Origin: Vicingus serpentipes
GTDB taxonomy: Bacteria; Bacteroidota; Bacteroidia; Flavobacteriales_E; Vicingaceae
Assembly: GCA_024103385.1 (NCBI GenBank)
Contig: JAGFIT010000014.1
Span: 1 to 64,000 of the forward strand
Direction: 5' to 3'
DNA: 64,000 nt
A model generated the notes under the pieces. That model was given only the letters and a program-made list of their open reading frames with translations, was not told where the DNA came from and ran no database searches. Every line of letters begins with the position of its first letter. Position 1 is the first letter of the stretch. Made by a program: the position numbers and the translations under genes. Of this stretch, positions 1 through 64,000 are shown piece by piece.

Positions 1-1
1 C

Positions 2-127
2 TATGATGCCAACTTATCTGGCCTAAGGGCTGCTAGTAGCAGTGTGGGCGGGTTTGAGGTAACTCTAACTTTTATTAATCCTGGTAAATACGTGGCTGGT
101 AAAGGTCATTCTGCTAGGTTTAATTAA
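2..127 (+). CDS. PorP/SprF family outer-membrane protein, C-terminal fragment (start outside window)
   Basis: An open frame runs from the left edge to TAA at 125-127 and encodes the last 41 residues of a protein. It contains YDANLSGLRAASSSVGGFEV, a pattern typical of the last beta-strands of PorP/SprF proteins, which are outer-membrane barrels linked to type IX secretion and gliding in Bacteroidota. Inference: the 5' part lies to the left of the window, and the neighbour further upstream is probably a large T9SS-sorted protein, as is usual for this family. The fragment is short, so the family call rests on the terminal pattern only. Confidence 0.6.
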   Translation, partial: YDANLSGLRAASSSVGGFEVTLTFINPGKYVAGKGHSARFN

Positions 128-146
128 CCGGAAAAGATACTTAAAT

Positions 147-178
147 AAAAAAGTCATGCTATATAGCGTGACTTTTTA
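147..178. terminator. Bidirectional rho-independent terminator
   Basis: A stem AAGTCATGC / GCGTGACTT with a TATATA loop is flanked by A-runs on the left and T-runs on the right. It lies between the PorP gene end and the convergent tRNA-Ser, so it can serve both. Confidence 0.8.
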
Positions 179-183
179 ATTTT

Positions 184-271
184 TGGCGGAGATGGAGGGA
201 TTCGAACCCCCGGTACCTTGCGGTACAACAGTTTTCAAGACTGCCGCATTCGACCACTCTGCCACATCTCC
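184..271 (-). tRNA. tRNA-Ser (anticodon UGA)
   Basis: On the minus strand the acceptor arms GGAGATG and CATCTCC pair, followed by discriminator G and an encoded CCA (184-186). The T-loop GGTTCGAATCC is visible, there is a long variable arm (TACCGCAAGGTA region) typical of class II tRNAs, and the anticodon loop reads CTTGAAA with anticodon TGA. Length of 88 nt including CCA fits tRNA-Ser. Confidence 0.95.
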
Positions 272-433
272 GCTGCAAAAGTAGTAATTGATTTTAAATA
301 TGAAATATTTTTTGATTTTTTTTGCTGTATTTTTATTCTTCATACTACATAATCAATAAAACGAATACAATCATTCACTCTTTATTAATTTTACATTCCA
401 ACTTATAGCAATAAATGGTAAATTTGTTAACTT

Positions 434-1891
434 ATGACAAAAGCAGCTCAATACATCTTTTTATTTCTGATCGCTACACTATATTCTAATCAGCTAACGT
501 CAGCTAGCTTAAAAGCCTTTTTTACCTACTCTACATTTAATTCCCCTACTGATGGTCCTTACATTGAAACTTATCTTTCTGTTAATGGAAACTCTGTTGT
601 ATACGCCAACAATGAAAATAATCGTCAAGCTGTAATTGAGATCACGTACATTTTTAAACAGGGTGAAACAATTAAACAATTTAAAAAGTACAACCTATTA
701 AGCCCTTCAATTAGTGATTCATCTGCTATTAAACCTAATTTTGCTGATCAACAACGGATATCTTTGCCTAATGGCGATTATGAATTTGAAATTACCATCA
801 GGGATACGAACTCCACAGCTCCTCCTTTTAAAACCACCCAAAAAATAGCATTAAATTACGATCAAAATAAAATTACGATATCAGACATAGAACTTGTTGA
901 ATCTATAGCCAAAACAGAAAGAAAAAGTATGCTCAGTAAGGCAGGCTATGATATTCTTCCTTATACCTCTGATTTCTATCCTGAATCATTTGATAAAATT
1001 GCTTTTTATGCAGAAATATACCATACTGATAAAATCCTAGGAGATGAAGAAGATTATCTCATCAATTATTTTATCGAATCTTCTGAAAGCAACATAATTA
1101 TGGGGAACTTGAAAGGTTTTACTAGAGAAAAATCAAAAGCAGTTAATGTTATCCTTAAAACTTTTTCTATAGATAAATTACCTTCAGGCAATTACAATAT
1201 TGTGATTGAAGTAAAAAACAAAGCCAATGAGTTACTTGCTTTAAAAAAAATATTTTTCCAACGCAGTAATCCTCAAGTAACTCCCATTGTTCTTTCGGAT
1301 GATTTTCAAAATTCATTTGTAAATGACATACCAGCAGACGAGTTAAAAGAACATATAAAAAGCATTCAACCTATCTCTTCAACTATTGAAATTAATTTTG
1401 CCAACAACCAATTAAAAGGAGATGACGAAACATTAATGAAACAATTTTTTTATAATTTTTGGTTAACCAGAAACACTACTAATCCAGAATTAGAATGGAA
1501 TGAATATTATAAAAAAGTAAAAATAACTCAACAGGAGTTTTCTACAGGTATAAAAAAGGGCTATGAAACAGACAGAGGAAGAACTTTTTTAAAATATGGC
1601 AAACCAAATTCAAGAATGGAAGTAAAAAGCGAACCTAATGCTTACCCTTATGAAATATGGCATTATCATCAAGCTAACAATTTTAGTAACATTAAATTTG
1701 TATTTTATAATCCGGATCTAATTAGTAATGACTATCCATTATTGCATAGTAATTTGTATGGAGAAATAAAAAATCCTCAATGGAAAGTTCAACTGCATAA
1801 AAGAACCAACTCTCCTATTGATATAAATGAAGAAAACAATTCTGAACATTGGGGAGATAGAGCCGGTGATTATTATAATAACCCTCGATAA
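434..1891 (+). CDS. GWxTD domain-containing protein (secreted)
   Basis: A 485-residue protein with an N-terminal hydrophobic signal peptide (residues about 5-22). The middle is an unrecognised beta-rich region. The C-terminal part carries the GWxTD-family pattern: a conserved TDRGRTFLKYGKPNSRME stretch near residue 380, then YEIWHYHQ and KFVFYNPD. Family knowledge: GWxTD proteins are widespread in Bacteroidota, are thought to act in the envelope, and have no settled biochemical role. It is followed after 9 nt by a glycosyltransferase gene, so the two are probably co-transcribed. ATG start at 434 follows an AT-rich leader and gives a good signal peptide. Confidence 0.8.
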   Translation: MTKAAQYIFLFLIATLYSNQLTSASLKAFFTYSTFNSPTDGPYIETYLSVNGNSVVYANNENNRQAVIEITYIFKQGETIKQFKKYNLLSPSISDSSAIKPNFADQQRISLPNGDYEFEITIRDTNSTAPPFKTTQKIALNYDQNKITISDIELVESIAKTERKSMLSKAGYDILPYTSDFYPESFDKIAFYAEIYHTDKILGDEEDYLINYFIESSESNIIMGNLKGFTREKSKAVNVILKTFSIDKLPSGNYNIVIEVKNKANELLALKKIFFQRSNPQVTPIVLSDDFQNSFVNDIPADELKEHIKSIQPISSTIEINFANNQLKGDDETLMKQFFYNFWLTRNTTNPELEWNEYYKKVKITQQEFSTGIKKGYETDRGRTFLKYGKPNSRMEVKSEPNAYPYEIWHYHQANNFSNIKFVFYNPDLISNDYPLLHSNLYGEIKNPQWKVQLHKRTNSPIDINEENNSEHWGDRAGDYYNNPR

Positions 1892-1900
1892 AATTTTAGT

Positions 1901-2905
1901 TTGAACAAAGTAGCCGTTGTTATTCTAAATTGGAATGGAAAAACTCATCTAAAACAGTTTTTACCATCCGTAATTCAGTACAGCAATAATGCTGAGATTA
2001 TTGTCATTGACAATTGTTCAGACGATGATTCTATTGCTTATTTAACTACTAATTTCCCTACGGTAAAAATTATTTCCTTGGATAAAAATTATGGATTTGC
2101 CGGAGGTTATAACAAAGGTTTACAACAAGTTGATGCTCCATATTACGTTTTACTTAACTCAGATGTAGAAGTTACCGAAAAATGGTTAGATCCCATGATT
2201 CAACTTTTAGAGAATGATTCTAAAATAGCTGCCTGTCAGCCAAAAATTAAAGATTACACTAATAAAAACTACTTTGAATATGCCGGAGCTGCTGGAGGAT
2301 TTATTGATAAGCTAGGATATCCTTTTTGTAAAGGAAGGGTTTTTGAAGAGTTGGAAGAAGATAATGGACAATATGATCAATCTGACGAAATATTTTGGGC
2401 TTCAGGAGCATGTCTATTTATTCGCTCTGAAATCTATAGGGATATTGGCGGTTTAGATGATTTCTTTTTTGCTCATATGGAGGAAATTGATTTATGTTGG
2501 AGAATCAAAAACCAAGGTTATAAAATAATGACATGTCCATCATCTATAGTTTATCATTTAGGAGGAGGAACGCTTCACAAAATCAATCCTAAAAAAACAT
2601 TTTTAAATTACAGAAACAGCTTACTAACCCTTCATAAGAACTTACCTAAAGAAAAAATATTTTATACCATTGTAACACGACTTTTTTTAGATGCTTTATC
2701 TGGTATTAAACTTTTGTTAGAAGGAAAGGCAAAACATACCCTTGCTATTATTAAAGCTCATTTTTCTTTTTATGCCGCTATAAAACAAAACAAACAAAAA
2801 AGGAAGCCTCCTAAAAACCCTAATTTAACAGGCAAAATTGGCAAGATTATCATATTCAATTACTTCTTTAAAAAAGAGAAAACCTTTAGTAGTATTTTAA
2901 AATAA
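1901..2905 (+). CDS. Glycosyltransferase family 2 protein
   Basis: A 334-residue GT-A fold enzyme. The N-terminus VAVVILNWNGK, the GFAGGYNKG motif at about 65-73, the metal/nucleotide-sugar binding LLNSDVE at 84-90 and EEIDLCWRIKNQGYK near 195 are classic GT2 features, closest in pattern to rhamnosyltransferase-like enzymes that add sugars to surface glycans. The acceptor and donor sugar cannot be told. The start codon is TTG at 1901, only 9 nt after the GWxTD stop, which suggests translational coupling. A C-terminal hydrophobic/basic tail (residues 250-334) may associate with the membrane. Confidence 0.9.
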   Translation: MNKVAVVILNWNGKTHLKQFLPSVIQYSNNAEIIVIDNCSDDDSIAYLTTNFPTVKIISLDKNYGFAGGYNKGLQQVDAPYYVLLNSDVEVTEKWLDPMIQLLENDSKIAACQPKIKDYTNKNYFEYAGAAGGFIDKLGYPFCKGRVFEELEEDNGQYDQSDEIFWASGACLFIRSEIYRDIGGLDDFFFAHMEEIDLCWRIKNQGYKIMTCPSSIVYHLGGGTLHKINPKKTFLNYRNSLLTLHKNLPKEKIFYTIVTRLFLDALSGIKLLLEGKAKHTLAIIKAHFSFYAAIKQNKQKRKPPKNPNLTGKIGKIIIFNYFFKKEKTFSSILK

Positions 2906-2970
2906 TCATCTTAATACTTGCTTTAGTTGAAAGAAATGGTAATTTAGTCCAAAATAAACTACGATTTTAG

Positions 2971-3171
2971 ATGGGAAGACCAGCGACAAAGCCAACAAAA
3001 CTCCGAGATGGATTTTATATAGAGGTACGAAATAAAGGAAGCAGAAGCGGAATAAAAATTAGAAGAGATACTAAAGATGCTATGTTATTAGCTATAGAAG
3101 AGTACGAAAGAGTTAAAGATGTGATTGTGTTAGGAGAGTTTAAAAACGGTAAAAGCATAGATGATAAATAG
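2971..3171 (+). CDS. Small conserved basic hypothetical protein
   Basis: 66 residues beginning MGRPATKPTKLRDGFYIEVR, rich in Lys and Arg, without a signal peptide or membrane segment. The layout (basic beta-hairpin-like N-half, helical DAMLLAIEEYERVKD C-half) looks like a small nucleic-acid-associated protein, but I do not recognise a characterised family. It stands 65 nt after the glycosyltransferase and ends 5 nt before the convergent carboxypeptidase gene. Regular codon use and a clear ATG support that it is real. Confidence 0.6.
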   Translation: MGRPATKPTKLRDGFYIEVRNKGSRSGIKIRRDTKDAMLLAIEEYERVKDVIVLGEFKNGKSIDDK

Positions 3172-3176
3172 TTATA

Positions 3177-4628
3177 CTATCTATTAATCTCAGCTAGTTT
3201 CACCATTATTTTTTCCATTTTCTTTTTCATTTGATAAGGTGTGCAATTATAATTGTTTACAATTAAAGCAAAAGCGATGTTTCTATTATTTTTGGTAGTT
3301 ACATACCCCGAATAACTACGTACTCTCGTCATATAACCACTTTTAGCTTTTATTCTCCCTTGAGCTACAGTTCCTTTCCCTACATTTCTCATTGTGCCTG
3401 ATTTTCCAGCAACAGCCAACGATTCCATAAAATACTTCGAATTTTTACTGGTGTACATGTATTTTAAAATACCTACCATTTGTTTCGCAGTAATGGCGTT
3501 AAAACGAGATAGTCCACTACCATCATTGATATACATACCTCTTAAATCTACCCCTTTTTCCTTCCAGAAATTCATCACTGATTGAGCTCCAGAACCCGTA
3601 TCACCACTTTTGTATTTATCAATACCTATATGATTTAGTAAGTGTTCTGCATATAAATTAATACTATAAGTATTGGTTTGCGTAGCAATATCCTTTAATA
3701 AAGGTGACATTGTTGTTAACACATCTCTTTTGGAAACATCTTTCATTGATTCTAATTTATTTAACGTAGAGGAAGTCTGTGCTATTTTTACTCCTAAACT
3801 CCTTAATTCCATATCTAATTCAAAAGCAGCTAAATAAGAAGGATCTGGAATAGAACCTTTAACCACATAATCTTTTTTATGAAGTGGAATACCTCCTTTA
3901 ATAATTCTATTCTCTTGGTAGGGGCCTCCAAAAATATACGACTCATCTTTTGTTGTTAACATACTCTTTACATCATTATCAAACTCCATATCAGGGATAT
4001 ATGGGTTAACACAAACAATTTGAGCAGCATCTCCTTTTTTACCTGATTGCATTTCTATCTTACAATAATTCTCATAAATCGATAAGCCAGAAGGGCCAGC
4101 GCCATAGTAATTACCTAAATCACCCCAAATCCATGTAGAAGGTATCATTTGCTCATTAAAAATACTAGCATCACCTATGACTCTACCGTTAATTGAATCT
4201 ATACCTAATTGAACAATTGCAGTTGCCCAACGATAAAGAAAATTACCGTAATGTTTAGCATACCGTTCTGCTCCCAGACAAGGGTCTCCTCCTCCAACAA
4301 TGTATATATCCCCATTTAATACTCGATTTGAATCAATCTCTCCTGAATAGGCTATTTTTGTTGAAAACCGATGATGAGCACCTAAAACCTCAAATGCTGT
4401 TGCTGTTGTAACTAACTTAAGTATAGAAGCAGGAACCAAACTTTTATTAGCTCCTAAGCCCGCCACTATCTTATTCGAATCTACATCTAAAGCATAAAAA
4501 CTAATTGAAGCGTTGATTAGATCCTTATCAGCTGCTAAATTTTGAATCGCTTTTCTTACATCATTATCGGTTTGAGCCGACAATAAACTTGTTACAAATA
4601 AAAATAGGGTAATAAAAAGTAGCCTCAT
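3177..4628 (-). CDS. dacB: D-alanyl-D-alanine carboxypeptidase/endopeptidase, PBP4 type
   Basis: A 483-residue periplasmic penicillin-binding protein of peptidase family S13. It has a signal peptide (residues 1-18, cleavage near SAQ) and the three active-site motifs: SxxK as S68-I-L-K71, SxN as SIN in TYSINLYAEHLL near residue 322, and KTG-equivalent KSG in AGKSGTMRNVG near 407. The large insertion between the first two motifs is typical of class C PBPs. Role: trims or cleaves peptidoglycan cross-links. It starts on the TAATG overlap with the upstream 159-aa gene, so the two form an operon. Confidence 0.92.
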   Translation of the reverse strand: MRLLFITLFLFVTSLLSAQTDNDVRKAIQNLAADKDLINASISFYALDVDSNKIVAGLGANKSLVPASILKLVTTATAFEVLGAHHRFSTKIAYSGEIDSNRVLNGDIYIVGGGDPCLGAERYAKHYGNFLYRWATAIVQLGIDSINGRVIGDASIFNEQMIPSTWIWGDLGNYYGAGPSGLSIYENYCKIEMQSGKKGDAAQIVCVNPYIPDMEFDNDVKSMLTTKDESYIFGGPYQENRIIKGGIPLHKKDYVVKGSIPDPSYLAAFELDMELRSLGVKIAQTSSTLNKLESMKDVSKRDVLTTMSPLLKDIATQTNTYSINLYAEHLLNHIGIDKYKSGDTGSGAQSVMNFWKEKGVDLRGMYINDGSGLSRFNAITAKQMVGILKYMYTSKNSKYFMESLAVAGKSGTMRNVGKGTVAQGRIKAKSGYMTRVRSYSGYVTTKNNRNIAFALIVNNYNCTPYQMKKKMEKIMVKLAEINR

Positions 4629-5107
4629 TAATTCTGACTTTGTTTAGTAGAATAAGTATAAGCCAATTCTAGTTTTTTAAACCGGTCTTCTCCAATAATA
4701 AAACATCCTGATTGCAACAAATCAAATACTTCCAGCTCTCTACTTTTCACATAAGGCTTTTCTGTTCTATAAATATCCAATGGAACTGCCTGAAGTTCTT
4801 CCATATGTTGTGTAGTAAAATCAACAGTATTATCCCTTGATTCCACTCCAATTAACACCACCCTATCAGCCAAACAATGAAATACCCTAATATCTGAAGG
4901 AGTTATATACTCAAGAAATTGAATATTTTTTAATGCTTTCTCCATTACAATATCACTAAACATCTCCACCAACTGTTTTACTTTTTTATCTTTTTTCTTG
5001 TTCAACCCCTCCCATTCCTCTGTAAAAATATTATTGGAAATTAAAAAATGTTTAAACTCCTCTTCTAACTCTTGAAGTTCTTCATCAGATAAACACCTGT
5101 ACTTCAT
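4628..5107 (-). CDS. DUF6495-like protein, function unknown
   Basis: 159 residues starting MKYRCLSDEELQELEEEFKH, acidic, helical, no signal peptide. The start pattern and the internal SDIVMEKAL..IQFLEYITPSDIRVFHCL segment resemble a Bacteroidota-only family listed as DUF6495; this is recalled, not searched. It lies immediately upstream of the PBP4 gene with an overlapping stop/start (TAATG), so it is co-translated with it. The function is unknown. Confidence 0.65.
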   Translation of the reverse strand: MKYRCLSDEELQELEEEFKHFLISNNIFTEEWEGLNKKKDKKVKQLVEMFSDIVMEKALKNIQFLEYITPSDIRVFHCLADRVVLIGVESRDNTVDFTTQHMEELQAVPLDIYRTEKPYVKSRELEVFDLLQSGCFIIGEDRFKKLELAYTYSTKQSQN

Positions 5108-5206
5108 AATTCTTTATTTCATTTGAAAACTAAATGATACTCGAATAAAAATATAGAATATAAAATCCCTTTCCATATTTCTAGATAAAAAGTTATTAAC
5201 GAATAA

Positions 5207-5240
5207 AAAAGCTATCCCCTATGTAGAGGATAGCTTTTCG
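5207..5240 (-). terminator. Rho-independent terminator of the 5.3-5.8 kb gene
   Basis: Stem AAAGCTATCC / GGATAGCTTT with loop CCTATGTAGA, flanked by A- and T-runs. It sits just downstream of the minus-strand gene at 5259-5819. Confidence 0.8.
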
Positions 5241-5258
5241 ATTTAAATTTTAATACTA

Positions 5259-5819
5259 TTATTCTGACTTATAGTCTGAAGGATCCATATCCAAGACTTC
5301 TAATTCTGTTAACTCTTTATCTGATACTTTACTATCATCAAAAATCAAATCAGGGAGCTCGGTCTTAAGCTCTTTCTCTAATTCTTCATTCTGAATATTA
5401 TCTCCAAATATTTCATTTTCTTCTGCAGTAAAATTCAAATCATCACTAACAACACCTTTGTTGTGTTTGATGGCTTGAAATGCAAATTGTCTTGCTAATC
5501 TACTATGAAGCATCGCCCTATGTGATTTTCCTCTTCTAAGTAATACTTTAGCATAACGCTGATGGTGAACTGCTTTTGAGAAGTCGCCTGTATAAACTTT
5601 ATTGGCATACACCATTTTTTGCGCGTGTCTTATCGTTAAGTTGGTTCTTCTAATTACTCTTAGAGCCCGAACATTATCAATTTTTCTTACTTGATGCTGC
5701 CTAACATGAGCACGCTTTGCCCGAGGATGATTACGTTGAGCACTTGTTTCTTGATTAAAAAGTAACGAAAAGAGCGCCATTATTGTTACTCCTAAAAATA
5801 ATTTACTGTATCCTTTCAT
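5259..5819 (-). CDS. Secreted basic/acidic two-part hypothetical protein
   Basis: 186 residues with a signal peptide (hydrophobic 5-20, cleavage near TSAQ). Residues 28-120 are extremely rich in His and Arg (for example HPRAKRAHVRQHQVRKI), and residues 125-186 are strongly acidic (EELEKELKTELPDLIFDD). The charge split is visible directly. I do not recognise the family. It has its own terminator downstream and lies 58 nt from the hydrolase gene upstream. A periplasmic metal- or polyanion-binding role is only a guess. Confidence 0.65.
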   Translation of the reverse strand: MKGYSKLFLGVTIMALFSLLFNQETSAQRNHPRAKRAHVRQHQVRKIDNVRALRVIRRTNLTIRHAQKMVYANKVYTGDFSKAVHHQRYAKVLLRRGKSHRAMLHSRLARQFAFQAIKHNKGVVSDDLNFTAEENEIFGDNIQNEELEKELKTELPDLIFDDSKVSDKELTELEVLDMDPSDYKSE

Positions 5820-5877
5820 AATAATGATTTTTTAGTTTTTTTCGACTTTTACAACAATTATACCAAACTAATAATAT

Positions 5878-6675
5878 TTAATTCAATATCCCTTTCATAC
5901 AATCGTGGTAATAATGGAAGGTGTTTAAATCATTATGAGATCCATCTTTAATGGTGTACAAAACAACATTACTAGCCAATTTAGCTAGACGTTCACTAGA
6001 ATTATAAGGTACCATTTCATCCTCTGTTCCGTGAAAAATATAAGTAGGAACCTTAATTTCCGGCAATAGCCTATCTACCCTAAATTGATAGTGTAAGAGA
6101 ATAGAATTAGGAAGATAAGGATAGTGAAATTTAGCAACATCATAAAAATTAAAGTAGGGTGTTTCTAAGATCAATTTAGCTGGATGATTTTCATGCGCTA
6201 ATTTTGTGGCTACTCCTGTACCTAAAGAAATTCCATAAATAATCACATCCCTTTCTTTATAGTCATAAAGCAAATTTTTGTAAAGCATTAATGCATCATT
6301 GTACATCATTTTTTCATTTTTAATCTGTCCACTACTCTTTCCAAACCCTCTATAATCATACATAAAAACATCGTAATTCTCTGCTGTAAAATCAATGGCT
6401 CTTACCCCCCAGCTCTCTATACTTCCTGAATGCCCATGATTATAAAAAATAACTCCTTTAGGATTTTTAGATTTAAACAATACCGTATTGATAGTTTCTC
6501 CATCCTCCGTTTTAAAATTTTTTTCCGTAAAATCAATCCCAAACTTAAATTTAAACTTATCCGACAACTTATCAGGATTAAAGATTAAATGCTCCTGAAA
6601 CAAATACAAAAACAAACCTAAACCTGCTAATATAGCAGGAAGAATAATTATAATGTAGACAAGTACTTTCGGCAC
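5878..6675 (-). CDS. Alpha/beta hydrolase, membrane-anchored
   Basis: 265 residues with one N-terminal membrane helix (about 4-25). The alpha/beta-hydrolase core shows the oxyanion strand FYNHGHSG near 77-83, the nucleophile elbow GISLG with Ser149, the acid Asp218 in HGTEDEMVP and His246 in DGSHNDL. The pattern is that of BEM46/YfhR-like hydrolases, probably acting on the outer face of the inner membrane. The substrate is unknown. It is transcribed away from the following plus-strand gene. Confidence 0.85.
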   Translation of the reverse strand: MPKVLVYIIIILPAILAGLGLFLYLFQEHLIFNPDKLSDKFKFKFGIDFTEKNFKTEDGETINTVLFKSKNPKGVIFYNHGHSGSIESWGVRAIDFTAENYDVFMYDYRGFGKSSGQIKNEKMMYNDALMLYKNLLYDYKERDVIIYGISLGTGVATKLAHENHPAKLILETPYFNFYDVAKFHYPYLPNSILLHYQFRVDRLLPEIKVPTYIFHGTEDEMVPYNSSERLAKLASNVVLYTIKDGSHNDLNTFHYYHDCMKGILN

Positions 6676-6750
6676 GTTAAATGTTTGTTAAATTGGTCTA
6701 ATCTTTGGTATTAAATCCTAAATTTGATGCTGTTAAATTTACTCAAAGTT

Positions 6751-8214
6751 ATGAAGAAATTATTACCTCTATTAATAGTATCCTTAATTTGTTTAACCGG
6801 TTTCTCCCAAAAATCGGGTTATAAGTTGAAAATGAAAATTAATGGCATGCAAGATTCTACTTGCTTCCTTATTAATTATTTTGGTAATCAACGATATTAT
6901 AAAGACACTGCTCAATTTAACTCTTCAGGAAGCATCGTTTTTGAAGGAGAAGAAGCATTACCTGAAGGAATTTATGGTGTATTTACAGGAGGAAAATTAC
7001 TTTTTGAATTAATCATCAACGAAAGCTATATTGAATTAGAAACAGATACTCTAGATTTTGTCAAAAATTTAAACATCAAAAAATCGGAAGAAAACAAATT
7101 GTTTTTTGAACACTTATTTCTTGTGAACGAGAAACAAGAAGAATCTAAGGTTTTAAGAGATAAACTTTCTTTGAACACTACATCCGAAGAAGAAAAGAAA
7201 GAAATTGAAGATAAACTTGCCGCAATAGGTAAAGAGATAAACGACTATCGTCTTAATGTAATTAAAGATCATCCTAACAGTTTTAATGCACTTATCTATA
7301 AAACGATGAAGGAACCTGAAATACCTTCTTTCTCTGAAGAAAAAAATGACTCTGTTGTAAGGCTATTAAAGTATGAATACCTCAAAAAACACTTCTTTGA
7401 CGATGTAGACTTTTCAGATTCAAGAATAAACAATACTCCTCTTTACCACAATAAAATTGAGAAATATTTCACCAATATAGTTATCCCTACTCCTGATTCT
7501 ATCAACAAGGAAGCTGATTTTGTAATTGAGAAAGCAAAGGCTCATCCAGATGTATTTAAATACACCGTACACTATCTAATTAACAAATATGAACGGTCAA
7601 AAATTATGGGAATGGATGCTGTTTTTTCTCATATTGCTTTAAAATATTATACGCACGACTTGGCTTTTTGGGTGGATTCGGCTCAAATTGAAAAAGTTCA
7701 AGAAAGAGCTCAAAAACTAGTTCCCCTATTAATTGGAAAGACAGCCATTAACTTAACATTATTAGACACCTCTGGAAAAAATTGGATTAGCATGCACGAT
7801 TTAAAAACAGATTACACTGTTCTCGTTTTCTGGGATCCAAATTGTGGGCACTGTAAGAAAGAAATGCCGTTGTTGGCTAAATATTTTGATAGCATTAAAG
7901 ATGATCAGAGTATAAGTGTTTATGCCGTGAGCTCCAAAGGGGACAGGCAGTGGGTAAGATTTATTATGGATAATAATTTAAACTTCGATAATGTTGCTGT
8001 TCCTCAAGATGTTTATGAGAACCAAGAGAAAGCCACAGAATATATTCTTAAAGGATATACTGATTTACAGAGTTTAAACTACCATGCAACATACGACATC
8101 TACAGTACACCTCAAATTTATTTGCTGGATAAAAACAAAAAAATTATTGCAAAAAAACTAAGTGTTGATTTGCTGGAAGAAATATTAGATAAAGAGTTTG
8201 ACAAGAAAGAATAA
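6751..8214 (+). CDS. TlpA-like thiol-disulfide oxidoreductase with N-terminal DUF4369-type domain
   Basis: I start at ATG 6751 because MKKLLPLLIVSLICLTGFSQ is a clean signal peptide; a longer TTG/ATG option at 6724/6727 only adds a non-signal prefix. About 487 residues. The N-half (25-130) resembles the DUF4369 domain often joined to thioredoxins in Bacteroidota. The C-terminal third is a TlpA/AhpC-type thioredoxin domain with active-site WDPNCGHCKKEMP (Cys365 and Cys368) and the cis-Pro region STPQIYLLD. Role: periplasmic disulfide reduction. It is followed by an SCO1 gene 20 nt downstream, which suggests work on cytochrome/copper-site assembly. Confidence 0.85.
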   Translation: MKKLLPLLIVSLICLTGFSQKSGYKLKMKINGMQDSTCFLINYFGNQRYYKDTAQFNSSGSIVFEGEEALPEGIYGVFTGGKLLFELIINESYIELETDTLDFVKNLNIKKSEENKLFFEHLFLVNEKQEESKVLRDKLSLNTTSEEEKKEIEDKLAAIGKEINDYRLNVIKDHPNSFNALIYKTMKEPEIPSFSEEKNDSVVRLLKYEYLKKHFFDDVDFSDSRINNTPLYHNKIEKYFTNIVIPTPDSINKEADFVIEKAKAHPDVFKYTVHYLINKYERSKIMGMDAVFSHIALKYYTHDLAFWVDSAQIEKVQERAQKLVPLLIGKTAINLTLLDTSGKNWISMHDLKTDYTVLVFWDPNCGHCKKEMPLLAKYFDSIKDDQSISVYAVSSKGDRQWVRFIMDNNLNFDNVAVPQDVYENQEKATEYILKGYTDLQSLNYHATYDIYSTPQIYLLDKNKKIIAKKLSVDLLEEILDKEFDKKE

Positions 8215-8234
8215 CCTATCACGGTATTTTATAA

Positions 8235-8882
8235 ATGAAAAAAATTATTCCTGCTGTTATTATTACCTTAATAGGTATTATTATCGCTTATTTCATGTTA
8301 ACCCAGCCTAAACCTCTTAAGGTTTATAATCCTGCTGATATCAATCCAAAGTTAGTAGACAAAGCTGTTCAAGATGTTAAAATAAAACACCGTGTAGGCT
8401 CTTTTAAACTAACTGATCAAGATAAAAATACCATTACAGAGGAATACTTTAAAGATAAAATTTATGTAACTGATTTCTTTTTTGTAACCTGCCCGACCAT
8501 TTGTCCTAAAATGGCAACTCAAATGCATCGGGTGTACAATGAATTTAAAAACAATAATAATATTCTCTTTCTTTCCCATACGGTTATGCCTTTGCAAGAT
8601 TCTGTTCCTGTATTAAAAGAATATGCAGAAAAGCTAAACGTAAATTCAATGAAATGGAAATTTGTTACTGGTGATAAACAACAAATTTATAACCTAGCAA
8701 GGAAAACTTATTTTGCTGCTGTTTCTGAAGGTGATGGTAGCCCTGAAGACTTTATACATACTGAAAATTTCGTATTAGTAGATAAGGAAAAAAGGCTGAG
8801 AGGATTTTATGACGGCACATCCGAAAAAGATACTGATAGACTAATTCAAGATATTTATACGTTATTAGAAGAGTACAAATAA
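8235..8882 (+). CDS. SCO1/SenC family copper chaperone
   Basis: 215 residues, N-terminal membrane anchor (4-23), then a thioredoxin-like fold. The copper ligands are visible: Cys86 and Cys90 in VTCPTICPKM, and the distal His175 in DFIHTENFVL. SCO proteins deliver copper to, or reduce, the CuA site of cytochrome c oxidase. It is in an operon with the TlpA-like gene upstream and a small lipoprotein gene 11 nt downstream. Confidence 0.92.
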   Translation: MKKIIPAVIITLIGIIIAYFMLTQPKPLKVYNPADINPKLVDKAVQDVKIKHRVGSFKLTDQDKNTITEEYFKDKIYVTDFFFVTCPTICPKMATQMHRVYNEFKNNNNILFLSHTVMPLQDSVPVLKEYAEKLNVNSMKWKFVTGDKQQIYNLARKTYFAAVSEGDGSPEDFIHTENFVLVDKEKRLRGFYDGTSEKDTDRLIQDIYTLLEEYK

Positions 8883-8893
8883 ATGCAGGCTTC

Positions 8894-9241
8894 ATGAAAA
8901 ACACTTTCTTCAAAACTACTTTCATCTTTTTCTTTGCATTATTAATCGCATCTTGTAATAAAAATTTAGATCAATCTTCCATGTTTCATGGCAGAGATAG
9001 TAAAAGTAAAAAAGGGGTTTATGATACTGGACTAAACAGTAATAAACCCGTTAGTGTTCAAATAAAAAAAGAATACGACAAGTTGAGTAAACACGATACC
9101 AATCCGAAAAAAGCTGCTAAAAAAGCTGCTAAAGAATTGGAAAAGAAGAAAAGAGCATCTGCTAAAGCTCGTGATAAAAATAATAGAAAAAGACACATTA
9201 AAATAGAAACTACGAAAGGTAAAGTAAAAACAGATCAATAA
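8894..9241 (+). CDS. Lysine-rich lipoprotein, unknown
   Basis: 115 residues. A signal peptide ends in the lipobox LLIASC (Cys near 22), so it is a predicted lipoprotein. The mature part is very Lys-rich (PKKAAKKAAKELEKKKRASA) and likely helical. It is 11 nt downstream of the SCO gene and probably co-transcribed. I do not recognise the family. Confidence 0.65.
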   Translation: MKNTFFKTTFIFFFALLIASCNKNLDQSSMFHGRDSKSKKGVYDTGLNSNKPVSVQIKKEYDKLSKHDTNPKKAAKKAAKELEKKKRASAKARDKNNRKRHIKIETTKGKVKTDQ

Positions 9242-9248
9242 AAAAACA

Positions 9249-10178
9249 TTACTGCTTTTTGTAATTATACCTTTTTGTCAAGTATTTTCTTTTACCAAAT
9301 TGATCTCCTGAATAAAAGGAAGTACTATATCCTAAAGTAACTTCATGAGAACCTGATGAATGACTTGTTTCAGCTAAAACAGCTATATCATAAGAATAAA
9401 TCAATTTTAAACCTTCAAATAGCACCATCCCTATAGCAGGTATTATGGTATTATCATTACGATATCCTATTCCATACCAAAACTTATAATTATATAAAAA
9501 ATTAGCATTTACATCAAATTGCAATGGACTTCCTAAAACATATTTCACCAATGCTGTTGGAAAAAATTGCATTTTAAAATCTCCTAATCTTACTCCTAGT
9601 GTATAATAGATATGGTTAAATAAAACATCAGGATTAATAAAGCCCGCATTTTTAGAATTGTTAAACAAATGCGGTGCTGATAAACCCATAAATACATTAG
9701 AGGATTCCCAATATACTCCAGTTCCAAAATTCAAATAAGAGCTTGATAAGCTTGTAAATGCTGGATCGTTAGCTACTTTTGTAGCAACACCCCCTAATGC
9801 TGCTGAATATATTCCGTAATCTACCAGCACACCAAAAGAAAGCATAGAGCTTTCTCCAGTATAAGTTCTCCAATTGTATCCTAACCCAAAGTTTAAGTCT
9901 TTAAAAACCGTAATATCATCTTGATAAAGATTGAGTTTTAAGCCGTGAGCATCTCCTATATTATAGTTCGCAATAAAACTCTTAGTTGTTGGGGCACCCT
10001 CTATTCCTATCCATTGTTTACGATAATAAATATTTCCTGAGAGTTGATATTCTGAATTAAAAAACCCAGGATTAAAAACTCCCTGATTCACCATGTATTG
10101 GCTATAACTAATTCTGTTTTGGCTATAAATAGCAGAACTAAGTAATAAAAACAATATGTGTACTACTTTTTTTATCAT
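9249..10178 (-). CDS. PorP/SprF family type IX secretion membrane protein
   Basis: 309 residues with a signal peptide (cleavage near IYSQ) and the family opening NRISYSQYMVNQGVFNPGF. Alternating hydrophobic beta-strands run through the protein, and the end EVTLGYSTSF is barrel-like. PorP/SprF proteins help export and anchor large T9SS adhesins. Its ATG overlaps the stop of the 1085-aa adhesin gene by 4 nt (10175-10178), the usual arrangement of a type B sorted protein and its cognate PorP partner. Confidence 0.88.
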   Translation of the reverse strand: MIKKVVHILFLLLSSAIYSQNRISYSQYMVNQGVFNPGFFNSEYQLSGNIYYRKQWIGIEGAPTTKSFIANYNIGDAHGLKLNLYQDDITVFKDLNFGLGYNWRTYTGESSMLSFGVLVDYGIYSAALGGVATKVANDPAFTSLSSSYLNFGTGVYWESSNVFMGLSAPHLFNNSKNAGFINPDVLFNHIYYTLGVRLGDFKMQFFPTALVKYVLGSPLQFDVNANFLYNYKFWYGIGYRNDNTIIPAIGMVLFEGLKLIYSYDIAVLAETSHSSGSHEVTLGYSTSFYSGDQFGKRKYLTKRYNYKKQ

Positions 10179-13100
10179 CGCTTTAAAACGATATATCCTA
10201 CAATAGGTTTTTTATCATCTTTCAGTTGCAACTTATAAAAATAAGAGCCATCTGGTGCTTCTTTACCAATAAAAGACATACTAGAGATCCCATCCCAATC
10301 ATTATGGTATGGAGAAGCTTTATAAGTAATATTTCCCCATCTGTTATAAATCTCTATAGAATTATTAGGATAAACATCTAATCCATCTATTATACAAACA
10401 TCATTAATCCCATCAGCGTTAGGGCTAAACCCTTCAGGAATTATTACAGGTTCTGGTTCAATTAATGTAAAAGATCCTATTGCTTGACATTGATCTAAAT
10501 CAGTAACTTCTACAGTATAAGTCCCTGCACATAATCCCGTAACATTTTTTGTAGTATCTCCTGAACTCCAGTTAAATTGATAAGGCTCAAAACCGCCAGA
10601 AACTGTTAAATCTATAGTTCCATCACAAAATCCATTCTCAGAAACATTGTAACCAAAAAATTCCGATAAAACACCATCTAACACAAATTCATTAGGTTGA
10701 TATACAGTATAAGTTTGGTTGATCACACAATTATGGCTATCTGTTACGGTTATAGAATAGTTCCCTGCTAACAAACCAACTATTGTCGTTGTTGTATCTC
10801 CTATATCCCAATTATATGAATAAGGCAATGTACCTCCCGAAACTATTACATTTATACTTCCTTCACTAATTCCATAGCAACCATTATTAATGATCGTTTT
10901 AGAAACATCTAATGGTAATGGCTCCGTAATTGTTATATCCAATGTATCTTTACAAGTGTTCCCATCTGTTACGACAACAGTATAATTTCCTGCAGAAAGG
11001 GCATTAACATCCTCTGTTATTTCTCCGTTAGACCAGAGATAAGTATAAGGCAATAATCCATTAGTAACATTAACATCAATCCCCCCATCAGAAAACCCAT
11101 TGCATGTTACATTAGTTAAAGTGTTTTTCGCTGCCACTGGTTTTTCAAAAATAGTTACATTAAAACTGCAAGTACTAGTGTTTCCAGAAGTATCCTGAGC
11201 AAAAAAAGTATTTGTTGTAATTCCTACTGGGAAATTACTTCCTGAAGGCAGTCCTGCTGTTTGAGTAACAGTAGCTATTCCACAATTTTCTATTGCTATT
11301 GGCGGTGAAAAATTAATTATAGAAAAACAAGAAGATATGTCTGAAAGACAAGTCATCATTGGAGCAATCGTATCTAGAGGAATTACATTGAATAAACAAC
11401 TATCTATATTTCCATTACCATCATTTGCAAGTAAAGTGACCGTTTGTATGGTCGATAATACAGTTCCTGTAGTTGGAAATTGAGTTATAGTTATTACAGA
11501 AGAACAATTATCATTGGTGGTTGCCAATCCAGTATAATCAGGCAAAGTATATTCACAATTGGAATCATAATAAACAGTTTGATTTCCAGGACAGTTAATC
11601 ATTGGAGGAATGGTATCACTAGGAATAACATCAAAGGTACAGCTATCTTTATTCCCATTACCATCATCAGCAATTAAAGTAACTAGTTGAACACCTGCTA
11701 ATATTGAACCTGCTAAAGGAGTTTGAGTTACTGAAACAACACCACAATTATCACTAGTTATCGCTAAAGTTGTATAATCCAATAGCATGTATTCACAATT
11801 TCCGTCATAAAAAACATTTTGATTACTTGGACAAGTAATTATAGGGGAAATAGTATCCGTAGGTATAACGTCAAATGTGCAGCTATCTTTATTTCCACTA
11901 CCATCAATTACCGTTAAAGTAACTCCCTGGGTAGTGTTTATTATTGTACCTGATATTGGATTTTGAATGATTGATACAGCACCACAATTATCATTAGTTG
12001 TCGCCAAAGTTGTATAATCCAACAAAGTGTATTGACAGTTTCCATCATAAAAAACATTTTGGTTACCCGGACAAGTGATTACGGGAGGAATAGTATCAGT
12101 AGGGACAACATCAAATTGACAACTGTCTATATTTCCATTACCATCATCAGCTATGAAGGTAACTGTTTGTGTACTTGTAATTACTGTACCCGCTATTGGA
12201 TTCTGAGTTACTGAAACAGGGCCACAATTATCACTGGTTATTACTAAAGTAGTATAATCCAATAATGTGTACTGACAGCTTCCATCGTAATATACATTTT
12301 GATTTCCTGGACAGATAATAACAGGTAAAATGGTATCACTAGGAACAACACTAAATTGACAACTGTCTATATTCCCGTTACCGTCATCAGCAATTAAAGT
12401 AACCAGCTGTGTAGTTGTTAAAACCGTTCCAGCCAACGGAGTTTGAGTTACTGATACCAGACCGCAATTATCACTAACTGTTACTGTTGCTATATAATCT
12501 GGCAATGTATATTGGCAACTCCCATCATAAAACACATTTTGATTTCCCAGACAAGTAATGACCGGCAAGGTAGTATCTTCTACTATTAAATTGACGGTAT
12601 CTATTTTTATAGGACAAGGAGAATTGGTTATCGTCCAAACAAACTGATTAGTTCCTGTTACTAATCCTGAAACAGTAGAATTGTATTGAGTTGGAACATC
12701 GACCGTTGCACTCCCTAATGATGTCCAAAAGCCACTTCCTGAAACAGGTATATTTCCAGCTAACACTCCTAATGTTGTTCCTATACAAATACTCGTATCT
12801 GCTCCAGCATAAATAGTATCACTACTAACAATAGTAAGGTCTAAAGTTACTACGGAATCACACCCTAAAGCGTTCACAAATGTATCTAATGCTGTTGTAT
12901 TACTTACCGTGTAAGTGATACCATCCGTCCATGTGTAGGAGTCACAAGCTATTTGTGTGTCTATTCCTGTTGAAGAAAAACTACCAGTAGCTGTAATAGT
13001 AAAATTAACATCTCCCCAACTTGTATTTGAACCATTATTTGGAATCATAAGGTTGTAAGTTATACTACTTCCTGGAGTGGGTGTTGCAAAATTTTGACAT

Positions 13101-13432
13101 ACTTGTTCTAAACAACTTTCACTAACAATACATGTTGCTCCATCATCTTCAAATGCACGAAAACAAACCTGAAGACTAGCAGGCAATGCACAGTTAAAAA
13201 CTTCATTGTATTGTGTATTAGGAGGATTGACGTAGCACCCCCCAGCTTGAGGGTATGTCGTATATCCTTGTCCTGCTATTTGAACACGCCATTGCAATTC
13301 AGGACCTCCTCCAAAAGCCCCATCAGTACATGATGTTCCAGAACTTCCACTATCCACTCGAACAGTTAAAGTTACTTGACTACTTAACTGAAAAGAGATT
13401 ATAAAGAAGACACTAGAAATCAGAAACTTCAT
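10175..13432 (-). CDS. T9SS type B sorted adhesin with HYR and SprB repeats
   Basis: 1085 residues. Order seen: signal peptide (1-19); a Cys-rich N-terminal region (about 20-210); an Ig/PKD-like stretch (210-290); five near-identical HYR modules and a sixth diverged one (about 290-760), each opening with a CPGNQNVFYDG-like motif; three SprB-type repeats (about 770-985, LPYTYLWSNG, LPYSYNWDIG, FEPYQFNWSSG); and a type B C-terminal sorting domain (FSPNADGIND, IEIYNRWGN, DGSYFYKL). Such proteins are exported through the T9SS and coat the cell surface. The cognate PorP gene follows with a 4-nt overlap. Confidence 0.9.
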   Translation of the reverse strand: MKFLISSVFFIISFQLSSQVTLTVRVDSGSSGTSCTDGAFGGGPELQWRVQIAGQGYTTYPQAGGCYVNPPNTQYNEVFNCALPASLQVCFRAFEDDGATCIVSESCLEQVCQNFATPTPGSSITYNLMIPNNGSNTSWGDVNFTITATGSFSSTGIDTQIACDSYTWTDGITYTVSNTTALDTFVNALGCDSVVTLDLTIVSSDTIYAGADTSICIGTTLGVLAGNIPVSGSGFWTSLGSATVDVPTQYNSTVSGLVTGTNQFVWTITNSPCPIKIDTVNLIVEDTTLPVITCLGNQNVFYDGSCQYTLPDYIATVTVSDNCGLVSVTQTPLAGTVLTTTQLVTLIADDGNGNIDSCQFSVVPSDTILPVIICPGNQNVYYDGSCQYTLLDYTTLVITSDNCGPVSVTQNPIAGTVITSTQTVTFIADDGNGNIDSCQFDVVPTDTIPPVITCPGNQNVFYDGNCQYTLLDYTTLATTNDNCGAVSIIQNPISGTIINTTQGVTLTVIDGSGNKDSCTFDVIPTDTISPIITCPSNQNVFYDGNCEYMLLDYTTLAITSDNCGVVSVTQTPLAGSILAGVQLVTLIADDGNGNKDSCTFDVIPSDTIPPMINCPGNQTVYYDSNCEYTLPDYTGLATTNDNCSSVITITQFPTTGTVLSTIQTVTLLANDGNGNIDSCLFNVIPLDTIAPMMTCLSDISSCFSIINFSPPIAIENCGIATVTQTAGLPSGSNFPVGITTNTFFAQDTSGNTSTCSFNVTIFEKPVAAKNTLTNVTCNGFSDGGIDVNVTNGLLPYTYLWSNGEITEDVNALSAGNYTVVVTDGNTCKDTLDITITEPLPLDVSKTIINNGCYGISEGSINVIVSGGTLPYSYNWDIGDTTTTIVGLLAGNYSITVTDSHNCVINQTYTVYQPNEFVLDGVLSEFFGYNVSENGFCDGTIDLTVSGGFEPYQFNWSSGDTTKNVTGLCAGTYTVEVTDLDQCQAIGSFTLIEPEPVIIPEGFSPNADGINDVCIIDGLDVYPNNSIEIYNRWGNITYKASPYHNDWDGISSMSFIGKEAPDGSYFYKLQLKDDKKPIVGYIVLKR
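11371..12570 (-). repeat. Five tandem HYR-coding units with an exact 240-bp period
   Basis: The same coding segment recurs with its landmark (complement of the CPGNQ codons) at about 11591, 11831, 12071, 12311 and 12551, giving a constant 240-bp (80-codon) step. The units are clearly alike at the DNA level, so unit number could change by recombination without breaking the frame. Confidence 0.85.
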
Positions 13433-13449
13433 ACTTTGGAAAAAAGAGT

Positions 13450-15519
13450 TTATTTAGGATATTCTATCCGAACATGGTAAATGTTCATTAACTTTTTAAT
13501 AAACATTTTCTTTATCGTTGTTACATCATTAAAAGTAATGTCTGTGTTAATAAATTGATTTTCTTTTACTTGATCATCTATAATACCCTCTACCAACTGC
13601 GTAATACTATCTAAATCATATTTTTTCAAGCTCCTTGATGCTGCTTCAACAGAATCTGCCATCATTAATGCCGCAGTTTCTTTAGAGTATGGTATAGGTC
13701 CTGGATACTGGAAAAGTGTTTCATCTAACTCTACATCAGGGTTTTCTTGATAAAACATCTTTAAAAAATATTGTGTTTTAGTAGTTCCATGATGCGTTCT
13801 AATAAAATCAATAATTTGCTCTGGCAATTGGTGTTTTTTAGCTAATTCGATTCCTTTTATAACGTGATTAATAATCACATTTGCACTTTCTTCATACCCT
13901 AAATCATCATGAGGATTAATGCCTGATGTTTGATTTTCAATAAAGTAAGCTGGTGATAACATTTTTCCAATATCATGGTAAAGTGCTCCTGTTCTAACCA
14001 ACAAAGGGTCTCCCCCTATTTCTCTAATCACTTCTTCTGCTAAGTTAGATACCTGTAAAGAATGTTGAAATGTGCCAGGAGCTTTTAAATTTAACTCCCT
14101 CAATAAACTGTTGTTCGTATCAGACAACTCCAATAAAGTAACGTCTGAAATATAACCAAACACTTTTTCAAACAAGTAAATTAAAGGATAAGTTAGTAAA
14201 GTTAAACCAGCTGATATAGCAAACCAACCTAAATTGATCCATGTAACACCTTCTATATTTCCTTCTTGTAATAGACTATAACCCAAATAAGAAAACAAGA
14301 AAACAAAGAAAATAATAACCGCTGTGTAAAAAAATTCGGCTCTTTTATTTACGTTTAATACCGTAAAAATGGTAATGATTCCTGTAATGGTTTCCAGTAA
14401 AACAAATTCGAAAGAATTAGGCACTGTGAAACTTAACAGAAATATAGTTATAACGTAGATAAATAAGGCTAATCGATTACCAAAAAATGTTCTAATCAAT
14501 AAAGGAATAATACAAAAAGGAATAGCATAAATACTCACTTGTTCTATCTTTAATGTTAACACTGTTAATCCAATAAAGCCAACAACTATTAGCAACACAA
14601 AAAAGACATCTAGGTTATCGTTAAATACCTTAGGGTGAGTAACTTTTAAAAAAATAAAAATGGCATAAAAGAAAAGCAGCACTAGAATTACCTGACCTAT
14701 TATAATCCATAAAGATTGGTTAGATGAACCTAATTTATTTTCATACTCTCCTTTTAATGAACTTAATATTTTGAATTTTTCAGGTGTAACCAGTTCTCCT
14801 GTTGATATAATTTTTTCTTTCTCATAAACACCCCCACTTACCAAAGAAATAGAACTCAATTCCTCCTTTAGAATTTTTTGAGTAAGCTCATTGTTGTATT
14901 TTATATTGTGCTGAATAACATCTTCGATAATAGAAAGTAAAAATGATTGATTGATATTTTTGTTCGATTTTACTTGTGCAACACAGGTGTCATAAGCTGA
15001 TTTTATAGTGAAAAATCTACCTACTTCCACTTCTTCTCCTACATTCTTTTTATCCATTAACAAAATAGGCGAATCTTTTTTGATCCCTTCAATTTCATCT
15101 ATTAACTCGATTACTCCTTTTTCATATATAGAAGTCAGAAGTCCTTTTCCTATCAACAAATAATCTTTTTTATTCCCAACAACAGTAATAGTATCAGAAA
15201 ACCGAATACTTAGCTCTTGTTTAAATGTATTTATTATTTTAGGAGGTAAATCTTCATCTAAATTAAAATACAATAAATGTTGTTTTTTTATCTTGTTCTC
15301 TTCTTCTTTTAATTCTTCTGGTGTTTTATTAATAGCGAAATCAAAAGGAGCAAACAAATCTTCGTGCACCCAAGGTTTGTTTTTCTGAAACTCATATTTA
15401 AACTTGCCCTCTTTGGGAAACAGTAGTGTAACTAAAATGATAGCTACAATAAACATTAAGATTTTAAAAATAAAATCATTTTGATGTCGAATGTATGTAA
15501 TCCAGTTTTGTTTCATCAA
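13450..15519 (-). CDS. 7TM-HD family membrane phosphohydrolase (PgpH/YqfF type)
   Basis: 689 residues. A first membrane helix (about 18-37) is followed by a 240-residue extracytoplasmic domain (7TMR-HDED type), then about seven membrane helices (270-470), then a cytoplasmic HD domain with LKAPGTFQHSLQVSNLA, ALYHDIGKML near 510, INHVIKG and FIRTHHGTT. Homologues in Firmicutes (PgpH) hydrolyse c-di-AMP; that activity is inferred here from the family. It stands 17 nt upstream of the adhesin gene but is an unrelated housekeeping gene. Confidence 0.88.
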   Translation of the reverse strand: MMKQNWITYIRHQNDFIFKILMFIVAIILVTLLFPKEGKFKYEFQKNKPWVHEDLFAPFDFAINKTPEELKEEENKIKKQHLLYFNLDEDLPPKIINTFKQELSIRFSDTITVVGNKKDYLLIGKGLLTSIYEKGVIELIDEIEGIKKDSPILLMDKKNVGEEVEVGRFFTIKSAYDTCVAQVKSNKNINQSFLLSIIEDVIQHNIKYNNELTQKILKEELSSISLVSGGVYEKEKIISTGELVTPEKFKILSSLKGEYENKLGSSNQSLWIIIGQVILVLLFFYAIFIFLKVTHPKVFNDNLDVFFVLLIVVGFIGLTVLTLKIEQVSIYAIPFCIIPLLIRTFFGNRLALFIYVITIFLLSFTVPNSFEFVLLETITGIITIFTVLNVNKRAEFFYTAVIIFFVFLFSYLGYSLLQEGNIEGVTWINLGWFAISAGLTLLTYPLIYLFEKVFGYISDVTLLELSDTNNSLLRELNLKAPGTFQHSLQVSNLAEEVIREIGGDPLLVRTGALYHDIGKMLSPAYFIENQTSGINPHDDLGYEESANVIINHVIKGIELAKKHQLPEQIIDFIRTHHGTTKTQYFLKMFYQENPDVELDETLFQYPGPIPYSKETAALMMADSVEAASRSLKKYDLDSITQLVEGIIDDQVKENQFINTDITFNDVTTIKKMFIKKLMNIYHVRIEYPK

Positions 15520-15662
15520 GCAGTAAAGTTACTCGTTAAAAATAGCATTAAAAATACAAAGCTACAGATTTGAGCTTGAAATAATTTAGTGGTGGTTTTT
15601 CTGAGCTTTTTAAATGTAAATAATTAACTTCGTGCTCACGTAAATCAATCAAAAATCAATCC

Positions 15663-16838
15663 ATGAAAGAAGTATATATTGTTGCTGCAGCAAGAACCCC
15701 AATAGGAAGTTTTTTAGGCAGTTTATCAAGTGTTAGTGCTACGCAATTAGGTGCTACCGCCATTAAAGGAGCAGTAAATAAATTTAATATTCCTGTTGAT
15801 GCTATTGACGAAGTATTTATGGGTAATGTAATGCAAGCCAATGTTGGTCAAGCTCCAGCCAGACAAGCAGCAATGTATGCCGGATTAAACAAAAATGTGC
15901 CTTGTACCACCGTTAACAAAGTTTGTGCCTCTGGAATGAAAGCCATTTCTTTAGCTGCTCAATCTATTATTGCTGGTGATAACGATTGCGTTGTTGCTGG
16001 AGGAATGGAAAACATGAGCATGGTTCCTCATTATCATAACGGAAGAACGGCTGTAAAATTAGGAGACATCAAAATGATTGATGGGATGGTTAGAGACGGT
16101 TTATGGGATGTTTATCAAAACAAACACATGGGGAATTGCGCAGAAACATGTGCTTCAGAAAAAAACATCAGTAGAGAAGAACAAGATAATTTTGCAATCA
16201 CCTCATACAACAGATCTGCTGCTGCATGGAAGGCGGGAAAGTTTGCTGAAGAAGTTGTGCCTGTTGAAGTTCCTCAGCGAAAAGGAGACCCGATAATAGT
16301 AAAAGAAGATGAAGAATATACCAACGTTAAGTTGGATAAAATCCCTACTTTACGTCCAGCTTTTGATAAAGAAGGCTCAGTAACTGCAGCCAATGCCTCT
16401 ACCCTAAACGATGGTGCTTCTGCTTTAGTATTGATGAGTAAAGAAAAAATGGAGGAGTTAGGTATTCAACCATTAGCAAAAATTGTAAGTTATGCAGATG
16501 CTGCTCAAGACTCTGAGTGGTTCACTACTGCTCCATCTTTAGCAGTACCAAAGGCATTAAAAAAAGCCAACCTTAATATTAGCGATGTTGATTACTGGGA
16601 ATTGAATCAAGCTTTTTCTGTTGTTGGCATAGCTAACATAAAAGAGTTAGGTTTAAATCCTGAAAAAGTAGATGTTAACGGTGGTGCTGTTTCTTTAGGG
16701 CATCCGTTAGGCAATTCAGGTTCAAGAATTGTGGTTACCTTAATTAACGTATTGAAGCAAAACAATGGAAAAATAGGAGCTGCTGCTATCTGTAATGGAG
16801 GTGGTGGTGCGTCTGCTATCGTTATTGAGAACGTATAA
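15663..16838 (+). CDS. Acetyl-CoA C-acyltransferase (thiolase)
   Basis: 391 residues, full length for the thiolase family. The acylated nucleophile is Cys88 in VNKVCASGMKA, the catalytic His is in SLGHPLGNSGSR near 347, and the proton-donor Cys is in AICNGGGGASA near 377. The pattern matches degradative/biosynthetic acetoacetyl-CoA thiolases. The reaction is reversible cleavage or condensation of acyl-CoA in the cytoplasm. It is a single gene, followed by a peptidase gene 36 nt later. Confidence 0.93.
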   Translation: MKEVYIVAAARTPIGSFLGSLSSVSATQLGATAIKGAVNKFNIPVDAIDEVFMGNVMQANVGQAPARQAAMYAGLNKNVPCTTVNKVCASGMKAISLAAQSIIAGDNDCVVAGGMENMSMVPHYHNGRTAVKLGDIKMIDGMVRDGLWDVYQNKHMGNCAETCASEKNISREEQDNFAITSYNRSAAAWKAGKFAEEVVPVEVPQRKGDPIIVKEDEEYTNVKLDKIPTLRPAFDKEGSVTAANASTLNDGASALVLMSKEKMEELGIQPLAKIVSYADAAQDSEWFTTAPSLAVPKALKKANLNISDVDYWELNQAFSVVGIANIKELGLNPEKVDVNGGAVSLGHPLGNSGSRIVVTLINVLKQNNGKIGAAAICNGGGGASAIVIENV

Positions 16839-16874
16839 TTCTTAATTCTACATTCATAATTCTACATTTGTAAA

Positions 16875-17657
16875 TTGAGATACGGTATTTGTCATTTAAG
16901 TGTTGTTCCGTGCAGGCTAGAACCTGCAGATACTAGTGAAATGGTCACCCAACTGCTGTTTGGAGAAACCGTTAAGATATACGAAGAAAAGAAAGGTAAC
17001 TGGCGTAAGATTAAAACTGCTTATGACAACTACAATTGCTGGATAGATACAAAACAAATCATTGAAATTACCGAAGAAGAGTTTAATAAAATCAATTCCT
17101 CTCCCATCACTGTTTGTTCAGAACTAGTAAGTGTAATTAAAAACAATACTGATGAAGTACTAACCCCTATTGTGTTAGGTAGTTCTTTACCTTTATTCAA
17201 GAAAAATACCGTACACATTGGAAATGAAACTTATCATTTTGAAGGACAGGTTATTGGTACAAATAAAAAAGTAACAAAAAATAGAATTGCAGAAAATGCT
17301 TTTATGTATTTAAATGCTCCGTACCTGTGGGGAGGAAGATCTCCTTTTGGAATAGATTGCTCAGGCTTTACACAAATCATTTACAAGCTAAACGGTGTAC
17401 AACTACCTAGAGATGCATCACAACAGGCTGAAATTGGTGCTACACTTAGTTTTATAGAAGAGTCTGAAAGTGGTGATTTGGCATTTTTTGATAATGAAGA
17501 AGGCAACATTATTCATGTAGGTATTATGTTGACGAATAATAAAATTATTCATGCTTCTGGAAAAGTGCGTATTGATAAAATTGATCACCAAGGCATTTAC
17601 AATGTAGATACCAACACTTACTCTCACCGATTACGATTGATTAAGAAGATTTTGTAA
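16875..17657 (+). CDS. C40 family NlpC/P60 peptidoglycan peptidase with SH3 domains
   Basis: 260 residues starting at TTG 16875; the MRYGICHLSVVPCRLEPADT opening matches the usual start of this Bacteroidota family, so the TTG is preferred. Residues 1-65 form an SH3b-type domain. The NlpC/P60 domain (135-260) has the catalytic Cys162 in GIDCSGF, His214 in IIHVGIML and a third polar residue in the HASGK region. There is no obvious signal peptide. Likely role: cleavage of the D-Glu to diamino-acid bond in murein peptides. Confidence 0.88.
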   Translation: MRYGICHLSVVPCRLEPADTSEMVTQLLFGETVKIYEEKKGNWRKIKTAYDNYNCWIDTKQIIEITEEEFNKINSSPITVCSELVSVIKNNTDEVLTPIVLGSSLPLFKKNTVHIGNETYHFEGQVIGTNKKVTKNRIAENAFMYLNAPYLWGGRSPFGIDCSGFTQIIYKLNGVQLPRDASQQAEIGATLSFIEESESGDLAFFDNEEGNIIHVGIMLTNNKIIHASGKVRIDKIDHQGIYNVDTNTYSHRLRLIKKIL

Positions 17658-17667
17658 TTCCCCTCTC

Positions 17668-17771
17668 ATTCCTTGAGAAGCGACAGCGAATACAAGGAAT
17701 CTAGCCAATTAACTGATTAGTAAACGCTCAACTAAATGGATTCCTGATCTCCATTGCATTTCGTCAGGAAT
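17668..17771. repeat. Two REP-like hairpin units in the intergenic gap
   Basis: Two short inverted repeats lie 64 bp apart: ATTCCTTG (17668-17675) with CAAGGAAT (17693-17700), and ATTCCTGA (17740-17747) with TCAGGAAT (17764-17771). The arms are variants of one another, suggesting a paired extragenic palindromic element. Confidence 0.6.
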
Positions 17772-17786
17772 GAAATGTTGGCACAT

Positions 17787-17817
17787 AAAAAAAGCTCCAA
17801 CAGTGTTGGAGCTTTTT
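17787..17817. terminator. Bidirectional terminator between peptidase gene and nqrF
   Basis: Stem AAGCTCCAACA / TGTTGGAGCTT with a very short loop, flanked by A- and T-runs, lying between convergent genes. Confidence 0.85.
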
Positions 17818-17837
17818 GATTACTTTTTATTTTGAAA

Positions 17838-19145
17838 TTACCCTCCAAAATCATCAAATCGGATGTTCTCATCCGGCATACCAAAATCTTCACCCATTTT
17901 CTGAACCGCCTTATTCATCATTGGTGGTCCACAGAAATACAATTCAATGTCTTCCGGTGCTTCGTGCTTGCTTAGGTACTCATCAATTACCACTTGGTGT
18001 ACGAAGCCAACAAACCCATCTCCTTCTGGGTCGTTAATGTCTTTTTTCACTACCCAATTATCAGATTCTAAAGGCTCTGACAATACCAAGTAAAACTTAA
18101 AGTTCGGGAACTCCTTTTCTAAATCTCTAAAGTAATGAATGTAGAATAGTTCAGCTCTAGAACGCCCTCCATACCAATAAGTAACCGTTCTTCCTGTTTT
18201 TAAGGTTTTAAACAACTCGTACAAGTGCGAACGCATTGGAGCCATTCCTGCTCCACCACCAACGTACAACATCTCTGCATCTGAATCATTAATAAAGAAC
18301 TCCCCATAAGGACCCGAAATAAGTGCTTTATCTCCTTCTTTAAGATTAAAAATATAAGATGAAGCAACTCCTGGATTAACGTCCATCCAAGCATTCTTGT
18401 CTCTATCCCATGGCGGTGCTGCCACCCTAACATTCAACATAATTCTTCTTCCTTCGGCTGGGTAAGAGGCCATAGAGTAAGCTCTCACTACCTCTTCATC
18501 ATTCTTCATCACTAGGTTTCTAATTGCAAAAGGTCCTTCTGCCCAATCTTTCTCAAACTTATCTGGTTCTCCTGGGTGATCTTGTGGGTGAGCTTTAACA
18601 TCCATATCCGAAAACTTAACCGTACATGGTGGTATTTTAATCTGAATATACCCACCAGCTTTGTAATCCATATCTTCTGGAATCTCAACGATAAACTCCT
18701 TAATGTATGTTGCTACATTGTAGTTAGAAACTACTGTTGCCTCCCACTCTTTAATTCCTAAAATTTCTTCTTCAATTTCAATTTCCATATCCTCCTTCAC
18801 TTTTACCTGACACCCTAAACGGTGATTGGTAGCAATCTCTTTTCTTGTAAAGTTAGGCACCTCCGTAGGCAATATTGAACCACCCCCACTATGCACCTGA
18901 CAAACACATTGAACACATGTACCACCACCACCACAAGCAGAAGGCAAGAAAATTCCAGCATCTCCTAAAGTGGATAATAAAGTTCCTCCACCATCAACTT
19001 CTAAAACTCTTTCTCCATGGTTAATATCGATTTTTATTTTACCTGAAGGCATTAATTTTGCCTTAGCAAATAACAACACACTAACTAAAGCTATTACAAC
19101 GATAAAGAATACTACTATCGTTATTATGATTACGCTTACATCCAT
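17838..19145 (-). CDS. nqrF: Na+-translocating NADH:quinone reductase subunit F
   Basis: 435 residues; the electron-entry subunit of Na+-NQR. One N-terminal membrane helix (5-27), a 2Fe-2S ferredoxin domain with Cys71, Cys77, Cys80 and Cys112 (SACGGGGTCVQC and GCQVKV), an FAD domain with RAYSMAS, and an NADH domain with YVGGGAGMAPMRSHL. It oxidises NADH and passes electrons via FAD and the iron-sulfur cluster to the other subunits. Last gene of the minus-strand nqrABCDEF operon. Confidence 0.97.
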   Translation of the reverse strand: MDVSVIIITIVVFFIVVIALVSVLLFAKAKLMPSGKIKIDINHGERVLEVDGGGTLLSTLGDAGIFLPSACGGGGTCVQCVCQVHSGGGSILPTEVPNFTRKEIATNHRLGCQVKVKEDMEIEIEEEILGIKEWEATVVSNYNVATYIKEFIVEIPEDMDYKAGGYIQIKIPPCTVKFSDMDVKAHPQDHPGEPDKFEKDWAEGPFAIRNLVMKNDEEVVRAYSMASYPAEGRRIMLNVRVAAPPWDRDKNAWMDVNPGVASSYIFNLKEGDKALISGPYGEFFINDSDAEMLYVGGGAGMAPMRSHLYELFKTLKTGRTVTYWYGGRSRAELFYIHYFRDLEKEFPNFKFYLVLSEPLESDNWVVKKDINDPEGDGFVGFVHQVVIDEYLSKHEAPEDIELYFCGPPMMNKAVQKMGEDFGMPDENIRFDDFGG

Positions 19146-19258
19146 TTTTTTAATTTAGTTATTAGTGAAAAGGTAATAGTAACTAGTTATTACTCTTTCT
19201 ATATTTTACATATTTATATCACTATTGACTAGTTGTTATTTGCTAGTCACTTAAGTTT

Positions 19259-19873
19259 TTAAAGTTCAAAGCCTAAAAAGCCTAAAAAAGCCAATCCCAT
19301 TAGACCTGTTAGAATAAATGCCATTCCAACACCTCTTAAAGGAGCAGGAATGTGTGAATACTTAATTTTTTCTCTAATAGCAGCAATCAAAACAATAGCC
19401 AAAAACCATCCGAAACCAGAGCCTAAGCCATAAACGGTTGCTTGTCCTATGTTAGCAAATTGTTTTTGTTGCATAAATAAAGCAGCTCCTAATATTGCAC
19501 AGTTTACAGCAATCAATGGTAAAAAGATACCTAATGCACCATATAGTGCAGGAGAAAATTTTTCTACTAACATCTCTACTAATTGCACAATTGATGCAAT
19601 TACAGCTATAAACATAATAAAACTTAAAAAACTTAAATCCATATTGGCGTAATCATCTCCTAACCAAGCCAAAGCTCCTTCTTGTAAAACCAAAGTCTCC
19701 AATAAGTAATTGATTGGTATAGTTACCACTAGTACAAATATTACTGCAGATCCTAACCCTACAGCTGTTTTCACCGTTTTAGATACTGCTAAATATGAAC
19801 ACATTCCAAAAAAGAAGGTGAATATCATATTGTCAATAAAAGCGCTTTTTATAAATATATTGATGTATTCCAT
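19259..19873 (-). CDS. nqrE: Na+-translocating NADH:quinone reductase subunit E
   Basis: 204 residues, six membrane helices, normal length. The EYINIFIKSAFIDNMIFTFFFGMC opening region and the NCAILGAALFMQQKQF segment are typical of NqrE, one of two related subunits (with NqrD) that hold an intramembrane iron centre between conserved cysteines (Cys25 region and Cys120 region seen here). Located between nqrD and nqrF. Confidence 0.96.
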   Translation of the reverse strand: MEYINIFIKSAFIDNMIFTFFFGMCSYLAVSKTVKTAVGLGSAVIFVLVVTIPINYLLETLVLQEGALAWLGDDYANMDLSFLSFIMFIAVIASIVQLVEMLVEKFSPALYGALGIFLPLIAVNCAILGAALFMQQKQFANIGQATVYGLGSGFGWFLAIVLIAAIREKIKYSHIPAPLRGVGMAFILTGLMGLAFLGFLGFEL

Positions 19874-19982
19874 AATTAATGTTTGAATATTTGAATGTTT
19901 GAATGCACTTTACTATTTTTTTTCATAAATTATATTGTACTTACTCTACCATTAACCTCTTCACTCATTGGAGCATTTAAAA

Positions 19983-20648
19983 TTAAGCTTCAATTAGTTC
20001 AGGGTTTTTAGCTTTTTGCACCCAAATGTAGATACCTACAATAAATAAAGATGAAGGTGGCAAAAGCATTAATCCATTATTCATATAACCCCAATCAAAA
20101 AATGACTCTGGGATAATCGTTAATTTTCCTAATCCAGGAATAGTTAGAGTACCTGATCCTAATATTTCTTTAAAGAAAGCTACTACCATTAACACCAAAC
20201 CATAACCAAATCCATTTCCTACACCATCCAAAATAGACGCCCAAGGTTTGTTTCCTAAAGCAAACGCCTCCAAACGACCCATAATAATACAGTTGGTAAT
20301 AATCAGTCCAACAAATACAGAAAGACTTTTAGATACATCGTAAACGTAAGCTTTAAGGATTTGATCAACTATAATTACCAATGCGGCAACTACAACTAAT
20401 TGTACTATAATTCTTATTCGTCCAGGAATAACGTTACGCATTAATGAAACTAGTAAGTTACCAATAACCAATACAGCGGTTACAGCAATTGACATCACTA
20501 TTGCATTATCCATTTGTACTGTTACTGCCAAAGCAGAACAAATACCTAATACTTGAATCGTTACTGGATTAATTTGGTTTAACGGATTTTTAATCAATTC
20601 CATATTCTTCTTAGAGAATAACGGTTCTGATGTTTTTACTTCGCTCAT
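19983..20648 (-). CDS. nqrD: Na+-translocating NADH:quinone reductase subunit D
   Basis: 221 residues, six membrane helices. LFSKKNMELIKNPLNQINPV and the paired Cys segments (QVLGICSALAV and ITNCIIMGRLEAFA) match NqrD, which forms a pseudo-symmetric pair with NqrE in the Na+ channel part of the complex. It is 109 nt upstream of nqrE. Confidence 0.96.
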   Translation of the reverse strand: MSEVKTSEPLFSKKNMELIKNPLNQINPVTIQVLGICSALAVTVQMDNAIVMSIAVTAVLVIGNLLVSLMRNVIPGRIRIIVQLVVVAALVIIVDQILKAYVYDVSKSLSVFVGLIITNCIIMGRLEAFALGNKPWASILDGVGNGFGYGLVLMVVAFFKEILGSGTLTIPGLGKLTIIPESFFDWGYMNNGLMLLPPSSLFIVGIYIWVQKAKNPELIEA

Positions 20649-20741
20649 AATTTTTATTTAATTATAAAATGCCTTAATGCAGAAATACTTTAATACTAAA
20701 GCCAATTCAATCATTAAATCATCCATTCATTATAACATCTA

Positions 20742-21563
20742 TTACTTAGTAAACTCTGGGTTGTTTTTAAAGAAGTTGTAGTAAACTGCTAAATTTCTTT
20801 CTAACATTTCATTTACACCAATCCCTGTAAAAGTTGCCCCACTAATTCCGTCCACTTGATGGTTGTTTAAATCTTTACCTGGTTTTTCAACTGAAAGTGG
20901 TAAATAAGCTCCATTTTCTGCCATCGTCTTTCCTATAAATTGATCTTCAAACCACGTTTCACTAATTTTTGAACCTAATCCTGCTGTTTCCCCTTTATGA
21001 TCGAATACTGAACCATTAATTGTTTCTCCATCAGATTTCACACATAAATATCCCCAAATGTCATCCCATAAACCTTTACCACTAGCAGAGACAATGAAGT
21101 ACTTTTCTCCACCATGTTCACAGACAAAAATTGGAAAATGAATATCTGTAGAATTAGATAACAATTCTTGAATTTTAGCATCATCCCCTTTATTTCGACT
21201 CATAATAGGTTTCACATACCTAGAATACTCTTTTCTTAAATCTATATTAAAAGCATCCAGTTTATCTTGTGCATCTATTTTATCATTGGCAGTTTTATCA
21301 CTTACTATTTCACCTTTATAGTTAATGGTTACTCTTCTTGTAATAAATTTATTGAATTTTGCTCCCGCTTCTTCTCTGGTTACTCCATTCGTTTCTTCAA
21401 TACCAATAGCTTGCAAAATATTTTGCATTTTTTCATTCTTAACATTTGCTTGTTGCATGGGCTTTAAACTCATGGACACAAAAGCCAACAAACCTCCTAC
21501 TATTACCACCATAATAGTAGCAAAAGCAATGGTGTATACGTTACTATCTTTATTTAAAGCCAT
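20742..21563 (-). CDS. nqrC: Na+-translocating NADH:quinone reductase subunit C
   Basis: 273 residues, one N-terminal membrane helix (10-31) and a periplasmic FMN-binding domain. The flavinylation motif DGISGAT is present, with Thr244 the predicted site of covalent FMN attachment. It is 2 nt after nqrB, so tightly coupled. The flavin transferase ApbE is not in this window. Confidence 0.96.
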   Translation of the reverse strand: MALNKDSNVYTIAFATIMVVIVGGLLAFVSMSLKPMQQANVKNEKMQNILQAIGIEETNGVTREEAGAKFNKFITRRVTINYKGEIVSDKTANDKIDAQDKLDAFNIDLRKEYSRYVKPIMSRNKGDDAKIQELLSNSTDIHFPIFVCEHGGEKYFIVSASGKGLWDDIWGYLCVKSDGETINGSVFDHKGETAGLGSKISETWFEDQFIGKTMAENGAYLPLSVEKPGKDLNNHQVDGISGATFTGIGVNEMLERNLAVYYNFFKNNPEFTK

Positions 21564-21565
21564 AA

Positions 21566-22756
21566 TTACGCTGTTTTAACTCGTTTTAATCTATTCTTAA
21601 TATTTGATCTAATCACTACGTGATCAATTAATGGAGCAAATACATTCCCTAGTAAAATGGCAAGCATCACTCCTTCTGGGTATGCAGGGTTAGCAACCCT
21701 AATTAATATTGCCATCACTCCAATAAGTAATCCATAAGCCCACTGTCCTTTATTCGTTTGTGCTCCTGTAACAGGATCAGTAGCCATGAAAACCGCTCCG
21801 AAAGCAAATCCCCCCAACATCAATTGATGAATAGCCGGAACAGCCATATATAAATTATCTCCTGCAACCTGGTTGAACACCAACGCCATTAAGTAACCAC
21901 CTATAAATGTAGAAAGCATAATTCTCCAACTTCCAATTCCTGTAATTAATAACAACAATGCTCCTAAACCTATTGCTATTACAGATGTTTCCCCAATAGA
22001 ACCAGGAATAAATCCAATAACAGATTCCATTAAACTAGCATGAGTTGCATTTAGCACATCAACGCCTCCTTTAACAGCATTTCCTAATGGTGTAGCTCCT
22101 GAAAAACCATCAACTAATTTTTCTCCTTCTGCCAAATCGATATTCACCCACACTTTATCTCCTGACATTTTTGTAGGGTAAGCAAAGAATAAAAATGCCC
22201 TTGTTACCAGTGCCACATTTAAAATATTCATTCCTGTTCCTCCAAAAACTTCTTTGCCTATTACAACAGCAAAAAGAGTTGCTACAGCCAACATCGCCCA
22301 TGGGATATCAACAGGAACAATTAAAGGGATTAACATTCCTGAAACCAAAAAACCTTCCTGAATAGCGTGTTTATTAATGGCTGCAAACACAAATTCAACT
22401 CCTAATCCAACACCATAAGAGATAATTATCAAAGGCAATACTTTCATTGCTCCAAAGAAAAATTTATCCCAAAATAAGTTACAAACACTTTCTCCCGACA
22501 CTGCTTCTCCTATGGCTAAAAAATGCTGGTGACCAACATTGTACATTCCAAATAACAAACAAGGGATTAAGGCCAGTACCACAATAATCATTGTTCTTTT
22601 TAAATCCACACTATCTCTAATGTGTACTCCCGTTTTATTAGTATGCCCAGGAACAAATAAAAAAGTATAAGTCCCATCCCAAACCGCATGAGCCAATGGA
22701 AATTTCCCATCGCTCTTGGGTTTTATTTTTTGCATAAATTCTTCTAATGCTTTCAT
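21566..22756 (-). CDS. nqrB: Na+-translocating NADH:quinone reductase subunit B
   Basis: 396 residues, about ten membrane helices. The covalent-FMN motif DGFSGATPLG is seen with Thr222 the predicted attachment site. NqrB carries FMN and riboflavin and is central to coupling electron flow with Na+ transport. It is located between nqrA and nqrC in conserved order. Confidence 0.97.
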   Translation of the reverse strand: MKALEEFMQKIKPKSDGKFPLAHAVWDGTYTFLFVPGHTNKTGVHIRDSVDLKRTMIIVVLALIPCLLFGMYNVGHQHFLAIGEAVSGESVCNLFWDKFFFGAMKVLPLIIISYGVGLGVEFVFAAINKHAIQEGFLVSGMLIPLIVPVDIPWAMLAVATLFAVVIGKEVFGGTGMNILNVALVTRAFLFFAYPTKMSGDKVWVNIDLAEGEKLVDGFSGATPLGNAVKGGVDVLNATHASLMESVIGFIPGSIGETSVIAIGLGALLLLITGIGSWRIMLSTFIGGYLMALVFNQVAGDNLYMAVPAIHQLMLGGFAFGAVFMATDPVTGAQTNKGQWAYGLLIGVMAILIRVANPAYPEGVMLAILLGNVFAPLIDHVVIRSNIKNRLKRVKTA

Positions 22757-22830
22757 CTATTTAATGTATCAATTTATCAAATAAAAAATGTACCAATGAT
22801 TAGCTGCTACATTGTTTAATTGTTCAATTA

Positions 22831-24183
22831 CTATGCTGTTTCTTTTCTAACCAAATCTAAAGCTTCTCTTACTACTTTTTGAGTTTCTATTTTTGATGTA
22901 CAACTGTATTCGCATAAAGCGAAATCTTCAGGAGCTACTTCATATACCCCTAAATTTTCCATCAAATCAATGTCTTTAATCATCATTGACTTTACTAAAT
23001 GAACAGGATAAATATCCATAGGAAATACTTTTTCATACTGCCCCGTCATCACAAATGCTCTTTCTTCTCCGTTTAAATTCGTATCTAAATCGTATTCTTT
23101 ATTTGGTGATAAGAATGAAAAAGAAGTTCTTGATAAACTAAACCCATTAAAACCTATAAAAGGCAACCACCCCATAAATCTGTTTTCTCCGCCTTCAGGA
23201 ATTACAGTCAATTGATAATCGTAAAACCCTAAATGTCCATTTGCTGGTATTTTAGTTCCAGTTAATGGGTTACCACTAATGTAACGACCACCTTCTTCAA
23301 CATTATCTTTTAAAATATCCCCAACATTAGCTCCCATAATAGTTTTTACGTATTTCGGTGACTTAACTTTAGAACCTGCCATCACAATTGATCTAGAAGC
23401 ATCAAACTTCCCTTCTTTAAATAATTTACCAATCGTTAACACGTCCAAAGCTCTCAATACCCAAACGACCTCTCCTTTATTAACAGGATCAATATGGTGA
23501 ACTTGAACACCTACATTACCTGATGGATGTGGTCCTGAAATTTTATTTATTTGAACATTCTTTGCTCCTGAAAAAGCTTCATCAGCATTGGAATCTCCTG
23601 TAATATTTAAATGAACTTTCCCTGAAGTCAACTTAGCTAAAGCATCTAATCCTGTTTGAAAAACAGCTCCTTGTCCATGCACAATAAATCCATAATCAGG
23701 AGACAAAGGTGCTGTATCAATTGCAGTAATATGAATCGCTTTAGGTTCATCTGCAGGATTTGCTATCACATCAAATGGACGTTGACGAACAAATGGCCAA
23801 ACACCACTTTTTAACATGTTCTCCAAAATTTCTTCTTTACTTAAAGTATTAGGATCTCCTTGTTTAAAAGTTTCATAACTATCAGCACCATCTCCTTTTA
23901 CTCTAACCTCTAGTATTCTCCTTTTTTCCCCTCTTTTAATTTCTGTTACTTCTCCACCTATTGGAGAGGTAAATAAAACTTTATCGTTTTCTTTATTATA
24001 AAAAAGTGGAGATCCTACTTTTACTTTATCTCCAACTTTTACCACCAATTTTGGCATTAAAGTTGGAAAATCTGTAGGTCTAATAACGATATCAGAAGTA
24101 GAAACAGGGTTGGCATATAGTTTTTCTGCTGTGCCTTTCAATTTAATGTTTACACCCTTACTAATTTTTACGTCTTTTGACAT
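22831..24183 (-). CDS. nqrA: Na+-translocating NADH:quinone reductase subunit A
   Basis: 450 residues, soluble peripheral subunit. The start MSKDVKISKGVNIKLKGTAE and the FALCEYSCTSKIETQKVVRE end region match NqrA. First gene of the operon, with a good Bacteroidota-type promoter upstream. Confidence 0.96.
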   Translation of the reverse strand: MSKDVKISKGVNIKLKGTAEKLYANPVSTSDIVIRPTDFPTLMPKLVVKVGDKVKVGSPLFYNKENDKVLFTSPIGGEVTEIKRGEKRRILEVRVKGDGADSYETFKQGDPNTLSKEEILENMLKSGVWPFVRQRPFDVIANPADEPKAIHITAIDTAPLSPDYGFIVHGQGAVFQTGLDALAKLTSGKVHLNITGDSNADEAFSGAKNVQINKISGPHPSGNVGVQVHHIDPVNKGEVVWVLRALDVLTIGKLFKEGKFDASRSIVMAGSKVKSPKYVKTIMGANVGDILKDNVEEGGRYISGNPLTGTKIPANGHLGFYDYQLTVIPEGGENRFMGWLPFIGFNGFSLSRTSFSFLSPNKEYDLDTNLNGEERAFVMTGQYEKVFPMDIYPVHLVKSMMIKDIDLMENLGVYEVAPEDFALCEYSCTSKIETQKVVREALDLVRKETA

Positions 24184-24208
24184 ATTTATTTTTTTGTGGA
24201 ATAAGGAA

Positions 24209-24238
24209 CAAATTTATAAAAATGAATGCTATTTCAAA
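24209..24238 (-). promoter_or_regulatory. Promoter of the nqr operon (Bacteroidota type)
   Basis: On the minus strand a TTTG box (24235-24238), an 18-nt spacer and TAAATTTG (24209-24216) match the Bacteroidota -33 TTTG / -7 TAnnTTTG consensus. The -7 box lies 25 nt from the nqrA ATG. Confidence 0.6.
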
Positions 24239-24324
24239 GTAAAACAAAAAGAATTTTAAGAATTTAGACGAGTTATAAATTAGATGAGTTCAATGTAGTA
24301 TTTTTACGAACCAAACACATTCAT

Positions 24325-25659
24325 ATGAAGAACAATAATCATCCTGCTTATTACTCCTATTTAATCACTTTTATAATAACAATATTGTTGTATTCTGTTT
24401 TTACTTCCTTCATAATAGATATAGATGATGATTATGCTAATGACTCCTTTTTGAGGTATGATGACTATACTTACGATGACAGCATCAAAACAGTATTGTT
24501 ATACAACGTAAAATCTGAATTGAGCTATCCTATCATCCCTCTTCATGGAAAAGAAACATTAAAACTAAGTTTTGATGATCTTCGAAGAAATTCTCAACCT
24601 TACTTCTACAGTATCACACATTGCAATGCCAATTGGAATCCTTCTGATTTACAACCCAACGAGTACATTAATGGTTTTTTTGAAAGTGAAATTATTGATT
24701 TTAAATATGCTTTCAATACTGACCTATACTATACTCACTTTAATGTTGTGTTCCCGAATGATAATATGTCGATTACAAAATCAGGGAATTATATCATAAA
24801 AGTGTACACTCAAGGAAAAGAAATGCATCCTGTTTTAACCAAGCGCTTTATGGTTTATGACCCTCAAGTTAATATTACTATTAACACACACCGAGCAACA
24901 GATGTTAATGATCAATTTTTTCGACAAGAAGTTGATTTTAAAATTAATCACGGAGAGTATAACATTACTAACCCTTTTGACCACCTCCATGTAGTAGTTA
25001 TGCAAAATCACCGATGGGACAATGCCATTAGTGGATTAAAGCCGAAGTTTATAAAAGATAATGAATTAGATTACAACTACGAATCAGGAAATGTGTTTGA
25101 TGGGAACAACGAATTCCGAAACTTTGATCTTAAAAGTATTAAATACCAAACCATCAATATCAAAAAAATAAGATACAACCCTATTGATAAATTAACACAT
25201 GTTGATTTAATGGACGATGAAGTACGCTCTTACAAACAATACTTATCTATGCCCGATTTAAACGGTAACTTCTTAGTTAAGCGAAATGAAGGAAACGAAA
25301 GTGAGATTGAGGCTGATTATGTAAAAGTGCGTTTCTCTCTTCCATATAATTTTCCTTTTACTGATGGAAGCCTATACCTTTTAGGAAAGTTCAGTGACTG
25401 GAAATTTAAAGAAGAATTGAAGCTAGATTACGATACTCTGAATGCACGATACACCAAAGAAGTATTGCTAAAACAAGGATACTACAATTATGCCTATTGC
25501 TTTGTGAAGGACGGTTCTAAAAATACTGGAGATATCGCTGTTGTGGAAGGTTCTTTTTCTGAAACGGAGAATGAATACAGTATCTTGGTTTATCATCGCC
25601 CCCTCAATGAGAACTATGATAAATTGATTGGTTACCACACCATCAATAATAGAAATTAA
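24325..25659 (+). CDS. T9SS plug domain protein (DUF5103 family)
   Basis: 444 residues with an N-terminal membrane/signal segment (about 10-30). The sequence YPIIPLHGKETLKLSFDD, the HCNANWNPSDL motif and the late SLYLLGKFSDWKF stretch follow the DUF5103 family, described as the plug protein of the type IX secretion translocon that seals the SprA channel from the periplasm. Assigned from family pattern. Stands alone, divergent from nqrA. Confidence 0.82.
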   Translation: MKNNNHPAYYSYLITFIITILLYSVFTSFIIDIDDDYANDSFLRYDDYTYDDSIKTVLLYNVKSELSYPIIPLHGKETLKLSFDDLRRNSQPYFYSITHCNANWNPSDLQPNEYINGFFESEIIDFKYAFNTDLYYTHFNVVFPNDNMSITKSGNYIIKVYTQGKEMHPVLTKRFMVYDPQVNITINTHRATDVNDQFFRQEVDFKINHGEYNITNPFDHLHVVVMQNHRWDNAISGLKPKFIKDNELDYNYESGNVFDGNNEFRNFDLKSIKYQTINIKKIRYNPIDKLTHVDLMDDEVRSYKQYLSMPDLNGNFLVKRNEGNESEIEADYVKVRFSLPYNFPFTDGSLYLLGKFSDWKFKEELKLDYDTLNARYTKEVLLKQGYYNYAYCFVKDGSKNTGDIAVVEGSFSETENEYSILVYHRPLNENYDKLIGYHTINNRN

Positions 25660-25663
25660 CTAA

Positions 25664-25936
25664 TTACTCTACTTCTTCATAATCTACAAAGTCACCAATA
25701 CCATCCGTTTCTGTTTTACTATTTTTTTTTGTCTTGATTTTCACTTCCCCTTCGTGTTGTTTTACGTAGTCTTTCGCTTTTTTCTCGTTATCAAATTGGT
25801 TCTGAGTTTGATTTTGAAACTGCCCCATTTTTTTATTCACCCATCGTTTTAATAGAAATGGAAATACGTATCTAGACAAAAGTCTCAATCCGTAATAAAT
25901 GATAAAAATGATTGCTATGGTTCGTAATAATTGCAT
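25664..25936 (-). CDS. DUF4834 family membrane protein
   Basis: 90 residues; one hydrophobic segment at the N-terminus (about 5-28), followed by a basic stretch and an acidic tail. The opening MQLLRTIAIIFIIYYGLRLL and KRWVNKKM resemble DUF4834, a small Bacteroidota family of unknown role. It is convergent with, and 4 nt from, the T9SS plug gene. Confidence 0.7.
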   Translation of the reverse strand: MQLLRTIAIIFIIYYGLRLLSRYVFPFLLKRWVNKKMGQFQNQTQNQFDNEKKAKDYVKQHEGEVKIKTKKNSKTETDGIGDFVDYEEVE

Positions 25937-26001
25937 ATTTATTCTTTTCCAACAGTTTTACAACAATCTTTCCAGAATTAATTATTCAGCCATTTTGACA
26001 A

Positions 26002-28821
26002 TTATCTACTCAAATATAGATTTCGTTCAGCATAAATGTCTCTAAAGAATTTATCTTGTAAGGAATCAATAAATCGAATTGCTTCCCCTGTGGATTTCAT
26101 TTCTGGACCTAATTCTTTATCCACATTATGGAACTTTTCAAATGAAAAAACAGGAATTTTAATCGCATAACCTTCTTTATGTGGTTTAAAATTAAAATCT
26201 TTCACTTTTTTATCCCCCAACATTACTTTAGTTGCATACTTCACATAAGGCTCTCTATATGCTTTTGCAATAAATGGTACAGTACGTGATGCTCTTGGGT
26301 TTGCCTCTATCACATAAACCACATCATCTTTAATAGCAAACTGAATATTGATTAACCCAACCGTTTTTAATGCTACAGCAATTTTTTTGGTAATTTCTTC
26401 TATTTGAGTAATAATCAAATCCCCCAAATTATAAGGGGGAAGTACTGCATACGAATCTCCAGAATGAATTCCTGCTGGTTCAATATGCTGCATGATTCCA
26501 ATAATATAGGTATCTTCTCCATCACAAATTGCATCTGCCTCTGCTTCAATAGCTCCTCCTAAAAAATGATCTAATAAAATCTGATTATTAGGCATAGCTC
26601 TTAAAATATCTACTACATGGTGCTCTAACTCATCTTCATTGATAACTATTTTCATTTTCTGCCCACCTAGCACATAAGAAGGACGAACTAACAATGGAAA
26701 CCCTAAACCTTTAGACAATTCAATAGCTTGCTCAGCACTCTCTACCACTCCATATTGTGGAAAAGGAATATTAAGTTCTTCTAACACTTTAGAAAAACGA
26801 CCTCTATCCTCTGCAATATCTAATGCTTCAAAAGAAGTTCCTAATACTTTTATTCCATATTTTTCTAACTTTTCAGCCAACTTTAAAGCGGTTTGTCCTC
26901 CCAACTGAACAATCACTCCTTCTGGTTTCTCATGCTTAATGATATCATAAATGTGCTCCCAAAATACAGGTTCAAAATATAACTTATCTGAAGTGTCAGA
27001 ATCCGTAGAAACTGTTTCTGGATTACAGTTAATCATGATAGTTTCATAACCAGCTTCTTTGGCCGCCATTACCCCATGCACACAGCTATAATCAAACTCT
27101 ATCCCTTGACCAATCCTATTCGGACCAGACCCCAACACAATCACTTTCTTTTTATCTGATACTACCGATTCATTTTCATCTTCAAATGTGGAATAATAAA
27201 AAGGTGTTTCAGCAGGAAATTCTGCAGCACAAGTATCAACCTGCTTGTACACTCTATTAATGTTCATCTCGTGCCTTTTTGCATACACTTCACTCTCTAA
27301 ACATTTTAATAGATGAGCTATCTGCCTATCTGCATAACCTTTCTGTTTCGCTTCATACATCAAATCCTTAGGAAAAGTCTCTAATGTATGAATTTGAATA
27401 CGCTTCTCTAATTTAATAAAATCTTGAATCTGGCGTAAAAACCAATAATCGATTTTAGTTTTTTCGTAAATTGTTTTAAACGGTATCCCTAATTTAATCG
27501 CATCATAGATATGAAACAGCCTATCCCAACTTGGATTTTCTAAACTTTTTAGTATCTCATCTTGATTGGTTAATTCTTTACCATCAGCACCTAACCCATT
27601 TCTGTTAATCTCTAAACTTTGACATGCCTTTTGTAAAGCTTCTTGAAAAGAACGTCCAATCCCCATTACTTCCCCTACTGATTTCATCTGAAACCCTAAT
27701 CTTCTGTCAGCACCTTTAAATTTATCAAAATTAAAACGAGGAATCTTTACAATCACATAATCTAAAGTAGGCTCAAACAATGCTGATGTACAACCTGTTA
27801 TTGGATTAGTTAATTCATCCAGGGTATAACCTATCGCCAACTTTGAGGCAATTTTAGCAATAGGATAACCTGTTGCTTTTGATGCTAAAGCTGAAGATCG
27901 AGAAACCCTTGGGTTGATTTCAATAGCTATAATTTCTTCTTTTTCATCATTACTTACCGAAAACTGAACATTACATCCTCCAGCAAAATTTCCAATAGAT
28001 CGAATCATTTTGATAGACATATCTCTCATTTTCTGAAAGGTAGTATCAGATAATGTCATTGCTGGTGCAACAGTAATAGAATCTCCTGTATGGATACCCA
28101 TTGGATCGAAATTCTCTATCGAACAAATGATAACCACATTATCATTCTTATCTCTCAACAGCTCCAGTTCATATTCTTTCCAACCAATCACTGCCTTGTC
28201 AATCATTACCTCATGAATTGGCGATGCTTTTAATCCTCTGTGCAAAGCATCCTCATATTCTGACGCTTCATATATTACTGCTCCTCCTGTCCCACCTAAA
28301 GTAAAGGATGGACGGATAACCAGTGGAAAACCTATTTTTTGAGCTATTTCCTTTCCTTCTAAATAAGACTTTGCAGTGATAGAAGGAGCCATAGGAACCC
28401 CAATTTCTTCCATTTTCTGACGAAACAATTCTCTATCCTCTGTTATATCAATAGCCTTTGTATCTACACCTATCATCTTTACTCCATGCTCCTCCCAAAT
28501 CCCCATCTTCTCACATTCAATCGCCAAGTTCAAAGCCGTCTGCCCACCCATTGATGGCAAAACTGCATCAATATCTGGATGTTCTTCCAATATTTGAACA
28601 ATTGAAGAAGGCTCTAAAGGCAATAAATAAATATGATCTGCTGTAACCTCATCTGTCATGATAGTCGCAGGATTAGAATTAATTAAAGAAACTTTAATCC
28701 CTTCACTTCTCAATGATCGTGATGCTTGAGACCCTGAGTAATCAAATTCGCAAGCTTGTCCAATAACAATAGGTCCACTTCCTATCAGTAAAATGTGTTT
28801 AATGTTGGCGTTTTTTGGCAT
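26002..28821 (-). CDS. carB: Carbamoyl-phosphate synthase large subunit
   Basis: 939 residues. Two homologous ATP-grasp halves are visible: the first opens MPKNANIKHILLIGSGPIVIGQ, the second restarts near 555 with KKVIVLGSGPNRIGQGIEFD. Each has its ATP-grasp core (RPSFTLGGTGG and RPSYVLGGQKM). It makes carbamoyl phosphate for arginine and pyrimidine synthesis. It ends soon after the second ATP-grasp domain, about 130 residues shorter than the E. coli enzyme, so the C-terminal allosteric (MGS-like) domain is missing or reduced; Flavobacteriales relatives are also about 950 residues, from memory. carA is not in the window. Confidence 0.95.
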   Translation of the reverse strand: MPKNANIKHILLIGSGPIVIGQACEFDYSGSQASRSLRSEGIKVSLINSNPATIMTDEVTADHIYLLPLEPSSIVQILEEHPDIDAVLPSMGGQTALNLAIECEKMGIWEEHGVKMIGVDTKAIDITEDRELFRQKMEEIGVPMAPSITAKSYLEGKEIAQKIGFPLVIRPSFTLGGTGGAVIYEASEYEDALHRGLKASPIHEVMIDKAVIGWKEYELELLRDKNDNVVIICSIENFDPMGIHTGDSITVAPAMTLSDTTFQKMRDMSIKMIRSIGNFAGGCNVQFSVSNDEKEEIIAIEINPRVSRSSALASKATGYPIAKIASKLAIGYTLDELTNPITGCTSALFEPTLDYVIVKIPRFNFDKFKGADRRLGFQMKSVGEVMGIGRSFQEALQKACQSLEINRNGLGADGKELTNQDEILKSLENPSWDRLFHIYDAIKLGIPFKTIYEKTKIDYWFLRQIQDFIKLEKRIQIHTLETFPKDLMYEAKQKGYADRQIAHLLKCLESEVYAKRHEMNINRVYKQVDTCAAEFPAETPFYYSTFEDENESVVSDKKKVIVLGSGPNRIGQGIEFDYSCVHGVMAAKEAGYETIMINCNPETVSTDSDTSDKLYFEPVFWEHIYDIIKHEKPEGVIVQLGGQTALKLAEKLEKYGIKVLGTSFEALDIAEDRGRFSKVLEELNIPFPQYGVVESAEQAIELSKGLGFPLLVRPSYVLGGQKMKIVINEDELEHHVVDILRAMPNNQILLDHFLGGAIEAEADAICDGEDTYIIGIMQHIEPAGIHSGDSYAVLPPYNLGDLIITQIEEITKKIAVALKTVGLINIQFAIKDDVVYVIEANPRASRTVPFIAKAYREPYVKYATKVMLGDKKVKDFNFKPHKEGYAIKIPVFSFEKFHNVDKELGPEMKSTGEAIRFIDSLQDKFFRDIYAERNLYLSR

Positions 28822-28914
28822 ATTTTGACTTCTTTAAAACTCGAGCACGAAAGTACTTCAAATGAATCAATTTTCTCGAGTTACTTTTCAACAGTTATTT
28901 AAAATATTGTTCAA

Positions 28915-28950
28915 AAAAAAAAGGAAATCATTGTGATTTCCTTTTTTATT
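28915..28950 (-). terminator. Rho-independent terminator after ridA
   Basis: Stem AAGGAAATCA / TGATTTCCTT with a TTG loop, flanked by a long A-run and a T-run. It lies directly downstream of the minus-strand RidA gene and upstream of carB. Confidence 0.85.
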
Positions 28951-28952
28951 TT

Positions 28953-29330
28953 TTAGCTCACTGCAATGCAGGAGATTTCTACATTTACATTTTTGGGTAG
29001 ACAAGCTACTTCAACTGTCTCTCGAGCAGGAAAATCTGACATAAAGTAAGATCCATACACCTCATTAATTTGAGCAAAGTTTCGCATATCTGAAATAAAT
29101 ATAGAACATTTAATAATGTTAGAAAAATCCATTCCTGCTTCTTTTAAAATAGCTCCCAGACTATCCATCACTCTTTTTGTTTCTATTTTAATATCATCCG
29201 TCAATAACTCTCCAGTTACTGGATCAATAGCTATTTGACCAGATGTATACAAAGTATCTCCTACTAAAACTGCTTGATTATAAGGTCCTATTGGTGCAGG
29301 AGCTCCTGATGTATTAATTATTTTTTTCAT
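28953..29330 (-). CDS. ridA: RidA family reactive intermediate/imine deaminase
   Basis: 125 residues, full length. The family features are present: SGAPAPIGPYNQAV near the start, GDTLYTSGQIAIDP, the catalytic Arg in FPARETVEVACLP and the terminal VEISCIAV. RidA hydrolyses reactive enamine/imine intermediates such as 2-aminoacrylate. It has its own terminator. Confidence 0.93.
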   Translation of the reverse strand: MKKIINTSGAPAPIGPYNQAVLVGDTLYTSGQIAIDPVTGELLTDDIKIETKRVMDSLGAILKEAGMDFSNIIKCSIFISDMRNFAQINEVYGSYFMSDFPARETVEVACLPKNVNVEISCIAVS

Positions 29331-29383
29331 ATTGAATTAATTTTCGACAAAAATAAAAAATATTAACGCAAAAAAAAGTGGCT

Positions 29384-29581
29384 TCAATTGAGCGGTTTTT
29401 TCATGATGTTTTCCTTTAAAAGTTGCGTATTATCTAATGCTCTTTTAGTGACATATATTCTCCAACCAAAAATAGCCAGTTGCAGTTTTGATGCTTTGGC
29501 CAAATCTAGACGTTGCTTAGTGTAGCTTGGTAAAACAACTTTATTGATTTTTGCAAGTATTTTAAAGAATTGTGTTTTCAT
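29384..29581 (-). CDS. Small conserved flavobacterial protein, unknown
   Basis: I choose ATG 29581 (MKTQFFKILAKINKVVLPSY) over an upstream ATG at 29602 because the former matches how this small family begins. About 65 residues, basic, partly hydrophobic (LQLAIFGWRIYVTKRALD). Similar small proteins are sometimes labelled SsrA-binding in databases, but there is no SmpB-like fold here, so I leave it unknown. Confidence 0.55.
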   Translation of the reverse strand: MKTQFFKILAKINKVVLPSYTKQRLDLAKASKLQLAIFGWRIYVTKRALDNTQLLKENIMKKPLN

Positions 29582-29653
29582 TTTGCAAAAGTAGTGAAAC
29601 AAAAAGCTTACCCATCATACTCTAGTTTTTAATTCAAGATTGAACCATCTGGA

Positions 29654-29701
29654 CTATATCAATTAGACCTTTAAATAGTTTCTCTTCTCTAATTGATATA
29701 G
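29654..29701. repeat. Perfect 14-bp inverted repeat with a 20-nt loop
   Basis: CTATATCAATTAGA (29654-29667) is repeated in inverted form as TCTAATTGATATAG (29688-29701). It is intergenic, about 145 nt upstream of the response regulator gene. No T-run follows, so it is not a standard terminator. Confidence 0.7.
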
Positions 29702-29845
29702 CAAATTAATATACCTATTTTTACTTAAGCGTAGTTGCTTAAAAAGAATCCGTTTATTTACATCCATATGTATCTAAAAATCTGTTATCTTTCAATTATG
29801 AAATTACCCCAATTCCTAAAAAGTGCATAACCTAACGTATAAAAA

Positions 29846-30316
29846 ATGGATGAAGTCAAGATAATGATTGTTGATGATAATGACACTAATAGGAGTTTAT
29901 TAAAGTTACTCTTTAAAACCTCAAGAACCATCAACGTTATAGCTGAAGCAACTGATGGCAATGAAGCTATAGAAATTTTACTATTAAATCCTGATATTGA
30001 TTTAATAATAATGGATATTGATATGCCCGACATGAACGGAATAGATGCAACAAGAAAGATTAAAACAATTGCTCCTAAAATAAAAATATTATGTAATTCT
30101 TTCCATTCAGAAGCACATTACATCCAAGAAATGATAAAAGCCGGTGCTTTAGGATATATTAATAAAAATTGTACTCTGGATTCATACACACAAGCCATCA
30201 ACACAATCATTAACCATGGAGTTTATTTATCTGAAGACATTTATGACGAAACTTACAGTGAAGTATTTAAACATCTTAAAAACAAGATATTATCGGAGAA
30301 AACACAAATTAACTGA
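29846..30316 (+). CDS. Response regulator, receiver domain only
   Basis: 156 residues forming a single REC domain. The acidic pair Asp10/Asp11, phosphoacceptor Asp57 in LIIMDIDMPDMNG, Ser85 (CNSF) and Lys107 (GYINKN) are in place. The domain is of NarL type, but no LuxR helix-turn-helix follows; the last 40 residues are a charged helical tail. It therefore acts by protein contact or as a phosphate sink. It is convergent with a PAS histidine kinase, with stops overlapping by 8 nt; the kinase may be its partner. Confidence 0.88.
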   Translation: MDEVKIMIVDDNDTNRSLLKLLFKTSRTINVIAEATDGNEAIEILLLNPDIDLIIMDIDMPDMNGIDATRKIKTIAPKIKILCNSFHSEAHYIQEMIKAGALGYINKNCTLDSYTQAINTIINHGVYLSEDIYDETYSEVFKHLKNKILSEKTQIN

Positions 30317-31430
30317 TTGCTTGCACAGGTATTTTCACCTCAAAATGTGTGCCTTTAGCAGGCTCACTTTTAAACCTTATTTCTCCACCTAACAAATCTA
30401 CGTACCTCTTTACTATATTCAACCCCAAACCTGTTCCGTGAATATCTGCTGTATTGGTAGCTCTATAAAATTTCTCATAGAGTTTTTTCTGATCTTTTCG
30501 AGGTATCCCTATACCTTTATCATTTACTCTTAAAATAATGTGTTTTTTTGTTGTTTTAGAATTAATTTCAATGTTATCATTGGAATATTTTATAGCATTT
30601 GAAGAGAGATTACGTACAATGCTTTTTACCAATTGTCTATCTGTTCTAATTAGTTCACCTCCTTGATGGATATAATTAATCTTTTGACCCTCCTTACAAA
30701 TTATACCCATTTGATTAATTTCAGCTGTTATTAAATCCTTGCAATCAAACACCTGAACATCTGAGTTTATTTTATTACTCTCTAATTTATCAAGTGTAAG
30801 GTATTCATCCAAAATTTCGAACATACTTTTTACTGAAGATTTAATATAACCATGCACTTCTATTCTTTGTTGAGCGTCTTCTGGCAAAGGCCCATTACAA
30901 CTCTCTAATACATTAACACTTATTTGAATTGCCCCCAATGGCGTTTTAAATTCATGAGAAGCTATAGATACAAATCTCGATTTAAGTAAATTTAATTCTT
31001 TCTCTCTCTCTAAAGCTTTTGCTAACTCTTTAGTACGCTCAATAACATGTTCTTCCAAGTGCTCGTTCATTTTTTTTAACTTAACCTCTAAATTCTTTTG
31101 TTCAGTGATATCTAGTGATAAAATAAGTATTCCGGCCGGTACAGGTTGCATACGTAATTCAAAATAACCCACAGAACCATCAGGGAAATTAAATTCATTA
31201 ATTATTGTTTTGCTGATTTTTTTAGACATACATTCTTTTAATGTCTCAAACATCTTTGTTTTTTCTATACCTGGATAAACCTCCATCATAGTTTTTCCTA
31301 ATAACACTTCTTTTGTTGTTTTGCCATGATTAGCAACTGCGTTATTTACATATACATACCTCCAATCTTTATCTATTACTTGAAGACCTTCAAGTAAATT
31401 ATCAAAAATGCTATATTGATTGTTATCCAT
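30309..31430 (-). CDS. PAS domain sensor histidine kinase
   Basis: 373 residues, cytoplasmic, no membrane helices. A PAS domain (about 5-112) is followed by a coiled coil (112-150), the dimerisation/phosphoacceptor helix with His159 in SIASHEFKTPLGA, and the ATPase domain with N-box SNAIKYSN, G1 VNDKGIGIP and G2 GTGLGLNIVKRYV. Last core gene before the metal cluster. The signal is not known. Confidence 0.9.
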   Translation of the reverse strand: MDNNQYSIFDNLLEGLQVIDKDWRYVYVNNAVANHGKTTKEVLLGKTMMEVYPGIEKTKMFETLKECMSKKISKTIINEFNFPDGSVGYFELRMQPVPAGILILSLDITEQKNLEVKLKKMNEHLEEHVIERTKELAKALEREKELNLLKSRFVSIASHEFKTPLGAIQISVNVLESCNGPLPEDAQQRIEVHGYIKSSVKSMFEILDEYLTLDKLESNKINSDVQVFDCKDLITAEINQMGIICKEGQKINYIHQGGELIRTDRQLVKSIVRNLSSNAIKYSNDNIEINSKTTKKHIILRVNDKGIGIPRKDQKKLYEKFYRATNTADIHGTGLGLNIVKRYVDLLGGEIRFKSEPAKGTHFEVKIPVQAIS

Positions 31431-31987
31431 TTATAATGTAGTTTTTTATGTATAAATTTATAAACCATAAATATAAGTGAATATCCAGACTAGCGCAATC
31501 CGTTAAAATACGTATTTTTCTCACGCCTTAACTTATAAATTAAGATCTAACTTTTAGGTAAATCAGTTAAGGATATACCTAGCTATTGTTTATCTGTTTT
31601 TCCCATAATATGAGGAGAAAAGAAACTAATAAGTAATGAAAAACGTTCTAAAAAATAATTTATATTTCTTACTTAAATAGAAACGATACTATTCAGCAAT
31701 CTACGTTAGTAATAGGAAGAAATATAAAAATAACTAATACTATACCCGCAGCAATAAAATATGTCAAACAACCATTATTTTATCCTCAATTTTTATATTG
31801 TGAAGTAAAAAAATTACCTAAACAAAAAAAGCCCCGCTAATAGCGAGGCTTTAATCAGTATTGGCGATCTGGAGGGTACTAAAGGTCAATTTCATATGTA
31901 TTGCACCATATTTATTTACGGCAGAGATAGTATTGAGACGGTTCTTAATTGTGGAACAAAACCATTTTCATTGCAACATCTGGAAAC
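31431..31987. other. 557-bp gene-free gap at the core/metal-cluster junction
   Basis: No credible coding sequence. The left 380 bp is AT-rich and featureless. The right part holds the terminator-containing 39-bp repeat (31819-31857), followed by a tRNA-tail-like fragment on the minus strand at 31862-31876 that reads CCTCCAGATCGCCA and so ends in CCA. Confidence 0.6.
31819..31857. repeat. 39-bp direct repeat, left copy (terminator plus tRNA-tail-like flank)
   Basis: This 39-bp segment is identical to 49076-49114. It contains an imperfect stem AGCCCCGCT / AGCGAGGCT with an A-run on the left, giving a terminator for minus-strand transcripts. Past the repeat, 31862-31876 resembles a tRNA 3' end. 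The two copies bracket the metal cluster exactly. Confidence 0.8.
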
Positions 31988-33199
31988 TTAATGCTCATGT
32001 CCTCCTTCTTCTTCTGTATTTTTCATTTTAGCCAGTAAAGAAAAAGCTCCTTTGGTTACTAACTGCAGATTTGCTACATCAATATTCTTAATAAAAGATA
32101 TTTCTGTATACCCTTGTTCTGTAACTCCTTTTTGTACTTCCAGCATTTCAAAATAATCATGATCGCCCTTCTTCTCTTTTAAGTGATAAACAAAATACTT
32201 ACCGTCAGACATCACAACGGTTTCTTCAGGAACAGCATTCACTTTGTTTTCATTTAGTTCTATCAGGGCATTGATGTACATTCCGGGTAATAATTCAGTA
32301 TCTTCATTTTCTAAATGAGCATGTACCCGAACAGACCTGTCTTTATCTATTTTTTTCCCGATTAAATAAATTTCTGCTAATCGTTCCTTATTATCTTCAT
32401 TGGGTAGTGTAAACCGTATTTTCTGACCTATTTTTAAGTTCACGATATCTTTTTCATAAACGGTTAACTCTGCATGTAAATGCTCTGTATCCACTATTTC
32501 GAACATCACTTCATTAGGATGGACAAATTTTCCAATATTTACATTTACTTCGGATACATAACCACTTATAGGAGAATAAATCTTTACTTTTCTTGAAATC
32601 TCTTTTTCGGAAAAATTAGCGGTATTGACCCCAATGATTGCTAATTTTTCTTCCAACCCTTTCACCTGAACTTTCATACTCTCATAATCAGATTTGGCTT
32701 GTTGAAATACCTTGGCAGAATTTACATTTTGCTTATTCAACTCTTCCTGTCTTTTAAATTCCAATTCCAGGAATTCCAGCTTACTTTTCTTATCTAAATA
32801 ATCCTGTTGCAACTGAACATAATCAGGGTGTTCCATTACAGCCAATACCTGGCCTTTTTTAACCTTCATACCCTGTAATAATTCTGTATTGTGTACAAAA
32901 CCGCCTAAAGGTGCCGACACACTTACCAGGTTTTGAGGAGGAACATCCATTACTCCGTTAACTTTTAAAACATTGCTTAATGTTTTTTGCTCTATCTTTC
33001 CTGTTTCTATGCCTGCCATTTTATATTGAGCAGCAGTCAGTTTCACGATAGCTTCTTTATCATGAGCTACTGTTTTATTCTTCTCACCCTCTTCAATAGA
33101 GTTATCTGTACAGCCTGATAAAACAAATATTGAAAAAATTACCATGAAAAAGATTCTGTAGATAGAAAGGGGTCTTATATGATTACTATATGTTTTCAT
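31988..33199 (-). CDS. RND efflux periplasmic adaptor (CzcB/CusB type), lipoprotein
   Basis: 403 residues. The N-terminus has a hydrophobic segment ending in a lipobox-like VLSGC, so it is probably membrane-anchored by lipid. Membrane-fusion-protein layout: first half-motif VSAPLGGFVHNTELLQGMKVKKGQ, alpha-hairpin (about 130-200), second half-motif YSPISGYVSEVNVNIGKFV, then beta-barrel domains. His-rich end (EEEGGHEH). It links the CzcA pump to the outer-membrane channel. It is 23 nt after the CzcA-TolC fusion gene. Confidence 0.9.
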   Translation of the reverse strand: MKTYSNHIRPLSIYRIFFMVIFSIFVLSGCTDNSIEEGEKNKTVAHDKEAIVKLTAAQYKMAGIETGKIEQKTLSNVLKVNGVMDVPPQNLVSVSAPLGGFVHNTELLQGMKVKKGQVLAVMEHPDYVQLQQDYLDKKSKLEFLELEFKRQEELNKQNVNSAKVFQQAKSDYESMKVQVKGLEEKLAIIGVNTANFSEKEISRKVKIYSPISGYVSEVNVNIGKFVHPNEVMFEIVDTEHLHAELTVYEKDIVNLKIGQKIRFTLPNEDNKERLAEIYLIGKKIDKDRSVRVHAHLENEDTELLPGMYINALIELNENKVNAVPEETVVMSDGKYFVYHLKEKKGDHDYFEMLEVQKGVTEQGYTEISFIKNIDVANLQLVTKGAFSLLAKMKNTEEEGGHEH

Positions 33200-33222
33200 T
33201 TTATACTATTTTAATTGTATCA

Positions 33223-36200
33223 TTATTTAATTCCGGCTAAAAATTCCAACTGAATAATTGCCTGGTTATAGTTGTTTAAAGCCTGGAGCCAACTGGTTTG
33301 GATTTGTGTTACCTGATTAACAGCCTGCACATATTCCACATAACCAATGGTTCCATTTTTAAAGGCTTGGTGAGCATTCTCATCAATCAATTCAGATTGC
33401 GGCAAAGCACTTTCTTCATAATAGTTTAACTCACTTTTGTACTTTTTGTATTCCTGAATAGCTTGTGAATACCTTCCTTCCAGCATTTTTTGATATTGCT
33501 GATAATCTGACTCCGCTATTTCCATTCTTACTTTAGCTGCCTGCACTTTTGAAGTATATGGACGAACCCATAAAGGAATTGCTATTCCTAATTGAAAACC
33601 ACTAAACCTGTTTCCTGAACCAAAATATTGTTCGGTACCATTAACAGTTTGATAACCTATCATTGACTGATTAAAGTACCCAATCTTAAAATCGGGTAAT
33701 AGTTTTGCATTTTCCAACGACTTTCTTTCTTTCTCAATAATGATCTCTTGTTGTAAATAAGCTAATGCAGGATTATTAGAATACATAGAGCCTGAATCAG
33801 GAGAAATTGTAATTTCTTTTTTTACTACCTCCGAATTGGAAATAGTGATTTGCTCATCTGTATTCAACAACACTTTGAGCTGATTTCTAAAAATTTCAAC
33901 ATCGGCTTTTATTGACCTCAATTTATTCTGTACTTCCATTGCTTGTGTTTGAGCAGATACTTTCTCGAGTAAACTGAATTCTCCTGTCTGGTATTTTAAT
34001 TCTGCAGCCCTGGAAAAATCAGCATACGTGCTATCTAATTTAATTAGTAATTGCAAATTAGATTGAGCATGCATCAATTTATAATAAGTAGTTTTTACTT
34101 CTGCAATCAATTCATTTTCTGTTATTGCCTGTTGATATTCGCTACTTTTTATATTGGCATTGGTCACTTTACTGTTCTTTATATAAACTGTTGGAAAAGC
34201 AAAAGTTTGAGATACATCAAAGTAATTGTCATTTTTTACAATACTATTGTATTGCCCATGCTGCCAACTAAATTGTGTTTTCCCTAAATCAACACTACTC
34301 TTTTTTTGTTGATGATTGTATTCTACTTCCAGTTGAGCAGATTTAACTGTTAAATTATTTTCCAGTGCCATATTGATTGCATCATTTAAAGAAAGTGGTT
34401 GATGCGTATTGTTTTGTGCAAAAGAAAACACAGGAAGCATTAATAAACCTGCTATAATCAATGTAGAATTCATTTTTACTTTCCGGATTCCTTTTTCAAA
34501 ATAAATGTACAATACAGGTAATACAATCAATGTCAGGAGCGTTGCTGTTATTAATCCTCCTATTACAACTGTTGCTAACGGTCTTTGAACTTCTGCTCCC
34601 GATGTGTTGGATAAAGCCATGGGTAAAAAACCACACGATGCCACTAACGCAGTCATTAATACAGGTCGCAATCGAATTTTTGTACCTTTTAAAACAATTT
34701 CCTGTAAATCCGTCAGTCCATCTTTCTTTAATCTATTGAATTCTCCTATTAATACAATACCGTTTAAAACCGCCACACCAAACAATGCTATAAATCCAAT
34801 ACCTGCTGATATACTAAAAGGCATTCCTCTTAAATACAAAGCAAACACACCTCCAATAGCCGATAATGGTATCGCTGTAAAAATCAATAACGATTGTTTC
34901 ATGGATTTAAAAGTGAAAAACAGTAAAATAAAAATGAGTAATAATGCCACCGGAACTGCTACTGACAATCTTTGTCTGGCTTCTATCAAATTTTCAAATT
35001 GACCTCCATAGGTTGGATAATAACCTACCGGAAAATCAATTTTAGCAGCTATTTTGGATTTAATTTCATCTACAACGCTTTCCACATCTCTATTTCGGAC
35101 ATTAAACCCTACAGTAATTCTACGTTTGGTATCATCTCGCTGTATTTGGTTGGGACCATCTTTGAACGAAATTTCAGCTACCTGATTCAAAGGTATTTGG
35201 TGATTATCAGGAGTGGTAACAAATAAATTACTAACGTCTTCTATTTCCTTACGATGTTCTTTATTGAACCGAACAACCATATCAAATTTCCGTTCTCCTT
35301 CGTAAACCATTCCGGCTGACTTTCCTGCAAAAGCAGTTTCTATAACCGTATTTACATCTTGAATATTTAAGCCGTATTTTGCAATTTCATCCCTGTTAAA
35401 TTCAATTTGAATTTGTGGAAGCCCTTCTACTTCCTCAACATATAAATCGGTTGCACCATCAACAGTGTTTACGATTCCTCCTACTTTATTTGCATATTCT
35501 GATAAAACACCCAGTTCATCTCCATATATTTTAATCACCACATCTTGTCTTGCTCCGGTCATCAATTCATTAAACCGCATTTGAATGGGTTGCTGGAATC
35601 CAAAAGTTACTCCCGGTATCACCGAAAGTAATTCACTCATTTTCTCTGCTAATTCCTCTCTTGTGTCAGCACTCGTCCATTCGTCTTTGTTCTTTAAAAT
35701 AATCATTAAATCGCACGCTTCTACCGGCATTGGATCGGTGGGAATTTCTCCCGAACCTATCTTCCCAACCACCTGGATAACTTCCGGAAAATTTTCAAGC
35801 AGTACTTTTTCTGCTTTCAGGGAAGCACTTACAGTTTCAGACAATGAACTACCCGTCATTACACGGGTTTCGACTGCGAAATCTCCTTCGTCCAATGTCG
35901 GGATAAATTCTCCTCCCATATTCAAAAATGTAAAGAAGCTGATTAAAAACAATCCAATCGATACAGATACAACTGTTAACTTATGTTTTAATGCCAAATG
36001 GATAAATGGTTGATAGATGCGTTGAAAGAAGTCCATTAACTTGTCTGAAATGTTCTTTTTATAAACGGTTTTTCTACTCAATACCAATGCTGACATCATT
36101 GGAACATAGGTTAAGGATAAAATGAAAGCTCCTAAAATGGCAAAAGATACTGTTTGAGCCATCGGCCTGAACATTTTACCTTCAACACCTACTAAAGCGA

Positions 36201-37602
36201 GTATGGGCAAATAAACTATTAGGATAATTATTTCTCCAAATGCAGCTGAGCTTCTGATTTTTGTAGATGCAGTATACACCTGCTCATTCATCTGTTGCCG
36301 GGTAATCATAGTAACACCTGATAGTTGTTTATTACTCATCATTATGCGGTGAACTATACTTTCTACAATAATTACCGCTCCGTCTACAATTAACCCGAAA
36401 TCAATGGCTCCCAGACTCATTAAATTCCCGGAAACTCCAAAAAGATGCATCATACCAAAAGCAAATAACATGGCCAATGGTATAACTGACGCTACTACCA
36501 ATCCTGCTCTTATATTTCCTAATAACAGGATCAATATAAAAATAACAATTAATGCTCCTTCTAAAAGGTTTTGTGTAACTGTTCCTATTGCATTGTCTAC
36601 TAATTTTGTTCTATCCAGAAACGGTTCTATCACAACACCTTCCGGCAACGTTTTTTCGATTTGTGCAATACGCTCTTTTATGTCTTCAATTACTTTTGCT
36701 GAATTAGCTCCTTTTAACATCATAACAATTGCACTTACTACCTCTCCTTCCCCGTTTCGGGTAGAAGCGCCATATCGTACGGCACTACCATACTGAACCG
36801 TTGCAGCATCTCTAATTAAAACGGGATTCCCTGACGGATTGTTTTTGATGACTATCTTTTCAATATCTTCAATACTGCCTACCATTCCTTCACTTCGGAT
36901 GAAGTAAGCGTTGGGTTGTTTGTCTATATATGCTCCTCCCGTATTCTGATTATTTTTCTCTAGTGCTGTAAAAATATCCGAAATACTGATGTTCATACTT
37001 CTTAATTTTTCGGGAGTAATAGCTATTTCATACTGTTTTAGATATCCTCCAAAACTACTTACATCTGCAACTCCCGGGGTACCCAATAATTGTCGTTTGA
37101 TGATCCAATCCTGAATGGTACGAAGCTCCATTGCTGAGTACTGATCTTCATATCCTTTTTTGGTATGAACTACATACTGGTATATTTCACCTAATCCTGT
37201 TGTTACGGGAGCCATTTCCGGTGTTCCAATTCCTTTTGGTATTTGACTTTTGGCTTCAGAAAGTCGTTCATTTACTTGCTGTCTAGCCCAATAGACATCC
37301 ACATCTTCTTCAAAAACAATGGTCACTACCGATAGCCCGAAACGGGAAAAAGAACGTATTTCTTCAATATCGGGTATGGTGGACATTGTAATTTCTACCG
37401 GAAAGGTGATTAACTTTTCCACTTCCTGAGCTGCTATTGAAGGAGAAACAGTAATAACTTGTACTTGGTTATTAGTTATATCAGGCACTGCATCTATTGG
37501 AAGTTGTTTTAATGAATAACCACCCCAAGCTATTAAGCCCAGTATCATTAACCCAATAATTAATTTATTTTTTATGGAAAATCCAATTAATTTATCAATC
37601 AT
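33223..37602 (-). CDS. CzcA-type heavy-metal RND pump fused to TolC-like outer-membrane channel
   Basis: I start at the ATG of MIDKLIGFSIKNK (37602), the normal CzcA start; 16 further upstream codons are possible. About 1459 residues. Residues 1-1043 are a full HME-type RND pump with 12 helices and the proton-relay/ion signature DFGLIVDGAVIIVE near 400, the Asp-Asp-Glu form linked to divalent ions (Co/Zn/Cd). From about 1044 (ATG at 34473) a complete TolC/CzcC-type channel follows in frame, preceded by a signal-peptide-like MNSTLIIAGLLMLPVFSFAQ. One gene thus supplies both inner pump and outer channel. Its adaptor gene follows. Confidence 0.9.
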   Translation of the reverse strand: MIDKLIGFSIKNKLIIGLMILGLIAWGGYSLKQLPIDAVPDITNNQVQVITVSPSIAAQEVEKLITFPVEITMSTIPDIEEIRSFSRFGLSVVTIVFEEDVDVYWARQQVNERLSEAKSQIPKGIGTPEMAPVTTGLGEIYQYVVHTKKGYEDQYSAMELRTIQDWIIKRQLLGTPGVADVSSFGGYLKQYEIAITPEKLRSMNISISDIFTALEKNNQNTGGAYIDKQPNAYFIRSEGMVGSIEDIEKIVIKNNPSGNPVLIRDAATVQYGSAVRYGASTRNGEGEVVSAIVMMLKGANSAKVIEDIKERIAQIEKTLPEGVVIEPFLDRTKLVDNAIGTVTQNLLEGALIVIFILILLLGNIRAGLVVASVIPLAMLFAFGMMHLFGVSGNLMSLGAIDFGLIVDGAVIIVESIVHRIMMSNKQLSGVTMITRQQMNEQVYTASTKIRSSAAFGEIIILIVYLPILALVGVEGKMFRPMAQTVSFAILGAFILSLTYVPMMSALVLSRKTVYKKNISDKLMDFFQRIYQPFIHLALKHKLTVVSVSIGLFLISFFTFLNMGGEFIPTLDEGDFAVETRVMTGSSLSETVSASLKAEKVLLENFPEVIQVVGKIGSGEIPTDPMPVEACDLMIILKNKDEWTSADTREELAEKMSELLSVIPGVTFGFQQPIQMRFNELMTGARQDVVIKIYGDELGVLSEYANKVGGIVNTVDGATDLYVEEVEGLPQIQIEFNRDEIAKYGLNIQDVNTVIETAFAGKSAGMVYEGERKFDMVVRFNKEHRKEIEDVSNLFVTTPDNHQIPLNQVAEISFKDGPNQIQRDDTKRRITVGFNVRNRDVESVVDEIKSKIAAKIDFPVGYYPTYGGQFENLIEARQRLSVAVPVALLLIFILLFFTFKSMKQSLLIFTAIPLSAIGGVFALYLRGMPFSISAGIGFIALFGVAVLNGIVLIGEFNRLKKDGLTDLQEIVLKGTKIRLRPVLMTALVASCGFLPMALSNTSGAEVQRPLATVVIGGLITATLLTLIVLPVLYIYFEKGIRKVKMNSTLIIAGLLMLPVFSFAQNNTHQPLSLNDAINMALENNLTVKSAQLEVEYNHQQKKSSVDLGKTQFSWQHGQYNSIVKNDNYFDVSQTFAFPTVYIKNSKVTNANIKSSEYQQAITENELIAEVKTTYYKLMHAQSNLQLLIKLDSTYADFSRAAELKYQTGEFSLLEKVSAQTQAMEVQNKLRSIKADVEIFRNQLKVLLNTDEQITISNSEVVKKEITISPDSGSMYSNNPALAYLQQEIIIEKERKSLENAKLLPDFKIGYFNQSMIGYQTVNGTEQYFGSGNRFSGFQLGIAIPLWVRPYTSKVQAAKVRMEIAESDYQQYQKMLEGRYSQAIQEYKKYKSELNYYEESALPQSELIDENAHQAFKNGTIGYVEYVQAVNQVTQIQTSWLQALNNYNQAIIQLEFLAGIK

Positions 37603-37693
37603 AATAAATCTATTTCTTGTTATGAATATACAATGAATTATTTCTCTCACATTTGTTGGAGGAAATCAATAAAGACGTAATAATTACGGCTTA

Positions 37694-38179
37694 TTAACAA
37701 GAAATAGCAGGAGGTCCTCTATGAGGAGAGGATTCGACAATGAGTAATTTATATCTATTTAAATAAGGTATAGCAAAAGCAAACTCATTATTAGTTTCTA
37801 TAGTTACAGGTCGAATAAAAATTGAAGCAAGAACAGCTATCATATTTATTTCCGATACATCTCTGGAATCAACATTACCTATATTGGAAGTATTAATATG
37901 TTGTTGAAAAATACTTGATTCTGGATGTTCTAATTCACTTAACAGGCAAATCACAAAATCTAATAAACTGTCATCTAAATGATTTGCATGTAATACATCA
38001 TCAGCACCTTTATTTTCAATTTCAACATGGTTATGATTACCGTGATGATTTTTTTCTTCCCCAAAACCTAAATACTCTACATGATTATCAACATGACAAT
38101 GAGGAATTGATTCAACCGCAAAAGCAAATGAATAAGTTAATAATAAAAAAACCGCTATTATTGGTTTGATCAATTTCAT
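37694..38179 (-). CDS. His-rich periplasmic protein upstream of the CzcA pump
   Basis: About 161 residues (start at MKLIKPIIAV, 38179; an ATG two codons upstream is also possible). Signal peptide (cleavage near AFA), then a His-rich stretch (NHHGNHNHVEIE, HANH) that could bind metal, and the tail ESSPHRGPPAISC. The Pro-rich end recalls the small HYC_CC_PP protein in front of the CusA pump. It precedes the pump gene in the same direction, so it may be a metal-binding or sensing partner. Function unknown. Confidence 0.65.
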   Translation of the reverse strand: MKLIKPIIAVFLLLTYSFAFAVESIPHCHVDNHVEYLGFGEEKNHHGNHNHVEIENKGADDVLHANHLDDSLLDFVICLLSELEHPESSIFQQHINTSNIGNVDSRDVSEINMIAVLASIFIRPVTIETNNEFAFAIPYLNRYKLLIVESSPHRGPPAISC

Positions 38180-38246
38180 CCACACAAATATAATTATTAA
38201 TCAGTTATAAAATGAAACATCCATTAAACATTAGAGCGATAATTCA

Positions 38247-40736
38247 CTATATCTTAACTCCTCTCAATCGTAAAGAGTTTGCAATTACGGATACCGAACT
38301 AAAACTCATGGCTGCGGCTGCAATCATTGGAGAAAGTAAAATTCCGAAAACAGGAAACAGAACACCTGCTGCTACCGGAACACCTAACGTATTATAAATA
38401 AATGCAAAAAAGAGGTTCTGCTTGATATTCACCATTACAGCATGACTCAAATTTTTTGCCTTCACAATTCCATGTAAATCACCTTTTACCAAAGTAATCT
38501 CTGAACTTTCTATTGCTACATCTGTCCCTGTACCCATAGCTATTCCCACATCTGCTTTTGCTAATGCAGGCGAGTCATTTATTCCGTCTCCCGCCATTGC
38601 TACTATTTTTCCTTTAGCCTGTAACTCCTTAATCATGTTTAATTTATCTTCAGGTAAACACTCTGCTTTATAATCACTTAGATTCAATTCATCAGCTACT
38701 GCTTTTGCAGTATTGCTATTATCACCTGTCATCATGATTACTTCTACTCCTTTCTCAATCAATTCAGTAATAGCTCGCTTACTAGATTCTTTAATCGCAT
38801 CAGAAATAGCAACATAACCGACAGCTTCTTCCTGAATAGCTATATAGGAAACCGTTTTACCCAACTTCTGTTCTTCAAGTACTTTAGCCTTCAGTTCATT
38901 AGAAACATTCACATGGTATTGTTCCATTAATTTTATATTCCCTAGTGCTACTCTATTTCCTTTTACTGTACCAATAACTCCTTTACCCGTAACTCCTTCA
39001 AAGTCTTTTACATCAATTAATTGGGTTCCTTTTGTTTTACCATACTTTACTACTGCTTCTCCTAAAGGATGTTCACTATTTTGGTTTAATGATGCAATTT
39101 GTTGTATTAAATCTTCTACATTCATACCTTCTATGGCATAGACTTTTTCTACAGAAGGTTTCCCTTCTGTAATGGTTCCTGTTTTGTCCGTTATTAAAAC
39201 ATTTACTTTATTCATGGTTTCGAGGGCTTCGGCATTTTTAATTAAAACACCTGATTGGGCTCCTTTTCCAACTCCAACCATCACCGACATAGGAGTTGCT
39301 AATCCTAAAGCACACGGACAGGCAATAATGAGAACTGCAACAGCATTTACAAAACCATATACATAAGCAGGTTCGGGGCCAAAAACCGCCCATGCCCCAA
39401 AGGTAATCATAGCAATTAAAACAACTATGGGAACAAAATATTTGGTAATGGTATCTACCAGTTTTTGTATGGGGGCACGAGAACGACTGGCATCATTTAC
39501 CATTTGAATAATTTGAGAAAGTAAAGTGTCAGCACCTACTTTTTCGGCTATCATTACAAAAGATTTTGTACCGTTTATCGTTCCTGAACTTACTTTATCC
39601 CCTTCTTTTTTATCTACCGGAATAGGTTCACCGGTAATCATAGATTCATCAATACTACTATGTCCTTCTTTAATTTTACCATCTACAGGAATTTTATCTC
39701 CGGGTTTCACCCTCAATAAATTACCTACCTGAATGTCATGTATCGATATCACTTTATCTTCTCCATTTTCTACCAGTACTGCTTCTGAAGGAGCTAATTT
39801 TAATAGTTCTTTAATGGCTCCACTGGTTCTGCTATGTGCTCTTGCTTCCAGTAACTGCCCTAACAGTACTAAAGTTAAAATAACTACGGTTGCTTCAAAA
39901 TAGAGCAATACCGTACCTGATTCTGCTTTGAACTCTACTGGAAATACGTCCGGAAATAATAACCCTGCCACACTAAACAAAAATGCTACTCCTGTTCCAA
40001 TTCCGACCAATGTAAACATATTTAAGTTCCAGGTAATAATGGATTTCCATGCCCGTACAAAAAACATCCAACAGGTATAAAAAACAACCGGAAGGGTTAA
40101 AATAAACTGTACCCAGTTCCATTTGTTATGATCCATTACGTGAATGAACGGATTATTGGGAAGCATATCACTCATTGAAATAAGAAACACAGGAATGGTA
40201 AACAGCAAAGAGATTTTCATCTTTTTTACCAGATTCTTGTATGTCTTCTGTTCTGAACTTTCTGTAGGTTCTACTGGTACTAAATCCATTCCACATTTTG
40301 GACATGAACCCGGTCCATCCTGTATAACTTCAGGATGCATAGGACAGGTATATTGTTGTTGGGTATTATTAACCTGTGGTTGTTCTACTAAGTCCATTCC
40401 ACATACAGGGCAATCTCCTGGTTTATCGTATGTCTTTTCTCCTTCACAGTGCATCGGGCAATAATAAACTCCATTGCCTTTTTGAGGGGTTCCTTTATGA
40501 TCGTGATGGTGGTGTGTATGATTTCCAGGCAAATCAATTGTATAATGTAATCCGGCTTTTAAAAGTGCATCCTGTAGTTTCTCCAAAGGAATATGCGAGG
40601 ACATTTCAATAGCCACCTCTCCTTTATCAAGATCGACTTCTACATTTTTAATTTCAGATAAACTATTTAACGCTTGTTCTACACTGTTTTGACAACCTGT
40701 GCATGACATTCCGGTAACTTTATAAGTGTGTTTCAT
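38247..40736 (-). CDS. copA: P1B-type copper-translocating ATPase
   Basis: 829 residues. Order: an HMA metal-binding domain with GMSCTGCQ (Cys12, Cys15); a His run ([10 protein letters not shown]); two short Cys-rich heavy-metal-binding domains ([19 protein letters not shown] and [17 protein letters not shown]); eight membrane helices; actuator TGEPIPV; the ion-binding CPC motif in [12 protein letters not shown] near 472; phosphorylation motif DKTGT near 515; MTGDN and [11 protein letters not shown]. It exports Cu(I) from the cytoplasm at the cost of ATP. It lies between the regulator gene and the His-rich gene. Confidence 0.95.
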
Positions 40737-40818
40737 AACTTCGTTATTTATGTTTATTCAAAAGTAATGTAGCTTTATCCCCTATTTATTATACAATTTT
40801 TATAATTTATTCTATAAT

Positions 40819-41388
40819 TTACAGTTCATCAAGCGGGAGCCTTTTTTTTGAATCTTTTAGCTTCCTGAAATAACCGGGAGTTAATCCTGTTTCTTTTTTA
40901 AATTGTTTGCTTAAATGTGCTACACTACTGTACCCCATTTGAAAAGCAATTTCATTCAAAGTCAATTCATCATACAAAAGCAGTTCTTTGACTCGTTCTA
41001 TTTTTAATTTGATAAAATAGTGTTCAATTGTTGTTCCTGCGGTTGAAGAAAATAAATTACTGATGTAGTTATAATCAAATTTCAACTCTTTTTCGAGGTA
41101 ATCAGAAAGGTTTAATCGTTTTATATCTTCCAAACATTCTTCAACATATTGAAGAATGGAAAGTTTAATTTTTTCTATTAACTGACTACTTTTTGTATCT
41201 AACAATTCAAATCCATGAGCTTCTAATTCTTTTCGAAGAAGTTGTAATTGATGTTGTGTAAGTTTCTCTTCTTTTAGTTTTAACTCTCCCAACTGAATAG
41301 ATAAAGTGTTTAATTTCAATTTATCAACCAGTGATTGAACTACATAAACACACCTGTTACATACCATATTTTTTATATACAGAATCAT
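40819..41388 (-). CDS. AraC family regulator with N-terminal HMA-like metal-binding arm
   Basis: I prefer ATG 41388 (MILYIKNMVCNRCVYVVQ) because from there the N-terminus reads like a heavy-metal-associated domain with a CxxC pair (MVCNRC); ATG 41421 adds 11 residues. About 189 residues. The C-terminal 100 residues are an AraC double helix-turn-helix (LTLNEIAFQMGYSSVAHLSKQFKKETGLTPGYFRK). It is placed inside the metal cluster between the copper ATPase and the metal-binding lipoprotein. Inference: a metal-sensing transcription factor for this cluster. Confidence 0.85.
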   Translation of the reverse strand: MILYIKNMVCNRCVYVVQSLVDKLKLNTLSIQLGELKLKEEKLTQHQLQLLRKELEAHGFELLDTKSSQLIEKIKLSILQYVEECLEDIKRLNLSDYLEKELKFDYNYISNLFSSTAGTTIEHYFIKLKIERVKELLLYDELTLNEIAFQMGYSSVAHLSKQFKKETGLTPGYFRKLKDSKKRLPLDEL

Positions 41389-41456
41389 GATATATTCTTT
41401 TAAACTTCTTATGAATGACATGAGCCCACCTTAAATTTAAGATGGGCTCAACTTCA

Positions 41457-41750
41457 TTATTCTTCTATTTCTTCCAATGCTTCCAGATCCATTCCGCATT
41501 TAGGACACTGACTAGGCTCTTCGTACATTTTATCTCCTTCGCATTTCATTGGACATTGGTACATGACATGCTCTTCATGCATTTCTTCATCATGGTGATC
41601 CATGGCTTCTTCATGGTGTTCTCCATCCATGTGCTCCGTGTGTTCCATATTTTCACTTTCTTGATTTTCAGCATTTCCGCAGCCAATAAATGTTGCACTT
41701 CCTAATACAAATAATAGTGCTGTTCCTAAGATTAAAACTTGTTTTTTCAT
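41457..41750 (-). CDS. Lipoprotein with heavy-metal-binding domain
   Basis: 97 residues. Lipobox TFIGC near residue 24, a His/Glu-rich linker (EHTEHMDGEHHEEAMDHH), then one short metal-binding domain with YQCPMKCEGDKMYEEP and CPKCGMDLE, the same module as in the copper ATPase and CusB. Likely a periplasmic copper scavenger or donor to the CusB adaptor encoded 29 nt upstream. Confidence 0.85.
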   Translation of the reverse strand: MKKQVLILGTALLFVLGSATFIGCGNAENQESENMEHTEHMDGEHHEEAMDHHDEEMHEEHVMYQCPMKCEGDKMYEEPSQCPKCGMDLEALEEIEE

Positions 41751-41778
41751 CTTGTTTTGATTTTGATTAATAAATTAT

Positions 41779-43530
41779 TTAGTGATTATGCCCTGTCACA
41801 GGCTTTGATTTTTCTGTTTTAATTTCTGAATTGATTACTTTTTGTACTTCACCGCATTTCAACATTTTTTCTCCGAAATATGGATTACGTATTTCTTCTA
41901 TCTCACTCAACCATATAGCTCCTTCATCATTTACTGCCATCGGGCAATAATCTTTATATGCCTTTACACCATGTAATCCAAAAGCTTCTACAACAACAGA
42001 TAAATTTTCGGATAAAGGCTCAAAAGAAATTCGTTGTTCATCTATATTCTTAGCCAATATAAAATCATTAATGGCTGCTTCTATATTTTTACCCTTCTTC
42101 ATCCATAATTCATGTGCTTCATCATGCAACTGAGTCATATCAAACGTTTTTAGTTTTTGTTGAAGCGATGTTCCTTTTTGCTTCGCCTTTTCAAAATCTG
42201 ATTCCACCAAGGCATTTTTAAGCGCTATATACTGGTTAAAAAGCAAGGTGAGTTGTTGTTTAAATCCTTCTGAAACGTGGTATTGTTCCATATAGCCCGT
42301 AGTTTGTTGGTTCATCATACTGTTTTTACCAGCCAACTGAGCTGCGGCGTCTACTTTAAAGGTTCCGTTCACCACTATTTCTTCTCCTTCTTCCAATCCA
42401 TGTTCCACCATATAATGAGTTCCCAAATCCAGGCCGATAGTGATTTCTCTGAACTGGAAGGTGGGCTTATTGGTATTAGGTAACTTAGTATAAACTATCG
42501 ATCGTTTTCCTGTCCACATTACAGCAGATTTAGGCACTATTATTTTCGGCTCATCAATAGGAAGTTTTGCAGTTATTCTTCCTTCAGCAAACATCTCTGG
42601 TTTTAATAACTGATTAGTATTTTTAAAATCAATCCTAACGGATGCCGTTCTCGTTTTAGCGTTAATGATTGGATCAATAAAATCAATTTTACCTTCATAT
42701 GTTTTACCTGCCACTGAACTAATTTTAAAATTTACCTGATCACCTTTTTTAACCCAAGGAATATCTGATTCATAAGCATCAAAAACAATCCAAACATTAG
42801 TGAGGTCAACTATTTCAAAAAGCTTGCTCCCTTCTTTTACATAATCTCCCAAGGTAGCCATTCGCATAGTAACCACCCCTGAAAGAGGAGAAATAATATC
42901 AATCTCTTGTTTAGGCTCTCCTCCTTTTTCAATCTCATTGACTTGATTCTCCGTAATGTTCCAAAGTTTTAATTTATTTCGCGCTGCTTTATACAACATC
43001 GGATTGGCTTCTTTGTATTTTAATGCCTCAAACAATTCTTGTTGTGCTGTAATAAGCTCAGGCGAATAAATAGAAGCCAATTTTTGTCCTTTTGAAACTT
43101 GTACTCCTGTAAAATCGACATACAATTTTTCAATTCTCCCTGCAAATCGTGAAGTGATAATGGACATTTTTCGTTCATCTACCTTCACTTTTCCCTGCAT
43201 AAATATTTCTTTTTCAGGACTGGTCAATTCAACTTTAGCTGTTTGGATGTCTGCCAAACGAATTGCTTCTTCGCTCATTTCCATGTTTAAAGGACTATCA
43301 CCTACTTCATCCACAGGAATCAAATCCATACCACAAATCGGACATTTACCCGGCTCGTTTTGTCTTATTTGAGGGTGCATGGAACAAGTCCATACTTCAG
43401 CCTTTTTAATAGGATTAGCATAATCTTCTTTTACCCCTTTTGGAGAATTTGAAAAGAAAATTTTCCCTAGTATTAATCCTGCAATTAAAGCAAGGATTAT
43501 GATTACTATTTTATTATTAAATATCTTCAT
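41779..43530 (-). CDS. cusB: CusB-type RND adaptor with metal-binding domain and DUF3347
   Basis: 583 residues. N-terminal membrane anchor (8-28); a Cys/His metal-binding module (TCSMHPQIRQ..CPICGMDL, about 48-75); membrane-fusion domains (MSIITSRFAGRIEKLYV; IISPLSGVVTMRMATLGDYV); and a C-terminal DUF3347 domain (about 415-580) with FGLHGVKAYKDYCPMAVNDEG, a putative extra metal site. It connects the CusA pump and CusC channel and passes periplasmic Cu(I)/Ag(I). It is 12 nt after the cusC gene. Confidence 0.93.
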   Translation of the reverse strand: MKIFNNKIVIIILALIAGLILGKIFFSNSPKGVKEDYANPIKKAEVWTCSMHPQIRQNEPGKCPICGMDLIPVDEVGDSPLNMEMSEEAIRLADIQTAKVELTSPEKEIFMQGKVKVDERKMSIITSRFAGRIEKLYVDFTGVQVSKGQKLASIYSPELITAQQELFEALKYKEANPMLYKAARNKLKLWNITENQVNEIEKGGEPKQEIDIISPLSGVVTMRMATLGDYVKEGSKLFEIVDLTNVWIVFDAYESDIPWVKKGDQVNFKISSVAGKTYEGKIDFIDPIINAKTRTASVRIDFKNTNQLLKPEMFAEGRITAKLPIDEPKIIVPKSAVMWTGKRSIVYTKLPNTNKPTFQFREITIGLDLGTHYMVEHGLEEGEEIVVNGTFKVDAAAQLAGKNSMMNQQTTGYMEQYHVSEGFKQQLTLLFNQYIALKNALVESDFEKAKQKGTSLQQKLKTFDMTQLHDEAHELWMKKGKNIEAAINDFILAKNIDEQRISFEPLSENLSVVVEAFGLHGVKAYKDYCPMAVNDEGAIWLSEIEEIRNPYFGEKMLKCGEVQKVINSEIKTEKSKPVTGHNH

Positions 43531-43541
43531 CTTATTAAATT

Positions 43542-44762
43542 TTAGTACATCGATTCCATTTTAGCTACAGCAACATTTTTATCTTTTACCGCTGTAATTA
43601 ATTGTAAATCATAGTTTAACATCATGCGTTGAATTCTTAATATTTCTTCAAAATCGTTTCCTGAATTGGCATAACCACTAACAATTATTTCCAATGCTTG
43701 TTTCGCCTTTTGGTTTTGCTGGTTATACAAGGTTATTCTTCTGGTAGCATCATCGTATTCTACCCACGTCATTTCCAATTCATTTTCTAACATATTTTTT
43801 TTGTTTTCCAGTTGAAACTGAACACTTTCCATATTCAAATTAGCTTCGTTGTGTTGTGCGTTATACTTTTTACGATATATCGGAATACTTATTGAAATCA
43901 TCGGCATAAAGGCATCCTTACCACTATTAGGCACCACCATATCACTCTCTCCTATCATAAAATAGTTTAATCCCAACCCTAACATTGGCAATCCTTGTTT
44001 TTTAGCTACAAGGGAAGAAGAATGAAAGGCTTCTTTTTTCATTTCCATACTCAATAGTTCATTGTTAGATGAATTAATACTATCCATTAATTGCTCTTTA
44101 GTAACCATCACATTCAGTACTTCATTCTTTTCAGGAAATGCAATTGTTGTTTGAGGGTCTTGGTTTAAGATATTGTTGAACATTACTTTTTTCACTTTTA
44201 TTTTATCTTTAACCAACAATAATTTATTCTCCAATTCAGCAATCTCCATTTGTATTCTGAGTACATCCACCATTCCTTTTTTTGAACCTGTTTCAAATTT
44301 TTGAGTGGCTAAGGATTCGAAACTTTTTAGAATTTGAAGATTTGCTTCAATGATATCAATGGTTTGTTTCATAGAAGTTAACTCATACCATCCTTTTTTT
44401 ACATTGTAAAACAATTGTTTTTTCCGGGCTTCAAAATCTTCGTACTTTGATTTAGCCATATTAGCAAAAACCTGCTCCTTGGCATTTAATGTCCCCATCC
44501 ATGGAAACATTTGCATTACACCAATCTTCGCCTGCTGTGGTCCATTACGAGTTTCTATGGGGCTGATAAAATAACCAAAATCCAATACCGGATCGGGTAA
44601 ACTTCCTGCCTGGCTTACTTTTTCCAGTGAAGCTTCATAGTCTTTAAATTTTGCTTTTAACCCTGGATTATTTTCTGCAGCTATTTTTAAATAATCATTT
44701 AATGTTTGAGCATTTAGTTCAGCAATAAACAAAAGAAACAATATGTATATCAATTTTTTCAT
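43542..44762 (-). CDS. cusC: TolC family outer-membrane channel (CusC type)
   Basis: 406 residues, signal peptide (cleavage near LNAQ), then the duplicated helical-hairpin layout of TolC proteins, with opening LNDYLKIAAENNPGLKAKFKDYEAS and the VLRIQMEIAELENKLL helix. Forms the outer-membrane duct of the Cus-type tripartite pump. Overlaps the cusA stop by 4 nt, so is translationally coupled. Confidence 0.9.
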   Translation of the reverse strand: MKKLIYILFLLFIAELNAQTLNDYLKIAAENNPGLKAKFKDYEASLEKVSQAGSLPDPVLDFGYFISPIETRNGPQQAKIGVMQMFPWMGTLNAKEQVFANMAKSKYEDFEARKKQLFYNVKKGWYELTSMKQTIDIIEANLQILKSFESLATQKFETGSKKGMVDVLRIQMEIAELENKLLLVKDKIKVKKVMFNNILNQDPQTTIAFPEKNEVLNVMVTKEQLMDSINSSNNELLSMEMKKEAFHSSSLVAKKQGLPMLGLGLNYFMIGESDMVVPNSGKDAFMPMISISIPIYRKKYNAQHNEANLNMESVQFQLENKKNMLENELEMTWVEYDDATRRITLYNQQNQKAKQALEIIVSGYANSGNDFEEILRIQRMMLNYDLQLITAVKDKNVAVAKMESMY

Positions 44763-47700
44763 TGTACAGTCTTTTTAATGGTTCGTTCCTTCCAGGCAGA
44801 ATACAACACCGGAATTACAAATAATGTTATTACTGAAACTGCCATTCCTCCAAATGAGGGAATTGCCATTGGCACCATAATATCTGCTCCTTTACCTGTT
44901 GAAGTAAGTACTGGAATTAATGCCAGTATAGTTGTGGCAGAGGTCATTAAACAAGGTCTGATTCTTCTATCCCCAGCTTTTATTACAGCTTCTCTAATTG
45001 TTTTTTTTGTGTTTGGCTGATCTTCTTTAAACACTTGATTTAAATAAGTAGACATTACAATTCCATCGTCATCAACTATTCCAAATAATGCAATAAAACC
45101 AACCCAAACCGCTACGCTCAAGTTAATAGGGTGCATTTGAAACAAGTCACGCAAATTGGTGTCAAATACGTCAAAATTCATAAACCATGGTTGAGCATAC
45201 AACCAAATCATAATAAACCCTCCAGAAAAAGCAATAATAAGATTGGTAAAAATCATGGAAGTAGTAACTACTGATTTTAACTCAAAGTAGAGTAACAGGA
45301 AAATGATAATTAATGCTAGTGGCACTACTAACGACAATCGCTTTTCGGCTCTTATCTGGTTTTCATAATTCCCTGCAAATTCATAGGTTACTCCTTCAGG
45401 TATTTCAAGATCACCATTATCAACTAACATTTTGATATGTTCTTGTGCATTTTCAACTACATCTACCTCGGCATATTCTGTTAATTTATCAAACAATACA
45501 AACCCTAATAAAAAAGTATCTTCACTTTTAATGGCTTGTGGTCCTTGAACATAATTAATGGTAGAAATTTCGCCTAATTGTATTTGAACTCCATTGCTTG
45601 CCGGAATCAATATTTTCTCAATCTTATCTGGAGCATCTCTTAGCTCTCTGGCATAACGAACCCTTATTGGATATCGTTCTCTACCATCGACCGTTGTTGA
45701 AAGTTGCATCCCTCCTATAGCTACTTCAATGTAGTGCTGAACTTGTTGAATGGTTAATCCATATCGGGCTAATGCTTTTCTATCTAAATCAATTTCCAGA
45801 TACGGTTTCCCTACAATACGATCGGCAAAAACAGCTTCTTTTTTTACTCCTTCTACTTGTTTTAAAGCGTCTTCCAGTTGTAACCCAAACGCTTCTATGG
45901 TTTTGAGATCAGGACCTTTTACTTTAATTCCCATGGGTGCTCGCATACCTGTTTGTAGCATAATTAACCTTGTTTCAATAGGCTGTAACTTAGGAGCAGA
46001 AGTAACCCCGGGTAATTGAATTTTAGCAATCTCTTTCCAGATATCATCCGGTGAATGGATGTGCTCCCTCCAGTTACGAAAGAATTTCCCATTCTTATCT
46101 GCTATCAAATTTCCATGCTTATCTCTCACATAATTATCATTGTCATCTACCTTAAACCTCAGTCTATTCCCATCTTCATCTACTTTGTATTCTGATTGAT
46201 AATTAATGATGTTCTCATACATAGAAATAGGTGCAGGATCCAAAGCAGATTCTACCCTCCCTAATTTACCTACTACTGATTCTACTTCAGGAATAGCTGT
46301 AACGGCCATATCTAGTTTTTGAACTACATCAATATTTTCTTCCATACCTGAATGTGGCATAGAAGTGGGCATTAACAAAAATGACCCTTCATCTAAGCTG
46401 GGCATAAATTCTTTTCCTGTGCCAGGAAAGGACTCATGCATAAAGGAATAAAAATCGTTACTCATTATTTTATCCTTGCTTAACCTGAATATATCCTTAA
46501 ATCCTAACCAGCTAAATAACCCCCAAACAACAATTATTAAAGGGATTGATAAGAACAATGCCTTATTATTTAAACACCAATTAAGTATCTTTTTATATTT
46601 CCAAATGATTAGCCAAAAGAAACCTATTACTAATCCTATAAATAATATCACAAAGAAATAATTAACTCCCCCACTTTTATCTGGTCCAAGTGGCAACCAA
46701 TGATCTGACATGAGGCCTGACAGAATTAGTGAAAACATAATTATATCCAACCGTCTGATAATGGGTTTAATTTTTTCTGAAAACCATTGTGCAATCCATT
46801 CTGACAATCCGGCAACTCCAACACCAATTAATAGCCATCCAACAAATCCAAAAACAAAAATTAAAATAACTCCAGCAATTATTGCTAATACATTTAACCC
46901 ATTTCTAAGTTTTTTACCATTTATTTTAATGGAAAATAACCAATGTGCAAATGCAGGTAAAATGATTATTGCTACAATTATAGATGCTATTAAGGCAAAA
47001 GTTTTGGTATAAGCTAATGGTTTAAATAGTTTTCCTTCTGCCCCATCCATTGCAAATACGGGTATAAAGCTAATTATGGTAGAAATTACCGCTACTAAAA
47101 CAGGAGAAGCTACTTCGGTAGTCGCCTTGTAAATGGTTTCTAATTTTGATTCTCCTTGAGGTGCTATTTTAAAGTGTCGGAGCATATTTTCGGTGAGCAC
47201 AATACCCATATCGGCTATTGTTCCTATCGCGATAGCTATTCCAGAAAGTGCTACAATATTAGCATCAACCCCAAAATAACGCATACCAATAAAACAAATT
47301 AATACAGCTATAGGAATTAAGGATGAGATTAATAACGAAGCTCTAAGGTTGAGCACCATTAAAATAATAACAATAATCGTAATGACAATTTCTTCGAACA
47401 ATGCATCATTTAATGTTCCCAAGGTCTCTTTTATTAAACTTGTTCTATCATAAAATGGGACAATAGTAACTTTAGAAAAAGTACCATCAGACAAGATTTT
47501 AGAGGGTAATCCCGGACTAATATTTTCGATTTGGTCTTTAACGTTGTTTATTACTTCTAACGGATTGGCTCCGTACCTTGCAACAACTACACCTCCAACA
47601 GCTTCTGCACCAGATTTGTCCAATGCTCCTCTTCGTGAGGCAGGTCCTAAGTTAACTTTTGCAATGTCTTTAATACGAACGGGAACATTATCTCTTACTA

Positions 47701-48499
47701 CAACTACGGCTTCTTCCAGGTCATTAATATTATCGATATATCCCAATCCACGTACTAGATACTCTGCACGGTTGATCTCTATTGTTTTTGCTCCTACATC
47801 CAAGTTGCTGTTCTTCACAGCATTCATTACTTGCATAATATTGATACCAGCAGCTTTCATAGCATTAGGGTCAATATCTACCTGGTACTCTTTTACAAAA
47901 CCTCCAATGGAAGCTACTTCGGCCACTCCATCTACTGAGGCCAATCCATATTTCACCGTAAAATCCTGAATAGAACGTAATTCCTGAGGATCCCAACCTC
48001 CGGTCGGTTTTCCATCTTTATCCCTTCCTTCCAAAGTGTACCAGTAAATTTGACCTAAAGCTGTAGCGTCAGGCCCCAATGCAGGCTGAACTCCTTCAGG
48101 CAAGATTCCTGAGGATAAAGAATTTAGTTTTTCCAATACTCTTGAACGGCTCCAGTAAAAATCTACGTCTTCATTAAAAATGATGTAAATGCTCGAAAAC
48201 CCAAACATAGAATTACTTCTAATGGTTTTTACTCCCGGAACTCCTAATAAAGCAGTCGTTAATGGATAAGTAATCTGATCATCCACATCTTGTGGGGAAC
48301 GTCCCATCCACTTGGTAAAAACGATCTGTTGATTTTCACCTATATCAGGAATGGCATCAACAGCCACGGGACTTCTTGGAATAATATCGGTATCCCAGTT
48401 AAAGGGGGCTGTAGCTATCCCCCATCCTACAAACAAGACGAGAGTTAATACAGCGAACAGCTTATTTTCAAGAAAAAATCTTATTATTTTGTTTAACAT
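44759..48499 (-). CDS. cusA: CusA-type Cu(I)/Ag(I) RND efflux pump
   Basis: 1246 residues, about 200 longer than E. coli CusA. The signature GIAIAIGTIADMGIVLTEN (near 420-440) is of the monovalent-ion (Cu/Ag) class, unlike the DFG..D..E of the other pump. Methionine-bearing segments LMPTSMPHSGMEE and TRLIMLQTGMRAPMGIKV align with the CusA copper-binding Met region. The extra length comes from a membrane insertion of several helices after about 530 and a charged periplasmic insertion (about 755-800, DEDGNRLRFKVDDND). Encoded just before cusC. Confidence 0.93.
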   Translation of the reverse strand: MLNKIIRFFLENKLFAVLTLVLFVGWGIATAPFNWDTDIIPRSPVAVDAIPDIGENQQIVFTKWMGRSPQDVDDQITYPLTTALLGVPGVKTIRSNSMFGFSSIYIIFNEDVDFYWSRSRVLEKLNSLSSGILPEGVQPALGPDATALGQIYWYTLEGRDKDGKPTGGWDPQELRSIQDFTVKYGLASVDGVAEVASIGGFVKEYQVDIDPNAMKAAGINIMQVMNAVKNSNLDVGAKTIEINRAEYLVRGLGYIDNINDLEEAVVVVRDNVPVRIKDIAKVNLGPASRRGALDKSGAEAVGGVVVARYGANPLEVINNVKDQIENISPGLPSKILSDGTFSKVTIVPFYDRTSLIKETLGTLNDALFEEIVITIIVIILMVLNLRASLLISSLIPIAVLICFIGMRYFGVDANIVALSGIAIAIGTIADMGIVLTENMLRHFKIAPQGESKLETIYKATTEVASPVLVAVISTIISFIPVFAMDGAEGKLFKPLAYTKTFALIASIIVAIIILPAFAHWLFSIKINGKKLRNGLNVLAIIAGVILIFVFGFVGWLLIGVGVAGLSEWIAQWFSEKIKPIIRRLDIIMFSLILSGLMSDHWLPLGPDKSGGVNYFFVILFIGLVIGFFWLIIWKYKKILNWCLNNKALFLSIPLIIVVWGLFSWLGFKDIFRLSKDKIMSNDFYSFMHESFPGTGKEFMPSLDEGSFLLMPTSMPHSGMEENIDVVQKLDMAVTAIPEVESVVGKLGRVESALDPAPISMYENIINYQSEYKVDEDGNRLRFKVDDNDNYVRDKHGNLIADKNGKFFRNWREHIHSPDDIWKEIAKIQLPGVTSAPKLQPIETRLIMLQTGMRAPMGIKVKGPDLKTIEAFGLQLEDALKQVEGVKKEAVFADRIVGKPYLEIDLDRKALARYGLTIQQVQHYIEVAIGGMQLSTTVDGRERYPIRVRYARELRDAPDKIEKILIPASNGVQIQLGEISTINYVQGPQAIKSEDTFLLGFVLFDKLTEYAEVDVVENAQEHIKMLVDNGDLEIPEGVTYEFAGNYENQIRAEKRLSLVVPLALIIIFLLLYFELKSVVTTSMIFTNLIIAFSGGFIMIWLYAQPWFMNFDVFDTNLRDLFQMHPINLSVAVWVGFIALFGIVDDDGIVMSTYLNQVFKEDQPNTKKTIREAVIKAGDRRIRPCLMTSATTILALIPVLTSTGKGADIMVPMAIPSFGGMAVSVITLFVIPVLYSAWKERTIKKTVQ

Positions 48500-48586
48500 G
48501 GTTTTTCATTTTGATATTAATAAATGTCATATACGACAAACCACATCTTCTTTTTAAAAGAAAATGTGACCTAATACCAAAATGAA

Positions 48587-48997
48587 TCAAATTAAAAAGG
48601 ACTGAATCAGTACAGGTACGTCCCTGACCAAGGGTGGTGGAGAGTAATCGCTGTAAAAAACCTCTTGAGTAGTTTCCAAAGAAACCAAATTTAACACTAC
48701 AGTTATTAATACAGCTGATAATTCTTTGTTAAGTTTTACCTCGTTAGCTTGTTGAGTGCAATCTTCATCAAATTGTACCAATTGAAATTCATCTTGGCAA
48801 CAATTTGAAGCAATCATTACACCTTTTTCACAAGAATTGCTATTGTTATCTTCTTCCATTCCACAAGAAACATCACTATGAATCATACCCATAACAGTCT
48901 TCACCTTTTTTCCACCACAAATATGTGAGGAAATAGTAAACCCCATAGAAGTTACCAGAATAACAAAACTCAATATGATAGCTAACAGCTTTTCCAT
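48587..48997 (-). CDS. HYC_CC_PP family small periplasmic protein
   Basis: 136 residues. Signal peptide; HICGGKKVKT (the H-x-C element), a double-Cys SNCCQDEF and a Pro-rich tail DYSPPPLVRDVP match the family named for these motifs. It is found next to copper/efflux genes in Bacteroidota; the role is unknown, with the Cys and His pattern pointing to metal handling. First gene of the minus-strand cus operon. Confidence 0.8.
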   Translation of the reverse strand: MEKLLAIILSFVILVTSMGFTISSHICGGKKVKTVMGMIHSDVSCGMEEDNNSNSCEKGVMIASNCCQDEFQLVQFDEDCTQQANEVKLNKELSAVLITVVLNLVSLETTQEVFYSDYSPPPLVRDVPVLIQSFLI

Positions 48998-49002
48998 ATT
49001 GC

Positions 49003-49010
49003 CAAATTTA
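49003..49010 (-). promoter_or_regulatory. Possible -7 promoter box of the cus operon
   Basis: TAAATTTG on the minus strand fits the Bacteroidota -7 TAnnTTTG box, but it lies only 6 nt from the ATG and I see no matching -33 TTTG at the usual distance. A palindrome stands 17 bp upstream. Confidence 0.35.
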
Positions 49011-49027
49011 CAAAATAAAATTGATAG

Positions 49028-49049
49028 TAAACTGATATAAATCAGTTTA
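49028..49049. promoter_or_regulatory. Palindromic operator candidate upstream of the cus operon
   Basis: TAAACTGAT and ATCAGTTTA form a perfect 9-bp inverted repeat around ATAA. It sits at the promoter position of the HYC_CC_PP-cusACB operon. A related half-site, ATCAGTTATA, occurs near 38199 upstream of the His-rich gene. Confidence 0.55.
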
Positions 49050-49075
49050 TTATGTTAAAATGAGCATTTTCTCTG

Positions 49076-49114
49076 TAAACAAAAAAAGCCCCGCTAATAG
49101 CGAGGCTTTAATCA
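49076..49114. repeat. 39-bp direct repeat, right copy (terminator plus tRNA-tail-like flank)
   Basis: Identical to 31819-31857 and again includes the minus-strand terminator stem. It is followed at 49121-49133 by a fragment whose complement reads CCGTCCAGACCGC, like the 3' end of a tRNA-Asp. This marks the junction between the metal cluster and the phage element and is a candidate attachment site. Confidence 0.75.
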
Positions 49115-49205
49115 ATTTTAGCGGTCTGGACGGTTGCCTAAACTGCTAATGCAATTAGTTCATTATTAAGTTATTACATTAATTTATTTTATTTTTTATC
49201 TCTTT

Positions 49206-49571
49206 TTACGAAACAAATCTCATTAACTCTTTCAATTTTTTTGTGAAGTCTTCGTTTAACAATATATCATCATCAGGATCTAGCTCAATCATTAATGATA
49301 ACCTTGATTTCTTTTTTTGTTTCTTTTCATAATTAGCAGCCCCCTCCTTAGCTACACTTTTAATAAAATCCGATTCTTCAGGTTTGTAATGCTGGAAAAA
49401 ATCGTAATGGAGAGCTTCACTTATCTTCTTTAATAAATCCGTATCAATAGTGGTCCTAGAAAAAATATCATAAACAGTATTTCTAGTCTTACCTATCCTA
49501 TCAGCAAAAGCAGCTTTAGTCATTCCTGACTGTTCAACTTGCCTTTCAATAATTTTTCCTATATGTATCAT
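49206..49571 (-). CDS. Phage-type repressor, XRE-family helix-turn-helix
   Basis: I start at MIHIGKIIERQVEQSG (49571); an ATG three codons upstream is weaker. About 121 residues. An N-terminal helix-turn-helix (MTKAAFADRIGKTRNTVYDIF) is followed by a charged C-terminal part with basic KKQKKKSRL. It is divergent from the early phage genes with a 170-bp operator region between, the usual place of a lysogeny repressor. Confidence 0.8.
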   Translation of the reverse strand: MIHIGKIIERQVEQSGMTKAAFADRIGKTRNTVYDIFSRTTIDTDLLKKISEALHYDFFQHYKPEESDFIKSVAKEGAANYEKKQKKKSRLSLMIELDPDDDILLNEDFTKKLKELMRFVS

Positions 49572-49669
49572 ACAATACAAATTTGTTAAATTTTATTGTG
49601 CAGAGTATCAAATAATTAGTAGATTATCTAGTACACTTTGGTAAATTTTATTTTGTTATCTCAATTTTA

Positions 49670-49687
49670 TAGTACATATTTGTACTA
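49670..49687. promoter_or_regulatory. Phage operator candidate
   Basis: TAGTACA TATT TGTACTA is a perfect 7-bp inverted repeat in the divergent repressor/early-gene gap. A second half-site, TAGTACA, lies at 49629-49635. An AAAAC-rich low-complexity leader follows (49690-49742). Confidence 0.6.
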
Positions 49688-49742
49688 CTAAAACGAAACA
49701 AAAACAAAACAAAAACGATACCAAAACAAAACAAAAATTAAA

Positions 49743-49979
49743 ATGGCTATCAAAAAAAGTAAACTCAAAAAACTAAGTAAAGAACTTTCTCACTACAACA
49801 TCAGATCCAATTCAATCAGCTCCGCAGCAAAGCATTTCGGGTTGACAGAGGTTTTTATTCGGTATGTATTGAATGGTATTCGTGAAGATAATCACGGTAT
49901 AATTGAGTACTTAATAGATTGTGTTGTTAAGGAAAAATCCCGAGTAGAAAAAGTGTTAAATAAAATTGACCAGTTATAA
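49743..49979 (+). CDS. Small early phage protein, Cro-like helix-turn-helix candidate
   Basis: 78 residues. The central ISSAAKHFGLTEVFIRYVLNG looks like a helix-turn-helix, and the protein is basic. First rightward gene after the operator region, the position of a Cro-type regulator. I do not recognise a named family. Confidence 0.6.
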   Translation: MAIKKSKLKKLSKELSHYNIRSNSISSAAKHFGLTEVFIRYVLNGIREDNHGIIEYLIDCVVKEKSRVEKVLNKIDQL

Positions 49980-50013
49980 TACTTATTAATAACTAAGTAT
50001 AAATCCTTATTAT

Positions 50014-50460
50014 ATGGAAAACCTAGACATACACTACAATTTCTTACCAACAGCTAATAATAAGATATTGGCAATTGTACATTGGGAAGAAGAAAGAAGA
50101 CTACGTACTTGCCAAAAAGTAGGATCAACAGAAGAGCAACTGCAAAAATTTGTTAATGAAAAACGAAAAGAAATCATCATTAAACTATTGACAAAATTTG
50201 TCAACCAAAGAGATTACTCCCTCAATCATAACCTTATACCGAAATCTTCAGCAAGAATTAACGCTGTTTCTAAAATCAAAAAGGGATTAGAGGTATATGG
50301 CCAGTCTTCTCTTTATAGGGTATCCCAAATAATCCTTTGTTTAGAACAAGATCTAAATGAGCTTCTTCCTGGAAAAGCGAGTAAACATTATGAATATCAC
50401 CATAAAAAAATTAATCAAATACTAACCTTTTGTAAAAATATCACTAATGACATCAATTAA
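50014..50460 (+). CDS. Early phage protein, unknown
   Basis: 148 residues, largely helical and basic in the middle (KRKEIIIKLLTKFVNQRDYS), no signal peptide. It overlaps the next gene's start by 14 nt, showing an operon. I compared it by eye with the four-helix Avd proteins of DGRs and see no convincing match. Function unknown. Confidence 0.6.
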   Translation: MENLDIHYNFLPTANNKILAIVHWEEERRLRTCQKVGSTEEQLQKFVNEKRKEIIIKLLTKFVNQRDYSLNHNLIPKSSARINAVSKIKKGLEVYGQSSLYRVSQIILCLEQDLNELLPGKASKHYEYHHKKINQILTFCKNITNDIN

Positions 50461-50674
50461 GATAGATCACATCAACAATTTATTAAATCAAGACGATTTA
50501 CAATGCCATCAACATTTAAAAGCAATAGAGAATTTAGATTATCCTGAGTCAACAAAAAACATCATAAAGGGGTATTTCCGAAAAAGGTCTGAGTTGAATA
50601 AAGAAATATTGTCGGAAAACGGTTTTTACAATGAAAAGAATGTAGGATCAGAAAAAACCACAGAAACATGTTAA
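50447..50674 (+). CDS. Early phage protein, unknown
   Basis: 75 residues, acidic-helical (INNLLNQDDLQCHQHLKAIE). Starts inside the end of the preceding gene and overlaps the next start by 7 nt, so it is part of a tightly packed early operon. Not recognised. Confidence 0.55.
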   Translation: MTSIKIDHINNLLNQDDLQCHQHLKAIENLDYPESTKNIIKGYFRKRSELNKEILSENGFYNEKNVGSEKTTETC

Positions 50675-50988
50675 TAATTATAAAAAATCCAAAAACACAA
50701 AGGTTTAGTGATCAGCTGTTCTTTTTTGATAAAGAGAGTTGTGATTTTGCAGAAGGAATTCTTACCACCGATTGTATTCATTTATACAGCAAAAAAACAG
50801 CGGTGTTTTTAACCGAGGAGGAGTCAAAAAAAATAGAGGTCCTTTATGAGCTATTAAAAGAGTGCTCGCTAGAACAAATTAAAAAAATCAACAACTCTTA
50901 CACTCAGCCTAGCAAAACAATTCTATCATCATTAAACGATGCTTTCGAAAAACGATTTGGTTGGTTCTTTAAAAACGGAAATAAATAA
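50668..50988 (+). CDS. Early phage protein, unknown
   Basis: 106 residues, mixed alpha/beta, no signal peptide. Its stop overlaps the ATG of the primase-helicase gene (50988), so it is co-translated with the replication protein. Not recognised. Confidence 0.55.
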   Translation: MLIIIKNPKTQRFSDQLFFFDKESCDFAEGILTTDCIHLYSKKTAVFLTEEESKKIEVLYELLKECSLEQIKKINNSYTQPSKTILSSLNDAFEKRFGWFFKNGNK

Positions 50989-53534
50989 TGGCAAACAAAA
51001 AGCAGACATATTTTGAAGAGCGGATGGCTCAGATAGGGGTAACGGAAGATAATAATTTAATTACTTATACATATGACAACAAAGGAAATCATATTCCAAA
51101 TCAATTTGATATAGAAGGAAACGGCCATCCTGAAGTGTTCGATGCAAATAATAACATTATTAATTGTGCTGGTGGCCGTGATTTTAAAATATTTGAAGAA
51201 GATGAGCATGGGAATATATGTATCAATTATTTAAATAAATTCAATAATAAAGCTCAATGGAAAAAACCTGGAAGAAAATTTTCTGAAAATTATCAAATCA
51301 AAAGATATAAAGTTCCGGTTATAGATCCAAAGACGGGACAATTAAAAAAATATCATCTTCCAAAAGGAGCTGGTTCATTCCCATTTCTTCCTCCAAAATT
51401 AATTGAGAAATACCAAAAAGCTGAACCTATTAAAAACCTTTTCTTAACCGAAGGGGCCATCAAAGCATTTAAGGCCTCTATTAACGATATTGATATTGTA
51501 GGGTTAACAAGTATCACCCACTATAAAGATAAAACAACCGGAACCATCCATGGCGATATTATAGATATTATTACAAGATGCCAGGTACAAAATGTGTTTT
51601 GGTTGGTTGATGGCGATTGCCTGGACATATCCGACAAATATCCTGAAGACAAAGAAATCGATCTATATAAACGGCCAAACATTTTTTTTAACTCTGTTAG
51701 ATCCGTTCAAAAACTATTAACCGATTATGATGTAAACATCTATTTTGCTCACGTAATTTCTGACAGCGTAGAAGGATCTCCTAAAGGCTTGGATGATTTA
51801 ATTTATGCTAAAGAGCAGCTGGCCATTCAGGAGGTTGAAAGACACATCGCAAAAGGAATTATTAAAAAAAATGATCGGGCAAAAGAAATAGAGCGAGTAT
51901 TAAATGAAGTTCGTATTGATATTGTTTCTGATCTAAACAAAGTAAGCACCAATAATACTTACATCCATAAAATAGATGTAACCCACTCCTTTAACAAACT
52001 AAGAGCTTACTACCACCTTAAAAACGTTAACGGATTCTATGAGTTTCATAAAGATAGAATTGGTAGTAATGAATTTATATGGAACGGCACCAAGTATAAA
52101 TATGATGAGGAGAAGAACGAATGTGAGGTAATTATCCCTGCAGCAGCTCGTAATTATTTTAGAGTGGGCGATCAGTACCACGAATGGGTAGAAGTACCAA
52201 ACAAGCACGGACAAATAGAAAGACGTTTTGATAGGCGTTTAAAATCAACCATAACCGATGATCATGGTAAAAAGTTTGTGGACCATATATTAAAGCTAAA
52301 AGCATTTTGCAACGTTCCGGATCATGAAAACTATCAGCCAATTATTCGTAACTGTATGAACGTTTACCAACCATTTACACATGAACCTTTGTCTGACGAT
52401 GTTACGGAAGAAGATATTTCATCAACACTTCACTTTTTAAAGCACATATTTGGCAGTAATATTATTAAGTGGAGGCATCCAAAAACAGGAAAACAGACTG
52501 ATGTAAACGAGTTAGATTTAGGATTAGACTACGTTCAGCTGCTTTATCAAAAACCAACACAAATATTACCCATTGTATGTTTAGTCAGTAAAGAGAATAA
52601 CACAGGTAAATCAACCTTTGCAAAATGGCTCAAATTGGTTTTTGAACAAAACATGGCCATTGTAGGGAATGCCGATTTACAAAACGATTTTAACGCCTTT
52701 TGGGCAACCAAGTTAATAGTTTGTTGTGATGAAGCTTTTATCGAGAAGAAGGTAGTAGTAGAGAAAATCAAATCATTATCAACAGCAGATAAAATTACCA
52801 TGAACCAAAAAGGGAAAGACCAATCGGAAATCGATTTCTTTGGGAAATTCCTTTTGCTTACAAATAACGAAGACAACTTTATATATGCTTCGGAAGACGA
52901 TGTTCGTTTTTGGGTGCGTAAAATACCCAAAATACCACCATCAGAACTCAACGTAGATGTACTTGCTGAAATGCAGGAAGAAATACCGGCATTTTTAAAA
53001 TACCTCAGTAAACGAAAACTATCTACAGAGAACCTACATAGAGCATGGTTTGATGCAGAGCTCATTAAAACCGATGCTTTAAGAAAAGTAATTGAGTATA
53101 GCCGACCTACCATTGAGAAAGAGATCAGAGCGAAGATAAAAGAAATGTTCCTCGATTTTGATTTAGAAGAAATTCAAATGACCACCAAAGATCTTAAAGC
53201 AGAGTTCTTTAAAAACAGCCGTTACGAAGATAACTACATTGCAAAAGTGCTGAGTGAAAATCTTAACCTGGAACGCTATAAAAACGAAGAAGGTAAAGAA
53301 GTAACTAAACGTCACTCTTACCCTAAGTTCGAAAAAAACTACGAAGAAGGAAGGCAAGTAACCAAGCAGGTAGAAGTACAAACCAACGGCCGACCATGGG
53401 TATTTAAACGAGAAGACTTTGTTACCCAAGAAGAACTAGAAGCTGTAGCCTACGAGCCTGAAAATGCGCATATATCTGACTTTATGAGTAAAGCAACACA
53501 AATAACACTTAATGATGATTTACCTTTTGATTGA
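50988..53534 (+). CDS. Phage primase-helicase (TOPRIM-like plus SF3 helicase)
   Basis: 848 residues. N-terminal part: a TOPRIM-like region with NLFLTEGAIKAFKA (about 145-158), DIVGLTSI and VFWLVDGDC. C-terminal part: an SF3/DUF5906-type ATPase with Walker A VSKENNTGKSTFAKW (about 535), Walker B KLIVCCDEAF and sensor FLLLTNNEDN. Such proteins prime and unwind DNA at phage or plasmid origins. The stop overlaps the next ATG (TGATG at 53532-53536). It is the clearest replication gene of the element. Confidence 0.88.
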   Translation: MANKKQTYFEERMAQIGVTEDNNLITYTYDNKGNHIPNQFDIEGNGHPEVFDANNNIINCAGGRDFKIFEEDEHGNICINYLNKFNNKAQWKKPGRKFSENYQIKRYKVPVIDPKTGQLKKYHLPKGAGSFPFLPPKLIEKYQKAEPIKNLFLTEGAIKAFKASINDIDIVGLTSITHYKDKTTGTIHGDIIDIITRCQVQNVFWLVDGDCLDISDKYPEDKEIDLYKRPNIFFNSVRSVQKLLTDYDVNIYFAHVISDSVEGSPKGLDDLIYAKEQLAIQEVERHIAKGIIKKNDRAKEIERVLNEVRIDIVSDLNKVSTNNTYIHKIDVTHSFNKLRAYYHLKNVNGFYEFHKDRIGSNEFIWNGTKYKYDEEKNECEVIIPAAARNYFRVGDQYHEWVEVPNKHGQIERRFDRRLKSTITDDHGKKFVDHILKLKAFCNVPDHENYQPIIRNCMNVYQPFTHEPLSDDVTEEDISSTLHFLKHIFGSNIIKWRHPKTGKQTDVNELDLGLDYVQLLYQKPTQILPIVCLVSKENNTGKSTFAKWLKLVFEQNMAIVGNADLQNDFNAFWATKLIVCCDEAFIEKKVVVEKIKSLSTADKITMNQKGKDQSEIDFFGKFLLLTNNEDNFIYASEDDVRFWVRKIPKIPPSELNVDVLAEMQEEIPAFLKYLSKRKLSTENLHRAWFDAELIKTDALRKVIEYSRPTIEKEIRAKIKEMFLDFDLEEIQMTTKDLKAEFFKNSRYEDNYIAKVLSENLNLERYKNEEGKEVTKRHSYPKFEKNYEEGRQVTKQVEVQTNGRPWVFKREDFVTQEELEAVAYEPENAHISDFMSKATQITLNDDLPFD

Positions 53535-54082
53535 TGGGAAAGCAAATTGAAATAAAAATATGTCCGAATTGTAATATCACCTTCGAAGGAGTAAAGTACC
53601 TCTGTAACAAGTGTGGTAATTACAACTCTAAGAACAACTTTAAAAAGTGGTCAGAAGAAGATATTCAGTTTTTAATAAAAAACTATCAAGTACTTACTAG
53701 ATCACAAATAGCCGATCAATTAGGAAGGTCATTTTCATCTGTAAAAAGTAAAGCAAAACAGTTAAACTTAAAAAAGACTGCAGCAGCACTATCCATAATT
53801 AGCAAAAGACCTAACAAGGGTCAATTCAAAAAAGGAGATAGACCTGTAAACTATAGGAATGTTGGAGATATAGTAGAGCGAACACACCAAAGATCATATC
53901 AACCTACAATAAACGGGGCAGTAGTTTCTAATGTAAAGCAGATCCTATTAGACAACATTAAAAAGGTGCAAGAAAACAAAGATTACATCCCTCAAGCAGC
54001 TGAAATAAACAACAATGTGAAATCAATCATTGATTTAGCCAAGGCAGAAATTGAAATGGTTAAAACAATTAAAAACCTATAA
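53534..54082 (+). CDS. Zinc-ribbon and SANT/Myb-like DNA-binding protein
   Basis: I start at ATG 53534 (MGKQIEIKICPNC), overlapping the primase stop; a TTG one codon earlier is less likely. 182 residues. A zinc ribbon (CPNC..CNKCG, about 9-31) is followed by a Myb/SANT-like helix-turn-helix (WSEEDIQFLIKNYQVLTRSQ, then IADQLGRSFSSVKSKAKQL). Likely a phage DNA-binding regulator. Confidence 0.7.
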   Translation: MGKQIEIKICPNCNITFEGVKYLCNKCGNYNSKNNFKKWSEEDIQFLIKNYQVLTRSQIADQLGRSFSSVKSKAKQLNLKKTAAALSIISKRPNKGQFKKGDRPVNYRNVGDIVERTHQRSYQPTINGAVVSNVKQILLDNIKKVQENKDYIPQAAEINNNVKSIIDLAKAEIEMVKTIKNL

Positions 54083-54085
54083 ACC

Positions 54086-54250
54086 ATGAAAACACTCAAC
54101 ACAACTCAGTTAAAACAAACAAATTCGGCTTATAACAAGTCTGAATTAATTGCTAATAAAGTAGCATTAGCAGAGAAAATACAACTTGTCAGAATGCAAG
54201 CTGATTTCCTAAGAATAAAACTAAACATGCAACCACTTAACAACTATTAA
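54086..54250 (+). CDS. Small phage protein (54 aa), unknown
   Basis: ATG 54086 opens a 54-residue frame ending TAA at 54248-54250: MKTLNTTQLKQTNSAYNKSE and a helical remainder (ALAEKIQLVRMQADFLRIK). It fills the gap between two genes in the same direction, 3 nt after one and 4 nt before the next, which supports it being real. Not recognised. Confidence 0.5.
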   Translation: MKTLNTTQLKQTNSAYNKSELIANKVALAEKIQLVRMQADFLRIKLNMQPLNNY

Positions 54251-54254
54251 TACC

Positions 54255-54968
54255 ATGAAACAAACACCAATATTATTTAGTGATCTAATGGTTAATTCCA
54301 TTTTGAAAGGCACTAAAAAACAAACCAGGAGAACTGTAAAAGCCAATAGAAGAATTTGTGAAGATCCTAACCAGGTAAATTATCAAGAATGGTTTAATAA
54401 AGGTTATGTAACCTGCCCTTACGGTGAAGTAGGTGATGTACTATGGGTAAGAGAAACCTGGAAATTTTTAGGAATGTCAGAATCTGAAGATGTTGTTATT
54501 ATGTATAAAGACGGATCCATTGCTCACATTAATCCTGATGATGAAGATTACTGGAACAATAAATTAGAAGATCTGTTAGATGTTATGGCTAAAAAAGACC
54601 AGGTAATTGTTGATGAAGAAAATGAACGATATACCTGGGAGCATAAAAATGTGCCCTGGAAGCCATCTATACACATACCTAAAGAAGCTGCTCGTATTTG
54701 GTTAAAATTAACCGGGATAAGAGTTGAAAAACTGCAAGATATATCTTCAGAAGATGCTATTGATGAAGGCATAACAGTTTGCTTTGATAGTGGCACTCAA
54801 AAAAACAGGTATAAAAACTACCTAAAAGGAGCCCCTTCTTTATGGCCTACCTCCTATCATTCTTTCCAATCGTTATGGGAATCAATCAATGGAGGTGATT
54901 CCTGGCAAAATAACCCATGGGTATGGGTGCTTGAATTTGTACAAATAGCTAATCCTAATAATAATTAA
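54255..54968 (+). CDS. ASCH domain phage protein
   Basis: 237 residues. The opening MKQTPILFSDLMVNSILKGT and KKQTRRTVK, with YGEVGDVLWVRETWK and the late ARIWLKLTGIRVEKLQDISS, follow phage-borne ASCH/PUA-like domain proteins, which are thought to bind RNA or modified bases. The exact role is unknown. Directly upstream (10 nt) of the first DGR target gene. Confidence 0.75.
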   Translation: MKQTPILFSDLMVNSILKGTKKQTRRTVKANRRICEDPNQVNYQEWFNKGYVTCPYGEVGDVLWVRETWKFLGMSESEDVVIMYKDGSIAHINPDDEDYWNNKLEDLLDVMAKKDQVIVDEENERYTWEHKNVPWKPSIHIPKEAARIWLKLTGIRVEKLQDISSEDAIDEGITVCFDSGTQKNRYKNYLKGAPSLWPTSYHSFQSLWESINGGDSWQNNPWVWVLEFVQIANPNNN

Positions 54969-54978
54969 TTAAAAAAAC

Positions 54979-55428
54979 ATGGAAACATTAAAAATTGAAA
55001 TCCCGAAAGGGTTTGAAGTAAAAGACTTTAACAAGAAAACAGGTGAAATCACTTTTAAGGAAAAACCAAAAGAAGTAACAGAAAGAATTAAAACCGTTGA
55101 TGATGTGTTAAATGACAATGGAGTAACCATGTCTGAACTTGACAAGATGTTTAAGGGAGTTCCTGAACATTTTAAGCACCAGTACATCGCTGAACTATTG
55201 TGTAAGTCATTAAAAGAAGGATGGGAGCCAGACTGGGATAATTCGAATGAATATAAATATTATCCTTGGTTTGTTATGAGTTCTTCGGGCTTTCGGTATA
55301 ACGACTGCGTTGGCTGGAGTGCGGGTTCGGCTGTCGGCTCTCGCCTTTGCTTTAAATCAAGAAAATTAGCTGTTTATGCCGGAGAGCAATTCACAGAATT
55401 ATATAAACAATTTATGATAACTAAATAA
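54979..55428 (+). CDS. DGR target (variable) protein 1
   Basis: 149 residues, no signal peptide or membrane helix. N-terminal part (1-70) is charged; residues 80-100 read EGWEPDWDNSNEYKYYPWF; residues 101-126 are encoded by the variable repeat and show the DGR hallmark SSGFRYNDCVGWSAGSAVGS and then RLCFKS; a helical tail (AGEQFTELYKQF) follows. The order tryptophan-rich strand, GFR, variable stretch, RLCF is like the C-terminal ligand-binding (C-type-lectin-like) part of DGR proteins. All 15 differences from the template are at template adenines. The ligand is unknown. Confidence 0.88.
   Translation: METLKIEIPKGFEVKDFNKKTGEITFKEKPKEVTERIKTVDDVLNDNGVTMSELDKMFKGVPEHFKHQYIAELLCKSLKEGWEPDWDNSNEYKYYPWFVMSSSGFRYNDCVGWSAGSAVGSRLCFKSRKLAVYAGEQFTELYKQFMITK
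55279..55353 (+). other. DGR variable repeat 1 (VR1)
   Basis: Aligned to TR 55856-55930 with a constant offset of 577 and no gaps. Fifteen substitutions, all at TR adenines: TR positions 55884, 55887, 55889, 55890, 55896, 55898, 55901, 55902, 55907, 55908 in the core, plus 55913, 55920, 55924, 55929, 55930 at the 3' end. All other bases are identical. Confidence 0.95.
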
Positions 55429-55436
55429 TTAAAGAG

Positions 55437-55826
55437 ATGAAAGAAGTAAAAAAGTTAAAAACATTTGAAGACGCTTGTAAAATAGAAAAATTAGATCCTA
55501 AAAAGATATTACCTGATTTTTCCTGTTATCCTGAAGAAGATAGAAAAGCGTTAGAAGCTCATGCAAAATTATTAGTAGTTGTGAAAGCTGCTAATAGACT
55601 AGACAATAATAATAAAGAATGGACGCCTGATTGGACAGATGGCAAATGGAAATATGAACCTTGGTTTGTTATGAATGAGGGTTCTTCGGGCTTTCGGTAT
55701 GACGTCTTCGATTACTGGTTTACGCTTTCGTGTGTCGGCTCTCGCCTTTGCTTTAAATCGGAAGACGTATGTGAATACATTACTAATCAATTTATCGATT
55801 TATACAGAGATTATTTTATGAAGTAA
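55437..55826 (+). CDS. DGR target (variable) protein 2
   Basis: 129 residues, paralogous to the preceding protein in its C-terminal half (EWTPDWTDGKWKYEPWF, then variable segment, then RLCFKS and QFIDLYRDYF) but with an unrelated N-terminus (MKEVKKLKTFEDACKIEKLD). The variable repeat covers residues 82-107: SSGFRYDVFDYWFTLSCVGS. Again all template mismatches are at adenines. No secretion signal. Placed 8 nt after target 1, so both are made from one transcript. Inference: two scaffolds share one template. Confidence 0.88.
   Translation: MKEVKKLKTFEDACKIEKLDPKKILPDFSCYPEEDRKALEAHAKLLVVVKAANRLDNNNKEWTPDWTDGKWKYEPWFVMNEGSSGFRYDVFDYWFTLSCVGSRLCFKSEDVCEYITNQFIDLYRDYFMK
55681..55754 (+). other. DGR variable repeat 2 (VR2)
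   Basis: Aligned to TR 55857-55930 with a constant offset of 176. Fifteen substitutions, all at TR adenines: 55877, 55881, 55884, 55889, 55895, 55896, 55901, 55902, 55907, 55908 in the core, plus the same five 3' positions as VR1. The core changes differ from those in VR1, so diversification was independent. Confidence 0.95.
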
Positions 55827-55855
55827 AAAAACAGGTTGTGTGATGCGTTGAGCCG

Positions 55856-55930
55856 AGTTCTTCGGGCTTTCGGTATAACGACTACGATAACTGGAATACG
55901 AATTCGAATGTCAGCTCTCACCTATGCTAA
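55856..55930 (+). other. DGR template repeat (TR)
   Basis: Non-coding 75-bp repeat between target gene 2 and the reverse transcriptase. Read in the target frame it gives SSGFRYNDYDNWNTNSNVSS, with many AAC/AAT codons (the codon giving most change when adenines are randomised), and ends in TAA where both VRs have TTT. The core (55871-55912) has 15 adenines; 10 are substituted in VR1 and 10 in VR2, and no other base ever differs. Confidence 0.95.
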
Positions 55931-55949
55931 ACTATTTGCATTACAAACC

Positions 55950-55964
55950 TTGCCATCATGGCAA
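55950..55964 (+). other. Short hairpin downstream of TR
   Basis: TTGCCA TCA TGGCAA forms a 6-bp perfect stem with a 3-nt loop, 19 nt after the TR. It also includes the ATG of a 17-codon frame. It may belong to the structured TR RNA. Confidence 0.4.
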
Positions 55965-56011
55965 AAAAATACAAACCAATAAAAGGCATTGGTACTGAAA
56001 AAGGAAGATGA
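55958..56011 (+). CDS. 17-aa leader frame overlapping the RT start
   Basis: ATG 55958 opens MAKKYKPIKGIGTEKGR and stops at TGA 56009-56011, overlapping the RT ATG as ATGA. The overlap suggests translational coupling, but so short a frame may be chance, and TR-RT RNA is also a structured transcript. Confidence 0.3.
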   Translation: MAKKYKPIKGIGTEKGR

Positions 56012-56991
56012 CTTTTAACAAGCAAAGAATGAAAAGAATAGGCAACATATATAACAAGATAATCAGCATTGAAAATCTACTTCTTGCCGATAAGATTGCT
56101 CAAAAAGGTAAATCAGAGCAATACGGAGTAAAACTTCATAACAGAAACAAAGAAACAAATATTAAGGAGTTACATTACTTATTGTCTTCAGGACAATATC
56201 GAACTTCCAATTATGATGTTTTCACTGTTTATGAACCAAAAGAACGTGTTGTTTATAGGCTACCTTATTACCCTGACAGAATTGTACATCATGCAATAAT
56301 GAATATCCTTGAACCAATATTTGTAAGTCATTTCACAGCTGATACCTACAGTTGTATCAAAGGGAGAGGGATACATCATTTATTAAGAAAACTAAAAACA
56401 GATTTAAAAGATGTTGGAGGCACAAAATACTGCCTAAAATTAGATATTAAGAAGTTTTATCCGAACATAGACCATGATGTATTAAAACACCTTTTAAGTA
56501 GAAAATTTAAGGATCAAAACTTGTTAAGCTTATTGTATGAAATAATTGATAGTGCTGAAGGGCTACCAATAGGGAATTATTTAAGTCAGTATTTTGCCAA
56601 CTTCTATTTGTCAAATTTCGACCATTGGATAAAAGAGGAATTAAAAGTAAAGTACTATTACCGTTATGCTGATGATATTGTAATACTATCTAACAATAAG
56701 AATCACTTACACATTATTTTAACGCATATTAAATCCTACTTAAAAGAGCATTTAAAATTAAGTGTTAAGCAAAATTATCAGGTATTTCCTGTTGAATCAA
56801 GAGGAATAGACTTTGTCGGATATGTCTTTTATCATACTCATATAAAATTGCGCAAGAGAATTAAACAAAATTTTGCAAGGAAACTTAAAAAAGGAGCTAG
56901 TGAAGAGACTATAGCTTCATACATGGGTTGGCTTAAACACGCCAATGCAATTAATCTAACTAAAAAACTTATCAATAATGAACAGCTTTAA
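56008..56991 (+). CDS. DGR reverse transcriptase
   Basis: 327 residues, compact RT without maturase, endonuclease or RNase H domain. Motifs: KYCLKLDIKKFYPNID with catalytic Asp146; GLPIGNYLSQYFANFYL (185-201), the DGR-type IGNxxSQ motif that replaces the QG-x-x-x-SP of retrons and group II introns; and YRYADDIVIL with catalytic YADD at 220-223. The thumb-like C-terminus ends at about 300. It copies the TR RNA with errors at adenines and the cDNA replaces VR sequence. ATG 56008 overlaps the leader stop; a second ATG at 56029 (MKRIGN) is possible. Confidence 0.95.
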   Translation: MTFNKQRMKRIGNIYNKIISIENLLLADKIAQKGKSEQYGVKLHNRNKETNIKELHYLLSSGQYRTSNYDVFTVYEPKERVVYRLPYYPDRIVHHAIMNILEPIFVSHFTADTYSCIKGRGIHHLLRKLKTDLKDVGGTKYCLKLDIKKFYPNIDHDVLKHLLSRKFKDQNLLSLLYEIIDSAEGLPIGNYLSQYFANFYLSNFDHWIKEELKVKYYYRYADDIVILSNNKNHLHIILTHIKSYLKEHLKLSVKQNYQVFPVESRGIDFVGYVFYHTHIKLRKRIKQNFARKLKKGASEETIASYMGWLKHANAINLTKKLINNEQL

Positions 56992-57274
56992 AGATTTTAA
57001 TATAAAACCTAAAATAAACTCCTTTGTTGGAGAGAAAATACAAGTACAAAAACTGTTTAATCTCCCCATAATAGTATTTGACTTTAAAATTGAACCATCA
57101 AAACAGAAAGAAGGTACCGAACTATTAACTCTTCAAATAGAAAAATCTGGTGAAAAAAGAATTGTTTTTACGGGCTCAACTGTATTGATAGATCAAATAA
57201 AAAGAGTTCCGGAAGATAAGTTCCCTTTTATTACTACAATAAAAGGAGATAACGATTATTATGAATTTACTTAG
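56978..57274 (+). CDS. Candidate DGR accessory protein (98 aa), overlaps the RT gene
   Basis: 98 residues starting MNSFKDFNIKPKINSFVGEK, beta-rich and basic, overlapping the RT stop by 14 nt. The later part LLTLQIEKSGEKRIVFTGST suggests a compact beta domain, possibly an OB-like nucleic-acid binder. It is not an Avd protein (Avd is a four-helix bundle of about 120 residues). I recall similar genes behind RTs in other Bacteroidota DGRs, but cannot confirm. Position and overlap make it the best accessory candidate. Confidence 0.65.
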   Translation: MNSFKDFNIKPKINSFVGEKIQVQKLFNLPIIVFDFKIEPSKQKEGTELLTLQIEKSGEKRIVFTGSTVLIDQIKRVPEDKFPFITTIKGDNDYYEFT

Positions 57275-57283
57275 ATATAAAAA

Positions 57284-57616
57284 ATGCTAACCATAACCCT
57301 CACCAAACAAGAAGCTAAAGAAGTGCTCTATAAAGCACCTGAAGGATTTCGATTTGCTAAAGCAGACGATTTCCATAATAATGGGGTAAGAAAAGAATCT
57401 GTGCAGATATTTATTTTACAAAGCAGCGATACTACAAAGCTATTGGAGTATCACTTTGGAAATCACACTTCTCGTAATTGGTTACAGTGGCTAATGGATC
57501 AGGAAAGAGTTTTTATAAAAACAGGAGATCGAGCAGCAGAACAAAGCAAATTTAACCACTTTATTGTACCAACAGAACAATACTTAATTAATGAAATTAA
57601 CAAAGGGAGGGCTTAA
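57284..57616 (+). CDS. Phage protein, unknown
   Basis: 110 residues, alpha/beta, no signal peptide (MLTITLTKQEAKEVLYKAPE; later RNWLQWLMDQERVFIKTG). It is 9 nt after the accessory candidate, so it may be in the same transcript as the DGR. Not recognised. Confidence 0.5.
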   Translation: MLTITLTKQEAKEVLYKAPEGFRFAKADDFHNNGVRKESVQIFILQSSDTTKLLEYHFGNHTSRNWLQWLMDQERVFIKTGDRAAEQSKFNHFIVPTEQYLINEINKGRA

Positions 57617-57714
57617 ACGTTCTTTAAATATTACTGCATAGGATAAATGAACTGAAAACTACCAAACCTAAACAGTTATAATCTAAAGCCCTCCCCTATT
57701 TAAAATAAATAAAA

Positions 57715-58107
57715 ATGAAAACAACACCATCCTATATCACTCCACCGCATTTAACAGTGTTAGGTATTAAGGTATGTAAAGATTGTGGCCATGCCATGAG
57801 CCAGGAAAACACCATTTGCTACCAATGTGGTTTTAACGAAGACGATATGGCCCTGCACGAAGATATTATTAACCGGAAATATCGGAAAGCATGGAACGAA
57901 AATAGCATGATGTATGTAGTTAAAGCTGAAAACAACCAGCTTTACAAAAACAACAACAAGCACCATATTATGCAAAATGGAGAGAACATTTGTGGTAATG
58001 TTTCCAAGGTTAAAACACAAATGTTAGGTAAACTGGATAAAATCACCATTAAAATTTTTAACCAAAATCCCTGTTCAATCTGTTTTCAGAAGTTGAATAG
58101 TAAGTAA
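57715..58107 (+). CDS. Zinc-ribbon phage protein, unknown
   Basis: 130 residues with two cysteine-pair clusters: CKDCGHAMSQENTICYQCG (about 21-39) forms a zinc ribbon, and a later NPCSICF pair sits near the end. The middle is unassigned. Likely a nucleic-acid-binding phage protein; the exact role is unknown. Confidence 0.5.
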   Translation: MKTTPSYITPPHLTVLGIKVCKDCGHAMSQENTICYQCGFNEDDMALHEDIINRKYRKAWNENSMMYVVKAENNQLYKNNNKHHIMQNGENICGNVSKVKTQMLGKLDKITIKIFNQNPCSICFQKLNSK

Positions 58108-58206
58108 CGTACTTGTATATGGTGCGTGAGGTACGAATGCAATATATACCGTGTTATATACTTTACGGAAAAATAGAACTGAATTTTAATTATAAAACTT
58201 AAAAAA

Positions 58207-58644
58207 ATGAAAACAATTTACATTACATCAGTAGTAGCAGTATTAATTTCGCTGGCCGTAGGAATTTCGGAGGCTTATTACTTCCATAATAATCCAACAG
58301 CAGCAAAAGAGTTTAATAGAAACCACCATTTTGAGTGGCATTTTTATGCCTCCTGGGTTAGAGTTGCCTTATTTACTCCTTTAGTAATATGGAATTTCAT
58401 AGTATTTGGAGGTGTAGAAATAATCATATTGACCACAATTATGATAGCCCTACCCTTTCCCTGGTTCCATGATGGGATATATTACACATTTAGAGATATA
58501 TTAAAACCAGGTACTTATCCCAAAAAATGGATAGATTTTAGCACAACAAGCTCTGCAAAACTTTCATTAAGTGCATGGTGGAGGATGCTGTTATTTATTA
58601 TTTACTTAGGATTAATTCCTTACTTACTTATGCAATACGGTTAA
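58207..58644 (+). CDS. Membrane protein, unknown
   Basis: 145 residues with about four hydrophobic segments (4-24, 48-66, 68-90, 118-142). No motif recognised. Phage membrane proteins in such regions can act in superinfection exclusion, but nothing here shows that. Followed 3 nt later by a small gene. Confidence 0.5.
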   Translation: MKTIYITSVVAVLISLAVGISEAYYFHNNPTAAKEFNRNHHFEWHFYASWVRVALFTPLVIWNFIVFGGVEIIILTTIMIALPFPWFHDGIYYTFRDILKPGTYPKKWIDFSTTSSAKLSLSAWWRMLLFIIYLGLIPYLLMQYG

Positions 58645-58646
58645 TT

Positions 58647-58817
58647 ATGAATTTAGAAGAAATTATTTTTAATAAAGAATTATGTGATATTTTAAGGGAT
58701 ATCGTTATAAATAGTCCCCTATCACTTAACGAAGCTTATACTTATATGTTACCTGCAATAAAATTTTTAAAAGGGCGACCACTCAAACGCACTCACTCTT
58801 ATGTTGCTAAAAACTAA
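58647..58817 (+). CDS. Small phage protein (56 aa), unknown
   Basis: Starting at ATG 58647 (MNLEEIIFNKELCDILRDIV) gives a 56-residue, mostly helical protein with a basic end. It directly follows the membrane-protein stop. The longer frame upstream overlaps the membrane gene and is not preferred. Not recognised. Confidence 0.45.
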   Translation: MNLEEIIFNKELCDILRDIVINSPLSLNEAYTYMLPAIKFLKGRPLKRTHSYVAKN

Positions 58818-58842
58818 CCATACACCTATGTATAGTCAATGT

Positions 58843-59274
58843 TTAGCCTTTTGATTCTATCAACTTATAAAAGGCAACTAAACCAGATTCATATCTTTTT
58901 TTTGCCGATGAAGTTGAGTAACTATTTGTATTAGCATAACCAAACATTTCTGCAATATCATCGTCTGTAATTCCTAATTCCTTTTTAACAAATCTTATGT
59001 TATAAATTTGTTTAACATTCCATTTTGAGGCATCTGTACTTTTAGAAGTATCAACTAAAAATGTATGGTAAACTTGATATTTTGAGTATTGTTCAGATTT
59101 TTCGATTAATTCATCTAAAGAATTATAAACAACTCTTTTTTCTTTTTTCACTTCATTTAAGCAACTTCTGCCTTTTAAAGTAGCTATTGCAAATGTTTCA
59201 TTGGCATATTTGTAAATAATATTAACCTCGTTATATTCATTTTTTAAGTTCTGTTCAAATTCAAATACTTTCAT
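58843..59274 (-). CDS. Phage protein with C-terminal helix-turn-helix-like region
   Basis: 143 residues on the minus strand, against its neighbours. The C-terminal half KKELGITDDDIAEMFGYANT reads like a helix-turn-helix of a regulator. The N-half is a mixed region without a known family. A minus-strand gene pair inside the rightward phage may be a lysogenic-conversion or moron unit; inferred from orientation only. Confidence 0.5.
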   Translation of the reverse strand: MKVFEFEQNLKNEYNEVNIIYKYANETFAIATLKGRSCLNEVKKEKRVVYNSLDELIEKSEQYSKYQVYHTFLVDTSKSTDASKWNVKQIYNIRFVKKELGITDDDIAEMFGYANTNSYSTSSAKKRYESGLVAFYKLIESKG

Positions 59275-59301
59275 AATTTCTATTTTTTAAAGTGTTATTT
59301 G

Positions 59302-59514
59302 TTAAGCAAAAGCAACAAATCCATTGATTTCCATAGTTTTTGGTCCTATACACCATTGAGGCACTTCTAATTCTGTTTCAGTCATTTTAATAACTGATTT
59401 TGGTAACCAAAATTTCCAAGTAGTTTCTTTTCCTCTTCCACCCACAACAACAGTTAATTCTACGTTTATTGCTTTTTCAGTTTCTCTTACGATTTTAAAG
59501 TTTGAAGTTTTCAT
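59302..59514 (-). CDS. Small phage protein (70 aa), unknown
   Basis: 70 residues, beta-rich (FKIVRETEKAINVELTVVV; TWKFWLPKSVIKMTETEL). Upstream partner of the 143-aa minus-strand gene, with 27 nt between. Upstream (59520-59560) lies an AT-rich promoter-like stretch. Not recognised. Confidence 0.5.
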   Translation of the reverse strand: MKTSNFKIVRETEKAINVELTVVVGGRGKETTWKFWLPKSVIKMTETELEVPQWCIGPKTMEINGFVAFA

Positions 59515-59710
59515 AATTTTTAGTTTTAATTGTTATTACTTGATTACCTTACAAATATAGGTATATGCCTAATAACTACCAAATATTATTTAAACTTTTT
59601 TATGTATTTACCTAAATTTTAACATTTTTAACACTTTTTATCACTCAATCGTAGTTTGGTTTTTGCAAAACCACGCCCTTTTAAAAATTTTACAGACAGG
59701 TAACACGTAA

Positions 59711-59881
59711 TATAATGCAGTTGCGGAATCACTCAAACCATATACGCAACCGACATCATATTACTATTCGGTAAACTCATCCGACTATGAAAGGGATTCT
59801 TTTATAGTTAAAAAACTTTCTTCAAAAGGATTTGGATCTAAACATATCTTAAGCACTATAAACGCTATTAACGATAATTAA
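59711..59881 (+). pseudogene. Startless 56-codon open frame, possible gene remnant
   Basis: A frame of 56 codons plus stop runs from just after a TAA to TAA at 59879-59881 and gives protein-like sequence (SLKPYTQPTSYYYSVNSSDY; KKLSSKGFGSKHILSTINAI) but has no ATG, GTG or TTG start. It may be the end of a decayed gene. The rest of the 59515-59904 gap shows nothing else coding. Confidence 0.35.
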
Positions 59882-59904
59882 TAACACACTATTAATAAAT
59901 AACT

Positions 59905-60150
59905 ATGAATAAAATAGAGATAAACAAAAGAAAATATAGCTATAAAATTGAGCCTAGTCTTAATATGGTAGAAGCTAAAATTTATAAAGAATGTAAATTA
60001 TTGTTTCAAATAGGCCAGCCTGATCACCAAATAACTATTCAGAGTAAATCATTTGGAAAATGGTATAGAAACCCAAATGAAGAAGATTACATCAACGCTA
60101 AAGCCTGGGCTGAAAATCAACTCAAATGGATCCTTAATGCTAATAAATAG
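59905..60150 (+). CDS. Small phage protein (81 aa), unknown
   Basis: 81 residues, basic, with an N-terminal beta part and a C-terminal helix (DYINAKAWAENQLKWILNAN). Followed by a strong terminator, marking the end of the early/middle region. Not recognised. Confidence 0.5.
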   Translation: MNKIEINKRKYSYKIEPSLNMVEAKIYKECKLLFQIGQPDHQITIQSKSFGKWYRNPNEEDYINAKAWAENQLKWILNANK

Positions 60151-60171
60151 TAATTAATTAACCATCTAATT

Positions 60172-60201
60172 AAACCCCGATCAAAAATGATCGGGGTTTT
60201 T
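60172..60201 (+). terminator. Strong rho-independent terminator
   Basis: AAACCCCGATCA / TGATCGGGGTTT with an AAAA loop and a following T-run. It separates early genes from the regulatory gap. Confidence 0.9.
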
Positions 60202-60705
60202 TATTGAAAAAAATCAAAAAAACGCACCTTCGGTTAAGGGAGTAGTAGCAGAATTTTTTGGCGTGGATTTTTTTGGTAAAAACTGCTTTTTATCATTTTT
60301 TTTTTACGTTTTTCGGTAACTTATGTTTTTTTTGTTACAATTATTAGTAAAAAATAAGTAATGGTTAATAAAATAAAGGTCTTGGGAGTTGTAACAAAAT
60401 GTAACAAACTACTTAAAATACCCTAAAAAATACAATCTTGTTACAATTTGTTACAATCAGTTACAATTTGTTACATATTTTGTTACACTTTGTTACATGG
60501 TTTAAAGTATTGATTAATAAATAGTTGTAACCAATTTGTAACATGTAACAAAAAAACTGCAATATTGCTGAGATCACTTTTTTGGTGTTTTTTTGGGTTT
60601 TGATAAAAATGCTAAAAAAACCATTATTACACCGACTTCTTCCTTGTCCTTTCTTTAAGTGTTAAATCAAATTATTATTGAAGTATAAATCAATAATAAA
60701 GCAGT
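60202..60705. other. Gene-free regulatory gap before the structural genes
   Basis: About 500 bp without a coding frame. It includes T-runs (60253-60310), the GTTAC repeat array (60332-60551) and an AT-rich leader before the ATG at 60706. The likely uses are late promoter control, a replication origin or packaging; the sequence alone does not decide. Confidence 0.6.
60332..60551. repeat. Phased array of TTGTTACAA-like 9-mers
   Basis: Forward copies begin at 60332, 60438, 60448, 60458, 60468, 60480 and 60490; inverted copies (TTGTAACAA type) lie at 60389, 60399, 60525, 60536 and 60544. Six consecutive forward copies are spaced 10, 10, 10, 12 and 10 bp, one helical turn. This is the architecture of an iteron or of a cooperative protein-binding array. 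Confidence 0.85.
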
Positions 60706-60972
60706 ATGAACAAGCATTTTACAAAAGATTACGACATCATTACTGATACTGAAAATCACATAGCAGCTAATGGTGGCGATAAACCATGGATGGGTATTGT
60801 GCCTCACGCAGATATGGATGTAGAATCAATTACTATTGAAGGTAGAGGTCAATTAACAGGGTCAGATGCAGATAATTATGTAGCTGATTTACCGGTTGGT
60901 ATTCCTTTTTTATGTCAAGTTACTCAAATTAAGCTTGGTGGTGGTGGTTGTAAAATGATTAAACCTAATTAA
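60706..60972 (+). CDS. Small phage structural-type protein (88 aa)
   Basis: 88 residues, beta-rich, acidic, with an all-beta C-half (ITIEGRGQLTGSDADNYVAD; CQVTQIKLGGGGCKMIKPN). The style resembles small head-decoration or fibre-attachment proteins, but I do not recognise a family. First gene after the regulatory gap and 3 nt before the next gene. Confidence 0.5.
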   Translation: MNKHFTKDYDIITDTENHIAANGGDKPWMGIVPHADMDVESITIEGRGQLTGSDADNYVADLPVGIPFLCQVTQIKLGGGGCKMIKPN

Positions 60973-60975
60973 TAG

Positions 60976-61746
60976 ATGCCGGGTATTGGTCAAGGTGTTG
61001 GTGTAGGTTTAAATTACATTCCAGGTAATGTATCTACGGATATTTTTCAGCAAATTTTTGCTGATTATAATTTTTACAACATGTGGACTTCTTTAAATGT
61101 TGTTATTGATGGTACTACAACGGTTTTTAACGATTATGCTGGAGAACATAATTTGACTAACTCTAGTGCTGCAAAACAACCATCTTACAATATATCTGGA
61201 AATGTAGGAACTATAGGCCTGCCTACGTTCACATTTGATGGTGTAAGTAATGAGATGGAAAAAATAACGAGCGACTGGAGGATATTAGACGCTACGGGCG
61301 AAATAATAAGTATTTTCAGGGTGTTATCAGGGAATTTCATCAACACATTAACATCCTACAATCCTGGTGCAAGAAATGATTTTGCACAAGTTGTAGGCGC
61401 AGGAACAGCAATGCAGATGGTTTGTGATGATTTATCCAACCCACCAAGAACAACGGCTAACGGAACAATTGATATAATTACATCAGCTCCAACTAATGTA
61501 CACACGATAGGTTGTAGGCCTGGAGATTATTATATGTATAATAATGGGGTTTCTGACGCTTTTAGTGCTTTTATAAACGGAAGTGATAATGGAGCTTGCT
61601 GGCTAGCTGAATTATCAGGAAGAACCGATATTAGTATTGGCCGATTTGCGAATATAGAGTGGTTAATGAGTGGGTATAGACCATATAGTAGCTTAACAGA
61701 TTCAGTTAATTTACATAACGAGTTATTAACAATTATTGGAACTTAG
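60976..61746 (+). CDS. Phage fibre/receptor-binding-like protein, LamG-type
   Basis: 256 residues. A Gly-rich opening (MPGIGQGVGVGLNYIPGN) is followed by a lectin-like beta-sandwich region with FTFDGVSNEMEKI, an inner TIGCRPGDYYMYNNG strand and the end FANIEWLMSGYRPYSSLTD, a layout seen in LamG/concanavalin-like phage fibre domains. It probably binds a surface glycan. It is not the DGR target. Confidence 0.55.
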   Translation: MPGIGQGVGVGLNYIPGNVSTDIFQQIFADYNFYNMWTSLNVVIDGTTTVFNDYAGEHNLTNSSAAKQPSYNISGNVGTIGLPTFTFDGVSNEMEKITSDWRILDATGEIISIFRVLSGNFINTLTSYNPGARNDFAQVVGAGTAMQMVCDDLSNPPRTTANGTIDIITSAPTNVHTIGCRPGDYYMYNNGVSDAFSAFINGSDNGACWLAELSGRTDISIGRFANIEWLMSGYRPYSSLTDSVNLHNELLTIIGT

Positions 61747-62043
61747 ATGGAGGATTTATTTTTACATACATGCTCCTCTATTGAGGACTTCTATATAAAA
61801 GAGAGAATAATTCATAATTTTCTAAAAGAAGATCCTATATATACTTCAGATTTTTATTGTGGAAAAAATGGACAGCCGGATTTATTTAATAAAGATGGTC
61901 TTCCTTTAATTCCAATGATAAAAAATAGACAACTAATAAGTAAGATAGAAAAGTTATCAGAAGTTAAATTTAAAAAAGAGGATAGGGACATTATTAAGAA
62001 AGATTTAATTTCTGTTCGAGTAAAAACCACTCTAAAGAACTAA
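61747..62043 (+). CDS. Phage protein (98 aa), unknown
   Basis: 98 residues starting right at the stop of the fibre gene. Charged and helical (MEDLFLHTCSSIEDFYIKER; KKEDRDIIKKDLISVRVKTT). Possibly a fibre chaperone by position; no motif supports it. Confidence 0.45.
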   Translation: MEDLFLHTCSSIEDFYIKERIIHNFLKEDPIYTSDFYCGKNGQPDLFNKDGLPLIPMIKNRQLISKIEKLSEVKFKKEDRDIIKKDLISVRVKTTLKN

Positions 62044-62120
62044 TCAACAATATTTATTAATTATCAACAAAGGGTTAAAGAGCTGTTTTTGTATTATTAA
62101 ATTTAAGGTGTTTAATAGTT

Positions 62121-62645
62121 ATGCCTAGTTACTACAAATTAGAAATAGACGTCTCTCCGCATGTAAAAAAATACATTGCTTACCACCTTTGCGATAATCC
62201 TGTGCACATTGATTTTGATGCAGATGTTAAGTTAGATAAAAACCATCATATTGGGCTTTTTATTCTTAGTTTAATTCAGAAACAATACAAGCTTCAAAAA
62301 AACAAGAAGGATATTAAGTACAACAATAAGAAAATTAATGCTAAAGTGAATGTATTACTTTCTGAGCGATACGAGAAAGATATAGATCCAAGGTGTAATA
62401 TGTTGGGGATTGATGAAAATGGAGTTAGAAAGCTAGATATGTTTGTTGATGGTCTTTTTCGTCAGGAGTTATTTTTATACCTTAATTCATATCAAATGGT
62501 TAAGGGCGAGAACAGAAAAATTAAAGAAGGAGCACTGCTTTTTTACAAAAAATATAGCCTTACTGACGAAGATATTCCGTTAGATACGCTTTTAAAAAGC
62601 TATAATAGGTATAGATTAAAAAATAAATTTCTAATAATCAATTAG
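62121..62645 (+). CDS. Phage protein (174 aa), unknown
   Basis: 174 residues, highly charged, starts MPSYYKLEIDVSPHVKKYIA; the middle is basic (KKDIKYNNKKINAKV) and the end reads DIPLDTLLKSYNRYRLKNKF. No signal peptide. Similar proteins occur in Bacteroidota prophages between regulatory and head genes, from memory. Function unknown. Confidence 0.5.
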   Translation: MPSYYKLEIDVSPHVKKYIAYHLCDNPVHIDFDADVKLDKNHHIGLFILSLIQKQYKLQKNKKDIKYNNKKINAKVNVLLSERYEKDIDPRCNMLGIDENGVRKLDMFVDGLFRQELFLYLNSYQMVKGENRKIKEGALLFYKKYSLTDEDIPLDTLLKSYNRYRLKNKFLIIN

Positions 62646-62690
62646 TTATACGGATTTGTACGCGATTGTCCATTATAAAATAAGTAAGCA

Positions 62691-63200
62691 ATGGGAGATT
62701 TAATTAAACAAGACGGTGATAATGTAGGAGGTTTTAATAAACTGGAAATCATTGATTTGGGCAACACTTCCTTTATTCCTGAACATCAGGATTTTGTTAT
62801 TTCAGACAATATACAACTCCTTAAAAATTGGTTTAACGTTGCTTTTACCTGGAAAACGTTAAAAGCAGATGACGGAGAAACAGAAAAAGACGGAGAAACC
62901 ATTTACAGACCTAACATTACTTTTTTTCACCCTAAAGAAAACGAAACCAGTTTGCAGTGGTTAAAGTATTATAATGAAAAAAACCTTATTGCTAAAATAA
63001 CCGATAACAATGGAAATGTAAGAATATACGGAAGCATAGAAGCTCCTTTGCGTTTAAGGTATAAATCGGTAGGTCCTTCTTCGTTTAGTGGAAGACCAGG
63101 TTATAGTGTTACTATTTATGGGTTATCACTTCTGCCAGGGTTATACTTTACAGGCAGCACTACCATCGATTCAGGATCAGGTTCCAGCTCAGGATCTTAA
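62691..63200 (+). CDS. Phage structural-type protein (169 aa), unknown
   Basis: 169 residues, beta-rich with many charged loops and a Ser/Gly tail (TTIDSGSGSSSGS). The late part IYGSIEAPLRLRYKSVGPSS and PGYSVTIYGLSLLPGLYF suggests a compact beta virion component. Located just before the head protease gene. Confidence 0.5.
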   Translation: MGDLIKQDGDNVGGFNKLEIIDLGNTSFIPEHQDFVISDNIQLLKNWFNVAFTWKTLKADDGETEKDGETIYRPNITFFHPKENETSLQWLKYYNEKNLIAKITDNNGNVRIYGSIEAPLRLRYKSVGPSSFSGRPGYSVTIYGLSLLPGLYFTGSTTIDSGSGSSSGS

Positions 63201-63265
63201 ATCTCATGTCCTTTATTGTACTCTTATAAAGCTATAAAATTGATGTATAGTTAATTACATCAATT

Positions 63266-64000
63266 ATGAGTTTTAAAACCGTATCAGCAATACTTAGAGG
63301 TGCCTGGATGATTGAGCCAAATTATGCTCAAGCTCATTTACCTTTAGTACAAACCTTACTTGAAGGAAAGCTACAAGGGTTTCAAACTCCTCCACAAAAA
63401 ATTGATTTTAACGCATCTCATCCAGGAAGAGCTTTATTTCAAGCATCACGATTTCAGGGGATACCACTAGACAACTTAACCGATTTTCCTGAGGGAACCA
63501 CATTAGTTATACCTTTTAGTGGACCGGTAATGAGAGATGATTACTGTGGTGATTTGGGAACAGAAAGTTATACCGCCTTAATTAAAAAAGCAACCTTATT
63601 ACCCAATATTGAATCTATCATATTGAGTATAGATTCACCAGGAGGCCAGTGTTCAGGAACACAAATGATGGTTGAAGCTATTAAAAACTGCTCTAAACCT
63701 ATTATAGCTTTCATCAATGATGGAATGGCTGCTAGTGCTGGGTATTGGATAGCGAGTGCATGTGATGAGATTTATGTTTCTAATAAATCAAGTGAAGTAG
63801 GAAGCATTGGAACATTATGCCAAATAGCAGACTGGGAGGCTTATTACGAAAAAGATGGTTTAAAAATTCATACCATATACGCTCCTCAAAGCAAGGATAA
63901 GAACAGACCTTATAAAGATGCAAGGGAAGGTGATTACAAATTAATCACAGAAGATCTAAAAATATTGACCGATCATTTTATCGATTCTGTAAAAGAAAGT
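63266..64000 (+). CDS. S49 family phage head protease (cut by window edge)
   Basis: 245 residues visible, 3' end missing. The SppA/ClpP-like core shows LVIPFSGPVMRDD, the IDSPGGQCSG oxyanion loop (122-131), and the nucleophile Ser157 in NDGMAASAGYWIAS. The serine-lysine dyad Lys is probably in the YAPQSKDKNRPY stretch near 207-212. In phages such proteins process the scaffold during capsid maturation. Confirms a head-assembly module to the right. Confidence 0.85.
   Translation, partial: MSFKTVSAILRGAWMIEPNYAQAHLPLVQTLLEGKLQGFQTPPQKIDFNASHPGRALFQASRFQGIPLDNLTDFPEGTTLVIPFSGPVMRDDYCGDLGTESYTALIKKATLLPNIESIILSIDSPGGQCSGTQMMVEAIKNCSKPIIAFINDGMAASAGYWIASACDEIYVSNKSSEVGSIGTLCQIADWEAYYEKDGLKIHTIYAPQSKDKNRPYKDAREGDYKLITEDLKILTDHFIDSVKES

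Follow-up and report, generated by a model that had tools for sequence, protein, structure and literature searches.

A conserved type of diversity-generating retroelement in a Vicingus serpentipes prophage, with paired small targets and a putative OB-fold accessory protein in place of Avd

The diversity-generating retroelement (DGR) described here probably represents a conserved type, situated in a prophage region of early type, in which the small protein orf98 would replace Avd and the targets would be a pair of non-structural proteins. It was found in the window, a stretch of 64,000 nucleotides of Vicingus serpentipes (contig JAGFIT010000014.1). The element is a genuine DGR, a known class with an unusual conserved design that combines paired small targets carrying internal variable repeats (VRs) with an OB-type accessory. 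Its features are listed below.

54979-55428, + strand: target gene 1 (distal paralogue, 149 aa), an ORF with internal VR1; homologues in 97 loci
55278-55353, + strand: VR1, diversified core about 55300-55331, IMH-like 3' part 55333-55350
55437-55826, + strand: target gene 2 (paralogue proximal to the template repeat, 129 aa), an ORF with VR2; homologues in 95 loci
55681-55754, + strand: VR2, diversified core about 55701-55732, IMH-like 3' part 55734-55751
55855-55930, + strand: template repeat (TR), non-coding, IMH*-like 3' part 55910-55927
55946-56029, + strand: structured spacer RNA after the TR, similar to Rfam RT-17, with hairpins at about 55950-55964 and 55982-56016
56008-56991, + strand: DGR reverse transcriptase (RT), probable true start 56029
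56978-57274, + strand: orf98 (98 aa, phrog_19665), predicted OB-fold accessory, overlapping the RT stop by 14 nt

The original prediction had placed two VR-bearing targets, one TR and a DGR-type RT in a single rightward cluster, and both the coordinates and the repeats were confirmed. It had also assigned the element to a Bacteroidota prophage, in agreement with a head maturation protease gene beginning at 63266, a DUF5906 primase-like gene at 50988 and the many relatives of this DGR among viral contigs. The contig ends at 65707, so the right end of the prophage lies beyond view. Between the DGR and the head protease (60706-62645) there are small ORFs with no informative family match. To the left of the prophage, at 31988-48997, the ORF translations indicate a heavy-metal/copper efflux island with RND pumps and a P-type ATPase.

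Conserved layout and the orf98 protein

Scans with the RT yielded 70 genome loci and another 80 from viral contigs. Adenine-biased TR/VR pairs were found in 54 of 71 genome loci and 69 of 80 viral-contig loci. The small-target type is represented by 95 loci, forming 76 clusters at 90% RT identity, with RTs 57-71% identical to that of the window. There are two VRs in 59 of these clusters, three in 14 and one in 3. The medians for the small-target loci are 75 nt for the VR, 146 aa for the target and 25 residues between the end of the VR and the C-terminus. Each locus opens with a tandem of two targets, occasionally three, of about 115-160 aa apiece, and the TR and the RT follow.

The conserved neighbours of the 98 small-target loci are, on the upstream side, transposition proteins, a transposase, ATPases and primases and, on the downstream side, methyltransferases; genes for tail, portal and terminase proteins are often on the strand opposite to the cassette. 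Terminase genes adjoin the cassette in two loci (L134 and L090), which indicates that it is not always in the early region.

The ORF orf98 belongs to the DGR system. At BLAST sensitivity, all 98 small-target loci have a homologue adjoining the RT, whereas among loci with other targets the figure is 9 of 27; in several relatives whose targets are of another kind, the homologue lies 300-800 nt from the RT. An iterated profile identified further homologues, some of them encoded between target and TR, where Avd is usually located, as in the Bacteroidales C-Lec systems L044, L033 and L048. In ANMV-1 the RT is followed by a homologue at a distance of 2 nt, and in the archaeal vir525, a Methanosarcinales virus, a homologue likewise lies 3' of the RT. 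In the hankyphage, the RT is fused to a phrog_19665 domain (residues 327-433, 3e-18; L160 3023-4327, annotated as a reverse transcriptase only), and RT-orf98 fusions are also present in BT-TP2 and L018. Among 395 genomes of the phylum there are five orf98 carriers, each with the gene beside an RT. No homologue was found with the same-branch RTs of crAss-like phages and Perkons. In the crAss-like phage cr55_1 (L155 7220-7561), the end of the RT is overlapped by a small protein of another family (phrog_11557), perhaps a further type of accessory.

The orf98 protein has one clear PHROG match, phrog_19665, and none to the Avd profile phrog_3206; Avd is a helical bundle, whereas orf98 is predicted to be mostly beta. 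The topology of the AF2 model (pLDDT 86.9, pTM 0.70) fits an OB fold, in which a five-stranded barrel has a helix inserted after the third strand and before the fourth. Its nearest solved folds in VIA are modest matches: the OB domain of RuvBL2 (Z 6.9 over 69 residues, rmsd 2.9), SSB (6.0) and PriB (5.0). The best Foldseek E value, 0.0076, is likewise modest and typical of a common small barrel. The Pfam search of orf98 returned nothing consistent, and no solved structure was matched in the profile search.

With SSB and PriB among these folds and primase genes close by, orf98 might be taken for a phage single-strand DNA-binding replication protein that merely travels with the cassette. We consider this unlikely, since orf98 tracks the DGR RT across phages with unrelated neighbours and in archaeal viruses, is fused to the RT in three systems (hankyphage, BT-TP2 and L018) and, in the genome survey, is never carried away from an RT.

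Avd itself (phrog_3206) is absent from the window contig and from 16 phage records of the small-target type, with BPP-1 and L059 as positive controls, and a phmmer search with BPP-1 Avd found nothing in small-target loci. It was detected in BPP-1, VP58.5, BalMu-1 and L059, and the tested Avd carriers fall outside the clade of the RT tree that bears orf98 homologues. In some phage genomes Avd could be too diverged for phrog_3206. The element had been called complete: its TR, VRs and RT are indeed present, but Avd was not found and orf98 stands in its place. We judge orf98 likely to be the Avd counterpart of one DGR branch.

Wu et al. 2018 reportedly list DGR accessory genes. One accessory suggested there, as far as PMC10053308 relates it in the part available, has no Pfam or CDD entry, and it may be orf98. 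The available parts of the reports on the hankyphage (PMC6199706) and ANMV-1 (PMC4372165) label small ORFs as Avd from size and charge. The small ORFs between the VR or target and the RT in these two viruses, apparently the ones so labelled, gave no match to the Avd profile; in hankyphage p00 this is a 64-aa ORF between VR and TR.

Adenine-specific repeats and the spacer RNA

The TR aligns without gaps to VR1 and to VR2, with 15 mismatches per VR. Recomputation reproduced the 30 adenine mismatches of the original prediction, and there are none at a C, G or T of the TR in either VR. The TR, VR1 and VR2 each occur once in the 3.1-Mb genome. The count and the site of the mismatches therefore stand, but five of the 15 in each VR (TR 55913, 55920, 55924, 55929 and 55930) are common to VR1 and VR2. 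Being identical in both VRs and within the 3' IMH-like stretch (the last 18 nt), they are fixed TR/VR differences, which leaves about 10 mismatches per VR for diversification proper. Translated in frame, the core of the TR gives N-D-Y-D-N-W-N-T-N-S-N; it contains five codons of the form AAY and 14 adenines open to mutation, enough for about 2.7e8 DNA variants per target.

The same specificity is observed across the 95 small-target loci (76 clusters). The VR differs from the TR at 2,289 of 3,324 adenine cells and at 23 of 9,033 non-adenine cells, the latter figure being biased low by a repeat search that allowed at most two non-A mismatches per TR/VR pair. A chance origin of the TR/VR pattern in the window is thereby excluded, and VRs that depart from the TR mainly at other bases were not seen in relatives.

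The boundaries of the rewritten tract were analysed with 79 distinct TRs and 171 VRs. Core TR adenines correspond to all four bases in the VRs, whereas flank adenines do not. The first flank adenine is shared by 76 of the 79 TRs, and 159 of 163 VRs have G in its place; opposite the second, 134 of 136 VRs have G, and opposite the third, 90 of 92 have T. In the window these are TR 55913, 55920 and 55924 (family columns 82, 89 and 93), fixed as G, G and T in the VRs. Throughout the small-target family, the IMH/IMH* difference is a fixed GTCGGCTCTCGCCTTTGC in the VR against GTCAGCTCTCACCTATGC in the TR. The third change, CTA to CTT, is silent in the window frame; its fixation in the DNA suggests that this site lies outside the rewritten tract and would be part of an IMH internal to the coding sequence. 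BPP-1 cDNA synthesis is reported to begin within IMH* (PMC12875486), and the pattern of the window flank fits such a start. Site-specific A-to-I reading as the source of the fixed A-to-G flanks is not favoured, because the third site is fixed as A-to-T.

The spacer RNA of the window scores 36.7 bits (E 9e-5) against RF03020 (RT-17), below the gathering cut-off of 40.4; those of the relatives L034, L044 and L130 are above it. In an alignment of 56 sequences, compensatory changes are found at 10 of 11 pairs of the hairpins. The assignment of the adjoining gene to a DGR RT was upheld, except for its start. This is probably the ATG at 56029 rather than 56008, as the latter lies inside the conserved spacer RNA and relatives begin at the later Met.

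A DGR that was once active and is now silent, with VR differences as relics, would be compatible with data that come from a single assembly. We judge this distinctly unlikely: the RT, both targets and orf98 are intact, neither VR has accumulated a single non-adenine mismatch, and relatives at 57-71% RT identity retain the full set.

The paired small targets

Target 1 is a small soluble protein with an internal VR. Its AF2 model is of high confidence (pLDDT 93.6, pTM 0.83), and the block of lowest confidence, 111-120, is within the variable loop. Foldseek and VIA found no match to a solved fold (VIA Z <=2.5). The best matches among predicted viral structures are uncharacterized phage proteins, including crAss-like ones. 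For the targets, the Pfam search gave nothing consistent and the profile search of solved structures no match.

The closest relationship is with gene 00089 of LoVEphage, to which the target profile is homologous over its full length (hhalign E 2.2e-24); the targets of the window therefore look like relatives of this gene with a shortened VR. Gene 00089 has methyltransferases and a tRNA ligase for neighbours and corresponds to the non-structural DGR target described in Quimbyvirus by Benler et al. (PMC8008677). It differs from its own TR at 11 positions over 112 nt, all at A. The same TR also matches the gene of a LoVEphage tail protein, from which it differs at 14 adenines and at one further position. 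Through this shared TR (L159 5086-5197 and 21016-21600), the small targets may be linked in evolution to the C-Lec targets.

In the available part of Roux et al. 2021 (PMC8144416), DGR targets are typically multi-domain with a C-terminal VR, and viral targets are mostly tail proteins with C-type lectin folds; the small-target type may already be among the target clusters of that study. By this standard, the window would hold an ordinary Avd-type DGR of the BPP-1 kind, in which the diversified products are receptor-binding proteins of the tail and serve host tropism, and orf98 would be irrelevant. The LoVEphage TR, which serves both a tail protein and a small-target homologue, is consistent with such a reading, as is a resemblance to C-Lec targets that is confined to the last 27 columns, at the VR end (hhalign E 6.7e-6). 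The VR of the small targets is not C-terminal, ending about 25 residues before the C-terminus. Yet the targets (115-160 aa) have no tail domains and are mostly beside early genes, their nearest relative is non-structural, and the window contig and the 16 phage records are without Avd. We therefore regard tail-protein diversification as improbable, more so than loss of activity.

TR-proximal targets have a median of 129 aa and distal ones of 155 aa, and with the VR masked they fall mostly into separate groups of the tree. There are five label changes on this tree, compared with a mean of 21 and a minimum of 14 in 2,000 shuffles. By this measure, proximal and distal targets are ancient paralogues retained as a pair. 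Target 2 begins 8 nt after target 1 in the window, and 8 nt is also the median spacing of consecutive targets in small-target loci. Three loci have two VRs in a single ORF (L020 4940-5800, L145 9178-9783 and L152 8901-9578), and two complete target modules are seen in the fused ORF of L020. Paralogy, spacing and fusions together suggest that the pair has been selected to act together. The targets are most likely non-structural, intracellular binding proteins that would act jointly in phage-host or phage-phage conflict; we infer a role directed against host defence or rival phages.

Reverse transcriptase lineage, proposed mechanism and known systems

The RT contains both motifs previously noted, IGNxxSQ (as GLPIGNYLSQ) and YADD (as YRYADD). 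Its best solved relative is 8ub7 (1.9e-45), named just 'Reverse transcriptase' in the PDB file and taken here to be BPP-1 bRT from its chain length (328 aa); group II and retron-type enzymes score about 1e-17 or worse. Comparison with profile sets likewise indicates a DGR-type enzyme, since phrog_1423 matches the window RT (408 bits) much as it does bRT (421 bits). PADLOC matches of the RT were set aside as generic RT cross-matches.

A maximum-likelihood tree of 67 RTs splits the DGRs, the window among them, from four group II RTs with 100/100 support. Retrons were compared by profile and PDB score only. As predicted, the window RT thus groups with DGR RTs and not with group II introns. It falls in a 15-row clade (99/94) consisting solely of small-target systems; the BPP-1 RT is a long branch, which makes its own exact position in the tree unsure. 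A retron or group II intron RT beside chance repeats has next to no probability, since the RT matches generic RT models but scores far below the NCBIfam group II and retron cut-offs, and such an origin is refuted by the adenine-only TR/VR pattern, the 8ub7 match and the tree.

For the conserved DGR type with orf98 in place of Avd, we propose the following mechanism. The TR and the structured spacer would be transcribed, and the RT would copy the TR RNA with errors at adenines. The cDNA would then replace the cores of VR1 and VR2, changing about 10 AAY-rich codons in each small paralogous protein. Conversion would end at the A-free flanks, the 3' flank being an IMH internal to the target gene. 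In place of Avd, the predicted OB-fold protein orf98, with its coupling to the RT, would bind the template RNA or the cDNA as well as the RT. The two diversified targets would then act jointly inside the cell.

A more specific reading is tentative and on balance rather doubtful. The two targets might be the two chains of one binder inside the cell, in a loose analogy to the paired chains of antibodies, with one template diversifying both, in a DGR branch where an RT-coupled OB-fold protein has replaced Avd and nucleic acids are handled by a different mechanism.

The BPP-1 DGR (brt-Avd-Mtd) resembles that of the window in RT family, adenine mutagenesis of TR/VR, the IMH/IMH* difference and a structured spacer RNA between TR and RT. 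It differs in having a 134-nt VR at the C-terminus of one tail protein, instead of internal VRs of about 75 nt in two small targets, and in using Avd and an RF03022 spacer RNA instead of an OB-type accessory and an RT-17-like RNA. Quimbyviridae/LoVEphage share with the window a small non-structural target, homologous over its full length, and adenine-only TR/VR differences (PMC8008677). In LoVEphage, however, a single such target lies at a distance and has a C-Lec-type VR of 112 nt, and a tail target is present as well, whereas in the window the two paralogues adjoin each other, their VRs are shortened and a tail target was not seen. Hankyphage p00 (PMC6199706, PMC12135933) has an RT of the lineage with the phrog_19665 domain and a Bacteroidota host, but one large C-Lec target and an RT-3 spacer RNA. 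The archaeal virus ANMV-1 (PMC4372165) resembles the window in the orf98 homologue just after the RT, which we did not find discussed in the available part of that report, and differs in its single Mtd-like target.

Experimental work on DGRs centres on the Avd-dependent BPP-1. In the system described here, a partner of nucleic-acid-binding type, not assigned before, appears to be used instead of the usual helper, as far as homology and predicted fold can tell. Should orf98 be the accessory throughout a branch comprising Bacteroidota phages, hankyphages and archaeal viruses, it would provide a second machinery for comparison, and its role may explain the small ORFs that have been called Avd from size and charge. 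The conserved pair of small, probably non-structural variable proteins would extend DGR function past host attachment. With about 10 variable codons each, these targets are compact scaffolds for probing what a phage must diversify inside the cell.
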